Shown here: piece after piece, positions 1 to 64,000 of the stretch
Position numbering within the stretch: position 1 is the first letter of the stretch
Layout of the letters: every line of letters begins with the position of its first letter
NCBI RefSeq assembly: GCF_900113225.1
Contig: NZ_FOZE01000002.1
Location: 1,178,001 to 1,242,000 of the forward strand
Direction: 5' to 3'
From: Mitsuaria sp. PDC51
GTDB taxonomy: Bacteria > Pseudomonadota > Gammaproteobacteria > Burkholderiales > Burkholderiaceae_C
Length of the DNA stretch: 64,000 nt
Position numbers and translations under genes: made by a program
Notes under the pieces: generated by a model
The model's database searches: none
The model's input: only the letters and a program-made list of their open reading frames with translations
What the model was told of the DNA's origin: nothing

Positions 1-962
1 CTGGCTCCTGCGACCCACAGGGGTGGGGATGAGACCGCAGGACGGAACTCCTCGATCAGGTACAGCGGCCTGGCTTTGGACTCGATGAAAAGGCGGCTCA
101 CGTATTCACCGAGGATTCCGATGGCCATCAGCTGAAGGCCGCCGAGGATCAGGATGCTGATGATCAGAGTCGGAAACCCATGTATCGGCTCGCCGAACAG
201 CGCCGTCTTCGCAAGGAAGTACACCGCGTAGACGAAGGACGCTACCGCGCAGGTCAGGCCCACGTAGGTGGCCATCTTCAACGGTACCGTCGAGAATCCG
301 ACGATCCCCTCCACCGCGAAGCGCCAGAGCTTTCGAAACCCCCATTTGGTGTGGCCTTGGTTTCGCGCGTCCCGGTCATAGTCGATCGTGACGACCTTGA
401 ATCCGACCCATGCGAACAAGCCCTTCATGAAGCGGTTTCGCTCCGGGAGCCGATTGATGGCGTCCACGACGCGTCGGCTGAGCAGACGAAAGTCCCCCAC
501 GTCGGGCGGCATGGCGGTGTCCGACAGCATGTTGAAGACGCGGTAGAAGGCGTACGCCGAAAACGTCTTGAGCCAGCTTTCTCCTGCGCGCGATCTCCGT
601 CTCATGGTGACGACGTCGGCGCCTTCCTCCCAAGTGCGAATCATCTCGGGGATCAACGCAGGCGGATCTTGGAGGTCGGCATCGATCAGGATCACCGCTT
701 CGCCGCGGGCCAGGTGAAGCCCGGCGGTCATCGCCGCCTCCTTGCCGAAATTTCGGCTGAAGGAGGCGACACCCACGCGGGGGTCTAGCGCACGAAGCGC
801 ATTCAATGCGTCACGCGTCCCGTCGGTACTGCCGTCGTCGATGTACAAGATCTCCACGCGGCGATCCAGAGACAGCAGCGCGGAGCTCAGTCGCTCGTGG
901 AACGTCCTCAGGCTGGCCGCTTCATTGAAGACAGGCACAACCACAGAAATTGCACCAGCCAT
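1..962 (-). CDS. gtrB: GtrB-type bactoprenol glycosyltransferase, 3' end cut by the window
   Basis: Reading from the ATG at 962 on the minus strand gives about 320 residues without a stop up to the window edge. It is a family-2 glycosyltransferase of the GtrB/dolichol-phosphate-mannose-synthase kind. Near the N-terminus it has a VVPVFNE strand, then a DDGSTDGT nucleotide-binding motif and DADLQDPP as the DxD metal site. Two hydrophobic segments near the visible C-terminus (MATYVGLTCAVASFVYAVYF and a segment starting TLIISILILGGLQL) match the two membrane helices of GtrB. Known role: transfer of glucose from UDP-glucose to undecaprenyl phosphate at the inner face of the membrane. A GtrA flippase-like gene lies 21 kb away in the same element, next to phosphoglucomutase. 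The gene starts 64 bases after the Sel1-repeat gene and is probably co-transcribed with it. Confidence 0.85.
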   Translation of the reverse strand, partial: MAGAISVVVPVFNEAASLRTFHERLSSALLSLDRRVEILYIDDGSTDGTRDALNALRALDPRVGVASFSRNFGKEAAMTAGLHLARGEAVILIDADLQDPPALIPEMIRTWEEGADVVTMRRRSRAGESWLKTFSAYAFYRVFNMLSDTAMPPDVGDFRLLSRRVVDAINRLPERNRFMKGLFAWVGFKVVTIDYDRDARNQGHTKWGFRKLWRFAVEGIVGFSTVPLKMATYVGLTCAVASFVYAVYFLAKTALFGEPIHGFPTLIISILILGGLQLMAIGILGEYVSRLFIESKARPLYLIEEFRPAVSSPPLWVAGA

Positions 963-1026
963 CTGACGCATCGGCGCAGCAGGAACAAGTTGGAGGGGCG
1001 CCGGCGACCAGGCAGCGTTGAACATC

Positions 1027-2601
1027 TCAGCCAAGCTCCTCTTCCTCGTGTCCCATGGCAGCATCCAGCTGCAACTTCACTTGGCGCGCCCATCGAGGTC
1101 CACCGCGCATGGCATCCAGCGCGTCAGAGCTCGCCTTCGCGAAGTAGAGAGACTCGGACAGCCCGTGGTTGTCCAACGCTTGCTTCAACCGGGCCGCGCG
1201 ATGCCGTAGCTCCACATCACGGGGTCCTGAGCCCTGAACTCCGCCATCAGCCAGGTAGCCGGCGCTGCGCTTCAGGGTCTGCAGGGTCGATGAGGAGAGC
1301 GCAGGGATAGCCCGCGGCGAAGACAGTCGTGCATGCTGGATAAACGGGTTCTTCCCCACCACCAAGCCCCAAGGCCGAAGTCCTTCGACGATGTCCACCG
1401 TCATGGCCTCCAGCTTGGTCAGCCCAAAGTCCCTTGCCACCCTCAACCGCGCGGCCAAGGCGCCGTTGGTCTTGGCCACTTCGAAGATGCCGCGCGCCGC
1501 GTCCGCCTCGCACCCTTGAACAGGGAGGATGAAAGTGCGGATCAGCGCCTGGGCTTGGAAGTCTTGAGACTGCGAGGCCAGGTACAACCAGTGCATCCCC
1601 TGTTCCGCATCGCGTAGCGATGCTGCGGCGCGCAGGATGGTCGCGCCCAGCCGGCGCTGCGCGGAAACGTCCCCGCTCGCAGCAGCCTTCTCCAAGAAGA
1701 ATCGCGCCATCGGAGGATTTGCCACGGAGCTATGGTTGTTGGCATGCAGCTCATAGAGGCGGGTCCACGCTTCGCCGTAACCTGCATCGGCTGCCCGCAT
1801 GAGCAGTGCAGAAGCCTTGCGTCTGTTCGGCGCCTGCACCAGCATGTCCCAGCCAATCGATCCGACGTTGTTGCCGCTCAGCGCCTGGCCCAGCAGCAAC
1901 GCCGCAGCGCAGTTCCCTCGATCCACGCAGTCATCCAGCAATACCTCAATGGCCTTGGTATCGACCGTGATTCGCACATCGGGGATCGACTTGGCGAAGC
2001 TGATCGCGGCGTACACCTGATCGGCAAGGGTGGAGTTGGACAACTGCCCGAGGACCAGGCTCACTGCGAGGGCTCGCAGCAGAAGGCGCGGCTCTTTCCT
2101 CATGAGGGCCCGCTCCATCACCAGCGCGATCAGTTCCGGCCACCCAATCTTTGGCACGCCCAGCAGGGCCTTCACGCGCAGCACCGCGGCGTCGTCTGAG
2201 TCAACCGCGGAGGCGGGTAGCGTCAGCGCCTCCTTTGCGCCGTCTTGACCAGACCTCTCGGCAAGCCGAAGCCAGCCTACCGCCTCGCTTTGATCCACCT
2301 GCGTGAGCAGATTCCAGATCGCGACCCGGAGCTGCGCTTCTCCGCTGCCAAAGCGAGCAGCCCGCTCAAGCGTGGAGACACGTCCGTGTACGGCGATCTC
2401 ATGCAGGTCGAGCGCCTCAACGATCAGCCGCTGAGCTTCGTCCTCCCTGAGGGTCTCGACCTGACTCAAGTACTCGAGTCCGAGCGGCACGTGCCGCGGG
2501 AATCCCTTCATCCCTTCGAGGTACAAGCGCCCGGCCTCGAAGCAGGCCGCAGCGTCTCCTCGCCTTGCCCTGGAAATCAGTTGAATGTCTTGTCTTCTCA
2601 T
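1027..2601 (-). CDS. Sel1-like repeat protein
   Basis: A 524-residue protein made of alpha-helical repeats of the Sel1/TPR type, for example the stretches around DAAACFEAGRLYLEG near the N-terminus and GEAWTRLYELHANN and SAQRRLGATILRAAAS in the middle. No signal peptide or membrane helix is seen, so it is probably a cytoplasmic scaffold; its partner is unknown. The frame is open from a TTG at 2709, but I choose the ATG at 2601. It has AAAGG six bases upstream, and a CzcR-like box at 2721-2736 with a -10-like CTCTAGTCT near 2682-2690 would place the transcript start between the two candidates. It is followed by gtrB on the same strand. Function is not known beyond the repeat fold. Confidence 0.7.
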   Translation of the reverse strand: MRRQDIQLISRARRGDAAACFEAGRLYLEGMKGFPRHVPLGLEYLSQVETLREDEAQRLIVEALDLHEIAVHGRVSTLERAARFGSGEAQLRVAIWNLLTQVDQSEAVGWLRLAERSGQDGAKEALTLPASAVDSDDAAVLRVKALLGVPKIGWPELIALVMERALMRKEPRLLLRALAVSLVLGQLSNSTLADQVYAAISFAKSIPDVRITVDTKAIEVLLDDCVDRGNCAAALLLGQALSGNNVGSIGWDMLVQAPNRRKASALLMRAADAGYGEAWTRLYELHANNHSSVANPPMARFFLEKAAASGDVSAQRRLGATILRAAASLRDAEQGMHWLYLASQSQDFQAQALIRTFILPVQGCEADAARGIFEVAKTNGALAARLRVARDFGLTKLEAMTVDIVEGLRPWGLVVGKNPFIQHARLSSPRAIPALSSSTLQTLKRSAGYLADGGVQGSGPRDVELRHRAARLKQALDNHGLSESLYFAKASSDALDAMRGGPRWARQVKLQLDAAMGHEEEELG

Positions 2602-2720
2602 CGAGCGCCTTTCTTCGTACTGGCGCCTTTGCTGAGCATCTTCGGGACACTCGCGTCGCCGGTACATCGCGAGCAGACGAGAGACTAGAGACCAGGCATT
2701 GACCAACAACTGACGGCCTG

Positions 2721-2736
2721 ATTACCGGTTCGTCAG
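2721..2736 (-). promoter_or_regulatory. CzcR-like operator box A, before the Sel1-repeat gene
   Basis: The plus strand reads ATTACCGGTTCGTCAG, the weakest of four similar imperfect palindromes in this element (others at 5338, 19226 and 20769). On the minus strand a -10-like CTCTAGTCT lies about 30 bases downstream, nearly the geometry seen before both czcE genes. It resembles CusR/CopR/CzcR boxes (ATGACAAnnTTGTCAT in the CusR case). Assignment to CzcR is inference. It could also act on the porin gene, which starts 244 bases away on the other side. Confidence 0.45.
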
Positions 2737-2979
2737 CTTCAACGTCGATGGCGTTGGTCAGTCTGGGACGTGTCGAACATGTGACCTCGCATCAGAAATT
2801 TCCTGCTGCTTCGGCTGTGTCCTGAGCGACACGTCTCACGACCGTTTGGACCACCGTGCGCGAGTACGCCCCCGCTCAATCGGTAGAACTCGTGGATTTC
2901 CCTTGCTCTTCTCCCTAGCCTGCGTCGTGCTTGAGGCGAATCGCGTCTCTATGCATCGACCATCGAATAGGAGAAGTTC

Positions 2980-4023
2980 ATGAATAAGCCAGTCCTCTTG
3001 GCATTGGCATGCAGCGCGCTTGCCGGCTCGGCCTTCGCGCAAACCTCGTCCGTCACGCTGTTCGGCGTCGCTGACGTTGCCGTGCGCCAGGTGAAGAACG
3101 GCAACGCGGGTACGGTCAAGGGCGTGACGTCCGGTGGGAACACAACCAGCCGGCTGGGCGTTCGTGGCGTTGAAGAACTGGGCGGCGGACTGTCGGCTGG
3201 CTTCCACCTGGAGTCGGGCATCGATCTGGACACCGGCACCTCCAACGCCAGCAAGTACTGGAACCGCCGCTCGACGATCAGCCTGATGGGTGATTTCGGT
3301 GAGGTTCGCCTAGGCCGGGACACCACCCCGACCTACAACAACACGCTCAACGATGAATTTGGCATCGTGGGTGTTGGATCTCGCGGCATCTTTGTTTATG
3401 GCAGCGGCGCGAACCTGGGCAGTGGTGCAACCACGATCCAGCGTACGGACAACGGCGTGAGCTACTTCCTGCCGAAGAACTTGGGTGGCGTCTACGGTCA
3501 GTTCCATGTCGCCGCAGGCGAAGGCACCGTGGGCAACAAGTACTACGGCGGCCGGATCGGCTACGAAGACAAGAGCTTCCTGGTCGGCGGTGCCTACGGC
3601 ACGACGGATGTCGGCGCCAACCTGTCCAAGTTCAAGAACTACAACCTGCTGTTCAACTACAAGTCGCCGTGGGGCGTGTTGCACACCCTGGTTGACGTGA
3701 AGAAGTGGGGCGAACGCAAGTCGACCGAAATCTCGGTGGGCGCGACCATCCCCGTGACCGTCGGTCAGATCCGCGTGGGCTACACCAACGCCAACCGCTC
3801 CGGCGGCGCGGTTGGTTCCGGCTTCGCCGATGGCGACGACAGCACCCGCCTGGCGCTGGGCTACGTCTACGACTTCTCGAAGCGCACGGCGCTCTACGGC
3901 ACCGTGGCTCGCGTGACCAACAAGGGCGCCGCTCGCAGCTCCGTGCTGTACACGACGCCGGCGGGCATGCTGGGCGGCCAGAACTCCTCCGGCGCGGAAG
4001 TGGGGGTGCGCCACAGCTTCTAA
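2980..4023 (+). CDS. Outer-membrane porin (Gram-negative porin, Burkholderiales type)
   Basis: A 347-residue protein with a clear Sec signal peptide (MNKPVLLALACSALAGSAFA, cleavage before QTSSVT). It opens with the typical SSVTLFGVADVAV strand, has repeated beta strands of alternating hydrophobicity, the RLGVRGVEELGGGLSAGF motif, and a C-terminal phenylalanine in GVRHSF as the BAM recognition signal. This is the trimeric 16-strand general porin family that admits small polar solutes. A ribosome site GGAG sits at 2970-2973. The gene is alone on the plus strand, followed by a strong terminator. A porin in a metal-resistance element may adjust uptake or sit opposite the Czc efflux system, but that is inference. 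Confidence 0.93.
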   Translation: MNKPVLLALACSALAGSAFAQTSSVTLFGVADVAVRQVKNGNAGTVKGVTSGGNTTSRLGVRGVEELGGGLSAGFHLESGIDLDTGTSNASKYWNRRSTISLMGDFGEVRLGRDTTPTYNNTLNDEFGIVGVGSRGIFVYGSGANLGSGATTIQRTDNGVSYFLPKNLGGVYGQFHVAAGEGTVGNKYYGGRIGYEDKSFLVGGAYGTTDVGANLSKFKNYNLLFNYKSPWGVLHTLVDVKKWGERKSTEISVGATIPVTVGQIRVGYTNANRSGGAVGSGFADGDDSTRLALGYVYDFSKRTALYGTVARVTNKGAARSSVLYTTPAGMLGGQNSSGAEVGVRHSF

Positions 4024-4050
4024 GGCTAGGCTTTCTGCAAGGTAAAGGCG

Positions 4051-4082
4051 AAGGGGATGCGCATCGCGCATCCCCTTTTCTT
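4051..4082 (+). terminator. Rho-independent terminator of the porin gene
   Basis: An 11-base perfect stem pairs 4051-4061 (AAGGGGATGCG) with 4067-4077, with a 5-base loop, followed by TTCTTT. It lies 28 bases after the porin stop codon. Confidence 0.9.
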
Positions 4083-4129
4083 TGGGCCTACCATTTGACT
4101 TTCGGAAGCAAACACCGAGCGGAGGGCTG

Positions 4130-4324
4130 ATGGACGAGGGCTGGGTTTCGAACCTCGAGGTCGACTGCAACGAGTCCGGGCGTTTCGTGGCCGTGCTGGT
4201 GCTCACCCCGCCGCCCGAACTAGGGCCGCCTATTCGCGTGCCGATCGAGGGGGAATACGACCGCCCGGAGCTTGCCGAAGATGCGGCGCTCGACGCCCTC
4301 GCCGCGATGACTCGAGGCGATTGA
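4130..4324 (+). CDS. Small hypothetical acidic protein
   Basis: A 64-residue reading frame starting with ATG at 4130, preceded by GGAGGG at 4121-4126 at good spacing. The product begins MDEGWVSNLEVD, is acidic, contains two Pro-rich turns and ends in a helix (AEDAALDALAAMTRGD). No motif, signal peptide or membrane helix was recognised. It stands alone after the porin terminator and converges on the FlgB-like gene. The good ribosome site is the main reason for calling it. Confidence 0.5.
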   Translation: MDEGWVSNLEVDCNESGRFVAVLVLTPPPELGPPIRVPIEGEYDRPELAEDAALDALAAMTRGD

Positions 4325-4369
4325 ACCGGCCGCGACGAACCTACAGGGCTGTCGCGAACTGATCAGTGA

Positions 4370-4840
4370 TCAGCCACGCCTCGTGGGCGACGCAGCATTT
4401 GGCAGCGCAGCTGCCTGTTTGAACTCCGTGGCCTCATCATCCAGCGATGCCATCGCCAGGGTGTACAGAATCGTGTTGCGAGCGAACTCAGCCTGCTCGC
4501 GCTCGACCTCGACGGTGTTGCCATCGATGCTGTCTTGCAACGGCTGTCTGTAGCCTGCGAACGCCAGCGTGCTCGAGGGTATGAGCGGCACTTCCCGAGC
4601 CACGCCCATGTCCTTGCCATCCTGGTCGGTCAGTTCCTCGGCCTGGCTTGAGGCCTTCAGGACGTCTGCAAACGAGATGTCGCGCGCCTTGTAGTTGGGC
4701 GTGTCAGCGTTGGCGATATTGCTCGCCAGCATGGCTTGGCGCTTACCGCGAAATACCAGCGCCTGCGCCCGCCACTCATCTGAATCCTGCGCCAGCTTCG
4801 CCGTGGCGGCGCCGAACCTCGTGTCTTTGATCCCATCCAT
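4370..4840 (-). CDS. flgB: Orphan FlgB-like flagellar rod protein
   Basis: A 156-residue protein, close to the usual FlgB length of about 135-150. It carries the family signature MLASNIANADTPNYKARD near residue 45 and the conserved C-terminal DGNTVEVEREQAEFARNT. FlgB is the proximal rod protein of the flagellar basal body, exported by the flagellar type III system. No other flagellar gene is in the window; the neighbours are a CzcE-like metal protein and a porin. The frame is also open from a TTG at 4852, but that lies beside the T-run of a terminator, so I choose the ATG at 4840 with GGGGGA just upstream. Whether it works as a rod protein or has another task in the element is unknown. Confidence 0.75.
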   Translation of the reverse strand: MDGIKDTRFGAATAKLAQDSDEWRAQALVFRGKRQAMLASNIANADTPNYKARDISFADVLKASSQAEELTDQDGKDMGVAREVPLIPSSTLAFAGYRQPLQDSIDGNTVEVEREQAEFARNTILYTLAMASLDDEATEFKQAAALPNAASPTRRG

Positions 4841-4851
4841 GGCATCCCCCA

Positions 4852-4880
4852 AAAAAGGCGAAGCCGCTGGTGCGGCTTCG
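4852..4880 (-). terminator. Terminator between the first czcE-like gene and the flgB-like gene
   Basis: An 8-base perfect stem pairs 4859-4866 (CGAAGCCG) with 4873-4880, with a 6-base loop. On the minus strand it is followed by CCTTTTTT. It lies between the stop of the CzcE-like gene (4887) and the FlgB-like start (4840), so FlgB-like expression would need read-through or its own promoter. Confidence 0.8.
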
Positions 4881-4886
4881 TGGGTT

Positions 4887-5231
4887 TCAGGCTCGTTCGC
4901 CTTCGTTCTTGTCGACGTAGACCTTGAACGGCTTGCTCGAGAATCCCGCCGGAGCGATCTTGGACAGGTCTACCGCGCGGTGCCCGACGACGTCGAACTT
5001 CCAGGCGAAGGTCTTTCCGCCTTGGCGGAACTGCACGGTCTGGCCGCATTCGATGTTGATGGCCTTGCGCGAATCGAGGTCGACGACGAAATCGGTCTTC
5101 TGACCTGCGAACGGCACGCCGTAGATGGAATTTCCGTTCATCAGACGCTCGGTCGTCTGTGCTGCGACCGGCGCGTTCAGGCCGGCGAACAGGCTGGCAG
5201 CGACAGCGATCATGGCAACGGTTCGGTTCAT
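4887..5231 (-). CDS. czcE: CzcE-like periplasmic metal-binding protein (first copy)
   Basis: A 114-residue protein with a Sec signal peptide (MNRTVAMIAVAASLFAGLNA, cleavage after VAA). The core runs from ERLMNGNSIYGVPFAG to INIECGQTVQFRQGGKTFAWKFD and ends in KVYVDKNEGERA. This matches CzcE, a small periplasmic protein that binds copper or other divalent metals in Cupriavidus czc islands. A paralogue of nearly the same length and pattern lies at 18778-19119. The ribosome site is ACAAGGAG, as in the paralogue. A CzcR-like box lies 107 bases upstream of the start, with TTCTAAAGT 30 bases from the box. A terminator follows directly, so it is probably monocistronic. Confidence 0.85.
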   Translation of the reverse strand: MNRTVAMIAVAASLFAGLNAPVAAQTTERLMNGNSIYGVPFAGQKTDFVVDLDSRKAINIECGQTVQFRQGGKTFAWKFDVVGHRAVDLSKIAPAGFSSKPFKVYVDKNEGERA

Positions 5232-5297
5232 ACAGATCTCCTTGTTCCGGTGGAGCCGTGCTCAACAAGAGCACCTACCGCATCCACCATGAACAGC

Positions 5298-5353
5298 ACT
5301 TTAGAAATCTGTCGCTTTCAACGGACCTGTCGTAGTGATGACAAGTTTGTTAG
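5298..5353 (-). promoter_or_regulatory. CzcR-like operator box B and promoter of the first czcE-like gene
   Basis: The plus strand at 5338-5353 reads ATGACAAGTTTGTTAG, close to the CusR/CopR box. On the minus strand exactly 30 bases separate it from TTTCTAAAGT (5298-5307), read as the -10 region. The same box, gap and TTCTAAAGT occur before the second czcE-like gene. On the other side the box lies about 100 bases before the HEPN-like gene at 5456, so divergent control is possible. Binding by CzcR is inferred from the position of czcRS in the same island. Confidence 0.7.
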
Positions 5354-5455
5354 CTCGCGCCCGCGGTGCGCCGCCGTTCTCCGTCCTTGGGACCAGACGC
5401 TGCGAGATGAGCAAGGCGGACATCCAGCGGAGAATGGAGCGACGGAGGTGCCAAG

Positions 5456-6022
5456 GTGAGCAGCAACATTGCATCGGGATACACGCCCGAACAGGACGAC
5501 GTGCTGAAGACGCTGGGTTTGGCGGTGGTGGCGGGACAGGGCGTGGAACGCCTGATGAGCACCTGCCTGACGTTCGTTCTCCGGGACGAGCCGCTCGTGT
5601 CGCCAGAGCAGCTTGATGGAATTCTGCGACGCCACAGCAAGGCGACCCTCGGCCAGCTACTGCGGATCTTGCGAGAGCGGGTGGACCTGCACCCGACGTT
5701 CGACGAGCGCTTCGAGCGCTTTCTGGAGAGTCGCAACATCATTGCGCACCGCTTGTTCGACGTGCCGGGCGGCCTGGACCTTCATACGGACGCAGGCAGG
5801 CAGAACCTCAAGATGTTCCTGCTGCGCTTCATGGATGATGGCCAAACCCTCTCGATGATCTTCCTTGGCTTGATCCGAATCTGGTCTCAACAGGTCGGCA
5901 TCGATCTGCCAAGCGTAGATGACCATGCTACGCAGGCCATGCTGGATCACGTCGATGAGAACGTGATCCCCAACCTGAGCATCCTCTTGAAGGAGAAGAT
6001 GCCTTCGGCAGGCAACGACTAG
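5456..6022 (+). CDS. Hypothetical helical protein with a HEPN-like Rx4H motif
   Basis: A 188-residue, mostly alpha-helical protein with no signal peptide. In the middle it has RFLESRNIIAHRLF, where R-N-I-I-A-H fits the Rx4H signature of HEPN-fold proteins (ribonucleases and their inactive relatives). The motif alone is short and can arise by chance, so the fold is only suspected. GTG at 5456 is the start used; GGTGCCAAG lies just upstream. The gene faces away from czcE and converges with the gene at 6019-6438, overlapping it by four bases. Possibly it is a toxin-like part of the cargo, but no matching nucleotidyltransferase partner lies next to it. Confidence 0.55.
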   Translation: MSSNIASGYTPEQDDVLKTLGLAVVAGQGVERLMSTCLTFVLRDEPLVSPEQLDGILRRHSKATLGQLLRILRERVDLHPTFDERFERFLESRNIIAHRLFDVPGGLDLHTDAGRQNLKMFLLRFMDDGQTLSMIFLGLIRIWSQQVGIDLPSVDDHATQAMLDHVDENVIPNLSILLKEKMPSAGND

Positions 6023-6438
6023 ACTGGGTCTCGCATGAGCTTGGCGCCGTCGCTGCATAGCGCCGTGGCTATGTCTGCGCGCAGCTGATTGCCGAGATCC
6101 GAGAGCAGCCTCGTGGCGAGCTGAGCGCTCAACGACAAGCGCGATTTGGAGGCGAGCTGGACAAAGGGGCGAACAGACCTGGCCAGTTCGTCGGACGCAT
6201 CAAGCACCTCTGAAAATGGGCGATCCAGAAGAATCGTCAGCATCAGCACTGAGCTCAACCTCTTCATCGCCTCCGCTTGCCGCTTCAACGTGGCGACTTT
6301 GCTGTGCACCAACATCGAAGGAAGCGTGAGGATCAGCTTGTCCAGGTCCCGCAGCTCCCTGGTGACTCGAATGGCCGCCTGCTCAGACATGCGCAGTCCC
6401 GTGTCGATCGAACTCCTCTCGTCTTCAGTCTTCAGCAT
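6019..6438 (-). CDS. Hypothetical helical protein
   Basis: A 139-residue protein starting at ATG 6438, chosen because GGAGA lies seven bases upstream; the frame is open further, to 6474. It is helical throughout, with runs such as TRELRDLDKLILTLPSML and VATLKRQAEAMKRLSSV. No signal peptide or known motif was recognised. It lies 121 bases before the 3' end of czcS region genes on the same strand, and its 3' end overlaps the HEPN-like gene by four bases on the opposite strand. Confidence 0.5.
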   Translation of the reverse strand: MLKTEDERSSIDTGLRMSEQAAIRVTRELRDLDKLILTLPSMLVHSKVATLKRQAEAMKRLSSVLMLTILLDRPFSEVLDASDELARSVRPFVQLASKSRLSLSAQLATRLLSDLGNQLRADIATALCSDGAKLMRDPV

Positions 6439-6559
6439 CGCGCGGTCTCCCGCGCACGCACCTTCGGCAGGCATGACAGGGGCACGCGAACCAGTAGGCC
6501 AGCGCTCTGGCCTCGCCGTGGGAGGCTGACCTCATCAAGGACGAGAGTATTTCGTTGAA

Positions 6560-7897
6560 TCAAGTGGGTACCGCGCTAGAGGAGATCGTGAAGCCAATGC
6601 GTGTCTCGCCGCGCTCGGACGTTGCAATCGCCTTGCCTCCATGCATGCGCGCAATTGCCGCGACGATGGAGAGGCCAAGGCCATGGTTCTTGCTGGCGCC
6701 GGTGCGGGAAGGGTCGACGCGGTAGAAACGGTCGAAGAGCCTTGGCAGGTGTTCCGCGGGGATCTCCGGACCCTCGTTGATCACGCCGATATAAATCTCT
6801 TTGCCGCGTGGCTCGATCTCGACCACCACCTCCGTCCCGCGGGTCGCATAGCGGCGAGCGTTACCCACCAGATTGGCGATCGCGCGCTGCAACAAGCCAG
6901 TGTCCACGCTGGCTCGGGCACGCCCGCGCACGACGCCGCGAACGCCCGCTTCCTGCAGTGATCCCTCGTGATAGTCCAGCACCTCGGCGCAGAGTTCCGC
7001 CAACTCCGTGACCTCGTCGCGGCTGGCCTGAGCGCCCCGCTGGGCATTCGCAAGAAAGAGCATGTCCGCCACGATCCTGGCGATGCGACGAAGCTCCTCG
7101 AGGTTTGACTGAAGCGTCTCCTTGAGCTCGTCGGGCGAGCGGGGACGCCGGAGCGCGAAGTCGCAGCTGTTGATGAGGATCGAGAGCGGATTGTTCAGCT
7201 CGTGTGCGACATCAGCGTTGAACGACTCCATCTGCCTGTAGGCGATGGCGAGGCGATCGAGCAGGTCGTTCGTTTGAGCGATGAGCGGCTGCAACTCTTC
7301 CACCTGGTCACGGCCGTCGAGTCGCAGCTCCAGACGGTCGGCGCGGACAGCTGCGGTCTGCCTGACAAGCGCACGAAGGGGCGCGAGCTCTCGCCTGACC
7401 CCAAATGCCGCAGCTGCAGACAGCACCAAGGAGCCCCCAACGGCCGCAAAACCGAGCGTCCACGCGAGCCGCAGGAGCAGCTCCTTGTCCTTACTCTGGT
7501 CGAAGGCAAGCGAGGCGGTCCCCGCCCCGCCGAGATCGGGAGGCAGCGGCACTGGAAATCGCTCGACCTTGACGTCGGCGCTAGCAGCGCGCTGCGGCGG
7601 CAAAAAGATGTGGCCCGAGTTGTCCGCCACGCTGAGCGTGAGCTCGTCGTGCCCAGCGAGAAAGTCGTTCAGCAGATGCCGGACGCTGTCCAGATCGTGC
7701 GCGCCGCGCCCTTCCTTGAGCAGATGTTCAACGGCCTCGCGCTTCATGCTCAAGGTCTGGTTCTGACGTTGATCGAGCGTCAGGAAGATCACCACGTACA
7801 CCGCCACGCACACGACGCCGAGCCCCGCCATGGACTGCAGAGCGAGTCGACGAAGGAGACGGGCCCGAAGGCTTCCCGTATGCATGGCGACGCTCAT
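6560..7897 (-). CDS. czcS: Heavy-metal sensor histidine kinase CzcS
   Basis: A 445-residue sensor kinase. Near the N-terminus is a membrane helix (MAGLGVVCVAVYVVIFLTL), then a periplasmic sensor region of about 110 residues, a second helix near residue 150, a HAMP linker, and the phospho-acceptor motif FNADVAHELNNPL around residue 232. The ATPase part has NLVGNARRYA (N box), GVINEGPEIP (G1), RLFDRFYRVD (F box) and GLGLSIVAAIA (G2). It belongs to the IrlS/CusS/CzcS heavy-metal class. Its ATG overlaps the stop of czcR as ATGA, so the two are translationally coupled. Presumed role: sensing periplasmic zinc, cadmium or cobalt and phosphorylating CzcR. Confidence 0.93.
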   Translation of the reverse strand: MSVAMHTGSLRARLLRRLALQSMAGLGVVCVAVYVVIFLTLDQRQNQTLSMKREAVEHLLKEGRGAHDLDSVRHLLNDFLAGHDELTLSVADNSGHIFLPPQRAASADVKVERFPVPLPPDLGGAGTASLAFDQSKDKELLLRLAWTLGFAAVGGSLVLSAAAAFGVRRELAPLRALVRQTAAVRADRLELRLDGRDQVEELQPLIAQTNDLLDRLAIAYRQMESFNADVAHELNNPLSILINSCDFALRRPRSPDELKETLQSNLEELRRIARIVADMLFLANAQRGAQASRDEVTELAELCAEVLDYHEGSLQEAGVRGVVRGRARASVDTGLLQRAIANLVGNARRYATRGTEVVVEIEPRGKEIYIGVINEGPEIPAEHLPRLFDRFYRVDPSRTGASKNHGLGLSIVAAIARMHGGKAIATSERGETRIGFTISSSAVPT

Positions 7898-8580
7898 GCG
7901 GGTCGGTCTTCGATGACGTATCCCATCCCGCGCACGGTATGGATCAGGGCCCGATCAAACGGCTGATCAATCTTCACGCGCAGACGGCGTATGGCCACCT
8001 CCACCACGTTGGTGTCACTGTCGAAATTCATGTCCCAGACCTGTTCAGCGATCTCTGTCCTGGAGAGCACCTCGCCTTTGCGTCGCATCAGCAGCGCGAG
8101 GAGACCGAACTCCTTGGTGGTGAGATCAATCCGCTGACCAGCGCGGCTGACCTTGCGACGGATGGGATCCACCTCCAGATCAGCTACGCGGTACACGGAC
8201 TCCTCGGTCACCTGTCGACCTCCCGTGCGCCGGCGCAGGAGAACCTGAACCCGGGCCACGAGTTCGGAGAATGCGTAGGGCTTGGTGAGGTAGTCGTCAG
8301 CGCCGCTTTGCAGGCCCTTGACGCGATCTTCGACGCGCGAGCGGGCCGTGACCATCAGGATGGGCACATCGCTGCTCTGACGGATCGCGCTCAGCATGGC
8401 GAGCCCATCGATGCCCGGCAACTGCCCGTCAAGGATGAGCAAGTCGTAGCTGTTGACCGAGGCCATGTGCAGCCCGTCAACGCCGTTGTGGGCGACCTCC
8501 ACGGAATAGCCTTCCTCGGTGAGCCCCTTGCGGAGGTACTCAGCGGCCTTTTCCTCGTCCTCGACGATCAGTAGTTTCAT
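7894..8580 (-). CDS. czcR: Heavy-metal response regulator CzcR (OmpR family)
   Basis: A 228-residue response regulator. The receiver domain has the acidic pair in VEDEE, phospho-acceptor Asp51 in LLILDGQLPG, Thr in MVTARS and Lys in LTKPYAF. The C-terminal winged helix has DLTTKEFGLLALLMRRKGEV and RLRVKID. The open frame extends further upstream, but ATG 8580 begins the family sequence MKLLIVEDEE and is the natural start; the codons upstream belong to the reversed ATPase region. It lies 28 bases downstream of the P1B-4 ATPase and overlaps czcS by four bases. It is the likely binder of the four boxes at 2721, 5338, 19226 and 20769. Confidence 0.93.
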   Translation of the reverse strand: MKLLIVEDEEKAAEYLRKGLTEEGYSVEVAHNGVDGLHMASVNSYDLLILDGQLPGIDGLAMLSAIRQSSDVPILMVTARSRVEDRVKGLQSGADDYLTKPYAFSELVARVQVLLRRRTGGRQVTEESVYRVADLEVDPIRRKVSRAGQRIDLTTKEFGLLALLMRRKGEVLSRTEIAEQVWDMNFDSDTNVVEVAIRRLRVKIDQPFDRALIHTVRGMGYVIEDRPA

Positions 8581-8608
8581 GAGCGGATCTCGTTGTTGTT
8601 CGTCGATC

Positions 8609-10729
8609 TCATGCGGCCGACGCCTTCTGGTCGCCGTAGGCGAGCAAGCGAAGCGCGTTGATGACCACGATGAGGGTAGACCCCTCGTGGAACAGGACCG
8701 CGGTGCCAATATTCAAGCCGAAGAGCGTGGCCGGAATCAAGACCGCCACAACGCCCAGGGATACCCACAGGTTTTGCCGGATGACGCCGCTCGCCCTGCG
8801 CGACAGGCCGACCACGAACGGCAGCTTGGAGAGATCGTCCGCCATCAACGCCACGTCAGCAGTCTCCAGCGCCACGTCCGACCCGGCCGCGCCCATGGCA
8901 ATCCCGACGGTCGCACTGGCCATGGCCGGAGCATCGTTGACGCCATCGCCCACCATCGCCACCTTGCCCTCGTTGGCGCTGAGCTGCTTGATGAAGCCGA
9001 CCTTGTCATCTGGCATCAGCTCGCCTTTGGCCTCGCTCAGGCCAACGGACTTCGCCACCGCGTCGGCCACCCGCTGGTTGTCTCCCGAGATCATGATCAG
9101 GTCCTTGACGCCAAGCTTCTGAAGCTTGCTCATGACGTCCGCGGCGGCCGGGCGAGGCGTGTCCATGACGCCAATGACGCCCAGGAAGCGCTGGCCTCGC
9201 TTGACGATCATGGTCGTGCGGCCCTTCTCGATCAGCTGCTGATCGATGCTGGAGACCTCCGGCGGAAGACCACCCACATCTTCCACAAAGAGCTTGGCCT
9301 TGCCGATCCACACGTCGTCGGCGCCAATGCGTCCCGTGACGCCCTTGCCGGTGACGCTGTGAACATCTTCGGCACTCAGGGCCTGAGCAGTTCCCTGCAT
9401 CCGTTGCTTCGCGCCAGACACGATGGCGGCTGCCAGCGGGTGATCGCTGTGGCTCTCGATGGCCAGTGCCACGGCCAGCAGTTCATCCTGCTCCACGCCA
9501 GGCGCAGCCTGAACATCCACAAGCTTGGGTTTGCCTTCCGTGAGCGTGCCTGTCTTGTCGAACGCGATCGCGGTCAAGACCCCCAAGTTTTCCAGCGGCG
9601 CGCCGCCCTTGATGAGAACCCCGCCACGCGCCGCCCGAGCAACGCCGCTCAGGACGGCGCTCGGGACCGAGATGGCAAGCGCGCATGGGCTAGCAGCCAC
9701 CAACACTGCCATGGCACGGTAGAACGTCGCACTGAAGGGCTCGTCGATGATGAAGCCTGCGAACAAGAGCGCGCCGACGAAGCCCAGCACGGTCGGCACG
9801 AAGATGCGTTCGAACTTCGCCGTGAAAGACTGGGTGGGGGACTGCTGCTGCTGCGCCTCGGTCACCATCTTCACGACGCGTGCCATGGTGGACTCGGTGG
9901 ATCGCTTGGCGACCATCACCTCCAGTGATCCGGAGCCGTTGATCGTGCCCGCAAACACGCGACTCGTTGCCGCGACGCGGTCGAAAGCGGCAAGCGCCTG
10001 CTGCGCGTCCTCCACGGGCTGCTTGTCCACGGGAATACTCTCCCCGGTGACAGGCGCCTGGTTCACGCTGGACTTGCCCGTGATCACAAAGCCGTCGGCC
10101 GGCATGCGCTCGTTGGGCTTGATCACCACGATGTCACCGGGCTCCAGTTCAGCGATTGGCACCTCTTGCGTGGTGCCGTCACGCTTGCGAAGCGCGGTTT
10201 CTGGCGCCAGCTTGGACAACGCCTCGATCGCACGTCGTGCGCGGCCCATCGCGTAATGCTCGAGCGAATGCCCCAGACTGAAGAGGAACAACAGCAAGGC
10301 GCCTTCAGCCCACTCGCCGAGCGCGGCCGCGCCGGCTGCGGCAACGAGCATCAGCGTGTCGATCTCGAAGCGCCGCTTACGAATATTCTCCACCGCCTCG
10401 CGCAGCGTGAAGAAGCCGCCGAAGACGTAGGCCGCCACGTACAGGCTCGTCTCCAGCGTGGACGAGAGCACTTGATATTTGCCGAGCAGCCACCCCGCCA
10501 ACAACAGCGCACCGCACAGCAGCGAGAAGATCAGCTCCGTGTTGCTGCCGAAGATGCCGCCCTCATGGCCATGATCGTGATCGCCATGGTCTTCGGCGGC
10601 CTCGCTTCCGTGGTCATGCTTCTCGCCCTTCACATGCCTGTGATCCGGCGACGGAGGAGTCGACGCGCTAGGCGAGTTGGCCTCCAGCGACTGGGACTTG
10701 GCCTGTTCAGAATCTTTTCGTTCAGCCAT
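8609..10729 (-). CDS. czcP: P1B-4-type metal-exporting ATPase (CzcP/CoaT class)
   Basis: A 706-residue P-type ATPase. The membrane metal site in TM6 is SPC (AASPCALAI, near residue 347) rather than CPC, and the last part has HEGST (near residue 680). These two motifs define class P1B-4, exporters of cobalt, zinc or cadmium such as CzcP. The phosphorylation site DKTGT lies near residue 391, TGES and MVGDGVNDAPAM are present. The N-terminus replaces a CxxC domain with a His-rich stretch (HDHGSEAAEDHGDHDHGHEGG region). ATG 10729 has GGAG seven bases upstream; the frame is open to 10825. It lies between czcD and czcR on the same strand and probably clears cytoplasmic metal. Confidence 0.92.
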   Translation of the reverse strand: MAERKDSEQAKSQSLEANSPSASTPPSPDHRHVKGEKHDHGSEAAEDHGDHDHGHEGGIFGSNTELIFSLLCGALLLAGWLLGKYQVLSSTLETSLYVAAYVFGGFFTLREAVENIRKRRFEIDTLMLVAAAGAAALGEWAEGALLLFLFSLGHSLEHYAMGRARRAIEALSKLAPETALRKRDGTTQEVPIAELEPGDIVVIKPNERMPADGFVITGKSSVNQAPVTGESIPVDKQPVEDAQQALAAFDRVAATSRVFAGTINGSGSLEVMVAKRSTESTMARVVKMVTEAQQQQSPTQSFTAKFERIFVPTVLGFVGALLFAGFIIDEPFSATFYRAMAVLVAASPCALAISVPSAVLSGVARAARGGVLIKGGAPLENLGVLTAIAFDKTGTLTEGKPKLVDVQAAPGVEQDELLAVALAIESHSDHPLAAAIVSGAKQRMQGTAQALSAEDVHSVTGKGVTGRIGADDVWIGKAKLFVEDVGGLPPEVSSIDQQLIEKGRTTMIVKRGQRFLGVIGVMDTPRPAAADVMSKLQKLGVKDLIMISGDNQRVADAVAKSVGLSEAKGELMPDDKVGFIKQLSANEGKVAMVGDGVNDAPAMASATVGIAMGAAGSDVALETADVALMADDLSKLPFVVGLSRRASGVIRQNLWVSLGVVAVLIPATLFGLNIGTAVLFHEGSTLIVVINALRLLAYGDQKASAA

Positions 10730-10769
10730 CTGGTTCTCCGGCTTTGAGTGCATGAGGGGCGTCAGCGAA

Positions 10770-10991
10770 CTACCGTCGCTTCTTCCTGGACCGCTTCGCA
10801 AGCCGCTCGGCCCTTCTCGCAGCACGACGATCCTTCAGCGACATGTAGTCCCGGATCGAGGTGTAGGTCAGGTACACGAGCGCGATTCCCCAGCCAACGA
10901 TGGCCAGGTACTTGAACATCACATGAAGGGTTTCGTGAGAGCCCGTGCTCATCTGAGACTTTCGCTCGCGAACGCTGACGCTCGGGTTCAT
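10770..10991 (-). CDS. Small membrane protein between czcD and czcP
   Basis: A 73-residue frame with one membrane helix (FKYLAIVGWGIALVYLTYTS) and a very basic C-terminal tail rich in Arg and Lys (ending AKRSRKKRR). The start may be ATG 10991, or one of the later ATGs at 10952 or 10919, since the helix begins there. It lies 36 bases downstream of czcD and 40 bases upstream of the P1B-4 ATPase on the same strand, so it is probably in the operon. No family was recognised. Single-helix partners of metal pumps are known elsewhere, so a helper role is possible but unproven. Confidence 0.5.
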   Translation of the reverse strand: MNPSVSVRERKSQMSTGSHETLHVMFKYLAIVGWGIALVYLTYTSIRDYMSLKDRRAARRAERLAKRSRKKRR

Positions 10992-11027
10992 ACCGATGAC
11001 CCAAGCGAAGCATCCGCATTCCTTGAA

Positions 11028-11975
11028 TTACTTGGAGGCTTTCAGAGCCTTCTCCGCAAGCCCGGTGCGCGGCTCGACCCAATGGCTCTGATCGAGCGCG
11101 TCGCTGCAGGCCTCGGTCTCCATCTGCAAGGTGACGTGAGCAATCTCGTACTGCTCCTTGAGCATCTGGCGGAGTTGGGTCAGCAGGGGACCCACGGAGA
11201 CCGAGCCGTCGTGCACGACGTGCGCGCTCAGACTCGTCTTGCCGCTGGACAGCGCCCAGATGTGCAGGTCATGGATCCCCGTGACGCCGGACGTTGCGGT
11301 CATCGCCGACTCGATCGCCGTCACGTCTACCCCCTCGGGCACACCCTCAAGGAGGATGTTCAGGCTCTCGCGCAGGAGCACCCACGTCCGAGGCAGAACC
11401 CAAAGACCGATGCCCACGGCGACCAGACTGTCGACCCACGCCCAGCCGGTGAAACGAATGACGATGGCCGCGACGATGACGCCGACCGATCCCAGCAGGT
11501 CGCTCCAGACCTCCAGATAGGCGCCCTTGACGTTGAGACTCGCATCCTTGCCGCCCATGAGCATGCGCATGCTCACGAGGTTGACGATCAAACCGAGCGA
11601 GGCGATCACCAGCATGCCGACCGACTGAACCTCGGCCGGCGAATTGAGCCGCTGCCAGGCCTCATAGAGGATGTAGATCGCCACTCCAAAGAGCAGTAGG
11701 GCGTTGAACGCCGCAGCCAGGATCTCGAAGCGGTGATAGCCGAAGCTGCGCTTCTTGTCTGCCGGCCGTCTGGCGATGCGTATGGCTGCCAGCGCGATCG
11801 CAAGGGCAGCCGCATCAGTGAACATGTGGGCAGCGTCCGAGATGAGCGCCAGGCTCTTCGTCGCGATACCGCCGATGACCTCGGCGATCAGAAAGCCGAA
11901 GGTCAACGTGAAGGCAATCCAGAGCGAGCGCTCATTGCCTCCTGCCGCGGCAGAGTGGTCGTGGTCCTTGGACAT
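11028..11975 (-). CDS. czcD: Cation diffusion facilitator CzcD
   Basis: A 315-residue inner-membrane zinc/cobalt/cadmium-proton antiporter with six membrane helices and a cytoplasmic C-terminal domain. The metal-site motifs are HMFTD in TM2 (SDAAHMFTDAAALAIAL) and DLLGS in TM5 (EVWSDLLGSVGV, with the Asp). The C-terminal domain has GIHDLHIWALSSGKTSLSAHV, typical of CDF proteins. A short His-rich start (MSKDHDHSAAAGG) is seen. The ribosome site is AACAAGGAG, the same as before the czcE genes. It lies 109 bases after czcA on the same strand. Confidence 0.95.
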   Translation of the reverse strand: MSKDHDHSAAAGGNERSLWIAFTLTFGFLIAEVIGGIATKSLALISDAAHMFTDAAALAIALAAIRIARRPADKKRSFGYHRFEILAAAFNALLLFGVAIYILYEAWQRLNSPAEVQSVGMLVIASLGLIVNLVSMRMLMGGKDASLNVKGAYLEVWSDLLGSVGVIVAAIVIRFTGWAWVDSLVAVGIGLWVLPRTWVLLRESLNILLEGVPEGVDVTAIESAMTATSGVTGIHDLHIWALSSGKTSLSAHVVHDGSVSVGPLLTQLRQMLKEQYEIAHVTLQMETEACSDALDQSHWVEPRTGLAEKALKASK

Positions 11976-12084
11976 GGGTCATCTCCTTGTTCGTTTGATT
12001 CCCATCCTCGGCAACAGCGATACCCAGCGGCCCCGCGCCGCGGCATTTCAGCCTCGCGCGGGACCGCTGGCGCTCAGAGGGCGC

Positions 12085-15000
12085 TCAATGGGCGCTTCCG
12101 TGCTCGGCGGCCGGGGATTGGCTCTCCAGTTGCTCCTCTTCCTCATCGCGCCGGTGTGCCAGGCGGTAGAGGATGGGGAGAACCAGCAGCGTCAATGCCG
12201 TCGAAGACAAGATGCCGCCGATCACCACGGTGGCGAGCGGACGTTGGACCTCGGCGCCGGTGCCGGTGGCAAGCGCCATCGGAACGAAGCCAAGCGAGGC
12301 CACGAGCGCTGTCATCAGCACCGGACGCAGACGTGTCAGCGCGCCTTCGTGGATCGCCTCGTCCAGTCCCTTGCCTGACTCGCGCAGGTTGCGGATGAAC
12401 GAGATCATCACGAGCCCGTTGAGCACCGCCACCCCAGAAAGCGCGATGAATCCGACTGCTGCCGAGATCGAGAGCGGGATGTCTCGCAACCACAAGGCCA
12501 CGATGCCGCCAGTCAAGGCGAACGGGATCCCGGTGAAGACGATGAAGCCATCCTTCATGTTCCCGAACATGGCAAACAGCAGCACGAACACCAGCAGCAA
12601 TGAGACCGGAACCACGATCTGAAGACGCTGGGTCGCCGACTGCAGGTTCTCGAACTGGCCGCCCCAGACCATCCAGTAGCCGGTCGGGACCTGAACCTGT
12701 GCGCCAATCAACTGCTGGGCCTCAGCAACGAAGCTGCCCAGGTCGCGACCACGCACGTTCGAGCTCACCACGATCCGACGCTTTCCGTTCTCGCGGCTGA
12801 CCTGGTTCGGACCAGGTGCCGTCGTGAAGTCAGCGACCTCACTGAGCGGGATGAAGCGGCGTGCGCCGTCAGCACCAACTGGCATCGGGATAGGCAGCCG
12901 CTTGATGGCCTCCACGTCGGCGCGAAGCACTTCGGGCAGTCGCACCAGGATGCCGAAGCGGCGGTCGCCTTCGAACATGATCCCCGCGTCGCGTCCGCCG
13001 ACAGCGGTCGCGAGCGTGTCTTGCACATCCTGGACGTTGAGTCCGTAGCGCGCCGTGCGTTCCCGGTCGACGGTCACGCTCAGCATCGGAAGCCCAGTGG
13101 TCTGCTCCACATTCACTTCCGAGGACCCCTGGATGCCTTGCAACAGCCCCTGGATCTTCTGAGCGGTCGCGTTCAGGACCTCCATGTCGTCGCCGAAGAT
13201 CTTCACCGCGACGTCGGAGCGCACGCCCGAGATCAGTTCGTTGAAGCGCAGCTGGATCGGTTGCGAGAACTCATAGTTCTGTCCCGGCAGCTTGGCCGCC
13301 TCGGCCTGCACGGCCGCCAACAGGTCGTCACGCGTGCGCTTGGGGTCAGGCCACTCGTCCTGCGGCTTGAGCATCACGTAGCCGTCCGAAATGTTCGGCG
13401 GCATCGGGTCCGACGCGATTTCCGCAGTACCGGTTCGAGCGAAGACGCGGTCGATCTCAGGGAACTTCGCCTTCAGCGTCGACTCCAGCTGCTGCTGCAT
13501 CGTCAACGACTGCGTGAGGCTCGTGCCCGGAATACGCAGCGCCTGGATCGCGAAGTCGCCCTCGTTCAAGCTGGGGATGAACTCGCTGCCCATCCGCGCG
13601 GCGATCAAGCCCGTCAGCACGATCATCACTGCGGCGAAGGTCAACACGACTGCCTTGGCACCCATCACGTACTTGAGCAGCGGCTCATACACGCGACGCG
13701 CCCAGCTCATCAGCCAGTTTTCTTTCTCAGCAACCTTCTTGCCGATGAACAGCGCGACAGCTGCGGGAACGAACGTGATCGACAGGATCATGGCGCCGAC
13801 CAGGGCGATCACGACCGTGAAGGCCATCGGGTGGAACATCTTCCCTTCGACACCGGCCAGAGCAAAGATCGGCAGGTAGACGATCATGATGATCAGTTGT
13901 CCGAACAGCAGCGGACGACGAGCTTCCTGGGACGCGAGGAACACCTCGTGGAATCGCTCCGAGCGCGTCAGCAGTCGTCCCTTGTGCTCCTGCGCATGTG
14001 CCAGGCGTCGCACGCAGTTCTCGACGATCACCACCGCGCCGTCGATGATGATGCCGAAGTCCAGGGCCCCCAAACTCATCAGGTTGGCGCTGACCTTCTG
14101 ATTCACCATGCCGGTGAAGGTGAACAGCATCGACAGCGGAATCACCATGGCCGTCAGGATGGCCGCACGGATGTTGCCCAGGAACAAGAACAGGATGGCG
14201 ATGACGAGCACAGCGCCTTCGATCAAGTTCTTCTTGACGGTGGCGATAGCCTTGTCGACCAGCTTGGTTCGGTCGTAGACCGTGACCGCGTGGACACCCT
14301 TGGGCATGTTCGCGTTGATCTCGGCCATCTTCTTGGCAACCGCTTGCGAGACCGTCCGGCTGTTCTCACCGATCAGCATGAAGACGGTACCGAGCACGAC
14401 CTCGCGGCCGTTGTCGGTCGCGGCGCCGGTGCGCAGCTCGCGGCCGATTTCGACCGTGGCGACATCACGCACGCGCACCGGCACGCCGCCGGCGTTGAGC
14501 AGGACGATGTTGCCGATGTCGGTAATCGAGCGCACTTGGCCGGGGGCTCGGATCAGGTACTGTTCACCGCGGCGCTCGATGTAGCCCGCGCCGACGTTCG
14601 CGTTGTTGCGATCGAGCGCAGTCACCACGTCGCTGAGCGTCAGGCCGTACGAGGACAGCTTGGACGGATCGGGGGCGACGTGGTACTCCTTGGCGAACCC
14701 GCCGATGGAGTTGATCTCAGTCACGCCCGTCACGTTCTTCAGCTGCGGCTTGATGACCCAGTCCTGAATCTCGCGCAGGTCTGCCGGCGTATACAGCTCA
14801 CCGTTGGGCTTCTTTGCGCCCGGCTCGCTTTCGACAGTCCAAAGGAAAATCTCACCCAACCCAGTCGAGATCGGCCCGATGTTGGGCGTCACGCCCTCGG
14901 GCAGCTGAGACCGCGCGGATTGGATGCGTTCATTGACGAGCTGGCGGGCGAAGTAGATGTCAGTGCCGTCGTTGAAGATGACCGTCACTTGGGACAGACC

Positions 15001-15264
15001 GTATCGCGACAGCGAGCGGGTCTGCTGCAGGCCAGGCAGGCCGGCCATCACGGTCTCGATCGGATAGGTGACGCGCTGCTCGGTCTCCAGCGGCGAGTAG
15101 CCGGGTGCACCGGTGTTGATTTGCACCTGCACGTTGGTGATGTCCGGCACGGCGTCGATGGGCAGCTTCTGATAGCTGAACACCCCGAGTGCGGCCATAC
15201 CGAAGACGGCAAGCATGACAAGCCATCGATGCTCGATGGCGAAGCGGATGATGCGTTCAAACAT
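12085..15264 (-). CDS. czcA: RND heavy-metal efflux pump CzcA
   Basis: A 1059-residue inner-membrane RND protein, full length for the family. The TM4 signature around residues 400-415 is LDFGIIIDGAVVIVEN, the HME1 pattern of pumps for zinc, cobalt and cadmium. Twelve membrane helices and two large periplasmic loops are present, and the C-terminus ends with a short Glu-rich tail (RRDEEEEQLESQ). It uses the proton gradient to push metal through CzcB and CzcC to the outside. The start ATG lies 14 bases after the stop of czcB, and it is third in the order czcC-czcB-czcA on the minus strand. Confidence 0.97.
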   Translation of the reverse strand: MFERIIRFAIEHRWLVMLAVFGMAALGVFSYQKLPIDAVPDITNVQVQINTGAPGYSPLETEQRVTYPIETVMAGLPGLQQTRSLSRYGLSQVTVIFNDGTDIYFARQLVNERIQSARSQLPEGVTPNIGPISTGLGEIFLWTVESEPGAKKPNGELYTPADLREIQDWVIKPQLKNVTGVTEINSIGGFAKEYHVAPDPSKLSSYGLTLSDVVTALDRNNANVGAGYIERRGEQYLIRAPGQVRSITDIGNIVLLNAGGVPVRVRDVATVEIGRELRTGAATDNGREVVLGTVFMLIGENSRTVSQAVAKKMAEINANMPKGVHAVTVYDRTKLVDKAIATVKKNLIEGAVLVIAILFLFLGNIRAAILTAMVIPLSMLFTFTGMVNQKVSANLMSLGALDFGIIIDGAVVIVENCVRRLAHAQEHKGRLLTRSERFHEVFLASQEARRPLLFGQLIIMIVYLPIFALAGVEGKMFHPMAFTVVIALVGAMILSITFVPAAVALFIGKKVAEKENWLMSWARRVYEPLLKYVMGAKAVVLTFAAVMIVLTGLIAARMGSEFIPSLNEGDFAIQALRIPGTSLTQSLTMQQQLESTLKAKFPEIDRVFARTGTAEIASDPMPPNISDGYVMLKPQDEWPDPKRTRDDLLAAVQAEAAKLPGQNYEFSQPIQLRFNELISGVRSDVAVKIFGDDMEVLNATAQKIQGLLQGIQGSSEVNVEQTTGLPMLSVTVDRERTARYGLNVQDVQDTLATAVGGRDAGIMFEGDRRFGILVRLPEVLRADVEAIKRLPIPMPVGADGARRFIPLSEVADFTTAPGPNQVSRENGKRRIVVSSNVRGRDLGSFVAEAQQLIGAQVQVPTGYWMVWGGQFENLQSATQRLQIVVPVSLLLVFVLLFAMFGNMKDGFIVFTGIPFALTGGIVALWLRDIPLSISAAVGFIALSGVAVLNGLVMISFIRNLRESGKGLDEAIHEGALTRLRPVLMTALVASLGFVPMALATGTGAEVQRPLATVVIGGILSSTALTLLVLPILYRLAHRRDEEEEQLESQSPAAEHGSAH

Positions 15265-15278
15265 GTTGCGTCATCTCT

Positions 15279-16886
15279 TTAGTGGGCGTGGGAAGCCGTG
15301 GACTTGCCGGCTTCGGCCTTGGCAACGAAGCTGCCGACGGCGATGTAGGGCACACCGGCCTTCAGGCCCTCGACGATCTCGACCCGCTTGCCGTCCGTGC
15401 GGCCCACCTTGACGGGCTGGGCGACAAAGCCCGAACCAGTCTTCACAAACACGACGGGCTTCTCTTCCATCGTCTGAACGGCTTCGGAGGTCACGGTCAC
15501 CGGCGCGTCGAAGGTTTCGCTCTTCATCTCGACGTTGACGAACAGGCCCGGCCGCCATGCGGTCTTGGGGTTCTCCAGCGTCACGCGGGCTTGGGCCGTG
15601 CGGGTGGACTCGCCGATGAGCGAGCCGACGTAGGCGACCTTGCCGACCGCGGACTGCTCGAACGCCGCCGCGCGCACGACCACGTTGTCGCCTACGCGCA
15701 CCAGCGGCAGGTCCTTGGCGGGCACGTTGATCTGGGCCCACACAGTGCGCAGATCGGCGACCGTGAAGACATTGGCGTCCTCGCGCAACTGCTCGCCCAG
15801 CGCGATGTGCTTCTCGACGATCGTGCCGTCGAAGGGAGCACGCAGTTCATAGCGGTTGAGGGCACCGCTATCCAGCGTGGCGCCGACGGCCTGGAGCTTC
15901 TGCCGGGCGTTCGACACCGCGATCTCCGCCTCGCGCATGGCTTGCTCGGCAATCTGCACATCCTGCTGAGGCGAGATCTTCGCTTCGTACAGGCTCTTCT
16001 CGCGTTCGTACGTGATCTTGGCCAGTTGCAGGCGCTTCTGTGCACCTTGCAAGTCGGCGCGTTGGTCAGATATCGACGTGCTGTTCACAATGGCCAGAAC
16101 CTGACCCTTGCGAACCGTCTGTCCCAGCGCCACCGGCACAGATTCGACAACGCCGGCCACGCGTGGGACCACGTGCGCGGTGGTGTCCTCGTTGAACTTG
16201 ACCTCGCCCGGCAGCTGGTAGCTGGCCGCCAGCGAAGCGGCCTTGGTGGCTTCGACCACGATGCCCGAAGACTTCTGCTGCTCGGCGGACAACGCGATCA
16301 CCCCTTCGCTGGGGGAGAACGAGAACGACTGGGTCTGGCCGCCGACCACAACTTGGATGACGCCGTCGAAGACATGCGGCTCTTCAACAGGTTGGGCGCT
16401 GACAAGCGCGTCCTTCTGAGCCGCGAACGTCAGCTTCTGCTCCTCGCCGCCAGGGCGCTTGATCTGTGCGGTCACCTGCAGCTGAGCTGGCGCGACATCC
16501 TTGCCTGCCTGTGACACCCAGATCTTCAAGCGCGGCGTGCCTTGATCCTCGGACAGCAGCGCCTCGACGGTCACGTTGCCCTTGGAGATGAGCTCTCCAC
16601 CGCGGCTGCCCTTCTTGGCTTCTTCGTGGTGTTCGCCGTCCCCATGCCCCTTGGCGTCGTCGTGGCCCTTTTCGCCACCGGCCTTGGCTTCCCCGTGATG
16701 TTCGCCGTCGCCATGGCCCTTGGCCTCTTCGTGTGCGTGCGACTCTTCGCCGCCGGACTTCCCGCCGGTGGTCATCAGCCCGACGGCGGCCGCGGCACCA
16801 AGCGCCAGCACCACGGCTATGGCGATCGCCTGCTTCTTGCCGGCGCCGCTGCGCAGGCGTTCCTTGAGTTCGTTCTTGGAGGTCAT
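15279..16886 (-). CDS. czcB: Periplasmic adaptor CzcB of the metal RND pump
   Basis: A 535-residue membrane-fusion protein. One N-terminal membrane helix (AIAIAVVLALGAAAAVGLM) is followed by a His-rich segment with two copies of the pattern AKGHGDGEHHxEAK, then the barrel-sandwich, alpha-hairpin and beta-barrel domains of the HlyD/CusB family (VPVALGQTVRKGQVLAIVNS is the lipoyl-like half-motif). It ends in a short His tail (TASHAH). It joins CzcA to CzcC and may bind metal itself through the His-rich parts. Start ATG 16886 lies 27 bases after czcC. Confidence 0.96.
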   Translation of the reverse strand: MTSKNELKERLRSGAGKKQAIAIAVVLALGAAAAVGLMTTGGKSGGEESHAHEEAKGHGDGEHHGEAKAGGEKGHDDAKGHGDGEHHEEAKKGSRGGELISKGNVTVEALLSEDQGTPRLKIWVSQAGKDVAPAQLQVTAQIKRPGGEEQKLTFAAQKDALVSAQPVEEPHVFDGVIQVVVGGQTQSFSFSPSEGVIALSAEQQKSSGIVVEATKAASLAASYQLPGEVKFNEDTTAHVVPRVAGVVESVPVALGQTVRKGQVLAIVNSTSISDQRADLQGAQKRLQLAKITYEREKSLYEAKISPQQDVQIAEQAMREAEIAVSNARQKLQAVGATLDSGALNRYELRAPFDGTIVEKHIALGEQLREDANVFTVADLRTVWAQINVPAKDLPLVRVGDNVVVRAAAFEQSAVGKVAYVGSLIGESTRTAQARVTLENPKTAWRPGLFVNVEMKSETFDAPVTVTSEAVQTMEEKPVVFVKTGSGFVAQPVKVGRTDGKRVEIVEGLKAGVPYIAVGSFVAKAEAGKSTASHAH

Positions 16887-16912
16887 TTGGAAACTCGTTG
16901 ATGGATCGTTGT

Positions 16913-18208
16913 TCAGGGACGAGCGTCGGCGCTACCGAGCCGGCGATCGATCTCCGCGGAGAGGCGGTGGGCTTGAGAGAGCGCGGTGAAGTACTGCCCG
17001 CGCGCCTGCAAGAAGGTGCGCTGCGCATCCAGCACATCCAGGAAGCCGAACTTGCCCAGCTCGAAGCCGCGGCGCGCAGCCTCGTAGGCGGTCTGGGCAC
17101 CGGGGAGCACATCGCGACGCAATGCCTCGATCTCGTCGGTGCGCGCGTCGAGCTGGTCAACGGCCTGCAGCACCTCGGAGCGCAGACGCTGCTCTTCCGC
17201 TTGGGCCATCGCCTGCGCCGCGTCGCGCTTGCGCAGCGCCTGGAACTGAGCGCCCTGGTTGCGGTCGAACAGCGGAATGGGAATCGAGACGCTGATCAGC
17301 GGCTGGGTGCGGCCGATGTCGGGAGCGCGTTGCGCGCCGAGCCCCACCGTCACGTCGGGGACGCCGCGAGCTCGTTCCAGATTGAAGGCGGCTTCCGCGC
17401 GCTGAACCTCCATCTGGGCCCGACGCAGGATCGGGGAGCTCTGGATGCGGTCACCAAGGGTTTCAGCACCAGGCAGAACCGGTAGCGCGTCAGGGCTGCC
17501 GTCAACCAAGGAGATCGATCCCTGAGGTACCCCCATCACCGCGCTCAGCGCCTTCAGCGCTGCGGTGAGGTCCGCCTGAGCCAGGCGTTGCTCGATCCGA
17601 GCGGTGGATTGCGCGACACGGGCACGCGTCTCCTCGGTAGGCGACACCTTGCCCGCAGTCACGCGACGACCCACGGCGTCCGCGCCGTTGGTAGCGATGC
17701 GCAGAGACTCCTCAGCGACTTTCACGCGTTCCTGCGCGATCAACACGTCGAAGAAGGCCTGGATGGCGCCGGCGCGCGTTTCAGCACGCTGCGTCTCCAA
17801 TTCCAGCGCTGCAACATCGCGGGTGCGTTGAGCCAGTTCGACGCGAGCGGATCGCTTGCCTCCCAGCTCGATGGTCTGGCTGAGCGTCACCTGCGTCGTA
17901 CGCGTGGCCTTGCGGGTGTCCTCGGTGCTCAGGCCGAGCGTGGGATTCGGGATCAGGCCAGCCTGACGAATCGCGCCGTCGTTGGACTCGAGCTCGTACC
18001 CGAACGAGCGCAAGAGCGGGTTCTGACGCAACGCCGTTTGCACGGCCGCATCGAGCGTCAGTCCGGATTGAGGGTAGACCGTACCGGCCGCCGAAGCGGC
18101 GGCAGAGGCCGCGGCCTCAGGGGTTGCGGGACGGGACTCGCCAGCTTGGGCGAAGGCTTGAACTTGGAATAGTGCCGCACAAGCAAGCGGCACAAGCAAT
18201 CTGCGCAT
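16913..18208 (-). CDS. czcC: Outer-membrane channel CzcC of the metal RND pump
   Basis: A 431-residue TolC-like outer-membrane factor. A signal peptide (MRRLLVPLACAALFQVQAFA) is followed by two repeats of the OEP helical barrel fold, with typical stretches TLDAAVQTALRQNPLLRSFGYE, TLSQTIELGGKR and FDRNQGA (GLGAQRAPDIGRTQPLISVSIPIPLFDRN region). It forms the exit duct for CzcBA. First of the czcCBA genes; czcI lies 104 bases upstream. Confidence 0.95.
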   Translation of the reverse strand: MRRLLVPLACAALFQVQAFAQAGESRPATPEAAASAAASAAGTVYPQSGLTLDAAVQTALRQNPLLRSFGYELESNDGAIRQAGLIPNPTLGLSTEDTRKATRTTQVTLSQTIELGGKRSARVELAQRTRDVAALELETQRAETRAGAIQAFFDVLIAQERVKVAEESLRIATNGADAVGRRVTAGKVSPTEETRARVAQSTARIEQRLAQADLTAALKALSAVMGVPQGSISLVDGSPDALPVLPGAETLGDRIQSSPILRRAQMEVQRAEAAFNLERARGVPDVTVGLGAQRAPDIGRTQPLISVSIPIPLFDRNQGAQFQALRKRDAAQAMAQAEEQRLRSEVLQAVDQLDARTDEIEALRRDVLPGAQTAYEAARRGFELGKFGFLDVLDAQRTFLQARGQYFTALSQAHRLSAEIDRRLGSADARP

Positions 18209-18311
18209 CGAAAACTCCAGGGTTGTGGAAACAACTCGAAGGATTCGACGAAGGCAGCGCGGCTCAAGCCGCTAAAGGAGGAACAGGAAGGAACCCGCTG
18301 CGATCGCCGAA

Positions 18312-18683
18312 TCAGGCGATGCGCCAATTGGGGCGTTCCGGATGATCTGGAGCGCGGGTCGAAAAGACTTGCTCGCTCAGTCCGCGCATGACCTGCGCGC
18401 TGAGATCTGCGAGCGCCATGCTGCTGCCTGAGACCGGCTTGGCAGCACTGAGATGGCACGTTCCGCAGTCGTTGTCCAAGCCGACCTTTCCGGGCTTGGT
18501 CTTGTCGCCAGGCAGAGGCTTCTTGCCCTGGGCCAGTTGACCGGCGTCAGCGTGCGAATGCACGTGATGACCGAAGTGGCTGGCTTCACTTGAACTCTCG
18601 TGCTCGCAATAGGCCGCCGCTGCACCCCAGGTGAACTGGAAGGGCATCAGCACCAGCAAGAAGATGGAGAGCCAGCGACGCAT
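18312..18683 (-). CDS. czcI: CzcI-like periplasmic regulator/metal-binding protein
   Basis: A 123-residue protein with a signal-like N-terminus (MRRWLSIFLLVLMPFQFTWG, then AAAAYCEHE). It has a His-rich segment HFGHHVHSHADAG and a CGTCH motif, the hallmarks of CzcI in Cupriavidus czc operons, where it lies directly before czcC and affects czc induction. Here too it is directly before czcC on the same strand. A hairpin at 18704-18727 separates it from the czcE-like gene upstream. Confidence 0.85.
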   Translation of the reverse strand: MRRWLSIFLLVLMPFQFTWGAAAAYCEHESSSEASHFGHHVHSHADAGQLAQGKKPLPGDKTKPGKVGLDNDCGTCHLSAAKPVSGSSMALADLSAQVMRGLSEQVFSTRAPDHPERPNWRIA

Positions 18684-18703
18684 GGGTGGCAGTCTAGTAG
18701 AGG

Positions 18704-18727
18704 CCGACGGTTCGGTGGAACCGTCGG
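18704..18727 (-). terminator. Strong hairpin between czcE (second copy) and czcI
   Basis: A 10-base perfect stem pairs 18704-18713 with 18718-18727 around a 4-base loop. It lies 51 bases after the second czcE-like gene and 21 bases before the czcI start. No T-run follows on either strand, so it may be a weak or factor-dependent terminator, an attenuator, or an mRNA stabiliser that lets czcE be made in excess over czcICBA. Confidence 0.6.
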
Positions 18728-18777
18728 TCTAGCCTTTAGGGGACACGAGTGGGCATTCGGGCACAGCCCGATGGAAC

Positions 18778-19119
18778 TCAGCTGCCTTCGGACTCGTTGC
18801 GGCTGACGTAGACCGTGAAGTTCGCGTTAGCGAAGCCTTCCGGTGCGATGACGGGCAGGTTCACGGCGCGATGTTGCGCGGAGTCGAACTTCCACGTGAA
18901 CGTCTTGGCGCCGTCGCGAAACTCGACGATCTGGCCGCAGTCAACGTTGACGAAGCCGCCTTGCTTGACGTCGACCACCTTGTCGGCCTTCACGGCGGCG
19001 ACAGGCAGGCCGTGGGGCGAGCGGCCGTTCATCAGGAGCTCCGGCTGGGTTGCAGCTTGGGCGCCAGCGGTCAGCATCACGGCGGCAACGGCGGAGAGGA
19101 TCGACATGGAAACCTTCAC
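18778..19119 (-). CDS. czcE: CzcE-like periplasmic metal-binding protein (second copy)
   Basis: A 113-residue paralogue of the protein at 4887-5231. It has a signal peptide (MKVSMSILSAVAAVMLTAGA, cleavage after QAA) and the same core: ELLMNGRSPHGLPVA, VNVDCGQIVEFRDGAKTFTWKFD, and a C-terminal FTVYVSRNESEGS. The single conserved Cys in (E/D)CGQ is kept in both copies. The two differ enough to be an old duplication. Its promoter shares the CzcR-like box, the 30-base gap and the TTCTAAAGT of the first copy, at the same distance of 107 bases from the start. It leads the czc gene run on the minus strand. Confidence 0.85.
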   Translation of the reverse strand: MKVSMSILSAVAAVMLTAGAQAATQPELLMNGRSPHGLPVAAVKADKVVDVKQGGFVNVDCGQIVEFRDGAKTFTWKFDSAQHRAVNLPVIAPEGFANANFTVYVSRNESEGS

Positions 19120-19185
19120 TTTATGTACTCCTTGTTCGTGAACGTGACCCCCGACGGAGGCGACACAACGTTCATCGCGGAGTGA

Positions 19186-19241
19186 ACTTTAGAAGTCGGC
19201 ACCTTCCAGCAAACCGTGCGTGTTGATTACAAAACTGTCAG
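19186..19241 (-). promoter_or_regulatory. CzcR-like operator box C and promoter of the second czcE-like gene
   Basis: The plus strand at 19226-19241 reads ATTACAAAACTGTCAG. Read on the minus strand, exactly 30 bases later comes CTTCTAAAGT (19186-19195). Box-to-start distance is 107 bases, identical to the other czcE-like gene, although the sequence between is otherwise different. The box overlaps the last codons of the mgtC-like gene by four bases. Confidence 0.72.
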
Positions 19242-19738
19242 CTTCGGAGAGTGGCACGGTCGGCCGCAGACGCAGGTTGAGCACCTGCGGACACCCCTTC
19301 ATCGTCGGTGCGCGCGACCTCTTTCAGCGGCGCCATCCAGCGAAGCGTGGCGTAGGTCACCAGGCTGAGGATCACCGCGATGTCATACAGGCCGTAGCCC
19401 ACCGCACCGCCGACCGCGCCGGTCGCCCAAAGACTTGCCGCAGTGGCTGTTCCCGAAGCGCCGGCAGAGTGCTTCAGGATCGCCCCACCTCCGATGAAGC
19501 CGACGCCGGTGATGAGACCTTCCAGGATGCGGGCCTGACCGATCGAGTCGATGCCCAGTACCCGGATGGCGACCAGCACGAAGCCACAACTGGCGATGGC
19601 CACGAGAGGGAAGGTGCGTATGCCAGCGCTGCGCTCCTTGCGCTCCCGGTCCCAGCCGATGGGCAACGCAAGCACGTACGCGATCGCCAAGTCCATCACG
19701 TGGGAGGCGATCTCGACCCAATTCACTTGACCTGTCAT
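19238..19738 (-). CDS. MgtC/SapB family membrane protein
   Basis: A 166-residue protein of the MgtC/SapB family. It has about four to five membrane helices with the family motifs GWDRERKERSAGIRTFPLVA and LEGLITGVGFIGGGAIL, then TAASLWATGAVG. MgtC-type proteins help bacteria cope with low magnesium or acid and bind the F1Fo ATPase in some species; the role of the short form here is not known. It ends in an Ala/Asp tail (SAGAQPASAADRATLRS). It is upstream of czcE on the same strand, with the czcE operator box at its 3' end. Confidence 0.88.
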   Translation of the reverse strand: MTGQVNWVEIASHVMDLAIAYVLALPIGWDRERKERSAGIRTFPLVAIASCGFVLVAIRVLGIDSIGQARILEGLITGVGFIGGGAILKHSAGASGTATAASLWATGAVGGAVGYGLYDIAVILSLVTYATLRWMAPLKEVARTDDEGVSAGAQPASAADRATLRS

Positions 19739-19915
19739 ATGTGGCTCCTAGCCGTTTGATAGTGAGAACGATCGGCAACGCGGCAAGCGTTAGGCATTCC
19801 TGACAACACCGTAATCGCGCCGTCAGCGGCTTGCCCGCAGCGGCAACTCATCATGGCGACGCACTGGGCAGCCACCCGGCCACCAGCCCGCCAACCACGA
19901 TGTATCGGAGCGACC

Positions 19916-20281
19916 ATGTCCATTCTTCGCCGCCTGTTCAGCGGCCACCACAGCGGTGGTCACGGACGAAGTGATCACCACGGCGGGCATCGCCGTCTCG
20001 GCGACCCGAGGTACGACTCGCATGGCAGTCGGAATTCGGGATGGTCGGAACCGTCGCCGCCGCCAGTGGCGCGCTCCAACGAACGGCATGTCGCCTGCAT
20101 GCGCTGCGGCGCGAGCAACAACGCTGCAGGTCGCTTCTGCACCCAGTGCGGCTTCGCGCTGCGCCCCACGGCTTGCGGGAAGTGCGCCGAACCGCTCGGC
20201 ACGGAAGGCAAGTTCTGCCCAAATTGCGGCACACCCATTCCCGCCGCGTCTCCAGCTTCGTCTCCCGCTTCATCTGGTTGA
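19916..20281 (+). CDS. Small double zinc-ribbon protein
   Basis: A 121-residue protein. The N-terminal half is rich in His and Gly (LFSGHHSGGHGRSDHHGGHRR). The C-terminal half has CxxC pairs CMRC, CTQC, CGKC and CPNC, forming two zinc ribbons of the DZANK type. ATG 19916 has GGAG six bases upstream; the frame is also open from 19853 without such a site. The last 12 bases overlap the 3' end of the lipoprotein gene on the other strand. A zinc or other metal-binding role in the cytoplasm is likely given the context, but not shown. Confidence 0.7.
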   Translation: MSILRRLFSGHHSGGHGRSDHHGGHRRLGDPRYDSHGSRNSGWSEPSPPPVARSNERHVACMRCGASNNAAGRFCTQCGFALRPTACGKCAEPLGTEGKFCPNCGTPIPAASPASSPASSG

Positions 20282-20689
20282 ACCTCGCTCGTCTGGACGT
20301 TCGACCTGCAATGGCGGTGCTTCGCCGTCAGCGAGCTGTTCGATTGGTGCTTCGCAGGAGCCTGGCTTGACGAGGACAAAGCGCGAGTCTGATGTCGGAC
20401 GGGTCGTTCCCGCCGGCAGCAGAAGGATCCAGCCTCGATGGTTGCTGCGGTAGCTGGTCAGGGCGAAGGGAGCTGTCGTGTCTTCCGGTCGGCGGCAATC
20501 CAGAGTCGCAGCTGGCACCTTGAACTCTGCCGCGGGGCGAACCGCCCACAGCGTCGCAAGACGCCAACCCTGGTTTTCGAGATGGGTCGGCACCCCTGGG
20601 GTCGTGCAGCCCCACAGGAAGAGCGCCAGCGTCACCAGGACGATGCCCCAGTGCGGCCTGTGCCGATCGATCTGCTTGGCTCGCCCCAT
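20270..20689 (-). CDS. Small lipoprotein of unknown function
   Basis: A 139-residue protein with a signal peptide ending in a lipobox (LALFLWGC, then TTPGVPTH), so it is probably anchored in the outer or inner membrane. The rest is a compact domain with a Cys in TLDCRRPED and another in KPGSCEAP. No family was recognised. ATG 20689 has GGTGGAA just upstream; the frame is open to 20758. A CzcR-like box lies 80 bases upstream. Confidence 0.6.
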   Translation of the reverse strand: MGRAKQIDRHRPHWGIVLVTLALFLWGCTTPGVPTHLENQGWRLATLWAVRPAAEFKVPAATLDCRRPEDTTAPFALTSYRSNHRGWILLLPAGTTRPTSDSRFVLVKPGSCEAPIEQLADGEAPPLQVERPDERGSTR

Positions 20690-20768
20690 TTCCACCCCCG
20701 TGTGCTCGTCGATTGCCGAGAAGGGTCGAACTGTGGGACTGACAGCCCCGCCAAACACTGACCGCGGG

Positions 20769-20784
20769 ATTACAAGACTGACAA
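20769..20784. promoter_or_regulatory. CzcR-like operator box D between the lipoprotein and pgm genes
   Basis: The plus strand reads ATTACAAGACTGACAA, followed by CTTCGG as in box C (which continues CTTCGG after one G). It lies 51 bases before pgm and 80 before the lipoprotein gene. The TTCTAAAGT element of the czcE promoters is not found at the 30-base position on the lipoprotein side, so which gene it serves is unclear. Confidence 0.5.
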
Positions 20785-20835
20785 CTTCGGATCGTTCAAG
20801 GCTTCAGCGCCTCACGACCGGACCAAGGAACTCTG

Positions 20836-22497
20836 ATGACGACACGCATTTCCCCTCGGGCCGGCCAACCGGCGCGCGAGGAGGACCTCATCGATGTGAG
20901 CGCCCTGCGGGGAGCCTATTTTTCGCTGATTCCCAACTCCGAGGACCCTCAGCAGCGCGTGCGCTTCGGCACATCAGGGCACCGCGGCTCGTCCTTGGAT
21001 GGATCCTTCAATGAGCGGCACATCTGGGCGATCACGCAGGCCATCTGTGACTATCGAAAGAGCGCAGGCACGACGGGACCGCTTTTCCTTGGCATCGATA
21101 CCCATGCGTTGTCCCTGCCCGCGTGCACGAGTGCCCTGGAGGTTCTCGCGGCCAATGGCGTTGATGTCCGTGTGGCACCGTCGGGCCAGTTCACGCCAAC
21201 GCCTGCTGTTTCCCTTGCGATCCTCGACTTCAACCGGATGCACGCGCCTGGTCCCCTGGCCGACGGCATCATCGTGACCCCCTCCCACAACCCACCGAGG
21301 GACGGCGGGTTCAAGTACAACCTTCCGCATGGCGGGCCGGCCGACAGCCACGCCGCGTCGGTGATCGAGGAGCTGGCCAACCAGCATCTCGCGGAGCACT
21401 GCAAGCGCGTGAGACGCGTTGAAGTTGCCAGGCCATTGGCCTCCGGTGCCGCGCGCCCTTACGACTTTCTGCAGCGCTACGTGGTGGCGCTGAGCCACGT
21501 CATCGACCTTCAAGCGATTCGAGAGTCGGGCATCCGCATCGGCGTCGACCCGATGGGCGGCGCCGGCCTCATGTACTGGGAAGCCATTGCCGACAGGTAT
21601 GGTCTCCCGCTGACCGTCGTCAACGCCAACATCGACCCCACGTTTTCGTTCATGCCGCTGGACTGGGACGGCCAGATCCGCATGGACCCGTCTTCCGCGT
21701 TTGCCATGCAGGCTCTCACGCGTCAGTGTTCCTTGTTCGACGTCGCGTTTGCTTGCGACACGGATCATGACCGGCACGGCGTCGTATGTCCGAGCAGCGG
21801 CTTGCTGCCACCCAACCACTTCCTCAGCGTCGCAACGGACTATCTGCTGATGCACAGACCTCAGTGGCCCATGACGACCGCAGTGGGGAAGACCGTGGTG
21901 ACCACGTCCATGATCGACCGGATCGCACAGGCCATGGATCGCCGCGTCCTGGAGACTCCGGTGGGCTTCAAATGGTTCGCCCAGGGGCTCCATGATTGCG
22001 AGCTGGCAGTGGCATGTGAAGAAAGCGCTGGGGCCTCGTTCTTGCGGCGTGACGGGTCGGTGTGGACCACTGAGAAGGATGGGATCGTGGCGGGGCTGCT
22101 CGCCGCGGAGATCACCGCCCGTGCCGGGGCGGATCCCGGGCTGTACTACCGCACGTTGAGCGCAACTCTCGGTTCGACCTGGTCAGATCGCATCGATGCG
22201 CCGGCTACACGGGGTCAGCGAACTCGGTTGGCCAACGCGAAAGCCGAAGACTTTCAGCAGCGCGTGCTCGCCGGCGATGAGATCACGCAGGTGCAAACGA
22301 GAGCGCCAGGCAATGATCAACCGATCGGCGGCATCAAGCTGACGTCGCGACGCGGCTGGGTCGCGATGCGTCCCTCAGGTACCGAGGACGTATACAAGGT
22401 CTACGCGGAGAGCTTCGAAAGCGAGGAGCATCTTCAGATGCTGCTTTGCGATGCACTGTCGCTTGCCGACGGTGTGATGGCAGATGCGGAGGCCTGA
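20836..22497 (+). CDS. pgm: Alpha-D-glucose phosphoglucomutase
   Basis: A 553-residue phosphoglucomutase of the E. coli Pgm type, converting glucose-6-phosphate and glucose-1-phosphate. RFGTSGHRGSS is near the N-terminus, the catalytic serine lies in IIVTPSHNPPRDGG (near residue 149), the metal-binding loop is CDTDHDRHG (canonical DxDxDR form), the sugar-binding loop is CEESAGASF, and the phosphate-binding loop at the C-terminus is MRPSGTEDVYKVY. It overlaps the gtrA-like gene by 14 bases, pointing to supply of glucose-1-phosphate for UDP-glucose and surface glucosylation. Confidence 0.95.
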   Translation: MTTRISPRAGQPAREEDLIDVSALRGAYFSLIPNSEDPQQRVRFGTSGHRGSSLDGSFNERHIWAITQAICDYRKSAGTTGPLFLGIDTHALSLPACTSALEVLAANGVDVRVAPSGQFTPTPAVSLAILDFNRMHAPGPLADGIIVTPSHNPPRDGGFKYNLPHGGPADSHAASVIEELANQHLAEHCKRVRRVEVARPLASGAARPYDFLQRYVVALSHVIDLQAIRESGIRIGVDPMGGAGLMYWEAIADRYGLPLTVVNANIDPTFSFMPLDWDGQIRMDPSSAFAMQALTRQCSLFDVAFACDTDHDRHGVVCPSSGLLPPNHFLSVATDYLLMHRPQWPMTTAVGKTVVTTSMIDRIAQAMDRRVLETPVGFKWFAQGLHDCELAVACEESAGASFLRRDGSVWTTEKDGIVAGLLAAEITARAGADPGLYYRTLSATLGSTWSDRIDAPATRGQRTRLANAKAEDFQQRVLAGDEITQVQTRAPGNDQPIGGIKLTSRRGWVAMRPSGTEDVYKVYAESFESEEHLQMLLCDALSLADGVMADAEA

Positions 22498-22969
22498 CGC
22501 AGGGTCGCCGCGCGCGGAACCTGCGCAAGATCCTGGTGGGTCAACCGATCTCGCCATTGATCACGCGCCCGCAGCTGCAGCCAGCGTTCGCCCGCTACGC
22601 TTCTTTCTGGTTGGCGTCGCTGCCACCATCGTTCACTGGGTTGTCGTCGCCGCCACCGTCTCGACTTTCGGTTGGGAGCCTTTGAGGGCAAATCTGGTGG
22701 CGTGGCCGACGGCCGTGGGCGTGTCGTTCATCGGCCACCAACGTTGGACGTTTGGTTCAAGGCGAGCTGCCACGAGAAGCGCGGCCCCAAGGTTTCTGGT
22801 GGTGTCACTCGCCGGCTTCGTCCTCAACCAGGTCATGTTCGCATTGCTGCTGCGATGGACCGAACTTCGGTACGGCGCTGCACTCGCGGTGGTGCTGCTG
22901 CTTACGGCAAGCGTGACCTACCTCGCCAGCAACCTGTGGGCCTTCTCTGCTCCATTGGATCGACCATAG
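22484..22969 (+). CDS. gtrA: GtrA-family membrane protein
   Basis: A 161-residue protein with four membrane helices (for example FFLVGVAATIVHWVVVAATV and FLVVSLAGFVLNQVMFALLL) and the GtrA-family motifs, including HQRWTFGS and YLASNLWAF. GtrA proteins are thought to flip undecaprenyl-phosphate-glucose across the inner membrane. The ATG at 22484 lies inside the 3' end of pgm; the first 35 residues are poor in family features, so a later start is possible. Its usual partner GtrB is at the left edge of the window on the other strand. Confidence 0.85.
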   Translation: MRRPDAGSPRAEPAQDPGGSTDLAIDHAPAAAASVRPLRFFLVGVAATIVHWVVVAATVSTFGWEPLRANLVAWPTAVGVSFIGHQRWTFGSRRAATRSAAPRFLVVSLAGFVLNQVMFALLLRWTELRYGAALAVVLLLTASVTYLASNLWAFSAPLDRP

Positions 22970-23054
22970 CTGCTGCCGAAGTGCGGACCACCGCCGGTCT
23001 TGGCGAATTCCGCATCGCGACTGGACGTAGTTGCCACCGCTAGGCTTCTTGAAC

Positions 23055-24692
23055 TCAGAAGCTCTCGCGAAGCGGGATGCCCGCCAACCGGAGTGCTTGA
23101 CGCTTCAAGGCATCCTTGCGTGACCACTCCGGCGTATTGTGGTGATCACCGCGCTGCACCTCCTCCACATAGGTCACGTAGCCGGCTTCGTTGCATACGA
23201 CTATGTCAAGTTCACAGTTCTGTAAGTACATCCAATCCTCAGCGCTGAAGTGCGGCTTGAGCGCTCGCACGTCGACCAGACTGCGCATCGGATAGTTGGG
23301 AACCACAATGGAGCTTGGCAACTCGGCGCGAATCCGATGGAAGGCGTTGCACTCGGTGTTTGACCTGAACAATCGCGTCGACGTTGCCTCCGGTGGGAGG
23401 GAGGATTCGCCTTGCAGAAAGTAAGGATTGAGCACGAGCCGCCCGCGAGTGCTGCGGTGAAGCGCCTCACACATCCATCCCGAGCCTTCGGCATAAAGCT
23501 GCACGCTGGCGCCGTCTACGACGAGCGTGATGGCCTGCTCGGAGACTTCTAGGTGGCGAACGCCAGGAGTATCTAGCGCTGCGCTGGACAGCCAAACTGC
23601 CGCTTTATCCAAGGCCTCCGTCGCTTGCTCGTCGTGCAACCAGCGCTGGGTCTCGGAGCTCCAGATGGGCCACGACGCCGCTGTCATCAGCTGTTGGAAG
23701 GAGTGGCACTCGGGCAGCCACTCTTCAGTTACCCGATAGATCAGCCTGTAGCGCTCGGCCAAACCGAGGATTTCGTTTTTCTTCCCATTGTGCTTGCTCA
23801 GGTACATGTTCAAGCAGTTGAGAAAATCGTCCCCGTCTTTCGGTTTGAGCTCGATCAAGGCTCGTAGGGCCTTGTTGGGGTCGTTCTTGTGGAGCACCCA
23901 GTCCCGGCGCATACGGTCCTGGTCCGGTGTCGGCTCTTGGTGCATCTTCAGGCGCTCCAACTCCCTCTCGTAGGTTGACATAGCTCTGGGTGATTCGTCA
24001 GCGACAAGCTGGCGCAGGTCGGAGGCGAGGCGATTGTTCAAAGCAGCGCAGAAACGACAGTCGCACGACTTCGACGAGACTCTCGCGTCCGTTGTGTCCA
24101 AGCTGTGTCGGCAACGTTGGCAACTGAACATGCCGCGGAATAGCAAGGCTGGGTTGGCGACGTCTAGCGTCTTGAGGCGATAGCTTCCGTCCTCGCCGCA
24201 AGCAGGACAACGAACCTTGGCTTCAAGTCCAATGTCCAAGGACGCGAGATTCGCGAAGCTGATGCTCTTCGCGTTCTTCCACGGGGACGCGTTGCCGGTT
24301 TCGAGCAACATCCGAAGCGCTTCGAGGGCCGCCAATTTTGCGAAGACTTGGCGAAGCGTTCGAGCCTGTGGCTCCAGTGGACCGTTGGCGCCATTTCCGA
24401 AGACGGGCGGCCGTACAACGGACTTGGCCGCCGTGGCCGTTCGTTGGTCCAATATCTCCGAGAGGTAAGTGAGGACAGCGTCGCTTTGCTCCGGTGTGCA
24501 TGCGGCAACCAACTCAGCGACGGCGGCGTGAATGACAGGCTGCAACATGCTAGCCAACGCAGCCTGAATCTGCTCTCGATCGAGCGACACTTCTGCCCGG
24601 TGCCGATGGTGAAGGCGAGCAAGCCTCTCCCTTCCGGCATCAGAAATCAGTGGGATCTCGTGCGCGCTGGAACGCCACCTCATGAGCCGCAT
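23055..24692 (-). CDS. Zinc-ribbon protein with C-terminal DUF2726 (nuclease-like) domain
   Basis: A 545-residue protein of unknown function. The middle has two zinc-binding groups: CPACGEDGSYRLK with CQRCRHS, then CDCRFC. The last about 110 residues (RSNTECNAFHRIRAELP to the end AGIPLRESF) fit DUF2726, a PD-(D/E)xK-like fold: the acidic residue in ELDIVVC and the E-x-Q in YVEEVQRGDHH stand where the active site is expected. The N-terminal 170 residues are helical. ATG 24692 has GAGG five bases upstream. It stands alone, convergent with gtrA. Lone large proteins ending in a restriction-type fold on Tn7-like elements are often phage defence, which is the best guess here. Confidence 0.65.
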   Translation of the reverse strand: MRLMRWRSSAHEIPLISDAGRERLARLHHRHRAEVSLDREQIQAALASMLQPVIHAAVAELVAACTPEQSDAVLTYLSEILDQRTATAAKSVVRPPVFGNGANGPLEPQARTLRQVFAKLAALEALRMLLETGNASPWKNAKSISFANLASLDIGLEAKVRCPACGEDGSYRLKTLDVANPALLFRGMFSCQRCRHSLDTTDARVSSKSCDCRFCAALNNRLASDLRQLVADESPRAMSTYERELERLKMHQEPTPDQDRMRRDWVLHKNDPNKALRALIELKPKDGDDFLNCLNMYLSKHNGKKNEILGLAERYRLIYRVTEEWLPECHSFQQLMTAASWPIWSSETQRWLHDEQATEALDKAAVWLSSAALDTPGVRHLEVSEQAITLVVDGASVQLYAEGSGWMCEALHRSTRGRLVLNPYFLQGESSLPPEATSTRLFRSNTECNAFHRIRAELPSSIVVPNYPMRSLVDVRALKPHFSAEDWMYLQNCELDIVVCNEAGYVTYVEEVQRGDHHNTPEWSRKDALKRQALRLAGIPLRESF

Positions 24693-25042
24693 GGTCACCT
24701 CTATCTGCGAAACCGTAGATCGCAGTTATCTCATAGACCTCTTCGTCCCCGACGAGGCTGCGGGCCCCAGGCACGAGCCTCCGTCATCGAGAGAGTGCAC
24801 ACGCGGAGCTGCCCGGACCTTTGCGCAGATGTCTGGACGCTTCATGCTGACGCGGCTTGGACTTTTTGCACCGAGGCCAGTGAGGGGGGGGCCGACGCTT
24901 TAGGTCTGGAGAGACATCGGCACCTTGTCGCGAAGCAGCTATGACCGGTCCGACCAACGAATCGCCAGCGCCGGTCTGGACGTGTCGGCGAGATGGAGAC
25001 GGAGTGGGAGAGAGGGGAATTTACTTCCTGGTCGCAAAGAAA
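24693..25042. other. Gene-poor interval with no recognised element
   Basis: About 350 bases between the start of the DUF2726 gene and the terminator of the toxin-antitoxin operon. It must hold the promoter of the DUF2726 gene. Short frames exist on both strands, but none has a ribosome site and a protein-like composition together. A run of eight G lies near 24883-24890. Confidence 0.5.
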
Positions 25043-25064
25043 AAGGCCCGCAGATGCGGGCCTT
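25043..25064 (-). terminator. Terminator of the toxin-antitoxin operon
   Basis: A 9-base perfect stem pairs 25043-25051 (AAGGCCCGC) with 25056-25064, loop AGAT. On the minus strand it is followed by CCTTTTTCTTT. It lies 22 bases after the antitoxin stop codon. Confidence 0.9.
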
Positions 25065-25085
25065 GGGGCGCGAGCGGAAGACGTC

Positions 25086-25505
25086 TTACGCTGCGAGACG
25101 TGCGTTGCTCTCTTCGTGCTGCAAAGCAGCAGCTTCCGCCTGCTCTACGGCAGCGGCGGCCTCTTCAGCTTCGCGCTCAAGCGCGCGATCACGCTCCAAC
25201 TCCTGCTGACGTCGCAAGGCTTGGTCACGAACGATCGCTCGCTTCTCAGCATCCACAAATCTCTTGCAGATTTCGCGGATCAACGGCTGATAGCCCATCC
25301 CATTCAGTTGGGCGATCGCCTTCAAGTCTCGAACCATCTCTTTGGTGAAGCGGATCGAAATCGGGTGAAGGCCGAGCGCTTCGTCGACGTTCTTTGACTC
25401 GTCGGCCTTTTTTGCGTGGGTCGGGTCGTTGCCGAGGTGTCCGGTGGGCCCCCAGTCATCCGCAGTCGCTTCCACGCGATCGAGCAGATCTTGGTTGATG
25501 GGCAT
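25086..25505 (-). CDS. BrnA/CopG-like antitoxin
   Basis: A 139-residue protein. The middle (DEALGLHPISIRFTKEMVRD, then LKAIAQLNGMGYQPLIREI) has the ribbon-helix-helix look of CopG-type antitoxins such as BrnA. The C-terminal 50 residues are a long charged helix, rich in Glu, Ala and Arg (ELERDRALEREAEEAAAAV), which may be a coiled coil. It lies 8 bases downstream of the toxin-like gene on the same strand, the toxin-first order of BrnTA. ATG 25505 lies in a strong context. Confidence 0.75.
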   Translation of the reverse strand: MPINQDLLDRVEATADDWGPTGHLGNDPTHAKKADESKNVDEALGLHPISIRFTKEMVRDLKAIAQLNGMGYQPLIREICKRFVDAEKRAIVRDQALRRQQELERDRALEREAEEAAAAVEQAEAAALQHEESNARLAA

Positions 25506-25513
25506 GTGCGCTC

Positions 25514-25801
25514 CTAGTTTCCGTGAAGGTCAAAAATGTCTTGTATCGTCTTCGTGGCTGGGTACGCAGTCTTCAGATAGATGTTCTCTTCGTCTTCGAC
25601 ATACACGATCTTCAGCAGCCTTCCCACGTGGGTCTCCGCCACGAACCAAACCGTGGCCGGATCGGTCCGATGCTCTTCCCGGTCGTCGCAGACGACTCGC
25701 CCGCATCGATTGAGAAAGCACTCTCGCACTTCCCGGTCCGTGACCGAGCCGTGAGAGGGGTCCCCGATCTTCTGTCGGATCTTCTCAGAAATGACGAGCA
25801 T
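25514..25801 (-). CDS. Small toxin of a toxin-antitoxin pair
   Basis: A 95-residue protein starting MLVISEKIRQKIG. Its pattern REVRECFLNR, then TDPATVWFVAETHVGRLLKIVYV and IYLKTAYPATKTIQDIF fits a family often labelled ADP-ribosyl-(dinitrogen reductase) hydrolase in genome records, but small and BrnT/RelE-like in size, layout and partnership. The label is probably a carried-over error. ATG 25801 is preferred; the frame is open to 26116, but the longer form has no matching sequence. It is followed after 8 bases by the antitoxin. A likely RNase-type growth inhibitor that stabilises the element. Confidence 0.72.
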   Translation of the reverse strand: MLVISEKIRQKIGDPSHGSVTDREVRECFLNRCGRVVCDDREEHRTDPATVWFVAETHVGRLLKIVYVEDEENIYLKTAYPATKTIQDIFDLHGN

Positions 25802-25810
25802 GGCAAGATT

Positions 25811-25899
25811 GTATATACGCCACGATGCCCCTGCAATTTTGATGCTCTCCTCGTAGGGATGAGCGGAAGGCATCACTCGCGGAGAGCACGTATATACGT
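25811..25899 (-). promoter_or_regulatory. Paired GTATATAC palindromes before the toxin-antitoxin operon
   Basis: Two copies of the palindrome GTATATAC lie at 25811-25818 and 25890-25897, the second inside the perfect 12-base palindrome ACGTATATACGT (25888-25899). They are 79 bases apart, in the 5' region of the toxin gene. Such sites commonly bind the antitoxin for autoregulation. The AT-rich palindrome stands out in this high-GC DNA. Confidence 0.6.
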
Positions 25900-26358
25900 C
25901 CAGGTTCCTCCCAACACAAGCCCCGACAGACGGCCGGTGTAGCTTTGATGGGCAAACGCGCGTCCCGCGTCTTCGTTGGTGTTCGTAGATCGGAGTTACT
26001 CCGACCCAGCGTCCCATCTTTGGCTGTCTGTCACCGCGGGAAGCTGTGAGACGCCGCAATCTCCTGTGACGTCGAACCAACGCGGGATCGCACCACTCGC
26101 GGTTGGAAGCCAGCAAACTAGAGGATAACCCATTGATTTATATGGACAATTAGACGAGGCAGTCTTGCGAACAGGCTGTCAGTGAACGCCCACGTCAAAG
26201 TGGTGTCAAAAGTTCTCACAGCAGACACTCCAAAATCAAGGACTTGCCGCCGGCGGAGAAAGACCAGGGATGCAGCGCTGGTGGTCCTGTTGCTAGGGTT
26301 GGAGGCGCAAAGCTCCGGACGCCCATCAGCCGCGCCAGATCATCTAGGGCTGACAAAC
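25900..26358. other. Gene-poor interval with AT-rich patch
   Basis: About 460 bases between the toxin-antitoxin control region and the terminator of the HTH gene. There is an AT-rich patch at 26129-26150 (CATTGATTTATATGGACAAT) that could hold a promoter. An open frame of about 121 codons on the plus strand from 26182 runs antisense into the HTH gene and has no protein-like features, so I do not call it. Confidence 0.4.
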
Positions 26359-26379
26359 CGAAGGGCTGATAGCCTTTCG
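26359..26379 (-). terminator. Probable terminator after the HTH gene
   Basis: A 9-base stem with one mismatch pairs 26359-26367 (CGAAGGGCT) with 26371-26379 around a 3-base loop, eight bases after the stop codon at 26387. On the minus strand it is followed by GTTTGT, a weak T-run. Confidence 0.5.
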
Positions 26380-26386
26380 CATCTCT

Positions 26387-26716
26387 TCATCGTGCGCTCA
26401 GCTTCCTTGCCAGCTCCATCGCGCGTGCGCGAGAGGCCTCTCGCTCCTCCGGACTTGACCTCTCGGGCGACGGCACGTCTTCCAGGATCGCTTCGGCGCG
26501 GATCTGGTCAAGGTCGCCCGGATCCGAAGCAACCCAAATGGGCTTGAACCATGCTTCGAACTCGTCGGCAAGGACGCGCGGCGACGTACCTTCGGTGGAC
26601 CACCGGACGTCGCCCGGGTATTCGGCAAGAATTCTCTCCAGGAACGACCGCGATAGACCCAATCGCTTGGCGACCTCGGTAGTTGTGATCCAACGGGCGT
26701 CGTCTGTCGGCTTCAT
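26387..26716 (-). CDS. Small helix-turn-helix DNA-binding protein
   Basis: A 109-residue protein. Residues 10-30 (ITTTEVAKRLGLSRSFLERI) form a helix-turn-helix of the excisionase/MerR-like type. The rest has a Trp-Phe stretch (EFEAWFKPIWV) and a charged C-terminal helix. GAGG lies five bases before ATG 26716. It is the last gene of a four-gene run on the minus strand starting with the metallophosphoesterase. It may regulate the operon. Confidence 0.7.
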   Translation of the reverse strand: MKPTDDARWITTTEVAKRLGLSRSFLERILAEYPGDVRWSTEGTSPRVLADEFEAWFKPIWVASDPGDLDQIRAEAILEDVPSPERSSPEEREASRARAMELARKLSAR

Positions 26717-26767
26717 GTTGACCTCGCCACGGTTGCCGGGCCACTGCTTCTATCGCTCACGATCTGA

Positions 26768-26938
26768 CTAGCGCTTACGAGCGCCTTTGGGGCCAAGCAG
26801 CACACGGACGTTTCTTGGCTCCAGCTCGATGCCGGCGTCAAATTCTGCTTTCGTGGGCATCCGTATGCGAGCCGCCTTTTCGACCAGTTCCGAGCGGACC
26901 ACGACGAATTTTCCCGGTGCTACCTTCACGCGCTTCAT
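26768..26938 (-). CDS. Small hypothetical basic protein
   Basis: A 56-residue protein beginning MKRVKVAPGKFVVVRSELV and ending LLGPKGARKR, with a beta-rich start. ATG 26938 has GAGG six bases upstream; the frame is open to 26989. It lies 51 bases before the HTH gene and 54 bases after the 113-residue gene on the same strand. The composition (VVVRSELVEKAARIRMPTK) recalls a small antitoxin-like beta-sheet protein, but no family was recognised. Confidence 0.5.
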   Translation of the reverse strand: MKRVKVAPGKFVVVRSELVEKAARIRMPTKAEFDAGIELEPRNVRVLLGPKGARKR

Positions 26939-26992
26939 GACGCACCTCTTTCGCATCGAACCTACTTGCACCGCCGCGTTGGCGGCCAAGCG

Positions 26993-27334
26993 CTACCGTT
27001 GACCCAAGCGATCCGTCAGGCGAGCCAAGATCCACGAGCGGTAGCTCTCGGGCATTTCGAAATCGTTGGCCAAGTTGACCCTGAATTTTTCCAGCATCTG
27101 CTCCGTCGTCAGAGCTGCGTACTTAGGCTTGAGCGCCTTCTCTCGAAGGAAACCCACGGCCCAGTCCACCACTTCGCAACAGCGCAGGAAGTCCTCAGCC
27201 CGCTCCTCCGGCAGGGAGCCAGGCTCGTGAAATCGGCCATCGGGTCCTCGCGTGAGGCTGAACTTGAGTTGCATGCCGGACAGCGATCCGCCGAAGGGAG
27301 GGTGAGGGAAGTCGTCTGGAACGGCAAGGGTCAT
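26993..27334 (-). CDS. Hypothetical protein coupled to the phosphoesterase gene
   Basis: A 113-residue protein beginning MTLAVPDDFPHPPFGG, helical in its C-terminal half (VDWAVGFLREKALK and SYRSWILARLTDRLG). No motif was recognised. Its ATG overlaps the stop of the metallophosphoesterase as ATGA, with GGAG seven bases upstream, so the two are translated together and may work together. Confidence 0.6.
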   Translation of the reverse strand: MTLAVPDDFPHPPFGGSLSGMQLKFSLTRGPDGRFHEPGSLPEERAEDFLRCCEVVDWAVGFLREKALKPKYAALTTEQMLEKFRVNLANDFEMPESYRSWILARLTDRLGQR

Positions 27335-28137
27335 GGCTTCGCTCCTTCAACAAACTGTGCGGCCGCGGGTGCCCGACTCATGCGAGCTGCGCTTGGCCCG
27401 TCGAGCTCGCCAGGCACCACCACCTCCAGCTCGCCGTCCCCGTTGATGGCCGTGATGCCACGCAACCCTACCCCTACGGACTTGAAGCCCTGAGATCGCC
27501 ACGCCTGCGATTGATCCTCAAACCGCCAACGCGCATCGTGAAGGTGTCCGTGCGCAAGCAGACTCACCCCTAGGGCGCGCGCCAGGTCGTCCAGGACGGG
27601 GAACCCGTACGGGTGATATCCGCTCGCCTCATGGGTCACGAGAATGTCTGCCCGCTGCCGCTTGAGCCGCTCGAAGTCTTCGGGGTAGATGGTGCCCCAA
27701 TGCTTGAAGTGAGGCCCCTCACCGTAGCGATCCTGACGAGGCGTTGAACGCGCATGTTGGCGCATGCTGCTGAAGCTTGGCGGTGCGCCAGCGGAACCGC
27801 CGGCCCCCTTGGGCATCCAAACACTGCCGCGGAATACGTGCCCGAGGCCGGCGATCCTTCGCCCATCCTCGAGCTTCACAACCCGGCCATGCAGGTTCCT
27901 ATCCGCCAGCCCGCTCTGCCAAGTGCGCTCGATGTCGACGATCCGATCCGAGTCATGGTTCCCCGGGATCCACCATACGCGGTCGGCCACCGGAGCCAAG
28001 ACCGTCTCCAGGGGAGCGTCAGGCTCCATGTCGCCGAGAAGGATGACCGCAGCGGGATCGATCTTCGTCGTCGCCTCAAGGATGTGGGTGAACTGCCCGT
28101 GAGGATCGCCGCAAAGCAGGATGGGTCGAAGGTTCAT
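27331..28137 (-). CDS. Calcineurin-like metallophosphoesterase
   Basis: A 268-residue protein with the full set of metallophosphoesterase motifs: GDPHG near residue 10 (with His13-type ligand), GDME, GNHDSDR, THEASGYHP and GHLHDARWRF. It needs two divalent metal ions and cleaves a phosphodiester or phosphomonoester; the substrate cannot be told from sequence. It leads a four-gene run (28137 to 26387) on the minus strand with two small unknown proteins and a DNA-binding protein. As cargo of a Tn7-like element with unknown small partners it is a candidate accessory or defence module. Confidence 0.85.
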   Translation of the reverse strand: MNLRPILLCGDPHGQFTHILEATTKIDPAAVILLGDMEPDAPLETVLAPVADRVWWIPGNHDSDRIVDIERTWQSGLADRNLHGRVVKLEDGRRIAGLGHVFRGSVWMPKGAGGSAGAPPSFSSMRQHARSTPRQDRYGEGPHFKHWGTIYPEDFERLKRQRADILVTHEASGYHPYGFPVLDDLARALGVSLLAHGHLHDARWRFEDQSQAWRSQGFKSVGVGLRGITAINGDGELEVVVPGELDGPSAARMSRAPAAAQFVEGAKP

Positions 28138-28315
28138 GAGTCAGGAGCCGCGCTTCGCCTCCGACGCGGCAGGTCGGAATTCAGGCTGGCAAGGGCATTC
28201 CTAAACCGTCCGCAGGCCAGGGATCCAGTCCGTCAGAGTTGAGGGACGGCCTTGGCGTTCTAACAGCTAATCCGGCTCTGGGCAACGTAACACTGTTGAA
28301 GGCGTGCTCCTCGCA

Positions 28316-30277
28316 TCAACCCGTGCCATGGCGCCGAGGACCAGATATTGGCCCCTTCGTGTCCCGCTTCAACTGCAGCTTGCCCAGTTCAAGGCCGGCC
28401 TTTCTCAGGGCGTTGAGCGCCGCTGCATGACCGGACACCCTTTCGCCCTGCGCCTTGCTATGACGGAAGTCGACCTTCGGGTCCCCGGGGCAATAGGGGA
28501 GCACTCGCTCCATTACGCCCCGGTGTTCCCGGATGGCCTCAAGGAGACGGGGGAGCCAAGCATCAATGTCGTTGGGGCGCTTCAGGGCTATCGCCAACCC
28601 GCTGTACTTGTCGTTCTCCAACTCTTCCAACCCACCCTCCGGAGTTGCCTTGCTCCGTCGTTCGACATCAAGGATGAAGATGGTCCGGTCGGGAGTTTGC
28701 ACACGCGCGATCAGAACACCCCGCGGAGTCCGGCCATCAACATCGACGTAACCCCAGCTATCGCCCCCCGGCAAGGCCTCATGGTCGCTCAAGCCAGGTA
28801 TGCGAAGAGGCTGAAGTCGCGGAGGCCTGCTGTCCCAACGTGGATTCACATCCACGAAGTCGTCCTCGCGCGTGAACCAACTCAAGGTCATCACCTGCTG
28901 CGGATGTTCCGTGGCCAAGAACCTCAGCCCCTCCCAGAGGTCGCGCAGCGTCCCGTACGACTTCAGCTCAATGGCCGAGTGGTGCGACGCATAGCTCACA
29001 CCGCCAGCTTGAGATCCCCCGCGTTCTGCGGCTGACGCTTGATCTGCAGGTTCCTCTTGGGGGATGAGCGTCCCGCGGGGCTTGCGCTCGCCCCCCTCCT
29101 GACTTCGGCTCACAATTTCGCGAGCCACGCCCAGGATCTGCATCTTTGGGTCCCGCATCAGCACTGAGCTGGAAGAGGTTGTGGGTGCTTCCAGATCGAC
29201 AAGGGACGCCTCCGCCTTGTCGTCGGCGTCAAATTGGCGTCGGTAGTAGCCGCCGGGCCCGATCTCTCCGTTCTCGCGGCGTTCGTCGACACCGTCGTCT
29301 TCCTCGGTCAATGCTTGGTCGCGAACGACCTCGATCGGCGGGCCCGACGGCTGCGACATCCCGGTGATTCGAAGGCCAAGGAACGTCTGTTCATCGACCT
29401 GCAATCCCTCGACCTCGAGTTGTGCCGTCCCGTGCCACCAGGGATGAATCTTCGGGAATGCAACTTCACGGAACCAGTCTTCGCTCTCATGTTCGGACCA
29501 CCGCCCGTCCGCGCTACCTGTTGTCGCAGTGGCAGGCTTTCGTGGTCGGACCACGGCTTGAAGCTGCTGAAAAAGTTCGTTGACCCGCTCGCGCGTCTGC
29601 TCTTCGAAGAGCAGATGCCCCAGGAGCAGGGCATCGTCCTGATACATGCCCGGATGGAGCCGCAGTTGCCATCTCGAAGACGACGACCCAAGGATCGTCG
29701 AGCACATCATGGGAAGACAGTTTTTGAGTGAATGTTGGGTCAACAGCCTCGTGAGTCGACCCGATCTGCCGTAGCAGCGAGCGAGGAAAACAGCAGCGGG
29801 AATCAGGAGCGTTAGCCCTTTCGCCGTCGTGAGCCGGACCATCTCGCTGCGGTCTCTGCCGTGCTTTCGGAGAAGGTATTTCTCGGGCGGGAAAGGGAGA
29901 TTTCCACCCGAGCCGGCCATGGAAACAAAGTCGTACTTCCCGTCCGAGAAGTCCACCGTGAACAACCTGCGCTGGTAACGGATTTGACTCGTCGAACGCT
30001 TGTTGGACCAGATCGAGCCGATCGACAGCAGGGGCAGCGACGTGATCGCCATGGTCCTGGAGAAGAACTCGCCGAACGTGTTGTCCGGTCTGAGGTCGCG
30101 AAAGAGCACCTCGATATGCGGCAGCGCCACGTCCTTCCGGGGGTTCTGCATGATGCCCAGGGGCCACCAAACGACGCAGGCTTCGTCTTCCTCGTTCCCC
30201 TCGCTCCGCTTGCGGCGCCCCAGGGCCGCCAATTCGGGACTGCGTATTACTTCTTCTCGGTCGATGAGATCAGGCAC
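28316..30277 (-). CDS. tnsE: TnsE-like target-choice protein
   Basis: A 653-residue protein that follows the layout of Tn7 TnsE (538 residues) over its length as I recall that sequence: an early IEVLFRDLRP and TSLPLLSIGSIWS, then YLLRKHGRD, LEVEGLQVDEQTFLGLRI, an acidic low-complexity middle, and a C-terminal domain with GVLIARVQTPDRTIFILDVERRS, SGLAIALKRPNDIDAW and a final GERVSGHAAAL. The C-terminal part is the DNA-binding TnsE_C region. TnsE steers Tn7 to replicating lagging-strand DNA and conjugating plasmids, by way of the beta clamp. GTG 30277 begins the frame but lacks a clear ribosome site, so the start may be later. It is last in the transposition gene run. Confidence 0.75.
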   Translation of the reverse strand: MPDLIDREEVIRSPELAALGRRKRSEGNEEDEACVVWWPLGIMQNPRKDVALPHIEVLFRDLRPDNTFGEFFSRTMAITSLPLLSIGSIWSNKRSTSQIRYQRRLFTVDFSDGKYDFVSMAGSGGNLPFPPEKYLLRKHGRDRSEMVRLTTAKGLTLLIPAAVFLARCYGRSGRLTRLLTQHSLKNCLPMMCSTILGSSSSRWQLRLHPGMYQDDALLLGHLLFEEQTRERVNELFQQLQAVVRPRKPATATTGSADGRWSEHESEDWFREVAFPKIHPWWHGTAQLEVEGLQVDEQTFLGLRITGMSQPSGPPIEVVRDQALTEEDDGVDERRENGEIGPGGYYRRQFDADDKAEASLVDLEAPTTSSSSVLMRDPKMQILGVAREIVSRSQEGGERKPRGTLIPQEEPADQASAAERGGSQAGGVSYASHHSAIELKSYGTLRDLWEGLRFLATEHPQQVMTLSWFTREDDFVDVNPRWDSRPPRLQPLRIPGLSDHEALPGGDSWGYVDVDGRTPRGVLIARVQTPDRTIFILDVERRSKATPEGGLEELENDKYSGLAIALKRPNDIDAWLPRLLEAIREHRGVMERVLPYCPGDPKVDFRHSKAQGERVSGHAAALNALRKAGLELGKLQLKRDTKGPISGPRRHGTG

Positions 30278-30433
30278 GGTTGCGGGTTTTGAGAAAGCTC
30301 TGGGGCAAAGTATTGCCTCACCGTCGCCTCGTCCAAGAGCAGTGCAGCGTGCCCCTCACCCAAACGCCAAGTTCGTCACGAGCGCGCACGGTAGGTGCGG
30401 CCTGGCCACTCGAGCGTGCGCCTCAGTTGATGG

Positions 30434-31873
30434 TCACCTTGAACCGCGATACATAGGAGACGGATCAGGGATCCAGTACCGTTCCGCGCCATGCTCAAGC
30501 TCCACGCCACCGTATGCGGTGGAAAGCTTTCCCTCCGCCAGCAGGCGCTGAGCTTGCTTAAGAGAAATCCAATGGAAGTACATGAGCGCCACCGGCCGCC
30601 AGCGCTGATCAAAATCGGTAGAGCGGTCCTCTTCGAACAGCATCTGCCGGATCTGCACCTCAAGTTGTCGACGGCGCCTGTGGAAGATCGTGCGAGCGCT
30701 GGATTTCGGCACCGCAAGGTTGACGCCGAGCGTCTCACGAAGGAATGTCGCGAAGGCGAAGAGCGCGGCGCGTTGACCAGGCGCCTTCATGAGGTAGTGT
30801 GTGACGTCATCCTGCGCCGGGAGCTGGTCCCCTGCCAAAGATGCCAGATCGAGGGCGGGTCTAAACGACAGCCGCGCGGTCCGCACCGAGATATCTCCCT
30901 GTGCAACTCGCTTGCTCAAGAACTGATGAAATGCCATCAACGCTTGGCGAGGCAACGGCTGCTCTGGTAGCTCAGAGAGTTGCTCTTCGAAGCGCCTGGC
31001 TTCGGACGCTTGTATCTTCTTCTTGGCACCGATCTCGACTCCGAGCACTTCCGACAACCACCTGGCCGCTAGCAGGTGCGTGCGCAAACCTTGCGTTCCA
31101 AAATGGCCCAGCAGATCATCGGAGCGCCAGCCACCATCGTTGCGCTCCGGGAGAGCAGCTAGCTTGACGAAGAAGGCTACATGGCGCGGCAGTGACAGCG
31201 CCGTGCGTTTGGGGTCCGTTGTTGTGGCCGCCCAAGCCGCAAATTCCTTGAAGCGCTTTTGGATGCTGGCACGCGGGACCATATGCGAAAGCTGGTCCGC
31301 GTCGATCGAGCATTTCTGCGTCCAGTAGCAGCACTCACACCGGCCATTCGCCCCTGCAGCGACCGCGCTCCCGCAGGCTCCGCAAGGTGCCGAGGGGTTC
31401 TCCGCGCACTTCTTGCAGATCCATCTTCCGTCCGCGGTGGCAGTGCATGACCGCGATCGCCGGCAGCTGCTGCAGGTGTGGTGGTCGCTGTTGCATCCCG
31501 GACAAAGTCGCGGAGCTTCAGGATTGCCGTGGCGGCGAGACAACCGCGCTGATGGACGGTTGCAGCGTTCACACGGCTCCTCGTCAACGAAATAGGTCCG
31601 ACAACTCGAGCACGCAGGGCCGTTCGCCGTGAGCTTTCCTAGCGGCTGCCCGAAACGACGGCACCGCACACACGGCTGCTTCTTGATGCACGCCGTGCAC
31701 ACAGCGTCGGGTTCGCGCACAAAGAGCCGACTGAACATGCCGCAGCCACCGCACAACCGTCGCTTGAACAGCCGCGAGTAGCAGGTGTTGCAGTATGGAA
31801 TCTCACGGTAGACCTTGTGGGCGCGATCAATCGCGTGATCGCAGCCTCCGCAGATGATGCTCTTTTCGGTCAT
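30434..31873 (-). CDS. Multi-zinc-ribbon protein with recombinase-like helical half (transposition accessory)
   Basis: A 479-residue protein. The first about 190 residues hold twelve CxxC pairs (CGGC, CNTC, CGGC, CTAC, CVRC, CSSC, CERC, CPGC, CSSC, CKKC, CGAC, CECC), enough for six zinc ribbons. The rest is helical and looks like two copies of the DNA-binding arm domain of tyrosine recombinases (LRTHLLAARWLSEVLG; RQALMAFHQFLSKRV), but no Arg-His-Arg-Tyr catalytic set is seen. ATG 31873 overlaps the tniQ stop as ATGA, so it is coupled to tniQ. Some Tn7 relatives carry an extra recombinase-related gene (TnsF type); this could be a catalytically dead version used to read a target. Confidence 0.7.
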   Translation of the reverse strand: MTEKSIICGGCDHAIDRAHKVYREIPYCNTCYSRLFKRRLCGGCGMFSRLFVREPDAVCTACIKKQPCVRCRRFGQPLGKLTANGPACSSCRTYFVDEEPCERCNRPSARLSRRHGNPEAPRLCPGCNSDHHTCSSCRRSRSCTATADGRWICKKCAENPSAPCGACGSAVAAGANGRCECCYWTQKCSIDADQLSHMVPRASIQKRFKEFAAWAATTTDPKRTALSLPRHVAFFVKLAALPERNDGGWRSDDLLGHFGTQGLRTHLLAARWLSEVLGVEIGAKKKIQASEARRFEEQLSELPEQPLPRQALMAFHQFLSKRVAQGDISVRTARLSFRPALDLASLAGDQLPAQDDVTHYLMKAPGQRAALFAFATFLRETLGVNLAVPKSSARTIFHRRRRQLEVQIRQMLFEEDRSTDFDQRWRPVALMYFHWISLKQAQRLLAEGKLSTAYGGVELEHGAERYWIPDPSPMYRGSR

Positions 31874-32844
31874 AGGTATGCTCGATGCATGCGGCGCAGA
31901 AGGCGCGCCCATTCCTGGCGGACCAACCCCGCCGGCCGCGCACCCGAGTTCGGTCTGAACGTCGGGCTCCTACGTTTCTCACCTGATCGAGGATGCTGGG
32001 GGCCTGCCAGTAAGCAGGACACATCTTGCGACGTCATCTGCGCCAGCTGACTTGCCACCCGGCCAAGACGCAGATGGCGCTCACGCACGGATAGCAGTTC
32101 GAAGCGAAGTCCCGGCCCAATCGGTACCGGAGGGTTGCCGTTCACCATCAGTTCCTTAGGCTGCTTGAGCCGAACGCAGTGCTGCAGAACCCCGAACCAT
32201 GCAGGCGTCGCGACTTCGAGCGATCCGAGGGCACCTGTGCCGCACTTCAGCACGGTGTCCGCCCGTGCCTGCATCTCAGCGGCCCACGGGTCCAAGCGAC
32301 TCGCGATGGCACTGCGGTGATCGAACTGACAGTTCCAGCAGCTCGTGAGGCTCACGGGACGAGGAGTGTCGCGAAATGGTTGATGCACGGCCAGGCACTT
32401 GCAGCAGTGCTCAAGGAGTTCGCAACCGTGGTTCAAACAGCCCACATTCCATGCCGCACGCCATGCTCTACGGAGATAGGGTCGGACATCCGACGCGAGG
32501 CATTCGGGGCAAAACGGCTGGCCGCCCGCGTTCCTACGATTGCGCATTCCCCTTGCTGCCAGCCAAGGCCATACTGGCTCCGCGTGGCTAAGCGAAGCAC
32601 CCAAGGGCCGAAGCAAATCGCGCATCTCGCAGGCGCGAATTCGCTCCGCGTCTACACCGCAGGCTCGATGCAACGCATCTAAGCGGGCATCACTGAGCCC
32701 GCGATCCAGATCCACTGTCCATGCCCGCCAGCCTGGCCAGATCACGCCGGTCAAGGTGAGCGGTTCGCAGCGCGCTGCGACTGCGGAGCGCAGAAGCCAA
32801 CTTGAAAGCGTCTCGTCTACCTGGATTGGAGCAAGGCGGATCAC
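31870..32844 (-). CDS. tniQ: TniQ/TnsD-like target-site protein
   Basis: A 324-residue protein of the TniQ family. It begins VIRLAPIQVDETLSSWLLR, the typical TniQ opening, then has the zinc groups FCPECLASDV with CLNHGCELLEHCCKC and CWNCQFDH. TniQ/TnsD proteins bind a specific chromosomal site and recruit TnsC; here the site is presumably inside comM. I start it at GTG 32844, 10 bases after the tnsC stop, with AAGG eight bases upstream. The frame runs open to 33216 only because it overlaps tnsC. It is short for a TnsD, closer to TniQ of Tn5053/Tn6022 elements. Confidence 0.88.
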   Translation of the reverse strand: MIRLAPIQVDETLSSWLLRSAVAARCEPLTLTGVIWPGWRAWTVDLDRGLSDARLDALHRACGVDAERIRACEMRDLLRPLGASLSHAEPVWPWLAARGMRNRRNAGGQPFCPECLASDVRPYLRRAWRAAWNVGCLNHGCELLEHCCKCLAVHQPFRDTPRPVSLTSCWNCQFDHRSAIASRLDPWAAEMQARADTVLKCGTGALGSLEVATPAWFGVLQHCVRLKQPKELMVNGNPPVPIGPGLRFELLSVRERHLRLGRVASQLAQMTSQDVSCLLAGPQHPRSGEKRRSPTFRPNSGARPAGLVRQEWARLLRRMHRAYL

Positions 32845-32854
32845 GCAATCGCCT

Positions 32855-33760
32855 TCAGGCAGCCTTGCCTCGCAGCTTCGCGGTGCGGTACATGCCTCTG
32901 GCGCGGATGGCATCCTCAGTGATCTGCTCGATGCCTGTCTTGATCGCATTCTTGGCGAGCTCCTGAAGAAGGAACTGCAGATCGCCAAGAACTCCGCCAG
33001 AGTTCGTGTGGAGGAGGCTTGCCAGCCTGACCGTCGACAGGTGCGACGCCTTGCGCAGCGGCAACACGCTTTCGAACCCAGCGAGCAGCGTCTGGAACTT
33101 CTCGTCGGCGTCCCAAAGCGGCAGCGGCAAGACCTCAAATCGGCTGGTGTGCTGCGGGTCCGTGTACAGGACTTGGACCGCATTCGCAGTTCCGATCCCG
33201 ATGATGGGGACCCCACAGACGTTGCTCAGGTACTTGATCGCGTTCATCACTTCACCCTGCTTCTTCCTCGTCCCGCCTAGCAAGCTGTGGAACTCGTCGA
33301 TGAAGATCATCCTGACCTTGCAGTCGCGCAACTGCTGGACCACCTGATTGCGCAGAGTGATCGCTGGAGACGTGGCTCGATATGCCGTCCAGAATTGGTC
33401 AAGGATGGTTGCGTACAGGCCCTTCTCATCTGGAGTGGGAGGCGCCTGCGCGATGATTACCGGCTTGACCGCCTCCCGCTCCTCATCAATGAACGGCTCT
33501 CCGCATTGCTGGGCGAAGCGATACATCAGCGTGGTCTTCCCGTTGTTGGGCTCGCCAATGAGCAGATAGTTTTTTGGCCGTATGCGCGACGGTGCATTGA
33601 GAACACCCGTGAAGACGTCCAACACCTCCTTCGCTCGTCCGTAGCCTACCCAGCGGTCCTCTTCGATGAATGCGAGACGTTGGGCATCCGTCAGCTGCAT
33701 CACATGGCGAAACTTCTCGTTGACGTGGTCGTAGGGTCCGGAAGAAGTTGGACTACTCAT
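32855..33760 (-). CDS. tnsC: TnsC/TniB-like AAA+ ATPase regulator
   Basis: A 301-residue AAA+ protein. Walker A is IGEPNNGKTTL near residue 70, Walker B is MIFIDEFHSLLGG near 153, followed by a sensor region (IIGIGTANAVQVL). It links the target protein (TniQ) and TnsE to the transposase TnsB/TnsA and controls transposition immunity. ATG 33760 lies two bases after the tnsB stop; a TTG two codons earlier is the alternative. In size it is like TniB of Tn5053, shorter than Tn7 TnsC at 555 residues. Confidence 0.93.
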   Translation of the reverse strand: MSSPTSSGPYDHVNEKFRHVMQLTDAQRLAFIEEDRWVGYGRAKEVLDVFTGVLNAPSRIRPKNYLLIGEPNNGKTTLMYRFAQQCGEPFIDEEREAVKPVIIAQAPPTPDEKGLYATILDQFWTAYRATSPAITLRNQVVQQLRDCKVRMIFIDEFHSLLGGTRKKQGEVMNAIKYLSNVCGVPIIGIGTANAVQVLYTDPQHTSRFEVLPLPLWDADEKFQTLLAGFESVLPLRKASHLSTVRLASLLHTNSGGVLGDLQFLLQELAKNAIKTGIEQITEDAIRARGMYRTAKLRGKAA

Positions 33761-33762
33761 GG

Positions 33763-35724
33763 TCAACCGATGTCCAGGGTTGGAGCGATAGGCGCGTCAG
33801 TCATCCCGGAAAAGCCCACTTCGCCGCTCTGCCGAGCGGTCGGTGGTGACGAAGACACGAAGCCTTTCCCGGCCGGGGGCGAGGCGGACGGTGCGGGTGA
33901 CCCTGCCGACTTTGCAACCTTGCGGTGCTCCGAGTTGCGTTGCTGTTCTCGACGTGCCCGCTTGGTCTTTGCTGCCGATTCAGCGATGTCTTCCCGTCGA
34001 GACTTGATGGACTCAAAGACCGCATCGACGTCACCCGGATCGAACCCCTGGTCCTTCAGCTCTTTCTGAGCCCGCCGGTGTTCCCAGATGCTGATGCTGT
34101 CTTCTGTATAGACCCAGGGGACGCGGAAGTACTGCTTGACGTCCGGGTCGAAGAACCAGAGCGCCGAAAGGTCCCGCGGGTCTCGGCGGAACCGCAGCTT
34201 CGGGCTCGCCTTGGTTTCCGTATCCTCCTGACCAATCCAGGGTCGAAGGCAATGATCAAAGTAGCGGAGGTTATCAAGCGTCACACCATCCTTTTGAATG
34301 GTGCGCTCAAACGACGGCATGAAGTGCAGCATCAACGCGTGCTTGTCCTGGGTCCTGCTCGGCAGACCTGTCCCACGCGCGGTGGGTCCGCCAAGCAGAC
34401 CTTGCTCCCACTTGCGCAGGGGAGTCATGCCGATCGCGGAATGAGGACGACGGTGGTACTCGTTGCAGATCACCTTCACCAACTGCCGCTCGAACTCGGA
34501 CAAGTTCATGATCGCCCGACCTTCTGAGTCGTACTCGCCGCGCTGTTCAACGTTGGAGAACGTGGTACCCGGTATGTCGTGAATCTCTCGCATCAGCGTC
34601 CCTTGGAGCCTCTCGATGCGGCCGCCGAATCTCGGCGTGCAAGCGGGCCGCCAATGCAGATCAATTCCCAGCTCCGTGCAGGCCCGGATGAAGTCACTCG
34701 ATCGGAACTCTGGGCCGTTGTCCGAGACAATCAGCTTAGGGCGCCCCCAGGCCGGCCAAACAGCATCGATGCCGAGCTTCAGCAGCCCTTCCTCCTTCGG
34801 CAGGATTGCATGCGCCATGCACATGGCGCTCGACGTCCTGGAGGGAGCGTCGAAGGAGAGATAAAAGCCCAGCACCATCCGGCTGAACCCGTCCATGGCC
34901 AAGGTGATCCAAGGCCGGCCGATGGGCTTGCGGTACACGTCATCCACCAAGATGACGTCCACACGCGTATGGTCGATCTCAACGCGCGAAAGCGGGAAGT
35001 CCACGTCGGGTGCGGTGCCAGGAGTTGCCTGAAAGCGCTGCTTCGCAGCCTCCTTCTTCCCGCGCTTCTTCATCCGCTCTTCAAGAGGGATGGCGTCGAT
35101 GCGCGCTTTCAGCGCGGTTGGGCTCGGTGCCTCAACTTTGTACTCACGACATTTGATTGCAAGTAGGCGGTGCGTCTTCGTGAGGGATGGTGCCTCCGCG
35201 GTCATGTAGTACTCATCGATCACAGCTCGCAGAGCCCGCTCGGCGTGCGCATCCAGGCGCCAGTTCCCTTTCTTCCAACCTCGTTTTCCCTCGAGCAGCG
35301 AGGAGACAGCATCGAAGTTTCGGTACTTGCTCAACCAGCGATACAACGTCGACGTGTCCTTGCCGACGCGGGCGGCGTGCTCGGACACCACGCTGCGGGT
35401 GAGATGACCCGCCTCAATGAGCGGGCGGATGATTTCAAATCGGGCGCGGGCCACCTGCCAGTCCTCATCGTTCACCGCCGCAATGTCTTCCATCGACATG
35501 GGAGGGATCTCATTGCCCAGAGGTTCGAGCTCGAAGAGGCGCAGAACGTCAGGGCGCCCGGTGTCGACGTTGCGCGCAAACACTGACTCAAGCCCCAGAA
35601 CCTCGACGACACGGAAGATCCCGCTCGCGTGCTTGACCAAGGCTCCCGGACCGGTGGAAAACGTTGCCAGATTCTTCGTCACGGCGCTGGTCGAGCCCGC
35701 TTCGCTCTCGATGGCTTCACTCAT
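33763..35724 (-). CDS. tnsB: TnsB-like DDE transposase
   Basis: A 653-residue transposase of the retroviral-integrase superfamily. N-terminal helix-turn-helix regions bind the end repeats (SVVSEHAARVGKDTSTLYRW). The catalytic triad is Asp251 (RVEIDHT), Asp335 (IVSDNGPEF) and Glu371 (GGRIERLQG), a D-D-35-E spacing. A C-terminal Mu-type domain and a charged tail (AAKTKRARREQQRNSEHRK) follow, the tail probably touching TnsC. It makes the 3' strand cuts and joins the ends to target. Its start overlaps the tnsA stop by 8 bases. Confidence 0.95.
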   Translation of the reverse strand: MSEAIESEAGSTSAVTKNLATFSTGPGALVKHASGIFRVVEVLGLESVFARNVDTGRPDVLRLFELEPLGNEIPPMSMEDIAAVNDEDWQVARARFEIIRPLIEAGHLTRSVVSEHAARVGKDTSTLYRWLSKYRNFDAVSSLLEGKRGWKKGNWRLDAHAERALRAVIDEYYMTAEAPSLTKTHRLLAIKCREYKVEAPSPTALKARIDAIPLEERMKKRGKKEAAKQRFQATPGTAPDVDFPLSRVEIDHTRVDVILVDDVYRKPIGRPWITLAMDGFSRMVLGFYLSFDAPSRTSSAMCMAHAILPKEEGLLKLGIDAVWPAWGRPKLIVSDNGPEFRSSDFIRACTELGIDLHWRPACTPRFGGRIERLQGTLMREIHDIPGTTFSNVEQRGEYDSEGRAIMNLSEFERQLVKVICNEYHRRPHSAIGMTPLRKWEQGLLGGPTARGTGLPSRTQDKHALMLHFMPSFERTIQKDGVTLDNLRYFDHCLRPWIGQEDTETKASPKLRFRRDPRDLSALWFFDPDVKQYFRVPWVYTEDSISIWEHRRAQKELKDQGFDPGDVDAVFESIKSRREDIAESAAKTKRARREQQRNSEHRKVAKSAGSPAPSASPPAGKGFVSSSPPTARQSGEVGFSGMTDAPIAPTLDIG

Positions 35725-36448
35725 TGGTCGGGATCCACAGTTCGGTGTTGAGGTTCAACGGCCAGCAGACATCGCATTCGATCCTTCGGTTCGCGACCAG
35801 ACTCCAAAGTTGCGCGACACCTTCTGCACGATGGGCCGGGGTGAAGTACTTGTTGAGCAGGTACTCGAACTCGATGAGGCCGAGTTCCTCAAGGTCTTCG
35901 AGGATGCAGAGGTTGAGCGCCTCTTCGAACTCCAGGTCTTCGTAGCGACGCAGAAACTTGATGTTGTCGAGTGCTAGGGTGCGGATGCGTCGGTCATCCA
36001 TGATCGTGAAGCGCCAGCCCATCTCGATCGCGTAGCGTCGAGCAGCCTTCCACTTCGCACTCCACTCTCGCCAGTTCGCCTTCCAGTCCGCCGTGGGCTT
36101 CACTTCGACCAGCAGGGGCTTCCGCTGCTGCTTCAAGCTGCCTGGCGTGTGCCGGTACGTCACCAGGAAGTCCGGCGTGTAGGTGTACTTACGCCCGCTT
36201 GGCCCAACAAACGCTACCGCGCACGGCTGTGAAACCACGTGCGCTACGGCGAGGCTGAAGCGCTGCAAAAGAAGGTAATCCTTCTCCAGCGGCGACTCAA
36301 AAGGGACGCCTGGCTCCCCGTCGCGGAAGAAAACATGGCCCGTGACGTTGCGGTATGACCGCGGAATCTTGCGAACCGACCGGGGCAGGTCGGTGGAGTC
36401 GCACTTATTTGAAGAAGTCTTCTGGGCAGTCGCAGCTAATTTGCTCAT
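35717..36448 (-). CDS. tnsA: TnsA-like endonuclease
   Basis: A 243-residue restriction-type endonuclease that cuts the 5' strands at the element ends, making transposition cut-and-paste. The active site can be seen: Glu55 in FESPLEKDYL, Asp93 in TPDFLV and Glu115-x-Lys117 in LVEVKP. The C-terminal half has the winged-helix domain that meets TnsC. ATG 36448 lies inside the end region: two of the four end repeats overlap codons 3-18, so TnsB binding probably represses the operon. First gene of the transposition operon, 83 bases from the tip. Confidence 0.95.
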   Translation of the reverse strand: MSKLAATAQKTSSNKCDSTDLPRSVRKIPRSYRNVTGHVFFRDGEPGVPFESPLEKDYLLLQRFSLAVAHVVSQPCAVAFVGPSGRKYTYTPDFLVTYRHTPGSLKQQRKPLLVEVKPTADWKANWREWSAKWKAARRYAIEMGWRFTIMDDRRIRTLALDNIKFLRRYEDLEFEEALNLCILEDLEELGLIEFEYLLNKYFTPAHRAEGVAQLWSLVANRRIECDVCWPLNLNTELWIPTNE

Positions 36449-36531
36449 TTGCGTCGCAGCAATTTCGAGGAGAACCGCGCTAAGTGATTGTCAGGCGTGT
36501 AACTCAGTCGCAGCAATGGAAATTTGTCACA
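36397..36531. repeat. Right end of the Tn7-like element with four TnsB-type sites
   Basis: Plus-strand copies: AGTCGCACTTATTT (36397-36410), AGTCGCAGCTAATTT (36428-36442), GCGTCGCAGCAATTT (36451-36465), CAGTCGCAGCAATGG (36505-36519). All share the core GTCGCA with an AT-rich tail. The tip at 36518-36531 reads GGAAATTTGTCACA, that is TGTGACAAATTTCC on the minus strand. Four closely set sites match the right end of Tn7. The region also holds the promoter and start of tnsA, which makes autoregulation likely. Confidence 0.85.
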
Positions 36532-37197
36532 GGTGGCTCGCCGCCGCGCCCCGGCGAGATCACGCTGGCCCAGCATGGCGTGCTGTTTCTGGATGAACTG
36601 CCGGAGTTCCAGCGGCTGTCGCTCGAAGCGCTGCGCGAGCCGCTCGAGACCGGACGCGTCCATATCTCCCGCTCCGCGCATCAGGCGGATTTCCCGGCGC
36701 GCTTCCAGCTCATCGCCGCGATGAACCCCTGCCCGTGCGGCCATCTCGGCAATCCGACCAAGGCCTGCCGCTGCTCACCGGACCAGGTCACGCGTTATCA
36801 GAACCGGCTCTCCGGGCCACTGCTCGACCGCATCGACCTGACGGTGGAGGTGCCGGTGCTGCCGGCCGCGGTGCTCTCGGCCGCACCGGACGGCGAGCCC
36901 AGCGCCACCGTCGCCGCGCGCGTCGCAGCGGCCCGCCGGCGCGCCGAAGCCAGGCAGGGTTGCGTGAACGGCCGGCTGGCCGCGGGTCAACTGGACGAGC
37001 ACCTGCGGATGGCGCCCGACGCCGAGGCGATGCTGCATCGCGCGTCGGCGCGGCTGGCGTGGTCGGGACGCAGCTTCCATCGCGTGCTGCGGATCGCGCG
37101 CACCATCGCCGATCTGGCGGCCGAGGACATCGTTGCGCCGGCGCACGTCGCGGAAGCGATCCAGTGGCGACGCGCGCTGCCGGGCCGTGAGGAATGA
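36532..37197 (+). pseudogene. comM: comM 3' part, interrupted by the Tn7-like element
   Basis: The frame resumes at 36532 with GGSPPRPGEITLAQHGVLFL and runs 221 residues to the stop. This is the C-terminal part of ComM/YifB, the Mg-chelatase-like AAA+ helicase that helps integrate transforming DNA. Seen are the Walker B-type FLDELPEF, the sensor AMNPCPCG with a zinc-like Cys set, and the C-terminal ARTIADLAAEDIV. The usual protein is about 500 residues, so at least half is missing. The first 16 codons of the open frame from GTG 36484 belong to the element. Break-point is the G-G-S motif. Natural transformation is probably reduced. Confidence 0.92.
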
Positions 37198-37242
37198 GGC
37201 CCGGTGCGGTCGGACGGGGACCTCGCGCCGCGCCGGAAAGCA

Positions 37243-37268
37243 GAAGCGCCGGACGATGCCGGCGCTTC
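37243..37268. terminator. Hairpin between convergent comM and glycine-zipper genes
   Basis: A 10-base perfect stem pairs 37243-37252 (GAAGCGCCGG) with 37259-37268, loop 6 bases. It lies between two converging genes and may stop transcription from both sides. No long T-run. Confidence 0.65.
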
Positions 37269-37315
37269 GGGGGTTCTCGGCCGCGCGGGGCGGCCCTCGC
37301 GATCAGGGATCCGGC

Positions 37316-37972
37316 TTACTGGCGGATCAGCTGGCCGTCGCTGACGCGCACGACGTCGCCGCTCTGCACGCCCGGGTCATGGCTGAAGGTCATCGTGCGG
37401 TTGCTCTGGTCGGCGTTGCGCATCTTCACCACCCAGACGGTGGTGCTGCGCTGGCGCTTCTCGATCTCGTTGCCGGCGTAGCCGCCCGCCACCGCGCCAC
37501 CCACCGTGGCGATCTTCTTGCCGGTGCCGCCGCCGACCGCGCTGCCCAGCAGGCCGCCGACCACCGCGCCGCCCACCATGCCGATGCCGGTGCCCTGGCC
37601 TTCACGGGCCTCGGTGCGCACCGACAGGACCGTCGCGCAGGACGCGCACAGGCGGGATTCGGCCTGGCCGGCGCTGCCGTTGTTGTCCGCGTAGCCGGTC
37701 GAGCCGCCATCGCGCGACTGCGAGCCGCGGCGGGGTTCATTGGACGCGTGCTGCTGCACTGCCTGGTCGCCCGAGCGGCGCGCGGCGCGCGCCTCGTCGG
37801 CGGAATTGGCGCCGTTGCGATCGACGATGTTGCCTTGCTGCTCGGCCGCCGCGACCGGCGTGTCCGGCATCGACGGCGCCGACTGGTGCCGCCCCGCAAA
37901 GAACGCTGCCACGACCAGCACGGTGGCCCCAACTGCACCCGCCGCGATCTTTTGATTGGTATTCAACGCCAT
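37316..37972 (-). CDS. Glycine-zipper 2TM domain protein
   Basis: A 218-residue protein with an N-terminal membrane anchor (IAAGAVGATVLVVAAFFAG) and a polar linker rich in Gln, Asp and Ser. It then has a glycine-zipper pair of the SlyB/Rick-17kDa type (GMVGGAVVGGLLGSAVGGGTG, then VGGAVAGGYAGNEIE) and a C-terminal small beta domain (TVWVVKMRNADQSN). It is probably an envelope protein of the inner membrane or periplasm. Function not known. Confidence 0.85.
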   Translation of the reverse strand: MALNTNQKIAAGAVGATVLVVAAFFAGRHQSAPSMPDTPVAAAEQQGNIVDRNGANSADEARAARRSGDQAVQQHASNEPRRGSQSRDGGSTGYADNNGSAGQAESRLCASCATVLSVRTEAREGQGTGIGMVGGAVVGGLLGSAVGGGTGKKIATVGGAVAGGYAGNEIEKRQRSTTVWVVKMRNADQSNRTMTFSHDPGVQSGDVVRVSDGQLIRQ

Positions 37973-38076
37973 GATTCACCTCTTATGGTTTTCCCCTACC
38001 TCGGGGGACGAGCGAAGAATGCCACGCTGTTACAAGTCGCGGGGCCCGGTTCTTGTTCCGTTTGTAAATGGGTGAA

Positions 38077-38102
38077 ACGCGGCCTGTAGGACAAGGCCGC
38101 GT
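38077..38102 (-). terminator. Terminator after the second methionine synthase gene
   Basis: A 9-base perfect stem pairs 38077-38085 (ACGCGGCCT) with 38094-38102, followed on the minus strand by TTTCACCC. It lies 27 bases after the stop at 38129. Confidence 0.7.
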
Positions 38103-38128
38103 CCTGCGGTTTTCGTTGCTCCGGCGCG

Positions 38129-40903
<2,775 letters not shown>

Positions 40904-40985
40904 GGCGGCGGCGCTCTTCGAGGCTGGAGGAAGCTGGATCGAGACGGGGCCGCGCAACTCACCGCAACCCCGCGCGGGGCGGGAC

Positions 40986-41085
40986 GGTGAGCGTCGTTGT
41001 TCAGCGGGGTCCCGGGGTCCGACCGCGCCGTTCCGAGCCTGGCGGGCGCCCGGATGACGGGACCTGTCGCAACGCTCCTCGGAAA
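40986..41085 (-). promoter_or_regulatory. S-adenosylhomocysteine (SAH) riboswitch of metH
   Basis: On the minus strand the 5' part (41085-41066) reads TTTCCGAGGAGCGTTGCGAC and the 3' part includes AGGCTCGGAACGGCG near 41040-41026 and GACGCTCACC at 40995-40986. The CCGAG and CTCGG parts pair as stem P1, and GAGCG with CGCTC as the known pseudoknot. This is the conserved SAH-riboswitch pattern, an on-switch that raises expression when SAH builds up and so renews the methyl cycle. It ends about 83 bases before the metH start. It lies in a 400-base gap before the oppositely oriented gene at 41308. Confidence 0.88.
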
Positions 41086-41307
41086 CCACCGCCGCCCCGA
41101 TGCCGCGAATGCGGCATTGCTGGCAGCGGAAACGGCGTGCATTCTACCGGTCCGGCCCTGCTTTGTTCGTGCCGGAATGCCTGCCGAAGCCTCGCGCGGA
41201 CCTATGCTCGCCCGCAGCGTGCCGCGGTGGGGGGAACCGGCGCAGGCACGGCGACATCCGACAACGACAACAACGAGGAGGCGACGTCCGGTCGCCGGGA
41301 AGGCCAC

Positions 41308-42513
41308 GTGGATCTGGTCCAACTTCCTTCAAACAGCCTGCGCGTGGGACAGGTGCTGACCTTCTCGCTGCGCGACGCGGCGGGGCACCTGCTGTTCGCC
41401 GCCGGGCATCCGCTGCCCGACACGCCGCAGGTGCGCGAGCTGCTGGCGCGCGGGCCCTGGGTCCAGGCGCACGAGACGCGGGAGTACCAGCGCGCCCTCG
41501 CCCACAAGCTCGACACGATGATGCTGCAGGGGGCCTCGCTGTCCGCGCTGGCCAATGCCAAGGCCGAGTACAAGCCCACGCGCCCCATGCCACTGCCGGC
41601 GGCGACGGGGCCGGCGCACACCGCCATCTGGGCCGACCTGCAATGGCATGCGCAGCAGGTGCTGCGCGATCCGCATCGGCCGGACTTCCTCCTGCGCCTG
41701 GCGCAGCTGCTGGACACGGTGCTGTCGCGTCTGACGCAGCAGCCCGATGCCTCGCTGGCGATGCTGGTGCACGACGCGGGCCAGGAGCCGCTGCAGTACA
41801 GCGCGCGGCATGCGCTGCTGTCGCTGGTGCTGGCGGAGATGACGACCCGCCAGCTCGGCTGGAGCGAGGGCCGCCGGCGCACGCTGGGCCTGGCGGCGCT
41901 GACGATGAACCTGGACAGCGCCGCCCAGCAGGACCAGCATGCGCTGCGGCCCGAGGCGCTGGCCCAGGCGCAGCGCGAGCAGCTGGCCGGCCATGGCGAC
42001 CGCGCGGCGGCCACGCTGCAAGGGATCGGGGTCGACGACGAGGCCTGGCTGGTCGCGGTCCGCCTGCATCACGACGCCGGGCCGGGCCCGCTGGCCGGCC
42101 GCGCGGACGGGGAGCTGATGGCGCGCCTGCTGCGCCGCATCGACGTCTATGGCGCGCGATTGAGCCCGCGACGCAACCGCCGGGCGCTGTCGGCGGCGCA
42201 GGCCGCGCGGGCGGTCTACCTGGACGAGCTGCAGCAGCCCGACGAGGCGGGCGCCGCGCTGATCAAGGCGATCGGCCTCTATCCGCCGGGATCGCTGGTT
42301 CGGCTGGCCAACGGCGAGGAGGGCATGGTGCTCAAGCGCGGGCACAGCGCGAGCGAACCGCAGGTGGCGGCGCTGATCGGCCGCAGCGGCTCGCCGCTGA
42401 CCGTGCCGGTGCTGCGCGACACGCGCCTGCCGGCGCAGGCGATCTCGGCCAGCCTGGCGCCGCATGAAGTCCGGTTGCGCGTCCACATGGACGCGATGCT
42501 CAAGCTCTATTGA
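41308..42513 (+). CDS. Degenerate HD-GYP-like protein
   Basis: A 401-residue protein laid out like HD-GYP cyclic-di-GMP phosphodiesterases. An N-terminal part begins VDLVQLPSNSLRVGQVLTF, then a helical domain has YSARHALLSLVLAEM and LHHDAGPGPL where HD-GYP proteins have their metal-binding His and HHExxDGxGYP. The conserved GYP motif is lost, so it is probably inactive as an enzyme, maybe a receptor. The C-terminus is a small beta domain (GSLVRLANGEEGMVLKRG). GTG 41308 has GGAAGG four bases upstream. It lies between, and opposite to, the two parts of methionine synthase. Confidence 0.7.
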   Translation: MDLVQLPSNSLRVGQVLTFSLRDAAGHLLFAAGHPLPDTPQVRELLARGPWVQAHETREYQRALAHKLDTMMLQGASLSALANAKAEYKPTRPMPLPAATGPAHTAIWADLQWHAQQVLRDPHRPDFLLRLAQLLDTVLSRLTQQPDASLAMLVHDAGQEPLQYSARHALLSLVLAEMTTRQLGWSEGRRRTLGLAALTMNLDSAAQQDQHALRPEALAQAQREQLAGHGDRAAATLQGIGVDDEAWLVAVRLHHDAGPGPLAGRADGELMARLLRRIDVYGARLSPRRNRRALSAAQAARAVYLDELQQPDEAGAALIKAIGLYPPGSLVRLANGEEGMVLKRGHSASEPQVAALIGRSGSPLTVPVLRDTRLPAQAISASLAPHEVRLRVHMDAMLKLY

Positions 42514-42540
42514 GCTGGACTGCCCTGGCCGCTGCCCCTC

Positions 42541-42581
42541 CGGCCCTCACCCGCGCCCTCTCCCGCGAAGTGGGAGAGGGA
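42541..42581. repeat. REP-like palindrome CCCTCTCCC/GGGAGAGGG
   Basis: A 9-base perfect stem pairs 42556-42564 with 42572-42580 around GCGAAGT, preceded by CCCTCACCCGCG. Near-identical short palindromes are widespread between genes in beta- and gamma-proteobacteria. It sits between converging genes and may also end transcription. Confidence 0.6.
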
Positions 42582-42585
42582 GGGA

Positions 42586-43662
42586 TCAGACGCCTTCAGT
42601 GATCAGGCCGCTGAACAGCTTGCTGCCCCACGGGCGCGGCCGGTAGGCGGCGACCTTCTGCGCGATCGCGCGGATGTGGTCGGGCGTCGTGCCGCAGCAG
42701 CCGCCGGCGATGTTCAGGAAGCCGGCTGCGGCGAACTCGCCCACCAGCCGGCCGGTGACGTCCGGCGTCTCGTCGAAGCCGGTGTCGCTCATCGGGTTGG
42801 GCAGGCCGGCATTCGGGTAGCAGGAGATCGGCGTGTCGCCGGCCGCCTTGGACAGCTCCTCGATGTAGGGCCGCATCAGCGCCGCGCCGAGCGCGCAGTT
42901 CAGGCCGATCGCCAGCGGCCGCGCGTGGCGCACCGAGTGCCAGAACGCCGTCACCGTCTGCCCCGACAGGATGCGGCCCGACGCGTCGGTCACCGTGCCG
43001 GAGATGATCACCGGCAGGCGCTCGCCGGTGTCCTCCATCAGCTCGTCCACCGCGAAGATCGCGGCCTTGGCGTTGAGCGTGTCGAAGATGGTCTCGATCA
43101 GGAACAGGTCGACGCCGCCCTCGAGCAAGCCCTTGGCCTGCTCGTAATAGGCGGCGCGCAGCGTGTCGAAGTCGACGTTGCGCGCGCCCGGGTCGTTCAC
43201 GTCGGGACTGATGGACGCCGTGCGCGGCGTCGGGCCGAGCGCGCCCGCCGCGAAGCGCGGCTTGTCCGGCGTGCTGAACGCGTCGCAGGCCTCGCGCGCC
43301 AGGCGCGCCGCGGCGACGTTCATCTCGTAGGCGAAGGCCTCCAGCCCGTAGTCCTCCTGCGCGACGGTGGTCGTGCCGAAGGTGTTGGTCTCGATGATGT
43401 CGGCGCCGGCGTCCAGGTACTGGCGGTGGATCTCGCTGATGACCTCGGGCTTGGTCAGCACCAGCAGGTCGTTGTTGCCCTTGAGGTCCTTGGGATGGTC
43501 CGCGAAGCGCGCGCCGCGGAAGTCCGCCTCGGTCAGCTTGTAGCGCTGGATCATCGTCCCCATCGCACCATCCAGGACGGCGATGCGTTGCGCCAGGAGG
43601 GCGGGCAAGGCGGCGCCGCGGGTGTAGGCGGCGGCGGGACGGGCGGCGGTCAGGGCGTTCAT
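42586..43662 (-). CDS. metH: Methionine synthase, homocysteine-binding half
   Basis: A 358-residue homocysteine S-methyltransferase domain, the N-terminal module of MetH as a separate gene. The zinc site is seen as the Cys in GLNCALG and the pair in [23 protein letters not shown] is the typical N-terminal motif. Its partner module set is encoded at 38129-40903 on the same strand. ATG 43662 begins [10 protein letters not shown]; the frame is open further without support. It carries no SAH riboswitch of its own that I could find. Confidence 0.95.
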
Positions 43663-43702
43663 GGGGCGCGATTGTAAAAAACCGCGCCCGGCCCCAGCCT
43701 TC

Positions 43703-44380
43703 TCATCCGCCAAAGACCTTCTTCAGGATGGCGCTGCCGGTGCCCACCGGGTCCTGGCGGATCTTCTTCTCCTCCTGGCCGATCATGAAATACAGCCCGT
43801 CCAGCGCCTTGTCGGTGACGTAGGACTGCAGGTTGGCGTCCTCCTTGCGGATCAGGCCGAAGCCCAGGGCCTTCCCGGCGACGGCGTTGTACTTCTCGCT
43901 CAGCGACTGGCGCTCGGTCGCCTTCGTCACGATCGGCAGGAAGCGGTCGGTCAGCGGCGAGCGCGTCTTGTCCTCGAAGAAGCGCGTCACCGCGCTGTCG
44001 CCGCCGCGCACGATCCGCACCGCGTCCTCGACGCTGATATTGCGCACGGTGCTGACCAGCAGCTGGCGCGCCTCGGGCATCGCCTGCTCGGCGGCGCGGT
44101 TCATCGAGGTCACCAGCTCGTCGATGCGCCGCCCCTGGCCGGTGGTGCGCAGCAGCCGGGCCGCGTCCTTGAGCGCGCCCGGCAGCTCGATGCGCACCTG
44201 CGGATTGCCCAGGAAGCCGTCGGTGCGGCCCAGGTTCGCGAGCGCCGCCTGCGCGCCGCGCTCCAGGGCCGCGCGCACGCCGGAGGCGGCGTCGCCCTCG
44301 CTCAGGTTCAAGGCCATCGCCCAGGGCGAGGCGCAGCCCGCGCCCAGCAGCGCGATCAGGTCACGGCGAAGCAGGTTCAT
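43703..44380 (-). CDS. DUF4197 family periplasmic protein
   Basis: A 225-residue protein of the DUF4197 family. Signal-like N-terminus ([20 protein letters not shown], then AMA), then the family stretches [32 protein letters not shown], and a C-terminal [15 protein letters not shown] with [17 protein letters not shown]. Function is unknown. Its start lies inside the 3' end of the FAH-family gene on the same strand (20-base overlap). Confidence 0.88.
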
Positions 44381-45419
44381 CGAGGTCTCCTTCGGGGGTA
44401 TCGGCCGCCGCAGTGGCGGCGGGCTCGGCGGGCTCGACCGGCGGCGTCGCGTCGGCATCGGCATCGGCATCGGCATCCGCGGCATCGGCATCGACATCGG
44501 CCGCGAGCGACGAAGCCTGCTCCGATTCCGCGAGGTCCATGTCGATGGCGCCGAACGGGCCGGGGCCGTCACCGAGCTTGAACTCGATGCGCAGGCTGTC
44601 GCCGGCCTCGAGCACGACCGGCTTGCCCAGCACCGGCATGCCGGCGCCGACCAGCGTGCCGGCGCGCAGCGGCCGGTTGCGGGTGGCCTCGGCGAGCAGG
44701 TCGCCGAAGGACCACTGCATGCCGGCCTTCGCATCGACGACGGCCTGCTTGCGCCCGTTGCGCATGATCTGCAGCTGCAGCGCCGCGCGACCGAGGTACC
44801 AGGCGCCGGGCAGTTCATCGGGCGTGAGGGCGACCGGCGCGAACTGCAGCGCCGGGCGGCTGTGCAGCGCCGGCCAGCCATTGGCCAGCTCCTCCTGCTG
44901 CGCCGGCCGCAGCACCCAGTCGCTGACCAGCATCAGCAGCCGGACCGATTCCAGCGCCTGCGACGGCACCGCGCCCTGCGCCAGATCGCCGGTGAGGACC
45001 GCGAGTTGCGCCTCGGGCTCCAGGCCCGGCGCGCGCAGGTCCAGCGGATCGGCCGGCCCGAGCAGCGCCTCGGCGCCGCCGGCGCGCAGCAGCGGCGCAC
45101 TCAGGCGCTCCGGCCAGGCCAGGCCGCGCTCGCGCAGTGCCTGGCCCTGTCCGGGATAGGCCTCGCCGGCGATCCAGCCGGCCAGGCGCGGCAGCGGCGC
45201 CATGCACTGCCGGGGATCGAAGGCGAACGCATGCCGCGCGCGGCCCTGGTTCAGCGACAGCGACAGCGTCTCCAGCTGCGGCGCCATGAAGTTCCAGTCG
45301 TCGAGCACCTGCTGCAGGCGCGTGGCGATGCCGTTGGCATAGCATGCCTGGCTCAGGTCGCGCGACACGACCACCAGTTGGCCGTCGCGCGATCCATCGC
45401 GGTAAGTTGCGAGTTTCAT
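44361..45419 (-). CDS. Fumarylacetoacetate hydrolase family protein with repeat tail
   Basis: A 352-residue protein of the FAH superfamily, probably acting on a 2-oxo acid or acylpyruvate. It starts MKLATYRDGSRDGQLVVVS and has GTLVGAGMPVLGKPVVLEAGD in the C-terminal catalytic part. The usual end is followed by a tail of about 50 residues made of Asp-Ala repeats and Pro/Ala, encoded by a GGCATC hexamer repeat at 44454-44498. The start lies just 5 bases away from the start of the plus-strand DUF3108 gene, so the two share a promoter region. Confidence 0.85.
   Translation of the reverse strand: MKLATYRDGSRDGQLVVVSRDLSQACYANGIATRLQQVLDDWNFMAPQLETLSLSLNQGRARHAFAFDPRQCMAPLPRLAGWIAGEAYPGQGQALRERGLAWPERLSAPLLRAGGAEALLGPADPLDLRAPGLEPEAQLAVLTGDLAQGAVPSQALESVRLLMLVSDWVLRPAQQEELANGWPALHSRPALQFAPVALTPDELPGAWYLGRAALQLQIMRNGRKQAVVDAKAGMQWSFGDLLAEATRNRPLRAGTLVGAGMPVLGKPVVLEAGDSLRIEFKLGDGPGPFGAIDMDLAESEQASSLAADVDADAADADADADADATPPVEPAEPAATAAADTPEGDLDEPASP
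44454..44498. repeat. GGCATC hexanucleotide repeat in the FAH-family gene
   Basis: Four exact GGCATC units at 44454-44477, then CGC, two more units at 44481-44492 and one variant GACATC at 44493-44498. On the coding strand they encode alternating Asp and Ala near the C-terminus. Copy number can change by slippage without shifting the frame. Confidence 0.85.
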
Positions 45420-45423
45420 TGTT

Positions 45424-46407
45424 GTGGTCGGACAGTCATTCGTCGGGCGAGCGTTGGCGGCATTTTCACCTCAGGATCGGAAGGCGCTCGGCGTCGCGCT
45501 CGCGGCCGCGCTGCTGCTGCATGCGGCCGTGATGAATGCGCTGTCGCGACGGCCCGCGCCCCGCGCGGTCGACGCGAGCGCGATGGCGACCCGCCTCATC
45601 GACGCGCCCCGGCGGCCCGAGTCCTTGGCGGCGCCCATCGCGCCGTCCATCACGCCACCGGTTGCATCGCCTGTTACGCCACCTGTTGAGCCACTCGTTG
45701 CGCCGCCCGTGACGACGCCGGAACGCGCGCCCGGCGCGGTGCCCGCCATCGCGACCACAGCCCCGCCGCTCGCCGACGCCCGCCCCGTCCCCGCGCTGCT
45801 CGCCTTGCCGCTGCGCGGTGAAGGATCGCTCGCCTATGCCTTCGTCATCGACGGCCAGCCCGGTGAGGCTTCGCTGAATTTCCGGATCGAGGACGGACGC
45901 TACGACATGACCCTGGAGCGCCGCGCCGGCGACCGTGAATTGCCGCTCTGGCGCAGCGAAGGTCGCGTCGGTCCGCAAGGTTTGCAGCCGGAACGTCATC
46001 GCGTGCGCCGTCAAGGCCGCGAGCGCGAGCTGCTTGTCTTCGACCAGGATGCCGTCCCGCCGCGTCTGCTTGTCGGCGCACGCGCCTACACGCTGTCGGC
46101 GGGCACGCAGGACCGCCTGTCGTGGTGGCTGCAGCTGGCGGCGCTGATGGCGGCCGAGCCCGCGCCGCATGTCGGCCTGCGGCTGCGCATGCCGGTGGCC
46201 GGCGCGACCGGCGTGCACGACTGGGACTTCGAGGTGGTCGCGCGCGACGGCGACCGCTGGTTGCTGCAGCGCGCGCTGCGACGCGGCCCCGGCCGGCCCG
46301 CGCTGCAATGGTCGGCCTGGCTGGACGGACAGCGCGGTTTCCTGCCGGTGGACCTGCGTTTCAGCCTCGACGACGACGAGCAGTGGGCGCTCCGATTGCT
46401 GGATTGA
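45424..46407 (+). CDS. DUF3108 domain protein
   Basis: A 327-residue protein. An N-terminal membrane anchor (ALGVALAAALLLHAAVMNAL) is followed by a Pro/Val-rich linker of about 60 residues with near-repeats of the type VAPPVT, then a beta-rich DUF3108 domain (GSLAYAFVIDGQPGEASL to the C-terminus RFSLDDDEQWALRLLD). Such proteins lie in the periplasm with a TonB-like tether and their role is unknown. It is divergent from the FAH gene. Confidence 0.82.
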   Translation: MVGQSFVGRALAAFSPQDRKALGVALAAALLLHAAVMNALSRRPAPRAVDASAMATRLIDAPRRPESLAAPIAPSITPPVASPVTPPVEPLVAPPVTTPERAPGAVPAIATTAPPLADARPVPALLALPLRGEGSLAYAFVIDGQPGEASLNFRIEDGRYDMTLERRAGDRELPLWRSEGRVGPQGLQPERHRVRRQGRERELLVFDQDAVPPRLLVGARAYTLSAGTQDRLSWWLQLAALMAAEPAPHVGLRLRMPVAGATGVHDWDFEVVARDGDRWLLQRALRRGPGRPALQWSAWLDGQRGFLPVDLRFSLDDDEQWALRLLD

Positions 46408-46626
46408 CCCTGCCGGTGTCGCGCGTGCCGGCACGACGGCCATGGCACGCGAACACGTTACGTTCCGTGAATCCGTGAAACCCTGTGCGGTTGGCACCAC
46501 AAATGCTTGGGACCGGACGAATCCGTGCCGGCAAGTTCTGCCACCATGGGGTCATGGCCTGGTTGGGAGCGATGGGGCTTGAATCCATCGCGTCAGGCCA
46601 TAACTCCTGTCACAAAGGAGTCCTTC

Positions 46627-46932
46627 ATGCACATGCTCTACGACTCGCCGAGCTACATCGTCGTGCAGTTCGATGTTCCGGTCGACCCGTCCCCCGGTGA
46701 CGCGGCGCATGCCGCGCAGGCGGACCACACCCACCTGCCCTCGCTGCAGCGCGATGGTTTCGAGATCGTCGACAAGTTCACCCGCAAGGAAATCTTCATC
46801 GAGGGCGCCCTGGCCCAGACCTTCCAGGAAGGCGTGGAGGCGCTGATCGAGCAAGGCCCGGACGTCGACGACCTCGACGCCTTCATCGCCACCTACGCCA
46901 ACCTGGGCCAGCAGCCCGTCGTCATGCATTGA
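46627..46932 (+). CDS. DUF3567 family protein
   Basis: A 101-residue protein of a small beta-proteobacterial family (DUF3567). It begins MHMLYDSPSYIVVQFD and has DGFEIVDKFTRKEIFIEGALA. No enzyme motif; probably cytoplasmic. ATG 46627 has AAAGGAG directly upstream (46614-46620). The 219-base gap before it shows no other gene. Confidence 0.85.
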   Translation: MHMLYDSPSYIVVQFDVPVDPSPGDAAHAAQADHTHLPSLQRDGFEIVDKFTRKEIFIEGALAQTFQEGVEALIEQGPDVDDLDAFIATYANLGQQPVVMH

Positions 46933-47059
46933 CCCCCCGACCGGCCCCGGCGCCCTCCACCTGCGGGGGACCGGGGCTTGTCGCGCGGCACCCGCTGCGC
47001 CAAGATCGTGCGGCCATGCACCGCCCCAGGCGGTGAGGCCCTCCCCCTCCGCACGAATC

Positions 47060-49366
47060 ATGGGCAAGCGCGCGCAGCCTCCGCTGGTGTCCCCGGGCCT
47101 GTCCGAGAGCCCGGTCCTGGATCGCATGTGCTCGCACTTCGTGCTGACGCTCACAGTCCGCCACGCCAACCGCTTCAACCCTCGCCGCGACCTCAGCGGC
47201 CTGCTCGCGCTGACCGCGCGGCACCTGGTCTGGCCCTCGCCGGTGCTGGCCCGCGTGCGGGGCTACCTCGCGCGCCGCTGCCAGGGGCATTCGCTCTGGG
47301 CCGGCCATGAGCGGCTGGGCGACGCCGCCTTCCTCGCGCGCCACGGCGTCTGGCGCGGCCCGTTCGCCGAGGCGACGCTGTTCTTCTACCTCGACGAATA
47401 CATCAAGGACGCGCCCAAGGACCTGCTCGCGCTGCTGTCCTGCACCTGCGACGCGCTCGACGCGCAGCTGCGCAGCCAGTCCACGCTGGTGGAGCAGAAC
47501 ATCGACGTGCTGGGCCGCCTGCTGCAGCTCAACGCGGCCGAGCGCGCCCTGCTGCTCTACGGCACCCTCGCCCGCTACCAGCGCGAGCTGCGCGGCGCGC
47601 TGGTCGAGTTCAAGGTCAACACCGCGCAGGAGGCCTTCGCGGCGATCGCGGAGGTGGCGGGCGTCGATCCGCACGAGGTCGCGGAGGCCTTGCGCGCCGG
47701 CTCGCGGCTGGAGCGGGTCGGCATGATCGAGAACCTGATCGCCGAGCACAACATCACCGACCTCTCCGACCTGATGAAGGTCAGCGAGCAACTGCCGCCG
47801 GTGCTGATGCGCGCCTACGACGGCCCGCAGGACCTGATGGCGGTGTTCACGCGCCCGGTCGCGCCCAGTCCGCTGCAGCGCGCCGACTTCGACTTCATCG
47901 CCGAGGACGTGGGCATCCTCGCCACCCTGCTGCGCCATGCGGTGACGCAGGGCCAGCCCGGCGTGAACGTGCTGATCTACGGCCCGCCGGGCACCGGCAA
48001 GACGGAGCTGGCCAAGGTCGCCGCGCGCGAGGCCGGGCTGACGCTCTACGAGGTCGAGTACGCCGACCGCGACGGCAATGCGCTGACCGGGCGCGACCGC
48101 TACCGCTCGCTGCAGATCAGCCAGGTCTTCCTGAAGGCCAGCCGCGAGGTGGCCCTGCTGTTCGACGAGGTCGAGGACGTGTTCCCGCACCTGAGCGGCG
48201 ACGCGGCCCACCTGATGGCGCGGCTGGACGCGGCGCTGGAGGTGCCGGCGCCGATGGCCGTCAACGGCAAGGCCTGGGTCAACCAGATCCTGGAGAGCAA
48301 CCCGGTCCCGGTGCTCTGGATCACCAATCGCATCGAGCACATCGACCCCGCCTTCCGGCGCCGCTTCCAGTACCACCTGGAGCTGACCTCGCCGCCGCCG
48401 GGCGCGCGGCTGGGCCTGGTGCGCAAGGCGCTGGAGGAACTGCCGGTGCCCGACGGTTTCGCCGAGCGCCTGGCCGAGCGCCGCGGGCTGACGCCGGCGC
48501 AGGTGCGCACCGCGGTGCGCTTCGCCCGCCTGGCCGGCGGCGAGGCGGCCGCGGACGCCGTCGCCAACGAGCGGCTGGTCAGCCGGCAGCTGCTGCATGC
48601 CGACAAGGCGCTCGGCCTGGTCGACGTCTCGCCGCAGGCGCGTCCGGCGGCGACGCGTTATTCGCTCGACCTGATCCACTGCGAATGCCGCTTCGCGCTG
48701 CCGCGTCTGATCGAGGCGCTGCGCCGTCGCGGTCTGGGCACGCTGTGCTTCCACGGACCGCCGGGCAGCGGCAAGACCGCGCTGGCCGAGCACATCGCCG
48801 CGGAACTGCAGCGGCCGCTGATGGTGCGGCTGGCCAGCGACCTGATGTCCAAGTACGTCGGCGAGACCGAGCAGAACATGGCCCGCATGTTCGAGGCCGC
48901 CGCCGCCGAGGGCGCGGTGCTGCTGCTGGACGAGGCCGACAGCTTCCTGCGCAGCCGCCGCATGGCCGAGCGGCATTACGAGGTCAGCGAGGTCAACGAG
49001 ATGCTGGCGGGCATGGAGCGCCATGCCGGCCTGTTCATCTGCACGACCAATGCCTTCGACGACCTCGACGAGGCGGCGCTGCGCCGCTTCAGCTTCAAGA
49101 TCCGCTTCAAGCCGCTGCGGCCGGACCAGCGGCTGACGATGTTCGAGCGCGAACTGGGCCTGCCGCCCGATGAGCCGCAGGCCGACCGGTTGCGCGCGCT
49201 GGACGCGCTGACGCTGGGCGACTTCGCCGCAGTGCGGCAGCAGGCCGAGATCCTGGGCGAGGCGCTGTCGCCGGATGAATTCCTGACGCTGCTCGAGGCC
49301 GAGCACCGCGTGAAGCCGGACGTCCGCCAGCGCCGCCCGATGGGTTTCCGCCGGGGCGAGGCCTGA
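47060..49366 (+). CDS. Double AAA+ ATPase
   Basis: A 768-residue protein with a helical N-terminal part of about 270 residues and two AAA+ modules. Module one: Walker A GPPGTGKT near residue 307, Walker B LLFDEVED. Module two: Walker A GPPGSGKT near 567, Walker B LLLDEAD, and sensor-like TTNAFDD. It resembles Cdc48-like or proteasome-ATPase-like unfoldases found in proteobacteria, but lacks a ClpP-binding loop I can recognise. A role in protein remodelling is likely, the substrate unknown. ATG 47060 is used since it follows GAATC and begins MGKRAQPPLV; the frame opens at 47033. Confidence 0.85.
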   Translation: MGKRAQPPLVSPGLSESPVLDRMCSHFVLTLTVRHANRFNPRRDLSGLLALTARHLVWPSPVLARVRGYLARRCQGHSLWAGHERLGDAAFLARHGVWRGPFAEATLFFYLDEYIKDAPKDLLALLSCTCDALDAQLRSQSTLVEQNIDVLGRLLQLNAAERALLLYGTLARYQRELRGALVEFKVNTAQEAFAAIAEVAGVDPHEVAEALRAGSRLERVGMIENLIAEHNITDLSDLMKVSEQLPPVLMRAYDGPQDLMAVFTRPVAPSPLQRADFDFIAEDVGILATLLRHAVTQGQPGVNVLIYGPPGTGKTELAKVAAREAGLTLYEVEYADRDGNALTGRDRYRSLQISQVFLKASREVALLFDEVEDVFPHLSGDAAHLMARLDAALEVPAPMAVNGKAWVNQILESNPVPVLWITNRIEHIDPAFRRRFQYHLELTSPPPGARLGLVRKALEELPVPDGFAERLAERRGLTPAQVRTAVRFARLAGGEAAADAVANERLVSRQLLHADKALGLVDVSPQARPAATRYSLDLIHCECRFALPRLIEALRRRGLGTLCFHGPPGSGKTALAEHIAAELQRPLMVRLASDLMSKYVGETEQNMARMFEAAAAEGAVLLLDEADSFLRSRRMAERHYEVSEVNEMLAGMERHAGLFICTTNAFDDLDEAALRRFSFKIRFKPLRPDQRLTMFERELGLPPDEPQADRLRALDALTLGDFAAVRQQAEILGEALSPDEFLTLLEAEHRVKPDVRQRRPMGFRRGEA

Positions 49367-49376
49367 CCCCCACGCC

Positions 49377-50432
49377 ATGTTCTATGGCATCGTGCCGGGC
49401 ATGCTGCTCTCGTTCCTCTTCCGCTGCCTCGCGCGACTGGTGTTCCGCTGCCTCGCGCGACTGAGCCAGGTAGCGCGCCGAGCGGTGCTCCTGCCGCTGA
49501 CGCTCGCTTTGCTGCTCGGCACCGCCGCGCAAGCCGCTCCTGCCGCGGCCGCGCCGCCGCCCAAGGCCAGTTGCCCCGCCGAGCCCGCGCCGCTGCCCGC
49601 CGCGCGTCTGGCCGCGCTCGCCAAGGATCGCGGCGTGATGTGGACGCTGAGCCGCGACGGCCGCACCTCCTACCTCTATGCCAGCCTGCATGTCGGCCGT
49701 CCCGCCTGGGCCGCGCCCGGACCGCGCCTGCTCGCCGCTCTGGCGCAGGTCGACGCGGTGGCGCTCGAACTCGATCCGCTGGACCGCGATGCCTGGCAGA
49801 TGCCGCCGATGCCCGAGCTGCCGCTGGACGCCTCGCTGCGCCGCCGCCTGGACGCCCAGGCCGCCGCGGTCTGCCTGCCGCCGGGCGCGCTCGCGACGAT
49901 GCATCCGCTGCTGCAGACCAGCACCTACATGCTGCTGCGCGCCCGCGCGCTGGGGCTGGACGTGCGGTACGGCCAGGAGATGCTGCTGAGCCAGTGGGCC
50001 CGCGAGCGCGGCCTGCCGGTGCTGGCGCTGGAGACGCTGCAGGGCCAGCTCGAGGCGCTGCTGCCCGCCGATGTCGACGCCGCCCGCCACGAGCTGCGGG
50101 CCAACCTGCGCCAGCTGGAGCGCCCCGCCACGCTGCTGCGCACGCTGGACACGATGGTCGCCGTCTACGACCGCGGCGACCTGGCGCGGCTGAACCGCTA
50201 CGCCGAGTGGTGCGATTGCGTCACCGACGCCGCGGACCGCACGGCGCTGAGACGCATCAACGACGGTCGCAACCCGGCGCTCGCCGAGCGGATCGCCGAG
50301 CTGCACCAGCGCGGCCAGTCGCTGCTGGTGGCCGTCGGCGCGATGCACATGACCGGCCCGCGGGCGCTGCCCGCGCTGCTGCGGGAGCACGGCTTCGAGG
50401 TAACCCTGATGCCGCCCTCCGGATCGCGGTGA
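49377..50432 (+). CDS. TraB/GumN family protein
   Basis: A 351-residue protein of the TraB/GumN (Tiki-like) family, thought to be metal-dependent proteases or haem-related proteins in the periplasm. It has a hydrophobic segment (AVLLPLTLALLLGTAAQA) as signal peptide, the family start YLYASLHVGRP (in place of GTxH), and a C-terminal LLVAVGAMHMTGPRALPALL with the conserved GxxH. Before the signal peptide there is an odd stretch with two copies of FRCLARL. It begins 10 bases after the AAA+ gene. Confidence 0.85.
   Translation: MFYGIVPGMLLSFLFRCLARLVFRCLARLSQVARRAVLLPLTLALLLGTAAQAAPAAAAPPPKASCPAEPAPLPAARLAALAKDRGVMWTLSRDGRTSYLYASLHVGRPAWAAPGPRLLAALAQVDAVALELDPLDRDAWQMPPMPELPLDASLRRRLDAQAAAVCLPPGALATMHPLLQTSTYMLLRARALGLDVRYGQEMLLSQWARERGLPVLALETLQGQLEALLPADVDAARHELRANLRQLERPATLLRTLDTMVAVYDRGDLARLNRYAEWCDCVTDAADRTALRRINDGRNPALAERIAELHQRGQSLLVAVGAMHMTGPRALPALLREHGFEVTLMPPSGSR
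49419..49463 (+). repeat. Tandem 21-base repeat in the TraB/GumN leader
   Basis: The 21 bases TTCCGCTGCCTCGCGCGACTG stand at 49419-49439 and again at 49443-49463 with a period of 24, so eight codons are duplicated in frame. The repeat encodes FRCLARL twice, just before the signal helix. A recent duplication, or a sign that the true start is after it. Confidence 0.85.
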
Positions 50433-50523
50433 CCGAGTTGCGGCACACTGGGCCGCCTTCGCGCCCGGCCCCGCCGCGGCGCCTTCCGTCAGACCCTTCC
50501 TTTTCCCTTCGGAGTCCCGCATC

Positions 50524-51195
50524 TTGGACCCCCTGCCGTCCTTCCTCCAATCGCTGTTCCTGGTGCCGCTGACGCTGCTGCCCATCATCAATCCGGTGGG
50601 CGTGGCCCCGATCGTCATCGGCGCGGCCGGCGGCGACGACAAGGTCCTCAAGCGGCTGTCGCGCCAGGTCGCGATCAACGGCTGGGTGGTGATCATGGTG
50701 TCGCTGCTGGTGGGCACCTACGTGCTGGACCTGTTCGGCATCTCGCTGCCGGTGGTGCGCGTGGGCGGCGGCCTGCTGGTGGCCTACAGCGCCTGGGTGA
50801 TGCTGACCCGCAACGAGACCGACGACGTCCAGACCGCCGTGGTGCATTCGTCGCCCGGCGACATCAGCGAGGCCGAGATCGTGCGGCGCAGCTTCTTCCC
50901 CATCACCTTCCCGCTGACCACCGGCCCGGGCAGCATCGCCGCGGCGATCGCGCTGGGCGCGCAGATCCCGCGCTCGCCCATCCCCTACGTGATGCAGGCC
51001 GGCATCGCCGCGATCGGCGCGGCCATCACGGCGGCCGTCGTCTACCTGGTCTACCGCAACGGCGGCCGGCTGCTGATGCGCATGGGCGAGGTCGGCACCC
51101 TGGTCATGATGCGGCTGATGGCCTTCGTGCTGCTGTGCATCGGCATCCAGATCCTCTGGTCCGGCTGGGCCGACCTGAACCACATCCCGACCTGA
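50524..51195 (+). CDS. MarC family integral membrane protein
   Basis: A 223-residue protein with about six membrane helices, of the MarC/UPF0056 family. Family stretches: SLFLVPLTLLPIINPVGVAP at the N-terminus and FFPITFPLTTGPGSIAAAIAL in the middle. The function is not settled; it was once thought to give multidrug resistance. The start is TTG 50524 with GGAG nine bases upstream. Confidence 0.9.
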   Translation: MDPLPSFLQSLFLVPLTLLPIINPVGVAPIVIGAAGGDDKVLKRLSRQVAINGWVVIMVSLLVGTYVLDLFGISLPVVRVGGGLLVAYSAWVMLTRNETDDVQTAVVHSSPGDISEAEIVRRSFFPITFPLTTGPGSIAAAIALGAQIPRSPIPYVMQAGIAAIGAAITAAVVYLVYRNGGRLLMRMGEVGTLVMMRLMAFVLLCIGIQILWSGWADLNHIPT

Positions 51196-51301
51196 GGCGA
51201 CCCTCGCCCCGTCCTGCGCGGAGGCCTCCCGCCGCGGCGTAGGATCGACGCTCACGGCCGCGCCCAGGCAGGCGTCGCCGCAAGCCCACCGAGGAGACAG
51301 C

Positions 51302-52093
51302 ATGGCGGACACCGACTTCAGCAAATTCGTTCCTGGCTTCGACTTCCTGCAGGGGCTGATGAAGAACGCCGGCGCCGCGATCCCCGGCTTCAACCAGTGG
51401 GTGGCCCCCACGCTGGATCCGCAGGAGCTGGACAAGCGCATCGACGAGCTGCGCACCGTGCAGTTCTGGCTCGAGAACAACGCCCGCATGCTGACCGCGA
51501 CCATCCAGGCGCTCGAGGTGCAGCGCATGACGCTGTCCACGCTGCACGCGATGAACGTGCCGATGGCCGACCTCAAGGATGCGCTGAAGACCCCCGTGCC
51601 GCCGCCCTTCCCGGGGGCGTCGTCCCCTTCGTCGCCGTCGCCGTCGCCGTCGTCCGCGCCGGCCCCGGCACCGAAGGCCACAACGGCCGCGCCGTCCTCA
51701 TCGCCTGCCGCCGAGCCCGCATCGAAGGCCGCGCCGGCCGAGGACGCCGCCGAGCCGGCCAAGGCGCCCGGCGCCAAGCCCGCCGGCGCCGACCCGATGC
51801 AGTGGTGGAACGCCCTCACCCAGCAATTCACGCAGGTCGCGGCCAACGCGATGAAGAGCGCGCAGACCGCGGCGTCGGTCGCCACGGCGGCGTCCACGGC
51901 CGCCGCCTCGCCGGCCGCGCCGTCGGGTCGGCCCGCGGCGACGCGCCCCTCCGCCGCGAAGGGCACGGCCAAGGCATCGACGGATCGCGCGCCCAGAGCG
52001 GCGGCCAAGTCGGCGGCCAAGTCGGCGGCCAAGCCGGCCGCCAAGGCCGCGCCGGCCCGCAAGACGACCGCTTCCAAACGCAAGACTCCCTGA
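51302..52093 (+). CDS. phaM: PhaM-type polyhydroxyalkanoate granule protein
   Basis: A 263-residue protein. The N-terminal 100 residues (KFVPGFDFLQGLMKNAGAA and PQELDKRIDELRTVQFWLENN) match PhaM, which activates PHB synthase and ties PHB granules to the nucleoid. The middle is Pro/Ser/Ala low-complexity. The end is a histone H1-like tail of repeated Lys-Ser/Pro-Ala-Ala units (KSAAKSAAKSAAKPAAK) that binds DNA. GAGGAGACAGC lies before the ATG. This suggests the host stores polyhydroxybutyrate. Confidence 0.9.
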   Translation: MADTDFSKFVPGFDFLQGLMKNAGAAIPGFNQWVAPTLDPQELDKRIDELRTVQFWLENNARMLTATIQALEVQRMTLSTLHAMNVPMADLKDALKTPVPPPFPGASSPSSPSPSPSSAPAPAPKATTAAPSSSPAAEPASKAAPAEDAAEPAKAPGAKPAGADPMQWWNALTQQFTQVAANAMKSAQTAASVATAASTAAASPAAPSGRPAATRPSAAKGTAKASTDRAPRAAAKSAAKSAAKPAAKAAPARKTTASKRKTP

Positions 52094-52122
52094 GCCTCCC
52101 GCAGTTCCCCCGAGGGCCGTCC

Positions 52123-53262
52123 ATGCCTCGTTTCCTCCAGGCTCACGCCACCCATCCCGACCCCCACATGGCGCTGGCCCTGGCCGGCGCGCAGCTGGAG
52201 GGCCAGCGCGCCGGCATGACGCCGACGCTGGGCTTCCTCTACCTGACCCACCCCTACGTGCCGCAGGCGCAGGCGCTGCTGGACGAGGTCCGCCAGCGCT
52301 GGCCCGGCTGCGGCTGGGTCGGCGCGTCGGCGCTGGCGGTGAGCGCCAGCGGCGTCGAGTATTTCGACGAGCCGGCGCTGGTCGTCATGCTCTGCGACCT
52401 GCCGCCGGACCAGTGGCGCGTCTTTTCCGGCCGCCAGCCGCTGCCGCCCGAGGGCGAGGCGCGCAGCCTGCTGTTGCACGCCGACGGCGGCACGCCCGAT
52501 CTGCAGGAGCTGATCGGCGAGCTGGCCCAGCGCTGCAGCAGCGGCTACCTGTTCGGCGGCCTGGTGAGCGGCGGTGACGACGCGGTGCAGATCGCCGACG
52601 GCGTCTTCGCCGGCGGCCTGTCGGGCCTGGCGCTCGGACCGGAGGTGCGCTGGATCTTGCGCGTCAGCCAGGGCTGCCAGCCGCTGGGTCGCGAGCGCCG
52701 CGTCACCGCCTGCGACGGCCCGCTGGTCACGGAACTCGACGGCCTGCCCGCGCTCGACGCCCTGCTCGAGGACCTGAAGCTGCCCGCGTACACCGGCGAG
52801 TCCGGCTCGCTGCGCCAGGCGATGCCGCTGTTCCGGCGCACGCTGGTGGGATTGAACGACGAGCCCGGCGCCCGCCGCGAATACGGCCCCGAGGTCCGCG
52901 TCCGCCACCTGGTCGGCCTGGATCCGGGCCGCCGCGGCATCGCCGTCGCCGAGCAGCTGCGGACCGGCGAGCTGCTGAGCTTCTGCGAACGCCATCCCGA
53001 CGCCGCGCGCCGCGACCTGGTGCGCATCTGCACCGAGATCCGCGCCGAGGCCGAGGAGCGCGGCGCCCACATGGCCGGCGCCCTCTACGTCAGCTGCACC
53101 GGTCGCGGCGGACCGCACTTCGGCGCGCCCTCGGCCGAACTGCAGTGGGTGCAGCACGCGCTCGGCGAGGTGCCACTGGCCGGCTTCTTCGCCAACGGCG
53201 AGATCGCCCACGCGCGGCTGCATGGCTACACCGGCGTGCTGACCGTCTTCCTGGATCGCTGA
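52123..53262 (+). CDS. FIST domain sensory protein
   Basis: A 379-residue protein with FIST N and FIST C domains, an intracellular ligand-binding sensor found with signal-transduction proteins. Family-like parts: GFLYLTHPYVPQAQALLDEV near residue 40, SSGYLFGGLVSGGDD, and a C-terminal LYVSCTGRGGPHFG with GFFANGEIAHARLHGYTGV. ATG 52123 starts MPRFLQAHATH; the longer open frame overlaps phaM and is a shadow. The stop overlaps the next ATG (TGATG), so the two are coupled. Confidence 0.9.
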   Translation: MPRFLQAHATHPDPHMALALAGAQLEGQRAGMTPTLGFLYLTHPYVPQAQALLDEVRQRWPGCGWVGASALAVSASGVEYFDEPALVVMLCDLPPDQWRVFSGRQPLPPEGEARSLLLHADGGTPDLQELIGELAQRCSSGYLFGGLVSGGDDAVQIADGVFAGGLSGLALGPEVRWILRVSQGCQPLGRERRVTACDGPLVTELDGLPALDALLEDLKLPAYTGESGSLRQAMPLFRRTLVGLNDEPGARREYGPEVRVRHLVGLDPGRRGIAVAEQLRTGELLSFCERHPDAARRDLVRICTEIRAEAEERGAHMAGALYVSCTGRGGPHFGAPSAELQWVQHALGEVPLAGFFANGEIAHARLHGYTGVLTVFLDR

Positions 53263-54206
53263 TGCCGGCGCGTCGCCACCTGCTCCAGGTCGCCGCGGCC
53301 TCGGCGCTGGGCACCGCGCTGCCGCTGCGGGCCGCCCGCGACGTCGCCGCCCGCCCCGGCGCGACACCGCCCGACCCGCAGGCGTCGGGCGCCCCGGCGG
53401 CCGAGCCCGCCACCGTCGTCTATCCGCGCCACCTGCCCCAGCAGGACCGGCAGGTCGATTACTTCATCAGCCTGCTGCATGCCGCGCTGCAGCGCAGCGG
53501 CGCGCGCTACACGCTGATCCCGACGCAGTCGGAGATGGTCCAGAGCCGCGCGCTGCTGGAGATGGCCAGCGACGATCCCGGCATCGACGTCTTCTGGACC
53601 ATGACCGACCCGCAGCGCGAGCAGACGCTGCTGCCCGTGCGCATCCCGCTGGACCGCGGCCTGATCGGCTGGCGCCTGTGCCTGACCCGCGACGACGACC
53701 GCGACCGTCTGCGCCAGGTCCGGGACCTTCGCGACCTGGCGCGCCTGACCGCCGGACAGATGCACGACTGGCCCGACACCGCCGTGCTGCGCGCCAACGG
53801 CCTGCCGGTGCAGGTGAGCACGCATTACCAGGGGCTGTTCCAGATGCTGTCGCAGGGGCGCTTCGACTACTTCCCGCGCTCGATCTTCGAGATCGACGCG
53901 GAGCTGGCCAGCTTCCCCGAGCAGCGCCTGGCCATCGACAGCGCGCTGCTGCTGCACTACCCGGCGGCGCTCTACATGTTCGTGCGGCCGGGCCGGCCAC
54001 GGCTGGCGGCGAACCTCACGCGCGGCATGGAGGCGCTGGTCGCCGACGGCAGCTTCGAGCGGCTGTCGCGACAGCTGTTCGGAGAGCTCGTGCGGCGCCA
54101 CCGCATCGACCAGCGCCGCGTGCTGCGCCTGCGCAATCCGCTGCTGCCGCCGCGCACGCCGCTGGACCGCCGGGCGCTGTGGTGGCCGCTGCCCGGCGGG
54201 CGCTGA
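53262..54206 (+). CDS. Periplasmic solute-binding-like protein coupled to FIST
   Basis: A 314-residue protein with a twin-Arg-lacking signal sequence (MPARRHLLQVAAASALGTAL), then a domain shaped like a type-2 periplasmic binding protein: VVYPRHLPQQDRQVDYFISLL, DVFWTMTDPQREQTLLPVRIPL and a C-terminal helix FERLSRQLFGELVRRH. Such proteins sense or carry amino acids or similar; the ligand is not known. It overlaps the FIST gene by one base. A link between an outside sensor and FIST signalling is likely but unproven. Confidence 0.75.
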   Translation: MPARRHLLQVAAASALGTALPLRAARDVAARPGATPPDPQASGAPAAEPATVVYPRHLPQQDRQVDYFISLLHAALQRSGARYTLIPTQSEMVQSRALLEMASDDPGIDVFWTMTDPQREQTLLPVRIPLDRGLIGWRLCLTRDDDRDRLRQVRDLRDLARLTAGQMHDWPDTAVLRANGLPVQVSTHYQGLFQMLSQGRFDYFPRSIFEIDAELASFPEQRLAIDSALLLHYPAALYMFVRPGRPRLAANLTRGMEALVADGSFERLSRQLFGELVRRHRIDQRRVLRLRNPLLPPRTPLDRRALWWPLPGGR

Positions 54207-54294
54207 ATCTCCCCCCGATGAGCGGTCGCGCTCCCCCCATCGCCGGCGCGCCGGTTCAGGCCCGGGTCAGCGCGCGCGGCTACAGTTCGACGCC

Positions 54295-55821
54295 ATGACC
54301 GCCGTCCTCCCCTCGACCCACGAGCCGCCTGGCCAGCAGGCCGCGGCGCTGGCCGCGTTCCGCGCCGGGCGACGCGCGGCGCTGGTCCAGGCCCTGGGCA
54401 CGGTGGTGCCGCCGCACGCGCTGCTGTGGCAGGACGAGCAGACCCGCCCCTATGAATGCGACGGCCTGACCGCCTACCGGGAGCGCCCGCTGGCGGTCGC
54501 GCTGCCGGAGACCGAAGCGCAGGTCGCCGGCGTGCTCAAGGCCTGCCACGCGCTGGGCGTGCCGGTGGTCGCGCGCGGCGCCGGCACCGGGCTGTCCGGC
54601 GGCGCGATGCCGCACGCCGAGGGCCTGACATTGGCGCTGGCCAAGTTCAACCGCATCCTCGGCATCGACCCGCTGGCGCGGACCGCGCGCGTGCAATGCG
54701 GCGTGCGCAACCTGGCGATCTCCGAGGCCGCGGCGGCGCACGGCCTCTACTACGCGCCGGACCCGAGCAGCCAGATCGCCTGCACCATCGGCGGCAACGT
54801 CGCGGAGAACTCCGGCGGCGTGCATTGCCTCAAGTACGGCCTGACGCTGCACAACGTGCTGAAGGTGCGCGGCTTCACCGTCGAGGGCGAGCCGGTCGAG
54901 TTCGGCTCCGAGGCGCTGGACGCCGCCGGGCTGGACCTGCTCAGCGTGGTCGTCGGCAGCGAAGGCATGCTGGCGGTGGTGACCGAGGTCGTCGTCAAGC
55001 TGACGCCCAAGCCGCAGCGCGCGCGCTGCATCATGGCCAGCTTCGGCGACCTGCGCCGGGCCGGCGACGCGGTGGCTGCGATCATCGCGGCCGGCATCAT
55101 CCCGGCCGGCCTGGAGATGATGGACAAGCCGATGACCGCCGCGGTGGAGGACTTCGTCCACGCCGGCTACGACCTCGACGCCGAGGCCATCCTGCTGTGC
55201 GAGAGCGACGGCACGCCGGAGGAGGTCGAGGAGGAGATCGGCCGCATGAGCGAGGTGCTGCGCGCCAGTGGCGCGACGCGGCTGGAGGTCAGCGCGGACG
55301 AGGCGCAGCGGCTGCGCTTCTGGAGCGGCCGCAAGAACGCGTTCCCGGCCTCGGGGCGGATCAGCCCGGACTACATGTGCATGGACTCGACCATCCCGCG
55401 CAAGCGCCTGGCCGACATCCTGCTGGCGATCCAGGAGATGGAGCGCAAGTACGGGCTGCGCTGCGCCAACGTCTTCCACGCCGGCGACGGCAACCTGCAT
55501 CCGCTGATCCTGTTCGACGCCAACGATGCCGACCAGCTGCACCGCTGCGAGCGCTTCGGCGCCGAGATCCTGGAGACCAGCGTCGCGATGGGCGGCACGG
55601 TGACCGGCGAGCATGGCGTCGGCGTGGAGAAGCTCAACAGCATGTGCGTCCAGTTCTCGCCGCAGGAGCGCGAACGGATGCTGGCCCTGAAGCGGGCCTT
55701 CGACCCGCAAGGGCTGCTCAACCCCGGCAAGGTGATCCCGACGCTGCAGCGCTGCGCCGAGTACGGCCGCATGCACGTCAAGCGCGGCGCGCTCGCCTTC
55801 CCCGACCTGGAGCGATTCTGA
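54295..55821 (+). CDS. glcD: Glycolate oxidase FAD subunit GlcD
   Basis: A 508-residue FAD-linked oxidase. The PCMH-type FAD domain has VPVVARGAGTGLSGGAMPHAEG near residue 90-110 and CTIGGNVAENSGGVHCLKYG. The C-terminal domain has NVFHAGDGNLHPLILFD and GTVTGEHGVGVEK, which hold the conserved His residues. It oxidises glycolate to glyoxylate with GlcE and GlcF at the inner membrane. First of three genes; its stop overlaps the glcE start (TGATG). Confidence 0.96.
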   Translation: MTAVLPSTHEPPGQQAAALAAFRAGRRAALVQALGTVVPPHALLWQDEQTRPYECDGLTAYRERPLAVALPETEAQVAGVLKACHALGVPVVARGAGTGLSGGAMPHAEGLTLALAKFNRILGIDPLARTARVQCGVRNLAISEAAAAHGLYYAPDPSSQIACTIGGNVAENSGGVHCLKYGLTLHNVLKVRGFTVEGEPVEFGSEALDAAGLDLLSVVVGSEGMLAVVTEVVVKLTPKPQRARCIMASFGDLRRAGDAVAAIIAAGIIPAGLEMMDKPMTAAVEDFVHAGYDLDAEAILLCESDGTPEEVEEEIGRMSEVLRASGATRLEVSADEAQRLRFWSGRKNAFPASGRISPDYMCMDSTIPRKRLADILLAIQEMERKYGLRCANVFHAGDGNLHPLILFDANDADQLHRCERFGAEILETSVAMGGTVTGEHGVGVEKLNSMCVQFSPQERERMLALKRAFDPQGLLNPGKVIPTLQRCAEYGRMHVKRGALAFPDLERF

Positions 55822-56999
55822 TGACGGTGCAAGCAGAGGATTTCGAGCGCGGGCCGGCGCCCGTCGCGACGCCGCCCGAGCCGGCGGAGTTCGTCCGCGC
55901 GACGCAGCTGATCGACGCGCTGGAGGCGATGGCCGAGCGTTTCCGCGAGGGTTGCCCGGTGCGCTTCACCGGCCACGGCAGCAAGGATTTCTACGGCGGC
56001 CCGCTCGGCGACGCGACGCCGCTGTCGACGCAGGCGCTCAACGGCGTGATGGCCTATGAGCCGAGCGAGCTCTACGTGACCGCCGCCGCCGGCACGCCGG
56101 TGGCCGAGATCGAGGCGCTGCTGGCGCGCCACGGCCAGCACCTGGCCTTCGAGCCGCCGCGCTTCGTCGGTGCGGCCTCGGGCGGCACCGGCACCGTCGG
56201 CGGCATGGTCGCGACCGGCCTGTCGGGCCCCGCGCGCGCCAGCGCCGGCGCGGTGCGCGATCACGTGCTCGGGCTGACGCTGCTCGATGCCAAGGGCGAG
56301 CTGCTGCACTTCGGCGGCACGGTGATGAAGAACGTCGCCGGTTATGACGTGTCGCGCCTGATGGCCGGCTCGATGGGCGTGCTGGGGCTGATCGCGCAGG
56401 TCACGCTGAAGGTGCTGCCGATGCCGGTGGCCACGGTGACGCTGCGCTTCGAGTTCGGCCAGGAGGAGGCGCTGCTGCAGATGAACCGCTGGGGTGGGCA
56501 GCCGCTGCCGCTGTCGGCCACGGCCTGGTGGGATGGCGCGCTGGTGGCGCGGCTGTCCGGCGCCGAGGCCGCCGTCGCCGCGGCGGTGCGCAAGCTGGGC
56601 GGCGACGTCATCCCGGAGGCGATGGCCGCGCCGTTCTGGCAGGGCCTGCGCGACCAGAGCGACGAGTTCTTCCTCGGCGCGCGCCGGGCCGTCCAGGGCG
56701 GCGCGACGCTGTGGCGGATCGCGGTGCCGTCGACGACGCTGGCGATGCCGCTGCACGGCGAGCAGCTGATCGAATGGGGCGGCGCGCAGCGCTGGGTGGT
56801 CACGCCGATGGCGCCGGCGCAGCTGCGCGAGCTGGTCGCCGCGGCCGGCGGCCACGCGACGATGTTCTATGCGAACGACAAGACGGCCGGCACCTTCTCG
56901 CCACTCGGGCCGCAGCTGACGCGCATCCACAAGGAGCTGAAGCGGCAGTTCGATCCGGCGGGGATCTTCAATCCCGGCCGGCTCTATCCGGACCTCTGA
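55821..56999 (+). CDS. glcE: Glycolate oxidase FAD-binding subunit GlcE
   Basis: A 392-residue FAD-binding protein, second subunit of glycolate oxidase. It has VRFTGHGSKDFYGGPLG near residue 47, RFVGAASGGTGTVGGMVATG and VMKNVAGYDVSRLMAGSMG, and the C-terminal FDPAGIFNPGRLYPDL. ATG 55821 overlaps the glcD stop by one base. Followed by glcF after 58 bases. Confidence 0.95.
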   Translation: MTVQAEDFERGPAPVATPPEPAEFVRATQLIDALEAMAERFREGCPVRFTGHGSKDFYGGPLGDATPLSTQALNGVMAYEPSELYVTAAAGTPVAEIEALLARHGQHLAFEPPRFVGAASGGTGTVGGMVATGLSGPARASAGAVRDHVLGLTLLDAKGELLHFGGTVMKNVAGYDVSRLMAGSMGVLGLIAQVTLKVLPMPVATVTLRFEFGQEEALLQMNRWGGQPLPLSATAWWDGALVARLSGAEAAVAAAVRKLGGDVIPEAMAAPFWQGLRDQSDEFFLGARRAVQGGATLWRIAVPSTTLAMPLHGEQLIEWGGAQRWVVTPMAPAQLRELVAAAGGHATMFYANDKTAGTFSPLGPQLTRIHKELKRQFDPAGIFNPGRLYPDL

Positions 57000-57057
57000 C
57001 CGCCGTTCGCCACGCCCCCAGCCCGCCGCAGCAAGCCCGCCGACCGCAAGCCCACCG

Positions 57058-58308
57058 ATGCAGACCCACCTGGCCCCCGAGTTCCAAGGCACCCCGGAAG
57101 GCAGCGCGGCCGAGGCCATCCTGCGCCGCTGCGTGCATTGCGGTTTCTGCACGGCGACCTGCCCGACCTACCAGCTGCTCGGCGACGAGCTCGACGGACC
57201 GCGCGGCCGCATCTACCTGATCAAGCAGGTGCTGGAGGGCGAGACGCCGACGGCCGCCACGCAGCAGCACCTGGACCGCTGCCTGACCTGCCGCAACTGC
57301 GAGAGCACCTGCCCGTCGGGCGTCCAGTACGGCCAGCTCGTGGAGATCGGCCGGCAGGTCGTCGAGGCCAAGGTCGAGCGCCCGCGCGAGGAGCGCGTCA
57401 AGCGCTGGCTGCTCAAGGAAGGACTGACCTCGCCGCTGTTCAAGCCGGCACTGCGGCTCGGCCAGGCGCTGCGGCCGCTGGTGCCGGGCGCGCTGAAGGA
57501 CAAGGTGCCGCCGGCGGCCGGCCCGCGCGCGCACCAGTGGCCGCGGCGCGCGCATCCCCGCAAGGTGCTGATGCTGATGGGCTGCGTGCAGCCGGCCATG
57601 ATGCCCAACATCAACGCGGCGACGGCCCGCGTGCTGGACACCGCCGGCGTGCAGACCCTGGTGGCCGACGAAGCCGGCTGCTGCGGGGCGATCCGGACCC
57701 ATCTGAACGACCACCCTGGCGGCCTGGACGACGCGCGCCGCAACATCGACGCCTGGTGGCCGATGGTCGACGGCCACGGCGGCGAGGTCGAGGCGATCGT
57801 CATGAACGCTTCCGGCTGCGGCGTCCAGGTCAAGGACTACGGCCGCCTGCTGGCGCATGACCCGCACTACGCCGGGAAGGCCGCGCGCGTGTCGGCGCTG
57901 ACGCGCGACCTCAGCGAGTACCTGCCCGCGCTGGTCCCGGCCCTGCGCTTGCGGCTGGGGCAGGACCGGCCGGGCGCCCGTCCACGCCTGGCCTACCACC
58001 CGCCCTGCACGCTGCAGCACGGCCAGCAGCTGCGCGGCGGTGTCGAGGGCCTGATGCGGGAACTCGGCTTCGAGATCGCGACCGCGCCCTCGGAGAGCCA
58101 TCTGTGCTGCGGTTCGGCCGGCACGTATTCCGTGCTGCAACCGGTGCTGTCCAAGCAGCTGCGCGAGCGCAAGCTCGCCGCGCTGGCGCCGCTGGCCGCC
58201 GAGGCGATCGTCTCCGCCAACATCGGCTGCATCCAGCACCTGCAGTCGGGCACCGGCACGCCGGTGCGCCACTGGATCGAAGTCCTGGACGACGCGCTGA
58301 CCGCCTGA
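57058..58308 (+). CDS. glcF: Glycolate oxidase iron-sulfur subunit GlcF
   Basis: A 416-residue iron-sulfur protein. Two [4Fe-4S] motifs are seen: Cys25, Cys28, Cys31, Cys35 (CVHCGFCTATCP) and Cys75, Cys78, Cys81, Cys85 (CLTCRNCESTCP). The two CCG domains follow, with ADEAGCCGAIRTH and SHLCCGSAGTYSVLQP. It passes electrons from GlcDE to the quinone pool. Last gene of glcDEF. Confidence 0.96.
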   Translation: MQTHLAPEFQGTPEGSAAEAILRRCVHCGFCTATCPTYQLLGDELDGPRGRIYLIKQVLEGETPTAATQQHLDRCLTCRNCESTCPSGVQYGQLVEIGRQVVEAKVERPREERVKRWLLKEGLTSPLFKPALRLGQALRPLVPGALKDKVPPAAGPRAHQWPRRAHPRKVLMLMGCVQPAMMPNINAATARVLDTAGVQTLVADEAGCCGAIRTHLNDHPGGLDDARRNIDAWWPMVDGHGGEVEAIVMNASGCGVQVKDYGRLLAHDPHYAGKAARVSALTRDLSEYLPALVPALRLRLGQDRPGARPRLAYHPPCTLQHGQQLRGGVEGLMRELGFEIATAPSESHLCCGSAGTYSVLQPVLSKQLRERKLAALAPLAAEAIVSANIGCIQHLQSGTGTPVRHWIEVLDDALTA

Positions 58309-58544
58309 GCCGGGCCCTCTCGTCACCGTCTTGTCACCGCGATCGTGCGTCGCGCTGCGGATGGACCTGCGGAACGTCGCATCGACGCATCACTCGCCGC
58401 ACAAACCCCGCCCACTTGAGGAGGAGTTCTCACATCTGAGGCCCGGCCCCGGGCAAACCCGGGCATGCGCATTGCCTGCGGCCCGCAGAATCGCCTCCCA
58501 TAACAGGAGGGGAGCGCGTCAAGCGATCCAACCAGAAAGTGAAG
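58309..58544. other. Non-coding interval after glcF, small hairpins
   Basis: About 235 bases between glcF and a strong terminator, with no called gene. It contains short inverted repeats, among them CCTCCCATAACAGGAGGG at 58494-58511, and CCCGGGCAAACCCGGG at 58446-58470 region. A small RNA ending at the terminator is possible, since the terminator stands so far from the glcF stop. Confidence 0.4.
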
Positions 58545-58578
58545 AAGGCCGGTCACCATGTGGGGACCGGCCTTTTTT
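58545..58578 (+). terminator. Rho-independent terminator
   Basis: A 10-base perfect stem pairs 58545-58554 (AAGGCCGGTC) with 58565-58574, loop 10 bases, followed by six T. It ends the glc operon or a small transcript between glcF and the phosphatase gene. Confidence 0.88.
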
Positions 58579-58730
58579 CCGTCCAGGGTCCGGCGTGAGC
58601 GCCCAGGTTCAGGGTTTTCCCGTTGCGCAGGATGAGCACGGAAGCTGTCAGACGCCCGCCATGTGGCGGCCGGACGCGGATACTCCGCAGTCCTCCCTGC
58701 TTCAGCGGCTCCGCGGAGCCCCGACCCGCC

Positions 58731-60431
58731 ATGACCCTGACCCGTCGCACCTGGCTGCTGGTGCCCGTCCTGGCCGCGCTGACCGCCTGCGCCAACGCGC
58801 CTGCTCCCTCCGCCACCGGACCGGTCGCGGCAAGCCCTGACCCCACCGCCTCCCCCTTCACGGCGAAGAAACCGCCCCGACTGGTGGTCTTCATGGTGAT
58901 TGACGGCCTGCCCATCCGGCAGGTGCTGGGCTACCGCGACCAATTGCAGCCCGACGGTTTCAAACGCTTCCTGGACCGCGGCGCCTGGTTCGCCAACGCG
59001 TATTACGGCCATGGCTACACGGTCACCGCAGCCGGTCACTCGATCATGCTCAGCGGCGCCTATCCGCAGCGCAGCGGCATCATCGGCAACGAGTGGCGCG
59101 ATCCGATGACCGGCACGCCGCAGTACAACACCGCCGACCCGCGCTACCAGTACATCGGCAACAACACCGAGCCACTGGCCGGCACCAGCCCGGAGAACTA
59201 CAAGGTCGAGACCGTCGGCGACGTGCTGCGCACGCTGCAGCCCGCCGCCAAGGTGATCGGCATCTCCGGCAAGGACCGCGGCGCCATCCTGCCCGCCGGC
59301 CACAAGGGCACGGCCTACATGTACATGGGCGGCACTGGCCAATTCGCGTCCTCCACCTATTACATGGACCGGCATCCGGCCTGGGTCGACGCCTTCAACG
59401 CCGCCAAGCCGGCCGACCAGTTCTTCGGCAAGACCTGGGCCCCGATGCTGCCGGAGGCCGCCTACGCGCGCAGCGTGCCGGACGGCCAGCCCTGGCAGGC
59501 CAACAGCGGCAACGGCAACCGGCTGCCGGCCGTCCTGGGCGCCGGCATGGATGGCCCCGGTCCGCGCTTCTACGGCAACATCCTGCCCTCGCCGTTCGGC
59601 GACGAACTGACGCTGGCCTTCGCCCGCGCCGCCGTCGAGGGCGAGCGGCTCGGCGCCGACGACCAGACCGACCTCCTGTCGGTGAGCCTGTCCAGCCACG
59701 ACTACATCAACCACGCCTTCGGCCCCGAGTCGCGGCTGTCGCACGACCACTTCCTCCATCTGGATGCCCACCTGCAGTCGTGGTTCCAATACCTGGACGC
59801 GAAGGTCGGCCGCGACAACTACGTCGCCGTGCTGACCGCTGACCACGGCTTCACCGACACACCCGAATGGGCGAAGTCGCAAGGTCGCGACGCCGGCCGG
59901 ATCAATCCGGCACAGGCCGTGGGCTTCGTCAACGCGGGGCTGGCGAAACAGTTCGGCGAAGGCCGCTGGGTGGTCGGCCTGTCCGGCACTGGCCTGATCT
60001 TCGACGAGGCCGCCATCCAGGCGAAGGGCCTGAAGCAGGACGAGGTCTATGCGGCGGCGCAGGCGCTGGTGCAGCAGGTCGAGGGCGTGCAGGTCGCGTT
60101 CACGCGGGCGCAGCTCGCCGGCACCGACACCGCGACGCCCTACCTCGAGCAGATGCGCAGGTCCTGGTATCCGGGCATCGCGGCGCCGCTGCAGGTGGTG
60201 CCCAAGCCAGGCTGGATCTTCGGTTCGCGCCTGATGGGCACGACCCACGGCAGCCCCTACGAGGACGACACCCATGTGCCGCTGCTGACCTGGGGCCCGG
60301 CCTGGGTCGGGCAGGGCCGCATCGAGCAGCGCGTGGAGATCGTCGACCTCGCACCGACGCTGTCGGCCCTGCTCCACATTCCCGCGCCGCGGCAGGCGCA
60401 GGGCCGCTTGCTGCCCCTGCCGGCGCGCTGA
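58731..60431 (+). CDS. PafA-like alkaline phosphatase family lipoprotein
   Basis: A 566-residue protein with a lipoprotein signal (LVPVLAALTAC) and the alkaline phosphatase superfamily core. VVFMVIDGLPIRQVLG holds the first metal Asp; the nucleophile Thr lies in GYTVTAAGHSIMLSG near residue 98; further metal ligands are in LSSHDYINHAFGP and LTADHGFTDTP, and in the C-terminal HGSPYEDDTHVPLLTWGP. This matches PafA, a secreted phosphate-insensitive phosphomonoesterase. ATG 58731 begins MTLTRRTWLL. Confidence 0.9.
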   Translation: MTLTRRTWLLVPVLAALTACANAPAPSATGPVAASPDPTASPFTAKKPPRLVVFMVIDGLPIRQVLGYRDQLQPDGFKRFLDRGAWFANAYYGHGYTVTAAGHSIMLSGAYPQRSGIIGNEWRDPMTGTPQYNTADPRYQYIGNNTEPLAGTSPENYKVETVGDVLRTLQPAAKVIGISGKDRGAILPAGHKGTAYMYMGGTGQFASSTYYMDRHPAWVDAFNAAKPADQFFGKTWAPMLPEAAYARSVPDGQPWQANSGNGNRLPAVLGAGMDGPGPRFYGNILPSPFGDELTLAFARAAVEGERLGADDQTDLLSVSLSSHDYINHAFGPESRLSHDHFLHLDAHLQSWFQYLDAKVGRDNYVAVLTADHGFTDTPEWAKSQGRDAGRINPAQAVGFVNAGLAKQFGEGRWVVGLSGTGLIFDEAAIQAKGLKQDEVYAAAQALVQQVEGVQVAFTRAQLAGTDTATPYLEQMRRSWYPGIAAPLQVVPKPGWIFGSRLMGTTHGSPYEDDTHVPLLTWGPAWVGQGRIEQRVEIVDLAPTLSALLHIPAPRQAQGRLLPLPAR

Positions 60432-60558
60432 TCGCCCCGCCGGGCCGGCGAATCCCCCCATTCACCGCACCCACCCGCCACCGAAGCGGGGTTGGGATGC
60501 GTCCGCCACACGGCTCCTGTAGGCTGCTCGGTCTCGCAGAAGTGACAGGGAGACCGCC

Positions 60559-62487
60559 GTGTTTGGCTGGTTCGAAAAACTCGTCGATCCGTTTCCGCAG
60601 ACCCCGGCGCCGCAACCGCCCAAGGGGTTCTTCGCCTTCGTCTGGGCGGGCTCGCACGGGATGCGCCAGCTGATCCTGGTGCTGACCGTCCTGACCGCCG
60701 CCATCGGCGCCTTCGAGGCGCTGCTGTTCTCGATGCTGGGCTCGGTCGTCGACTGGCTCAGCGAGGTCCCGCCCGCGCAGTGGTGGTCGACCCAGCAGGA
60801 CAAGCTGCTGCTGCTGGGCGGCATCCTGCTGGCCAGCCCGCTGCTGATCGCGCTGCAGGCGCTGAGCAAGTACCAGGGGCTGTCCAGCAACTTCCCGATG
60901 CGGCTGCGCTGGAACTTCCACCGCCACCTGCTCGCCCAGAGCATGAGCTTCTACCAGGACGAGTTCGCCGGACGCGTCTCGGCCAAGCTGATGCAGACGG
61001 CGCTGGCGGTGCGCGAGTGCTGGCTGATCGTCACCGACATCCTGGTCTTCATCACGATCTACTTCGTGACGATGCTGGGCGTGGTGGGCAGCTTCGACGC
61101 CACGCTGCTGCTGCCCTTCCTGGGCTGGCTGGCCTGCTACATCGTGGCGCTGACCTACTTCGTGCCCCGGCTGGGCAAGGCCGCCTCCGCGCAGGCAGAC
61201 GCGCGCAGTCTGATGACCGGCCGCATCACCGACGCCTACACCAACATCAGCACCGTCAAGCTGTTCTCCCACTCCAACCGCGAGGCCGGCTTCGCCCGCG
61301 GCGCGATGCAGGACTTCCTGGGCACCGCCTACCGGCAGATGCGGCTGATCAGCGGCTTCGAGATCGTCAACCATGCGCTGTCGATGGGCCTGATCGCCTC
61401 CACCGCCGGCATGACGGTCTGGCTGTGGACGCAGGGCCAGGTGGGCATCGGCGCGGTCGCGGCGGCAACGGCGATGGCGCTGCGGCTGAACGGCATCTCG
61501 CACTGGATCATGTGGGAGATGGCCAGCCTGTTCGAGCACATCGGCACCGTGCAGGACGGCATCACCACGCTGTCGCGCCCGGTCGCGATCCAGGACGCCG
61601 CCGGCGCGACCACGCTCTCGGTGACCCGGGGCGAGGTCCGCTTCGACCACGTTGACTTCAGCTACGGCGGCCGCAAGACCGTGCTGCACGACCTGACGCT
61701 GACGATCCGCCCGGGCGAGAAGATCGGCGTGGTCGGCCGCTCGGGCGCCGGCAAGTCGACCCTGGTCAACCTGCTGCTGCGCTTCTACGACGTGGACAAG
61801 GGCCGGGTGCTGATCGACGGCCAGGACATCGCCGCAGTCACGCAGGACAGCCTCAGACGCCAGGTCGGCATGGTGACCCAGGACACCAGCCTGCTGCACC
61901 GCTCGGTGCGCGACAACCTGATGTACGGCCGGCCCGACGCGACCGAGGACGAGATGCGCGCCGCCGCCGAACGCGCCGAGGCGGTGGACTTCATCGACGG
62001 ACTGACCGACCCCAAGGGTCGCCAGGGCTACGACGCGCATGTCGGCGAACGCGGCGTGAAGCTGTCCGGCGGCCAGCGCCAGCGGATCGCGATCGCGCGG
62101 GTGATGCTGAAGGACGCGCCGATCCTGCTGCTCGACGAGGCGACCAGCGCGCTGGACTCGGAGGTCGAATCGGCGATCCAGCGCAGCCTGTACCGGCTGA
62201 TGGAAGGCAAGACGGTGGTGGCGATCGCGCACCGGCTGTCGACCATCGCGGCCATGGACCGGCTGATCGTGATGGACCAGGGCCGCATCGTCGAGCAGGG
62301 CGACCATGCGTCGCTGCTGGCGCAGGGCGGCCTGTACGCCAAGCTGTGGGCGCATCAGAGCGGCGGCTTCCTGGTCGAGGACGGCCTGGACGAGGACGGC
62401 CAGGGCGATGCGAAGCGCCGGCCCGCTGGCGGCCAGGCGCGCGAGGACGCCGACGACCGCGACGTCGTGCATGACGAGGCGGAATGA
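60559..62487 (+). CDS. ABC exporter, fused permease and ATPase
   Basis: A 642-residue half-exporter with a six-helix membrane domain (residues about 30-330) and an ATPase domain. Walker A is GRSGAGKST near residue 392, signature LSGGQRQR near 502, Walker B ILLLDEATS near 520, and the H-loop in AIAHRLST. It is of the MsbA/lipid-peptide exporter kind; its cargo is not known. GTG 60559 has AGGGAG six bases upstream. The C-terminus ends with a charged tail (EDADDRDVVHDEAE). Confidence 0.92.
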   Translation: MFGWFEKLVDPFPQTPAPQPPKGFFAFVWAGSHGMRQLILVLTVLTAAIGAFEALLFSMLGSVVDWLSEVPPAQWWSTQQDKLLLLGGILLASPLLIALQALSKYQGLSSNFPMRLRWNFHRHLLAQSMSFYQDEFAGRVSAKLMQTALAVRECWLIVTDILVFITIYFVTMLGVVGSFDATLLLPFLGWLACYIVALTYFVPRLGKAASAQADARSLMTGRITDAYTNISTVKLFSHSNREAGFARGAMQDFLGTAYRQMRLISGFEIVNHALSMGLIASTAGMTVWLWTQGQVGIGAVAAATAMALRLNGISHWIMWEMASLFEHIGTVQDGITTLSRPVAIQDAAGATTLSVTRGEVRFDHVDFSYGGRKTVLHDLTLTIRPGEKIGVVGRSGAGKSTLVNLLLRFYDVDKGRVLIDGQDIAAVTQDSLRRQVGMVTQDTSLLHRSVRDNLMYGRPDATEDEMRAAAERAEAVDFIDGLTDPKGRQGYDAHVGERGVKLSGGQRQRIAIARVMLKDAPILLLDEATSALDSEVESAIQRSLYRLMEGKTVVAIAHRLSTIAAMDRLIVMDQGRIVEQGDHASLLAQGGLYAKLWAHQSGGFLVEDGLDEDGQGDAKRRPAGGQAREDADDRDVVHDEAE

Positions 62488-62793
62488 CGACGGATGCCGG
62501 CAGCGGGCGCTGTCGCTCGAACAGGGCGGGCGGCATGGCGCGTTCGGCTCAAGGCGCGGAGGCGCTTGCGCACCACGCCGGCGATGATTCGTTTGGCCTC
62601 AATGGATTCACCGAAAGCCCGCGCTAACTTATCCATCGTCGGAGGGACGCCGCACGCCACCCGTTCAAGGGGTTGGTCGGGGTTTCCGGTCGGTGCCTTG
62701 TATGAAACACTGCGGTCGCAGGTCGGACGGGAGCGCCGATCCGCTTGAGCGTCCGCCCCTTCCTGGGGCCCGTGCACCACGAAAGCTGAGCTT
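62488..62793. other. Non-coding interval before the HPr-rel-A cluster
   Basis: About 306 bases with no gene that I can support. It probably holds the promoter of the Tat-signal gene; a TTGTATGAAACACT stretch near 62698-62711 is a possible -10 area. Short open frames here lack ribosome sites. Confidence 0.4.
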
Positions 62794-63468
62794 ATGGACA
62801 ACAGCAGCGACACCCACCAGCAGCCCTCGGCCACCCCGGCAACCGCCGCGGGCACCGTCGTCTCGCAGCGCCGCCGTCGTTTCATCCAGGCGGGCGTGGT
62901 GCCAGTGGGCCTGACGCTGGCCAGCCGGCCGGCGATGGCCTGGCACTGCAACACCACCTCGGCCTGGGGCTCGGCGATCCTGCGCAACGGCGGCGCCAGC
63001 GTGCAGGCCCGCGCCGATGCCGCGGTGATCAACAACACCGAGTGCTGGTACATCGCCAACTGGAAGGACAACACCGGCCGGTCCCTGGTGCGCGGCGGCA
63101 ACGCCCCCTGGAACTACGTGATCGCCCAGTGGTATTCCGGCAAGTCGCTCACCTACGCGCGCAACAACCTGACCGTGGCCAAGCTGTTCCCGGCCGGGTT
63201 GAAGAACGTCAGCGGCACCGCCAATGTCTACAACCTGCTGAAGAACGACTCGGCGGGCTACGGCACGATGATGATCGTCGCGCGTCTGAACACCCTGTTC
63301 GCCGGCAACAAGGTCAACCAGTGCGTGCTCTCGGCCACCGGCCAGGACATGCTGCTGCAGATGGCCTCGCAGGGCCCCGGCATCTTCAAGCCGGCCAACT
63401 CCACCGGCGCGGCCTGGACGCAGGCCGACTTCAAGAACTACCTGTACAGCAACTGGCTCGTGGCCTGA
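62794..63468 (+). CDS. Tat-signal protein of an HPr-rel-A type cluster
   Basis: A 224-residue protein with a long twin-arginine-like leader (QRRRRFIQAGVVPVGLTLAS, cleavage after RPAMA). The mature part begins WHCNTTSAWGSAILRNGG and has many Asn, Ser and Trp residues, for example ECWYIANWKDNTGRS and GKSLTYARNNLTVAKLF. No enzyme motif is seen. Its position directly before a PqqD-like gene and an HprK-related kinase suggests it is the substrate or a partner of that modification system. Confidence 0.75.
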   Translation: MDNSSDTHQQPSATPATAAGTVVSQRRRRFIQAGVVPVGLTLASRPAMAWHCNTTSAWGSAILRNGGASVQARADAAVINNTECWYIANWKDNTGRSLVRGGNAPWNYVIAQWYSGKSLTYARNNLTVAKLFPAGLKNVSGTANVYNLLKNDSAGYGTMMIVARLNTLFAGNKVNQCVLSATGQDMLLQMASQGPGIFKPANSTGAAWTQADFKNYLYSNWLVA

Positions 63469-63785
63469 TGGCCGGAGCCGCCTGGCACTGCAGGCCCTCG
63501 CTCAACGACGTGCTGCTCGCCTGGGAGGGCGAACAGCACGCGGTCTATTTCGACCCTGACACCGGGGACACCCACCTGATCGCCGCGCTCGGCGCGCAGC
63601 TGGCCGAATGGCTGGCCGCCGGGCCGCTGGACCGCGACCAGCTGCTGCAACGCCTGGCCCGCGACATCGACTGGGACGAGCCGCCCACGCCCGAGGCGTT
63701 GGCCGAGCTGCTGGACCTGCACCTGCGCCGGCTGGCCGAGATCCACCTGCTGGCCGAAGGCCCGGTGGAGGAGCCGGCCGCTTGA
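63468..63785 (+). CDS. PqqD-like peptide chaperone, HPr-rel-A system
   Basis: A 105-residue protein with the winged-helix fold of PqqD. It begins MAGAAWHCRPSLNDVLLAWE and has AVYFDPDTGDTHLIAALGAQ, then LAEWLAAGPLDRDQLLQRLA and a C-terminal LDLHLRRLAEIHLL. PqqD-like proteins hold a leader peptide for modification. The form found next to HprK-related kinases is a named family (HPr-rel-A). Its ATG overlaps the preceding stop (TGATG), and its stop overlaps the next start. Confidence 0.85.
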   Translation: MAGAAWHCRPSLNDVLLAWEGEQHAVYFDPDTGDTHLIAALGAQLAEWLAAGPLDRDQLLQRLARDIDWDEPPTPEALAELLDLHLRRLAEIHLLAEGPVEEPAA

Positions 63786-64000
63786 GACTGCAGGACGTCG
63801 GCACCGCCGGGCTGCGGGCCCGGATGCGCGACGGCGGCGTGACGCTGCGGCTGTCGCCGTTCACCGTGCGCGTGCGCTCCGACATCCCACACCTGGCCGC
63901 CGACGTGGCGACCATGTACCGCGACTTCGAAGTCGCCGGCGATGACGAATTCGTCGACTTCCACGTCGCCGTGCTGCGCAGTCCCCACTGGCTGAGCCGG
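63782..64000 (+). CDS. HprK-related kinase A, 5' part, cut by the window
   Basis: The frame from TTG 63782 to the window end gives 73 residues: RLQDVGTAGLRARMRDGG at the start and LRLSPFTVRVRSDIPHLAAD. This is the N-terminal domain typical of HprK-related kinase A proteins in the HPr-rel-A peptide cluster. The P-loop kinase part would lie beyond the window. The start overlaps the PqqD-like stop by four bases. Confidence 0.75.
   Translation, partial: MRLQDVGTAGLRARMRDGGVTLRLSPFTVRVRSDIPHLAADVATMYRDFEVAGDDEFVDFHVAVLRSPHWLSR

Follow-up and report, generated by a model that had tools for sequence, protein, structure and literature searches.

Among the systems closest to the locus described here are Tn7-like transposons that insert into comM. 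Experiments on an element of Acinetobacter johnsonii, reported in PMC10293859, showed that TnsF binds comM with TniQ as its partner, that the two proteins bind one another, and that insertion into comM needs both of them. For Tn6022, passages of PMC11406308 have comM targeted by TniQ plus Orf3 and plasmids presumably by TnsE, and they state that mechanistic information on TnsE is absent outside prototypic Tn7.

We analyzed 64,000 nucleotides of Mitsuaria sp. PDC51 (contig NZ_FOZE01000002.1), a stretch that we call the window. We are highly confident that the element found in it is a complete Tn6022/AbaR-type Tn7-like transposon with two target routes, TnsF-TniQ to comM and a divergent TnsE. 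The element belongs to a family that has already been described, and the kind of system is not new. Its single unusual point is that the presumed plasmid-targeting tnsE lies directly behind the other transposition genes, rather than at a distance and facing them.

A transposon and its six-gene run in comM

The element measures 53,277 bp, is bounded by the 5-bp duplication GGTGG, and reaches past the window, with its left end at C4:1161255, 16.7 kb beyond (Table 1). Its right end falls at 36531, exactly where the original prediction had put it, and the tip reads TGTGACA inward. Repeated TnsB-type sites occur at both ends, and we infer that these repeats are TnsB-binding sites. The 5' part of comM lies beyond the left end, and joining the two flanks gives a comM of 507 codons without an internal stop. 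Among loci of other elements with a match to the comM 5' part, similarity to comM reached the window's site in eight of eight, and at the same eight loci the bases past the site cease to read as comM; this comparison set aside two loci of the Mitsuaria GD03876 element, which is described below. The cargo stretch (1..28315) has a lower GC content than the chromosome on the right.

As had been predicted, six genes run inward from the end within comM (tnsA, tnsB, tnsC, tniQ, a zinc-ribbon tnsF, and a 653-codon tnsE homologue). Each is a single open frame, and all lie in one direction on the minus strand. The short overlaps or gaps claimed for this run hold as far as the zinc-ribbon gene, with tniQ and tnsF overlapping by 43 nt, but not ahead of the 653-aa gene, where 156 bp (30278-30433) separate tnsF from tnsE on the same strand. 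Because the first codons of tnsA overlap the end repeats, its true start may be further in than 36448. TnsA carries a candidate catalytic motif, and TnsB carries candidate DDE residues.

The Pfam matches of TnsA, TnsB, TnsC, and TniQ, together with the duplication and the restored comM, bear out the predicted class, a Tn7-like transposon that resembles Tn6022/AbaR elements and occupies comM. The features of that type present here are a run of TnsA, TnsB, and TnsC with a short TniQ, a TnsF gene overlapping tniQ, a comM site with a 5-bp duplication, end repeats, and a tnsE homologue. A Pfam scan of 30 proteins, which are part of the element's total, contained neither a Cas family nor a tyrosine recombinase.

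The zinc-ribbon protein carries its twelve CxxC motifs within the first 195 residues, enough for six four-cysteine zinc sites and in agreement with the six zinc ribbons predicted. Judged by homology, this protein is TnsF (orf3/TniE), with 31.7-35.3% identity over 91-98% of the length among the 20 matches listed of 69 records. As to the inactivated tyrosine-recombinase fold that belongs to TnsF in this type, we found no recombinase match by sequence, either for six TnsF members against Pfam or for their profile against PDB sequences. The viral contigs scanned contained no relatives of TnsE or TnsF.

Table 1. Features of the element and its comM target in window coordinates
Feature	Position	Strand	Basis or remark
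Cargo (metal efflux block and others)	1..28315	.	extends a further 16.7 kb left of the window
tnsE homologue, 653 aa, divergent (Tn6022-type)	28316..30277	-	family-to-family match
tnsF (orf3/tniE) homologue, 492 aa	30434..31912	-	homology to TnsF; twelve CxxC motifs
Short tniQ, 324 aa, GTG start	31870..32844	-	Pfam TniQ 2.4e-17
tnsC, TniB-type AAA ATPase, 303 aa	32855..33766	-	Pfam TniB 3.7e-62; Walker-type motifs
tnsB transposase, 653 aa	33763..35724	-	Pfam Mu-transpos_C 9.3e-12; candidate DDE residues
tnsA endonuclease, up to 243 aa	35717..36448	-	Pfam Tn7_TnsA-like_N 2.3e-17; candidate catalytic motif
Right transposon end	36398..36531	.	four TGCGAC repeats 20, 74, 98, 129 bp from tip
Target duplication GGTGG, 5 bp	36532..36536	.	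second copy C4:1161250-1161254, beyond the window
comM 3' portion, with Walker B and the C-terminal domain	36537..37197	+	Pfam Mg_chelatase 6.7e-52

The 653-residue protein and the number of target routes

The protein encoded behind tnsF may be TnsE-like, as the original prediction held, or it may be no TnsE at all, just a cargo or accessory protein encoded there by chance. The latter would fit the direct searches, in which the protein matched no family in Pfam or NCBIfam, neither it nor its family had a meaningful match among PDB sequences, and the three TnsE sequences of the Mitsuaria clade, taken alone, did not match classical TnsE (hhalign 0.26%). Pfam TnsE_C (PF18623) was matched by 0 of 11 family members and by nothing genome-wide at E up to 1. 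However, when whole families were compared (hhalign 97.9%, E 4e-13), the family of the 653-aa protein and classical TnsE could be aligned in order across 481 columns, nearly their full length, and the score was 110.6 against a maximum of 28.6 among 40 column shuffles. The value was 97.4% after the three proteins of the Mitsuaria clade had been left out, whereas the TnsB, TnsC, and TnsF families gave probabilities of at most 0.1%; the C-terminal part of an eight-sequence TnsE family alone reached 8.3% against classical TnsE. Of the 16 genomes in which TnsF was matched, 12, among them that of PDC51, also had a TnsE-family match (13 of 16 after further search), and in 7 of 16 placed elements the TnsE-family gene adjoins the 5' part of comM on the strand opposite tnsF, the position at which Faure et al. 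(PMC10293859) describe TnsE. We consider a chance neighbor extremely improbable, and at the level of families the protein appears clearly to be a TnsE homologue. A single-sequence AlphaFold2 model of it was unusable (mean pLDDT of 31.1).

Since three candidate selector proteins are encoded side by side, one could instead picture three independent routes, as had been suggested, with TniQ leading to comM, TnsE to plasmids, and the zinc-ribbon protein to a further target. This reading is very improbable. Homology places the zinc-ribbon protein with TnsF, and TniQ, at only 324 aa, leaves no room for the long DNA-binding C-terminal part that TnsD has. In A. johnsonii, moreover, it is TnsF that binds comM, with TniQ as the partner that it binds and that insertion also requires (PMC10293859), which argues against both a comM route through TniQ alone and a separate route for the zinc-ribbon protein. 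Because TnsF and TniQ are partners in that relative, they would form one route, and the element would have two routes in total, not three.

In the two-route mechanism that we propose, TnsA and TnsB would excise the element at its TGT...ACA ends, and TnsC would connect them to a target picked by one of the two routes. In one, which experiments have shown in a relative, TnsF, the presumed comM selector, would bind comM close to the codons of Walker B. TniQ, presumably the adaptor between TnsF and TnsC, would then bridge TnsF to the transposition machinery. In the other, the divergent TnsE might direct insertion into replicating conjugal DNA.

Position and direction of tnsE

The place and direction of tnsE vary among elements of the Tn6022-type family. 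In 9 of the 16 elements in which both genes could be placed, tnsE is distant from tnsF and faces it; the other seven, the window's element included, deviate from this usual arrangement, which we do not take to define the type, and in three tnsE is adjacent to tnsF and co-directional with it. The condition of the gene itself also varies: the re-read tnsE matches of relatives G180, G555, and G058 lack internal stops, while the gene is broken in the copies from P. putida (two internal stops) and Halomonas PA16-9 (match split over two frames), the match in the G348 copy covers the first half only, and G892 carries a second, degenerate copy that is also broken.

Co-directional tnsE could be the ancestral Tn7-like order, in which tnsABC, the selector, and tnsE all read in a single direction; this element would have retained it while others lost it. 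In six of six records of classical TnsE that we fetched, tnsE does follow a gene of the TnsD family and shares its strand. In three trees, however, the co-directional adjacent state is restricted to one clade, whose three elements are all of this genus (Roseateles/Mitsuaria), and each of the two other main arrangements recurs on either side of the chosen root; the four states take four changes. Retention of an ancestral order is therefore unlikely. We infer that one inversion of the stretch from tnsF to the left-end repeats would turn the usual arrangement into the co-directional one.

A promoter scan of the transposition gene run returned 0 hits against a shuffle mean of 1.1, and a terminator scan returned 4 against 6.7 in shuffles. 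We tentatively propose that in this one Roseateles/Mitsuaria clade of Tn6022-type elements TnsE, the plasmid-route selector, may have come to be expressed from the transposase-TniQ-TnsF transcript, with both routes co-expressed, and that a comM route tolerating points 56 bp apart may mean that the spacing from bound TnsF to the TnsC-directed insertion is flexible. The original prediction had staked its multiple routes on a TnsE profile match and on a gene order kept in other comM insertions. The profile match was absent, yet family-level homology is clear; among the 16 placed elements, the order is kept within this clade of three only, with tnsE elsewhere in the others.

Comparison with known systems

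With prototypic Tn7 (TnsABCDE), the element shares the two-route plan, and in both the gene just downstream of the selector for the chromosomal site is tnsE. The selector and site differ, however, with TnsD and glmS in Tn7 and a short TniQ (324 aa) plus TnsF and comM here, and the window's TnsE has diverged too far to be matched directly by a profile. According to PMC10293859, Tsy elements likewise use a TnsF relative for insertion into comM, but they move by a tyrosine recombinase and without Tn7 components, whereas the window's element has TnsABC.

The element of an A. baumannii C13 plasmid (L021) encodes six proteins 23-46% identical to those of the window. AjTn6022 of Acinetobacter johnsonii, as described by Faure et al. 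2023 (PMC10293859), shares tnsA, tnsB, tnsC, a short tniQ, tnsF, and a divergent tnsE, as well as insertion into comM near the Walker B codons, a target duplication, and the tniQ-tnsF overlap. Its tnsE, however, is found close to the left end and on the other strand, whereas that of the window follows tnsF after 156 bp in the same direction. With its compact and complete six-gene set, the window's element extends to Roseateles/Mitsuaria the group of TnsF comM transposons known from experiments.

A near-identical relative is the element of Mitsuaria sp. GD03876 (L008/L058, NZ_JAOCCU010000004.1; the L058 sequence is identical to L008 across the 16,000 bases tested), which shares the gene order and has proteins 91-99% identical. 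It matches about 51 of the 53 kb of the window's element at 96.6-99.1% DNA identity, but its left 1.8 kb differs and it holds about 49 kb of extra DNA mid-element. It is inserted in comM 56 bp upstream of the window's site, with its own duplication, CCCGG. Because this near-identical element lies 56 bp away, the insertion position in comM is not fully fixed, and, given the separate duplications at the two points, the lineage has probably moved recently. The pair offers a natural test of how strict TnsF is over the point of insertion.

Structure of the element and its cargo

We located both ends of the element, the left one outside the window on the same contig (C4), and found that each is bordered by GGTGG, giving a length of 53,277 bp. 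Joining the flanks over a single GGTGG restores a comM of 507 codons with no internal stops, and it places the insertion point within ALIGGGSPP, at the final glycine codon of GGG, 13 codons ahead of the Walker B stretch GVLFLDE. Measured from the tips, TGCGAC repeats lie at 20 and 40 bp in the left end, with an inverted copy at 67, and at 20, 74, 98 and 129 bp in the right end. Per kilobase, GC content is 0.58-0.68 in the window's part of the element (up to 36 kb) versus 0.67-0.75 in the chromosome rightward (from 37 kb).

As first noted, six genes form one run from the element end within comM, all open and on the same strand, in the order tnsA, tnsB, tnsC, tniQ, zinc-ribbon gene and 653-codon gene. 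The short overlaps or gaps noted between them were borne out in part: tniQ and the zinc-ribbon gene overlap by 43 nt, although 156 bp separate the latter from the 653-codon gene. Candidate catalytic residues are present in TnsA and TnsB, and Walker-type motifs in TnsC.

The cargo and related loci are listed in the table. Next to its tnsE, the plasmid element of P. putida carries two genes likened to the IetS/IetA-like pair by gene type and not by sequence comparison, and the genes so placed on the C13 plasmid of A. baumannii look like a defence cluster.

Coordinates of the element, its cargo and related loci (G, compared genome; L, locus taken from a genome or plasmid; L006 lies on C4)
Feature	Position	Strand	Observation
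comM 5' part	~C4:1160458-1160826		same genome; profile match
Left end	from C4:1161255		TGTCCC
Right end	window 36531		TTTGTCACA
Six-gene run	window 36448 to 28316	-	
tnsA		-	Pfam TnsA 2.3e-17
tnsB		-	Pfam Mu-transpos_C 9.3e-12
tnsC		-	Pfam TniB 3.7e-62
tniQ	window 32844 (start)	-	most likely GTG start, giving 324 aa; Pfam TniQ 2.4e-17
Metal-efflux block	window 6560-18208	-	two-component pair, P-type ATPase, CDF transporter, RND pump, membrane-fusion and outer-membrane proteins
547-aa cargo protein	window 23055-24698	-	weak Zn_ribbon_IS1595 (1.2e-5) and weak C-terminal DUF2726 matches
Open frame of equal length	L008 16147-17790		in matching DNA of Mitsuaria sp. GD03876 element
IetS/IetA-like defence pair	L006 9366-12769 (C4:1167366-1170769)		in the cargo; PADLOC 6.7e-48 and 4.7e-78
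1030-aa protein, phosphoesterase plus NACHT/STAND	L006 13326-16418 (C4:1171326-1174418)		candidate defence family PDC-S60, 4.2e-82
P. putida plasmid element	L017 7960-11479		AAA ATPase and S8 peptidase genes adjoin tnsE
A. baumannii C13 plasmid element	L021 28558-32001		annotated SAVED-domain, Mov34/MPN and ThiF genes adjoin tnsE
GD03876 insertion in comM	L058 12946; L090 3539 (G775 contig 34)		
Stretch splitting GD03876 cargo	G775 contig 34, ~27783-76478		~49 kb without a match of at least 400 bp to the window's element
Second Tn6022-like copy	G892 contig 1, ~2.18-2.21 Mb		degenerate; tnsF and tnsE remnants with several stops

The tnsF and tnsE homologues

The zinc-ribbon protein (492 aa) contains 12 CxxC motifs, all within its first 195 residues, and sequence comparison identifies its gene as tnsF. 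We searched 72,556 plasmid records by tblastn and recovered relatives from 69, including 51 from Acinetobacter; in the best 20 of these 69, identity was 31.7-35.3% across 91-98% of the length, falling to about 24% in weaker ones. Faure et al. 2023 (PMC10293859) give the name TnsF to the Tn6022 counterpart, earlier orf3 or tniE, in which several zinc fingers precede an inactive tyrosine-recombinase part; our own sequence-level searches did not reveal the latter. In their experiments, A. johnsonii TnsF bound both comM DNA and TniQ, and removing TnsA, TnsB, TnsC, TniQ or TnsF impaired comM insertion. A review (PMC11406308) likewise states that Tn6022 targets comM via TniQ and Orf3 and plasmids presumably via TnsE, and describes comM-targeting elements as almost universally having a TnsE homologue. 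By analogy with these published roles, the comM route of the window's element would be TniQ together with TnsF. The original prediction of comM targeting through TniQ is incomplete, TnsF being needed as well in A. johnsonii (PMC10293859), and a separate third route through the zinc-ribbon protein falls.

The TnsE-like character proposed for the 653-aa protein was not recovered by a direct search, since neither it nor any of its 11 family members matched Pfam TnsE_C, but it did emerge at the family level. The aligned relatives are 16-39% identical to it, apart from one at 90% in Mitsuaria. When we compared 11 of them by hhalign with seven classical TnsE proteins, whose profile matches the TnsE structure PDB 5d17 at 7.5e-74, the families aligned collinearly over 481 columns (97.9%, E 4e-13), scoring 110.6 versus at best 28.6 among 40 column-shuffled versions. 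Controls against the TnsB, TnsC and TnsF families gave probabilities of at most 0.1%. The match held at 97.4% without the clade's three proteins and at 93.2% (E 3e-7) with an eight-sequence family, whose N-terminal part alone gave 84% and C-terminal part alone 8.3%. Given that small subsets gave weak values against classical TnsE (0.26% for the three sequences of this genus's clade, 4.7% and 1.4% for two others), the identification as a divergent tnsE is carried by the family comparison and not by the 653-aa protein alone. Similarly, Faure et al. (PMC10293859) report TnsE groups less than 10% identical, paired by predicted structure.

A second insertion point in Mitsuaria

The element of Mitsuaria sp. 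GD03876 encodes six proteins 91-99% identical to the window's, and about 51 of the 53 kb are matched there at 96.6-99.1% DNA identity; its left 1.8 kb is unlike the window's. It lies in comM in the same orientation, 56 bp upstream (right tip to GVLFLDE codons 101 bp versus 45 bp), bordered on both sides by its own duplication, CCCGG, and its empty site likewise reconstructs to 507 codons. Our first survey gave eight further loci where the comM 5' part was matched, and at all eight comM similarity reaches the window's site and ends within a few bases, and in G765 it also reaches that site and ends there. Since two near-identical elements have clean duplications at two points, our results suggest recent transposition in this lineage and an insertion point that is not entirely fixed. 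The ~49 kb that splits near-identical cargo in GD03876 is perhaps a nested element.

Placement of tnsE and its history

At a cut-off of E 0.001 or better, TnsF matches occurred in 8/399 genomes of the order, 3/16 of the genus, 8/399 of the family and 3/369 of the class, in overlapping draws whose counts include the window's genome and some partial matches. TnsE-family matches, some weak, accompanied TnsF in 12 of 16 genomes (the window's included), and a better profile added one in G1058.

We counted placement in 16 elements with tnsF and tnsE on one contig or record. The window's order is only partly conserved: tnsE is co-directional with and adjacent to tnsF in three (the window; G775, which is GD03876; and G765), and 13 are arranged otherwise. 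It is convergent and close in three (P. putida YC-AE1, G902, G1058), far on the same strand in one (G989), and far and facing tnsF in nine. Among the nine, tnsE adjoins the comM 5' part in G180, G892, G981, G555 (just ~3 kb from tnsF), G348, G058 and Halomonas PA16-9; Methylobacter YRD-M1 and the A. baumannii C13 plasmid, their element ends not located, are excluded from that count. The placement count excludes G937 (tnsE on a separate contig), G133 (contig stops inside tnsF, tnsE not found), G373, G518, G287 and G382 (partial tnsF), G540 and G668 (TnsE-family match without TnsF match) and 21 of 25 plasmid records. In four of the excluded plasmids (P. veronii, A. seifertii, A. baumannii CP110467 and MG954377), tnsE is matched in part, with tnsF on the other strand.

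A single clade unites the three co-directional elements in trees of TnsB (15 rows, without G892 and G981; support 100/99), TnsC (16, without the Acinetobacter row; 99/98) and TnsF (15, without G981 and G133; 98/98), the latter two drawing a program warning of long branches. Because G765 is distant from the window (TnsE 39%, TnsF 44%, TnsB 54% identical), the co-directional, adjacent order is probably old and retained. The four arrangements cost four changes on every tree, and a single inversion of the DNA that separates tnsF from the left-end repeats would convert the usual arrangement into the window's. This gene order was not found described in the literature within reach, which comprised titles and opening lines of abstracts together with passages of PMC10293859, PMC8649781 and PMC11406308. 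The window's element is complete and adds a new member to a known family, one in which tnsE has changed place.
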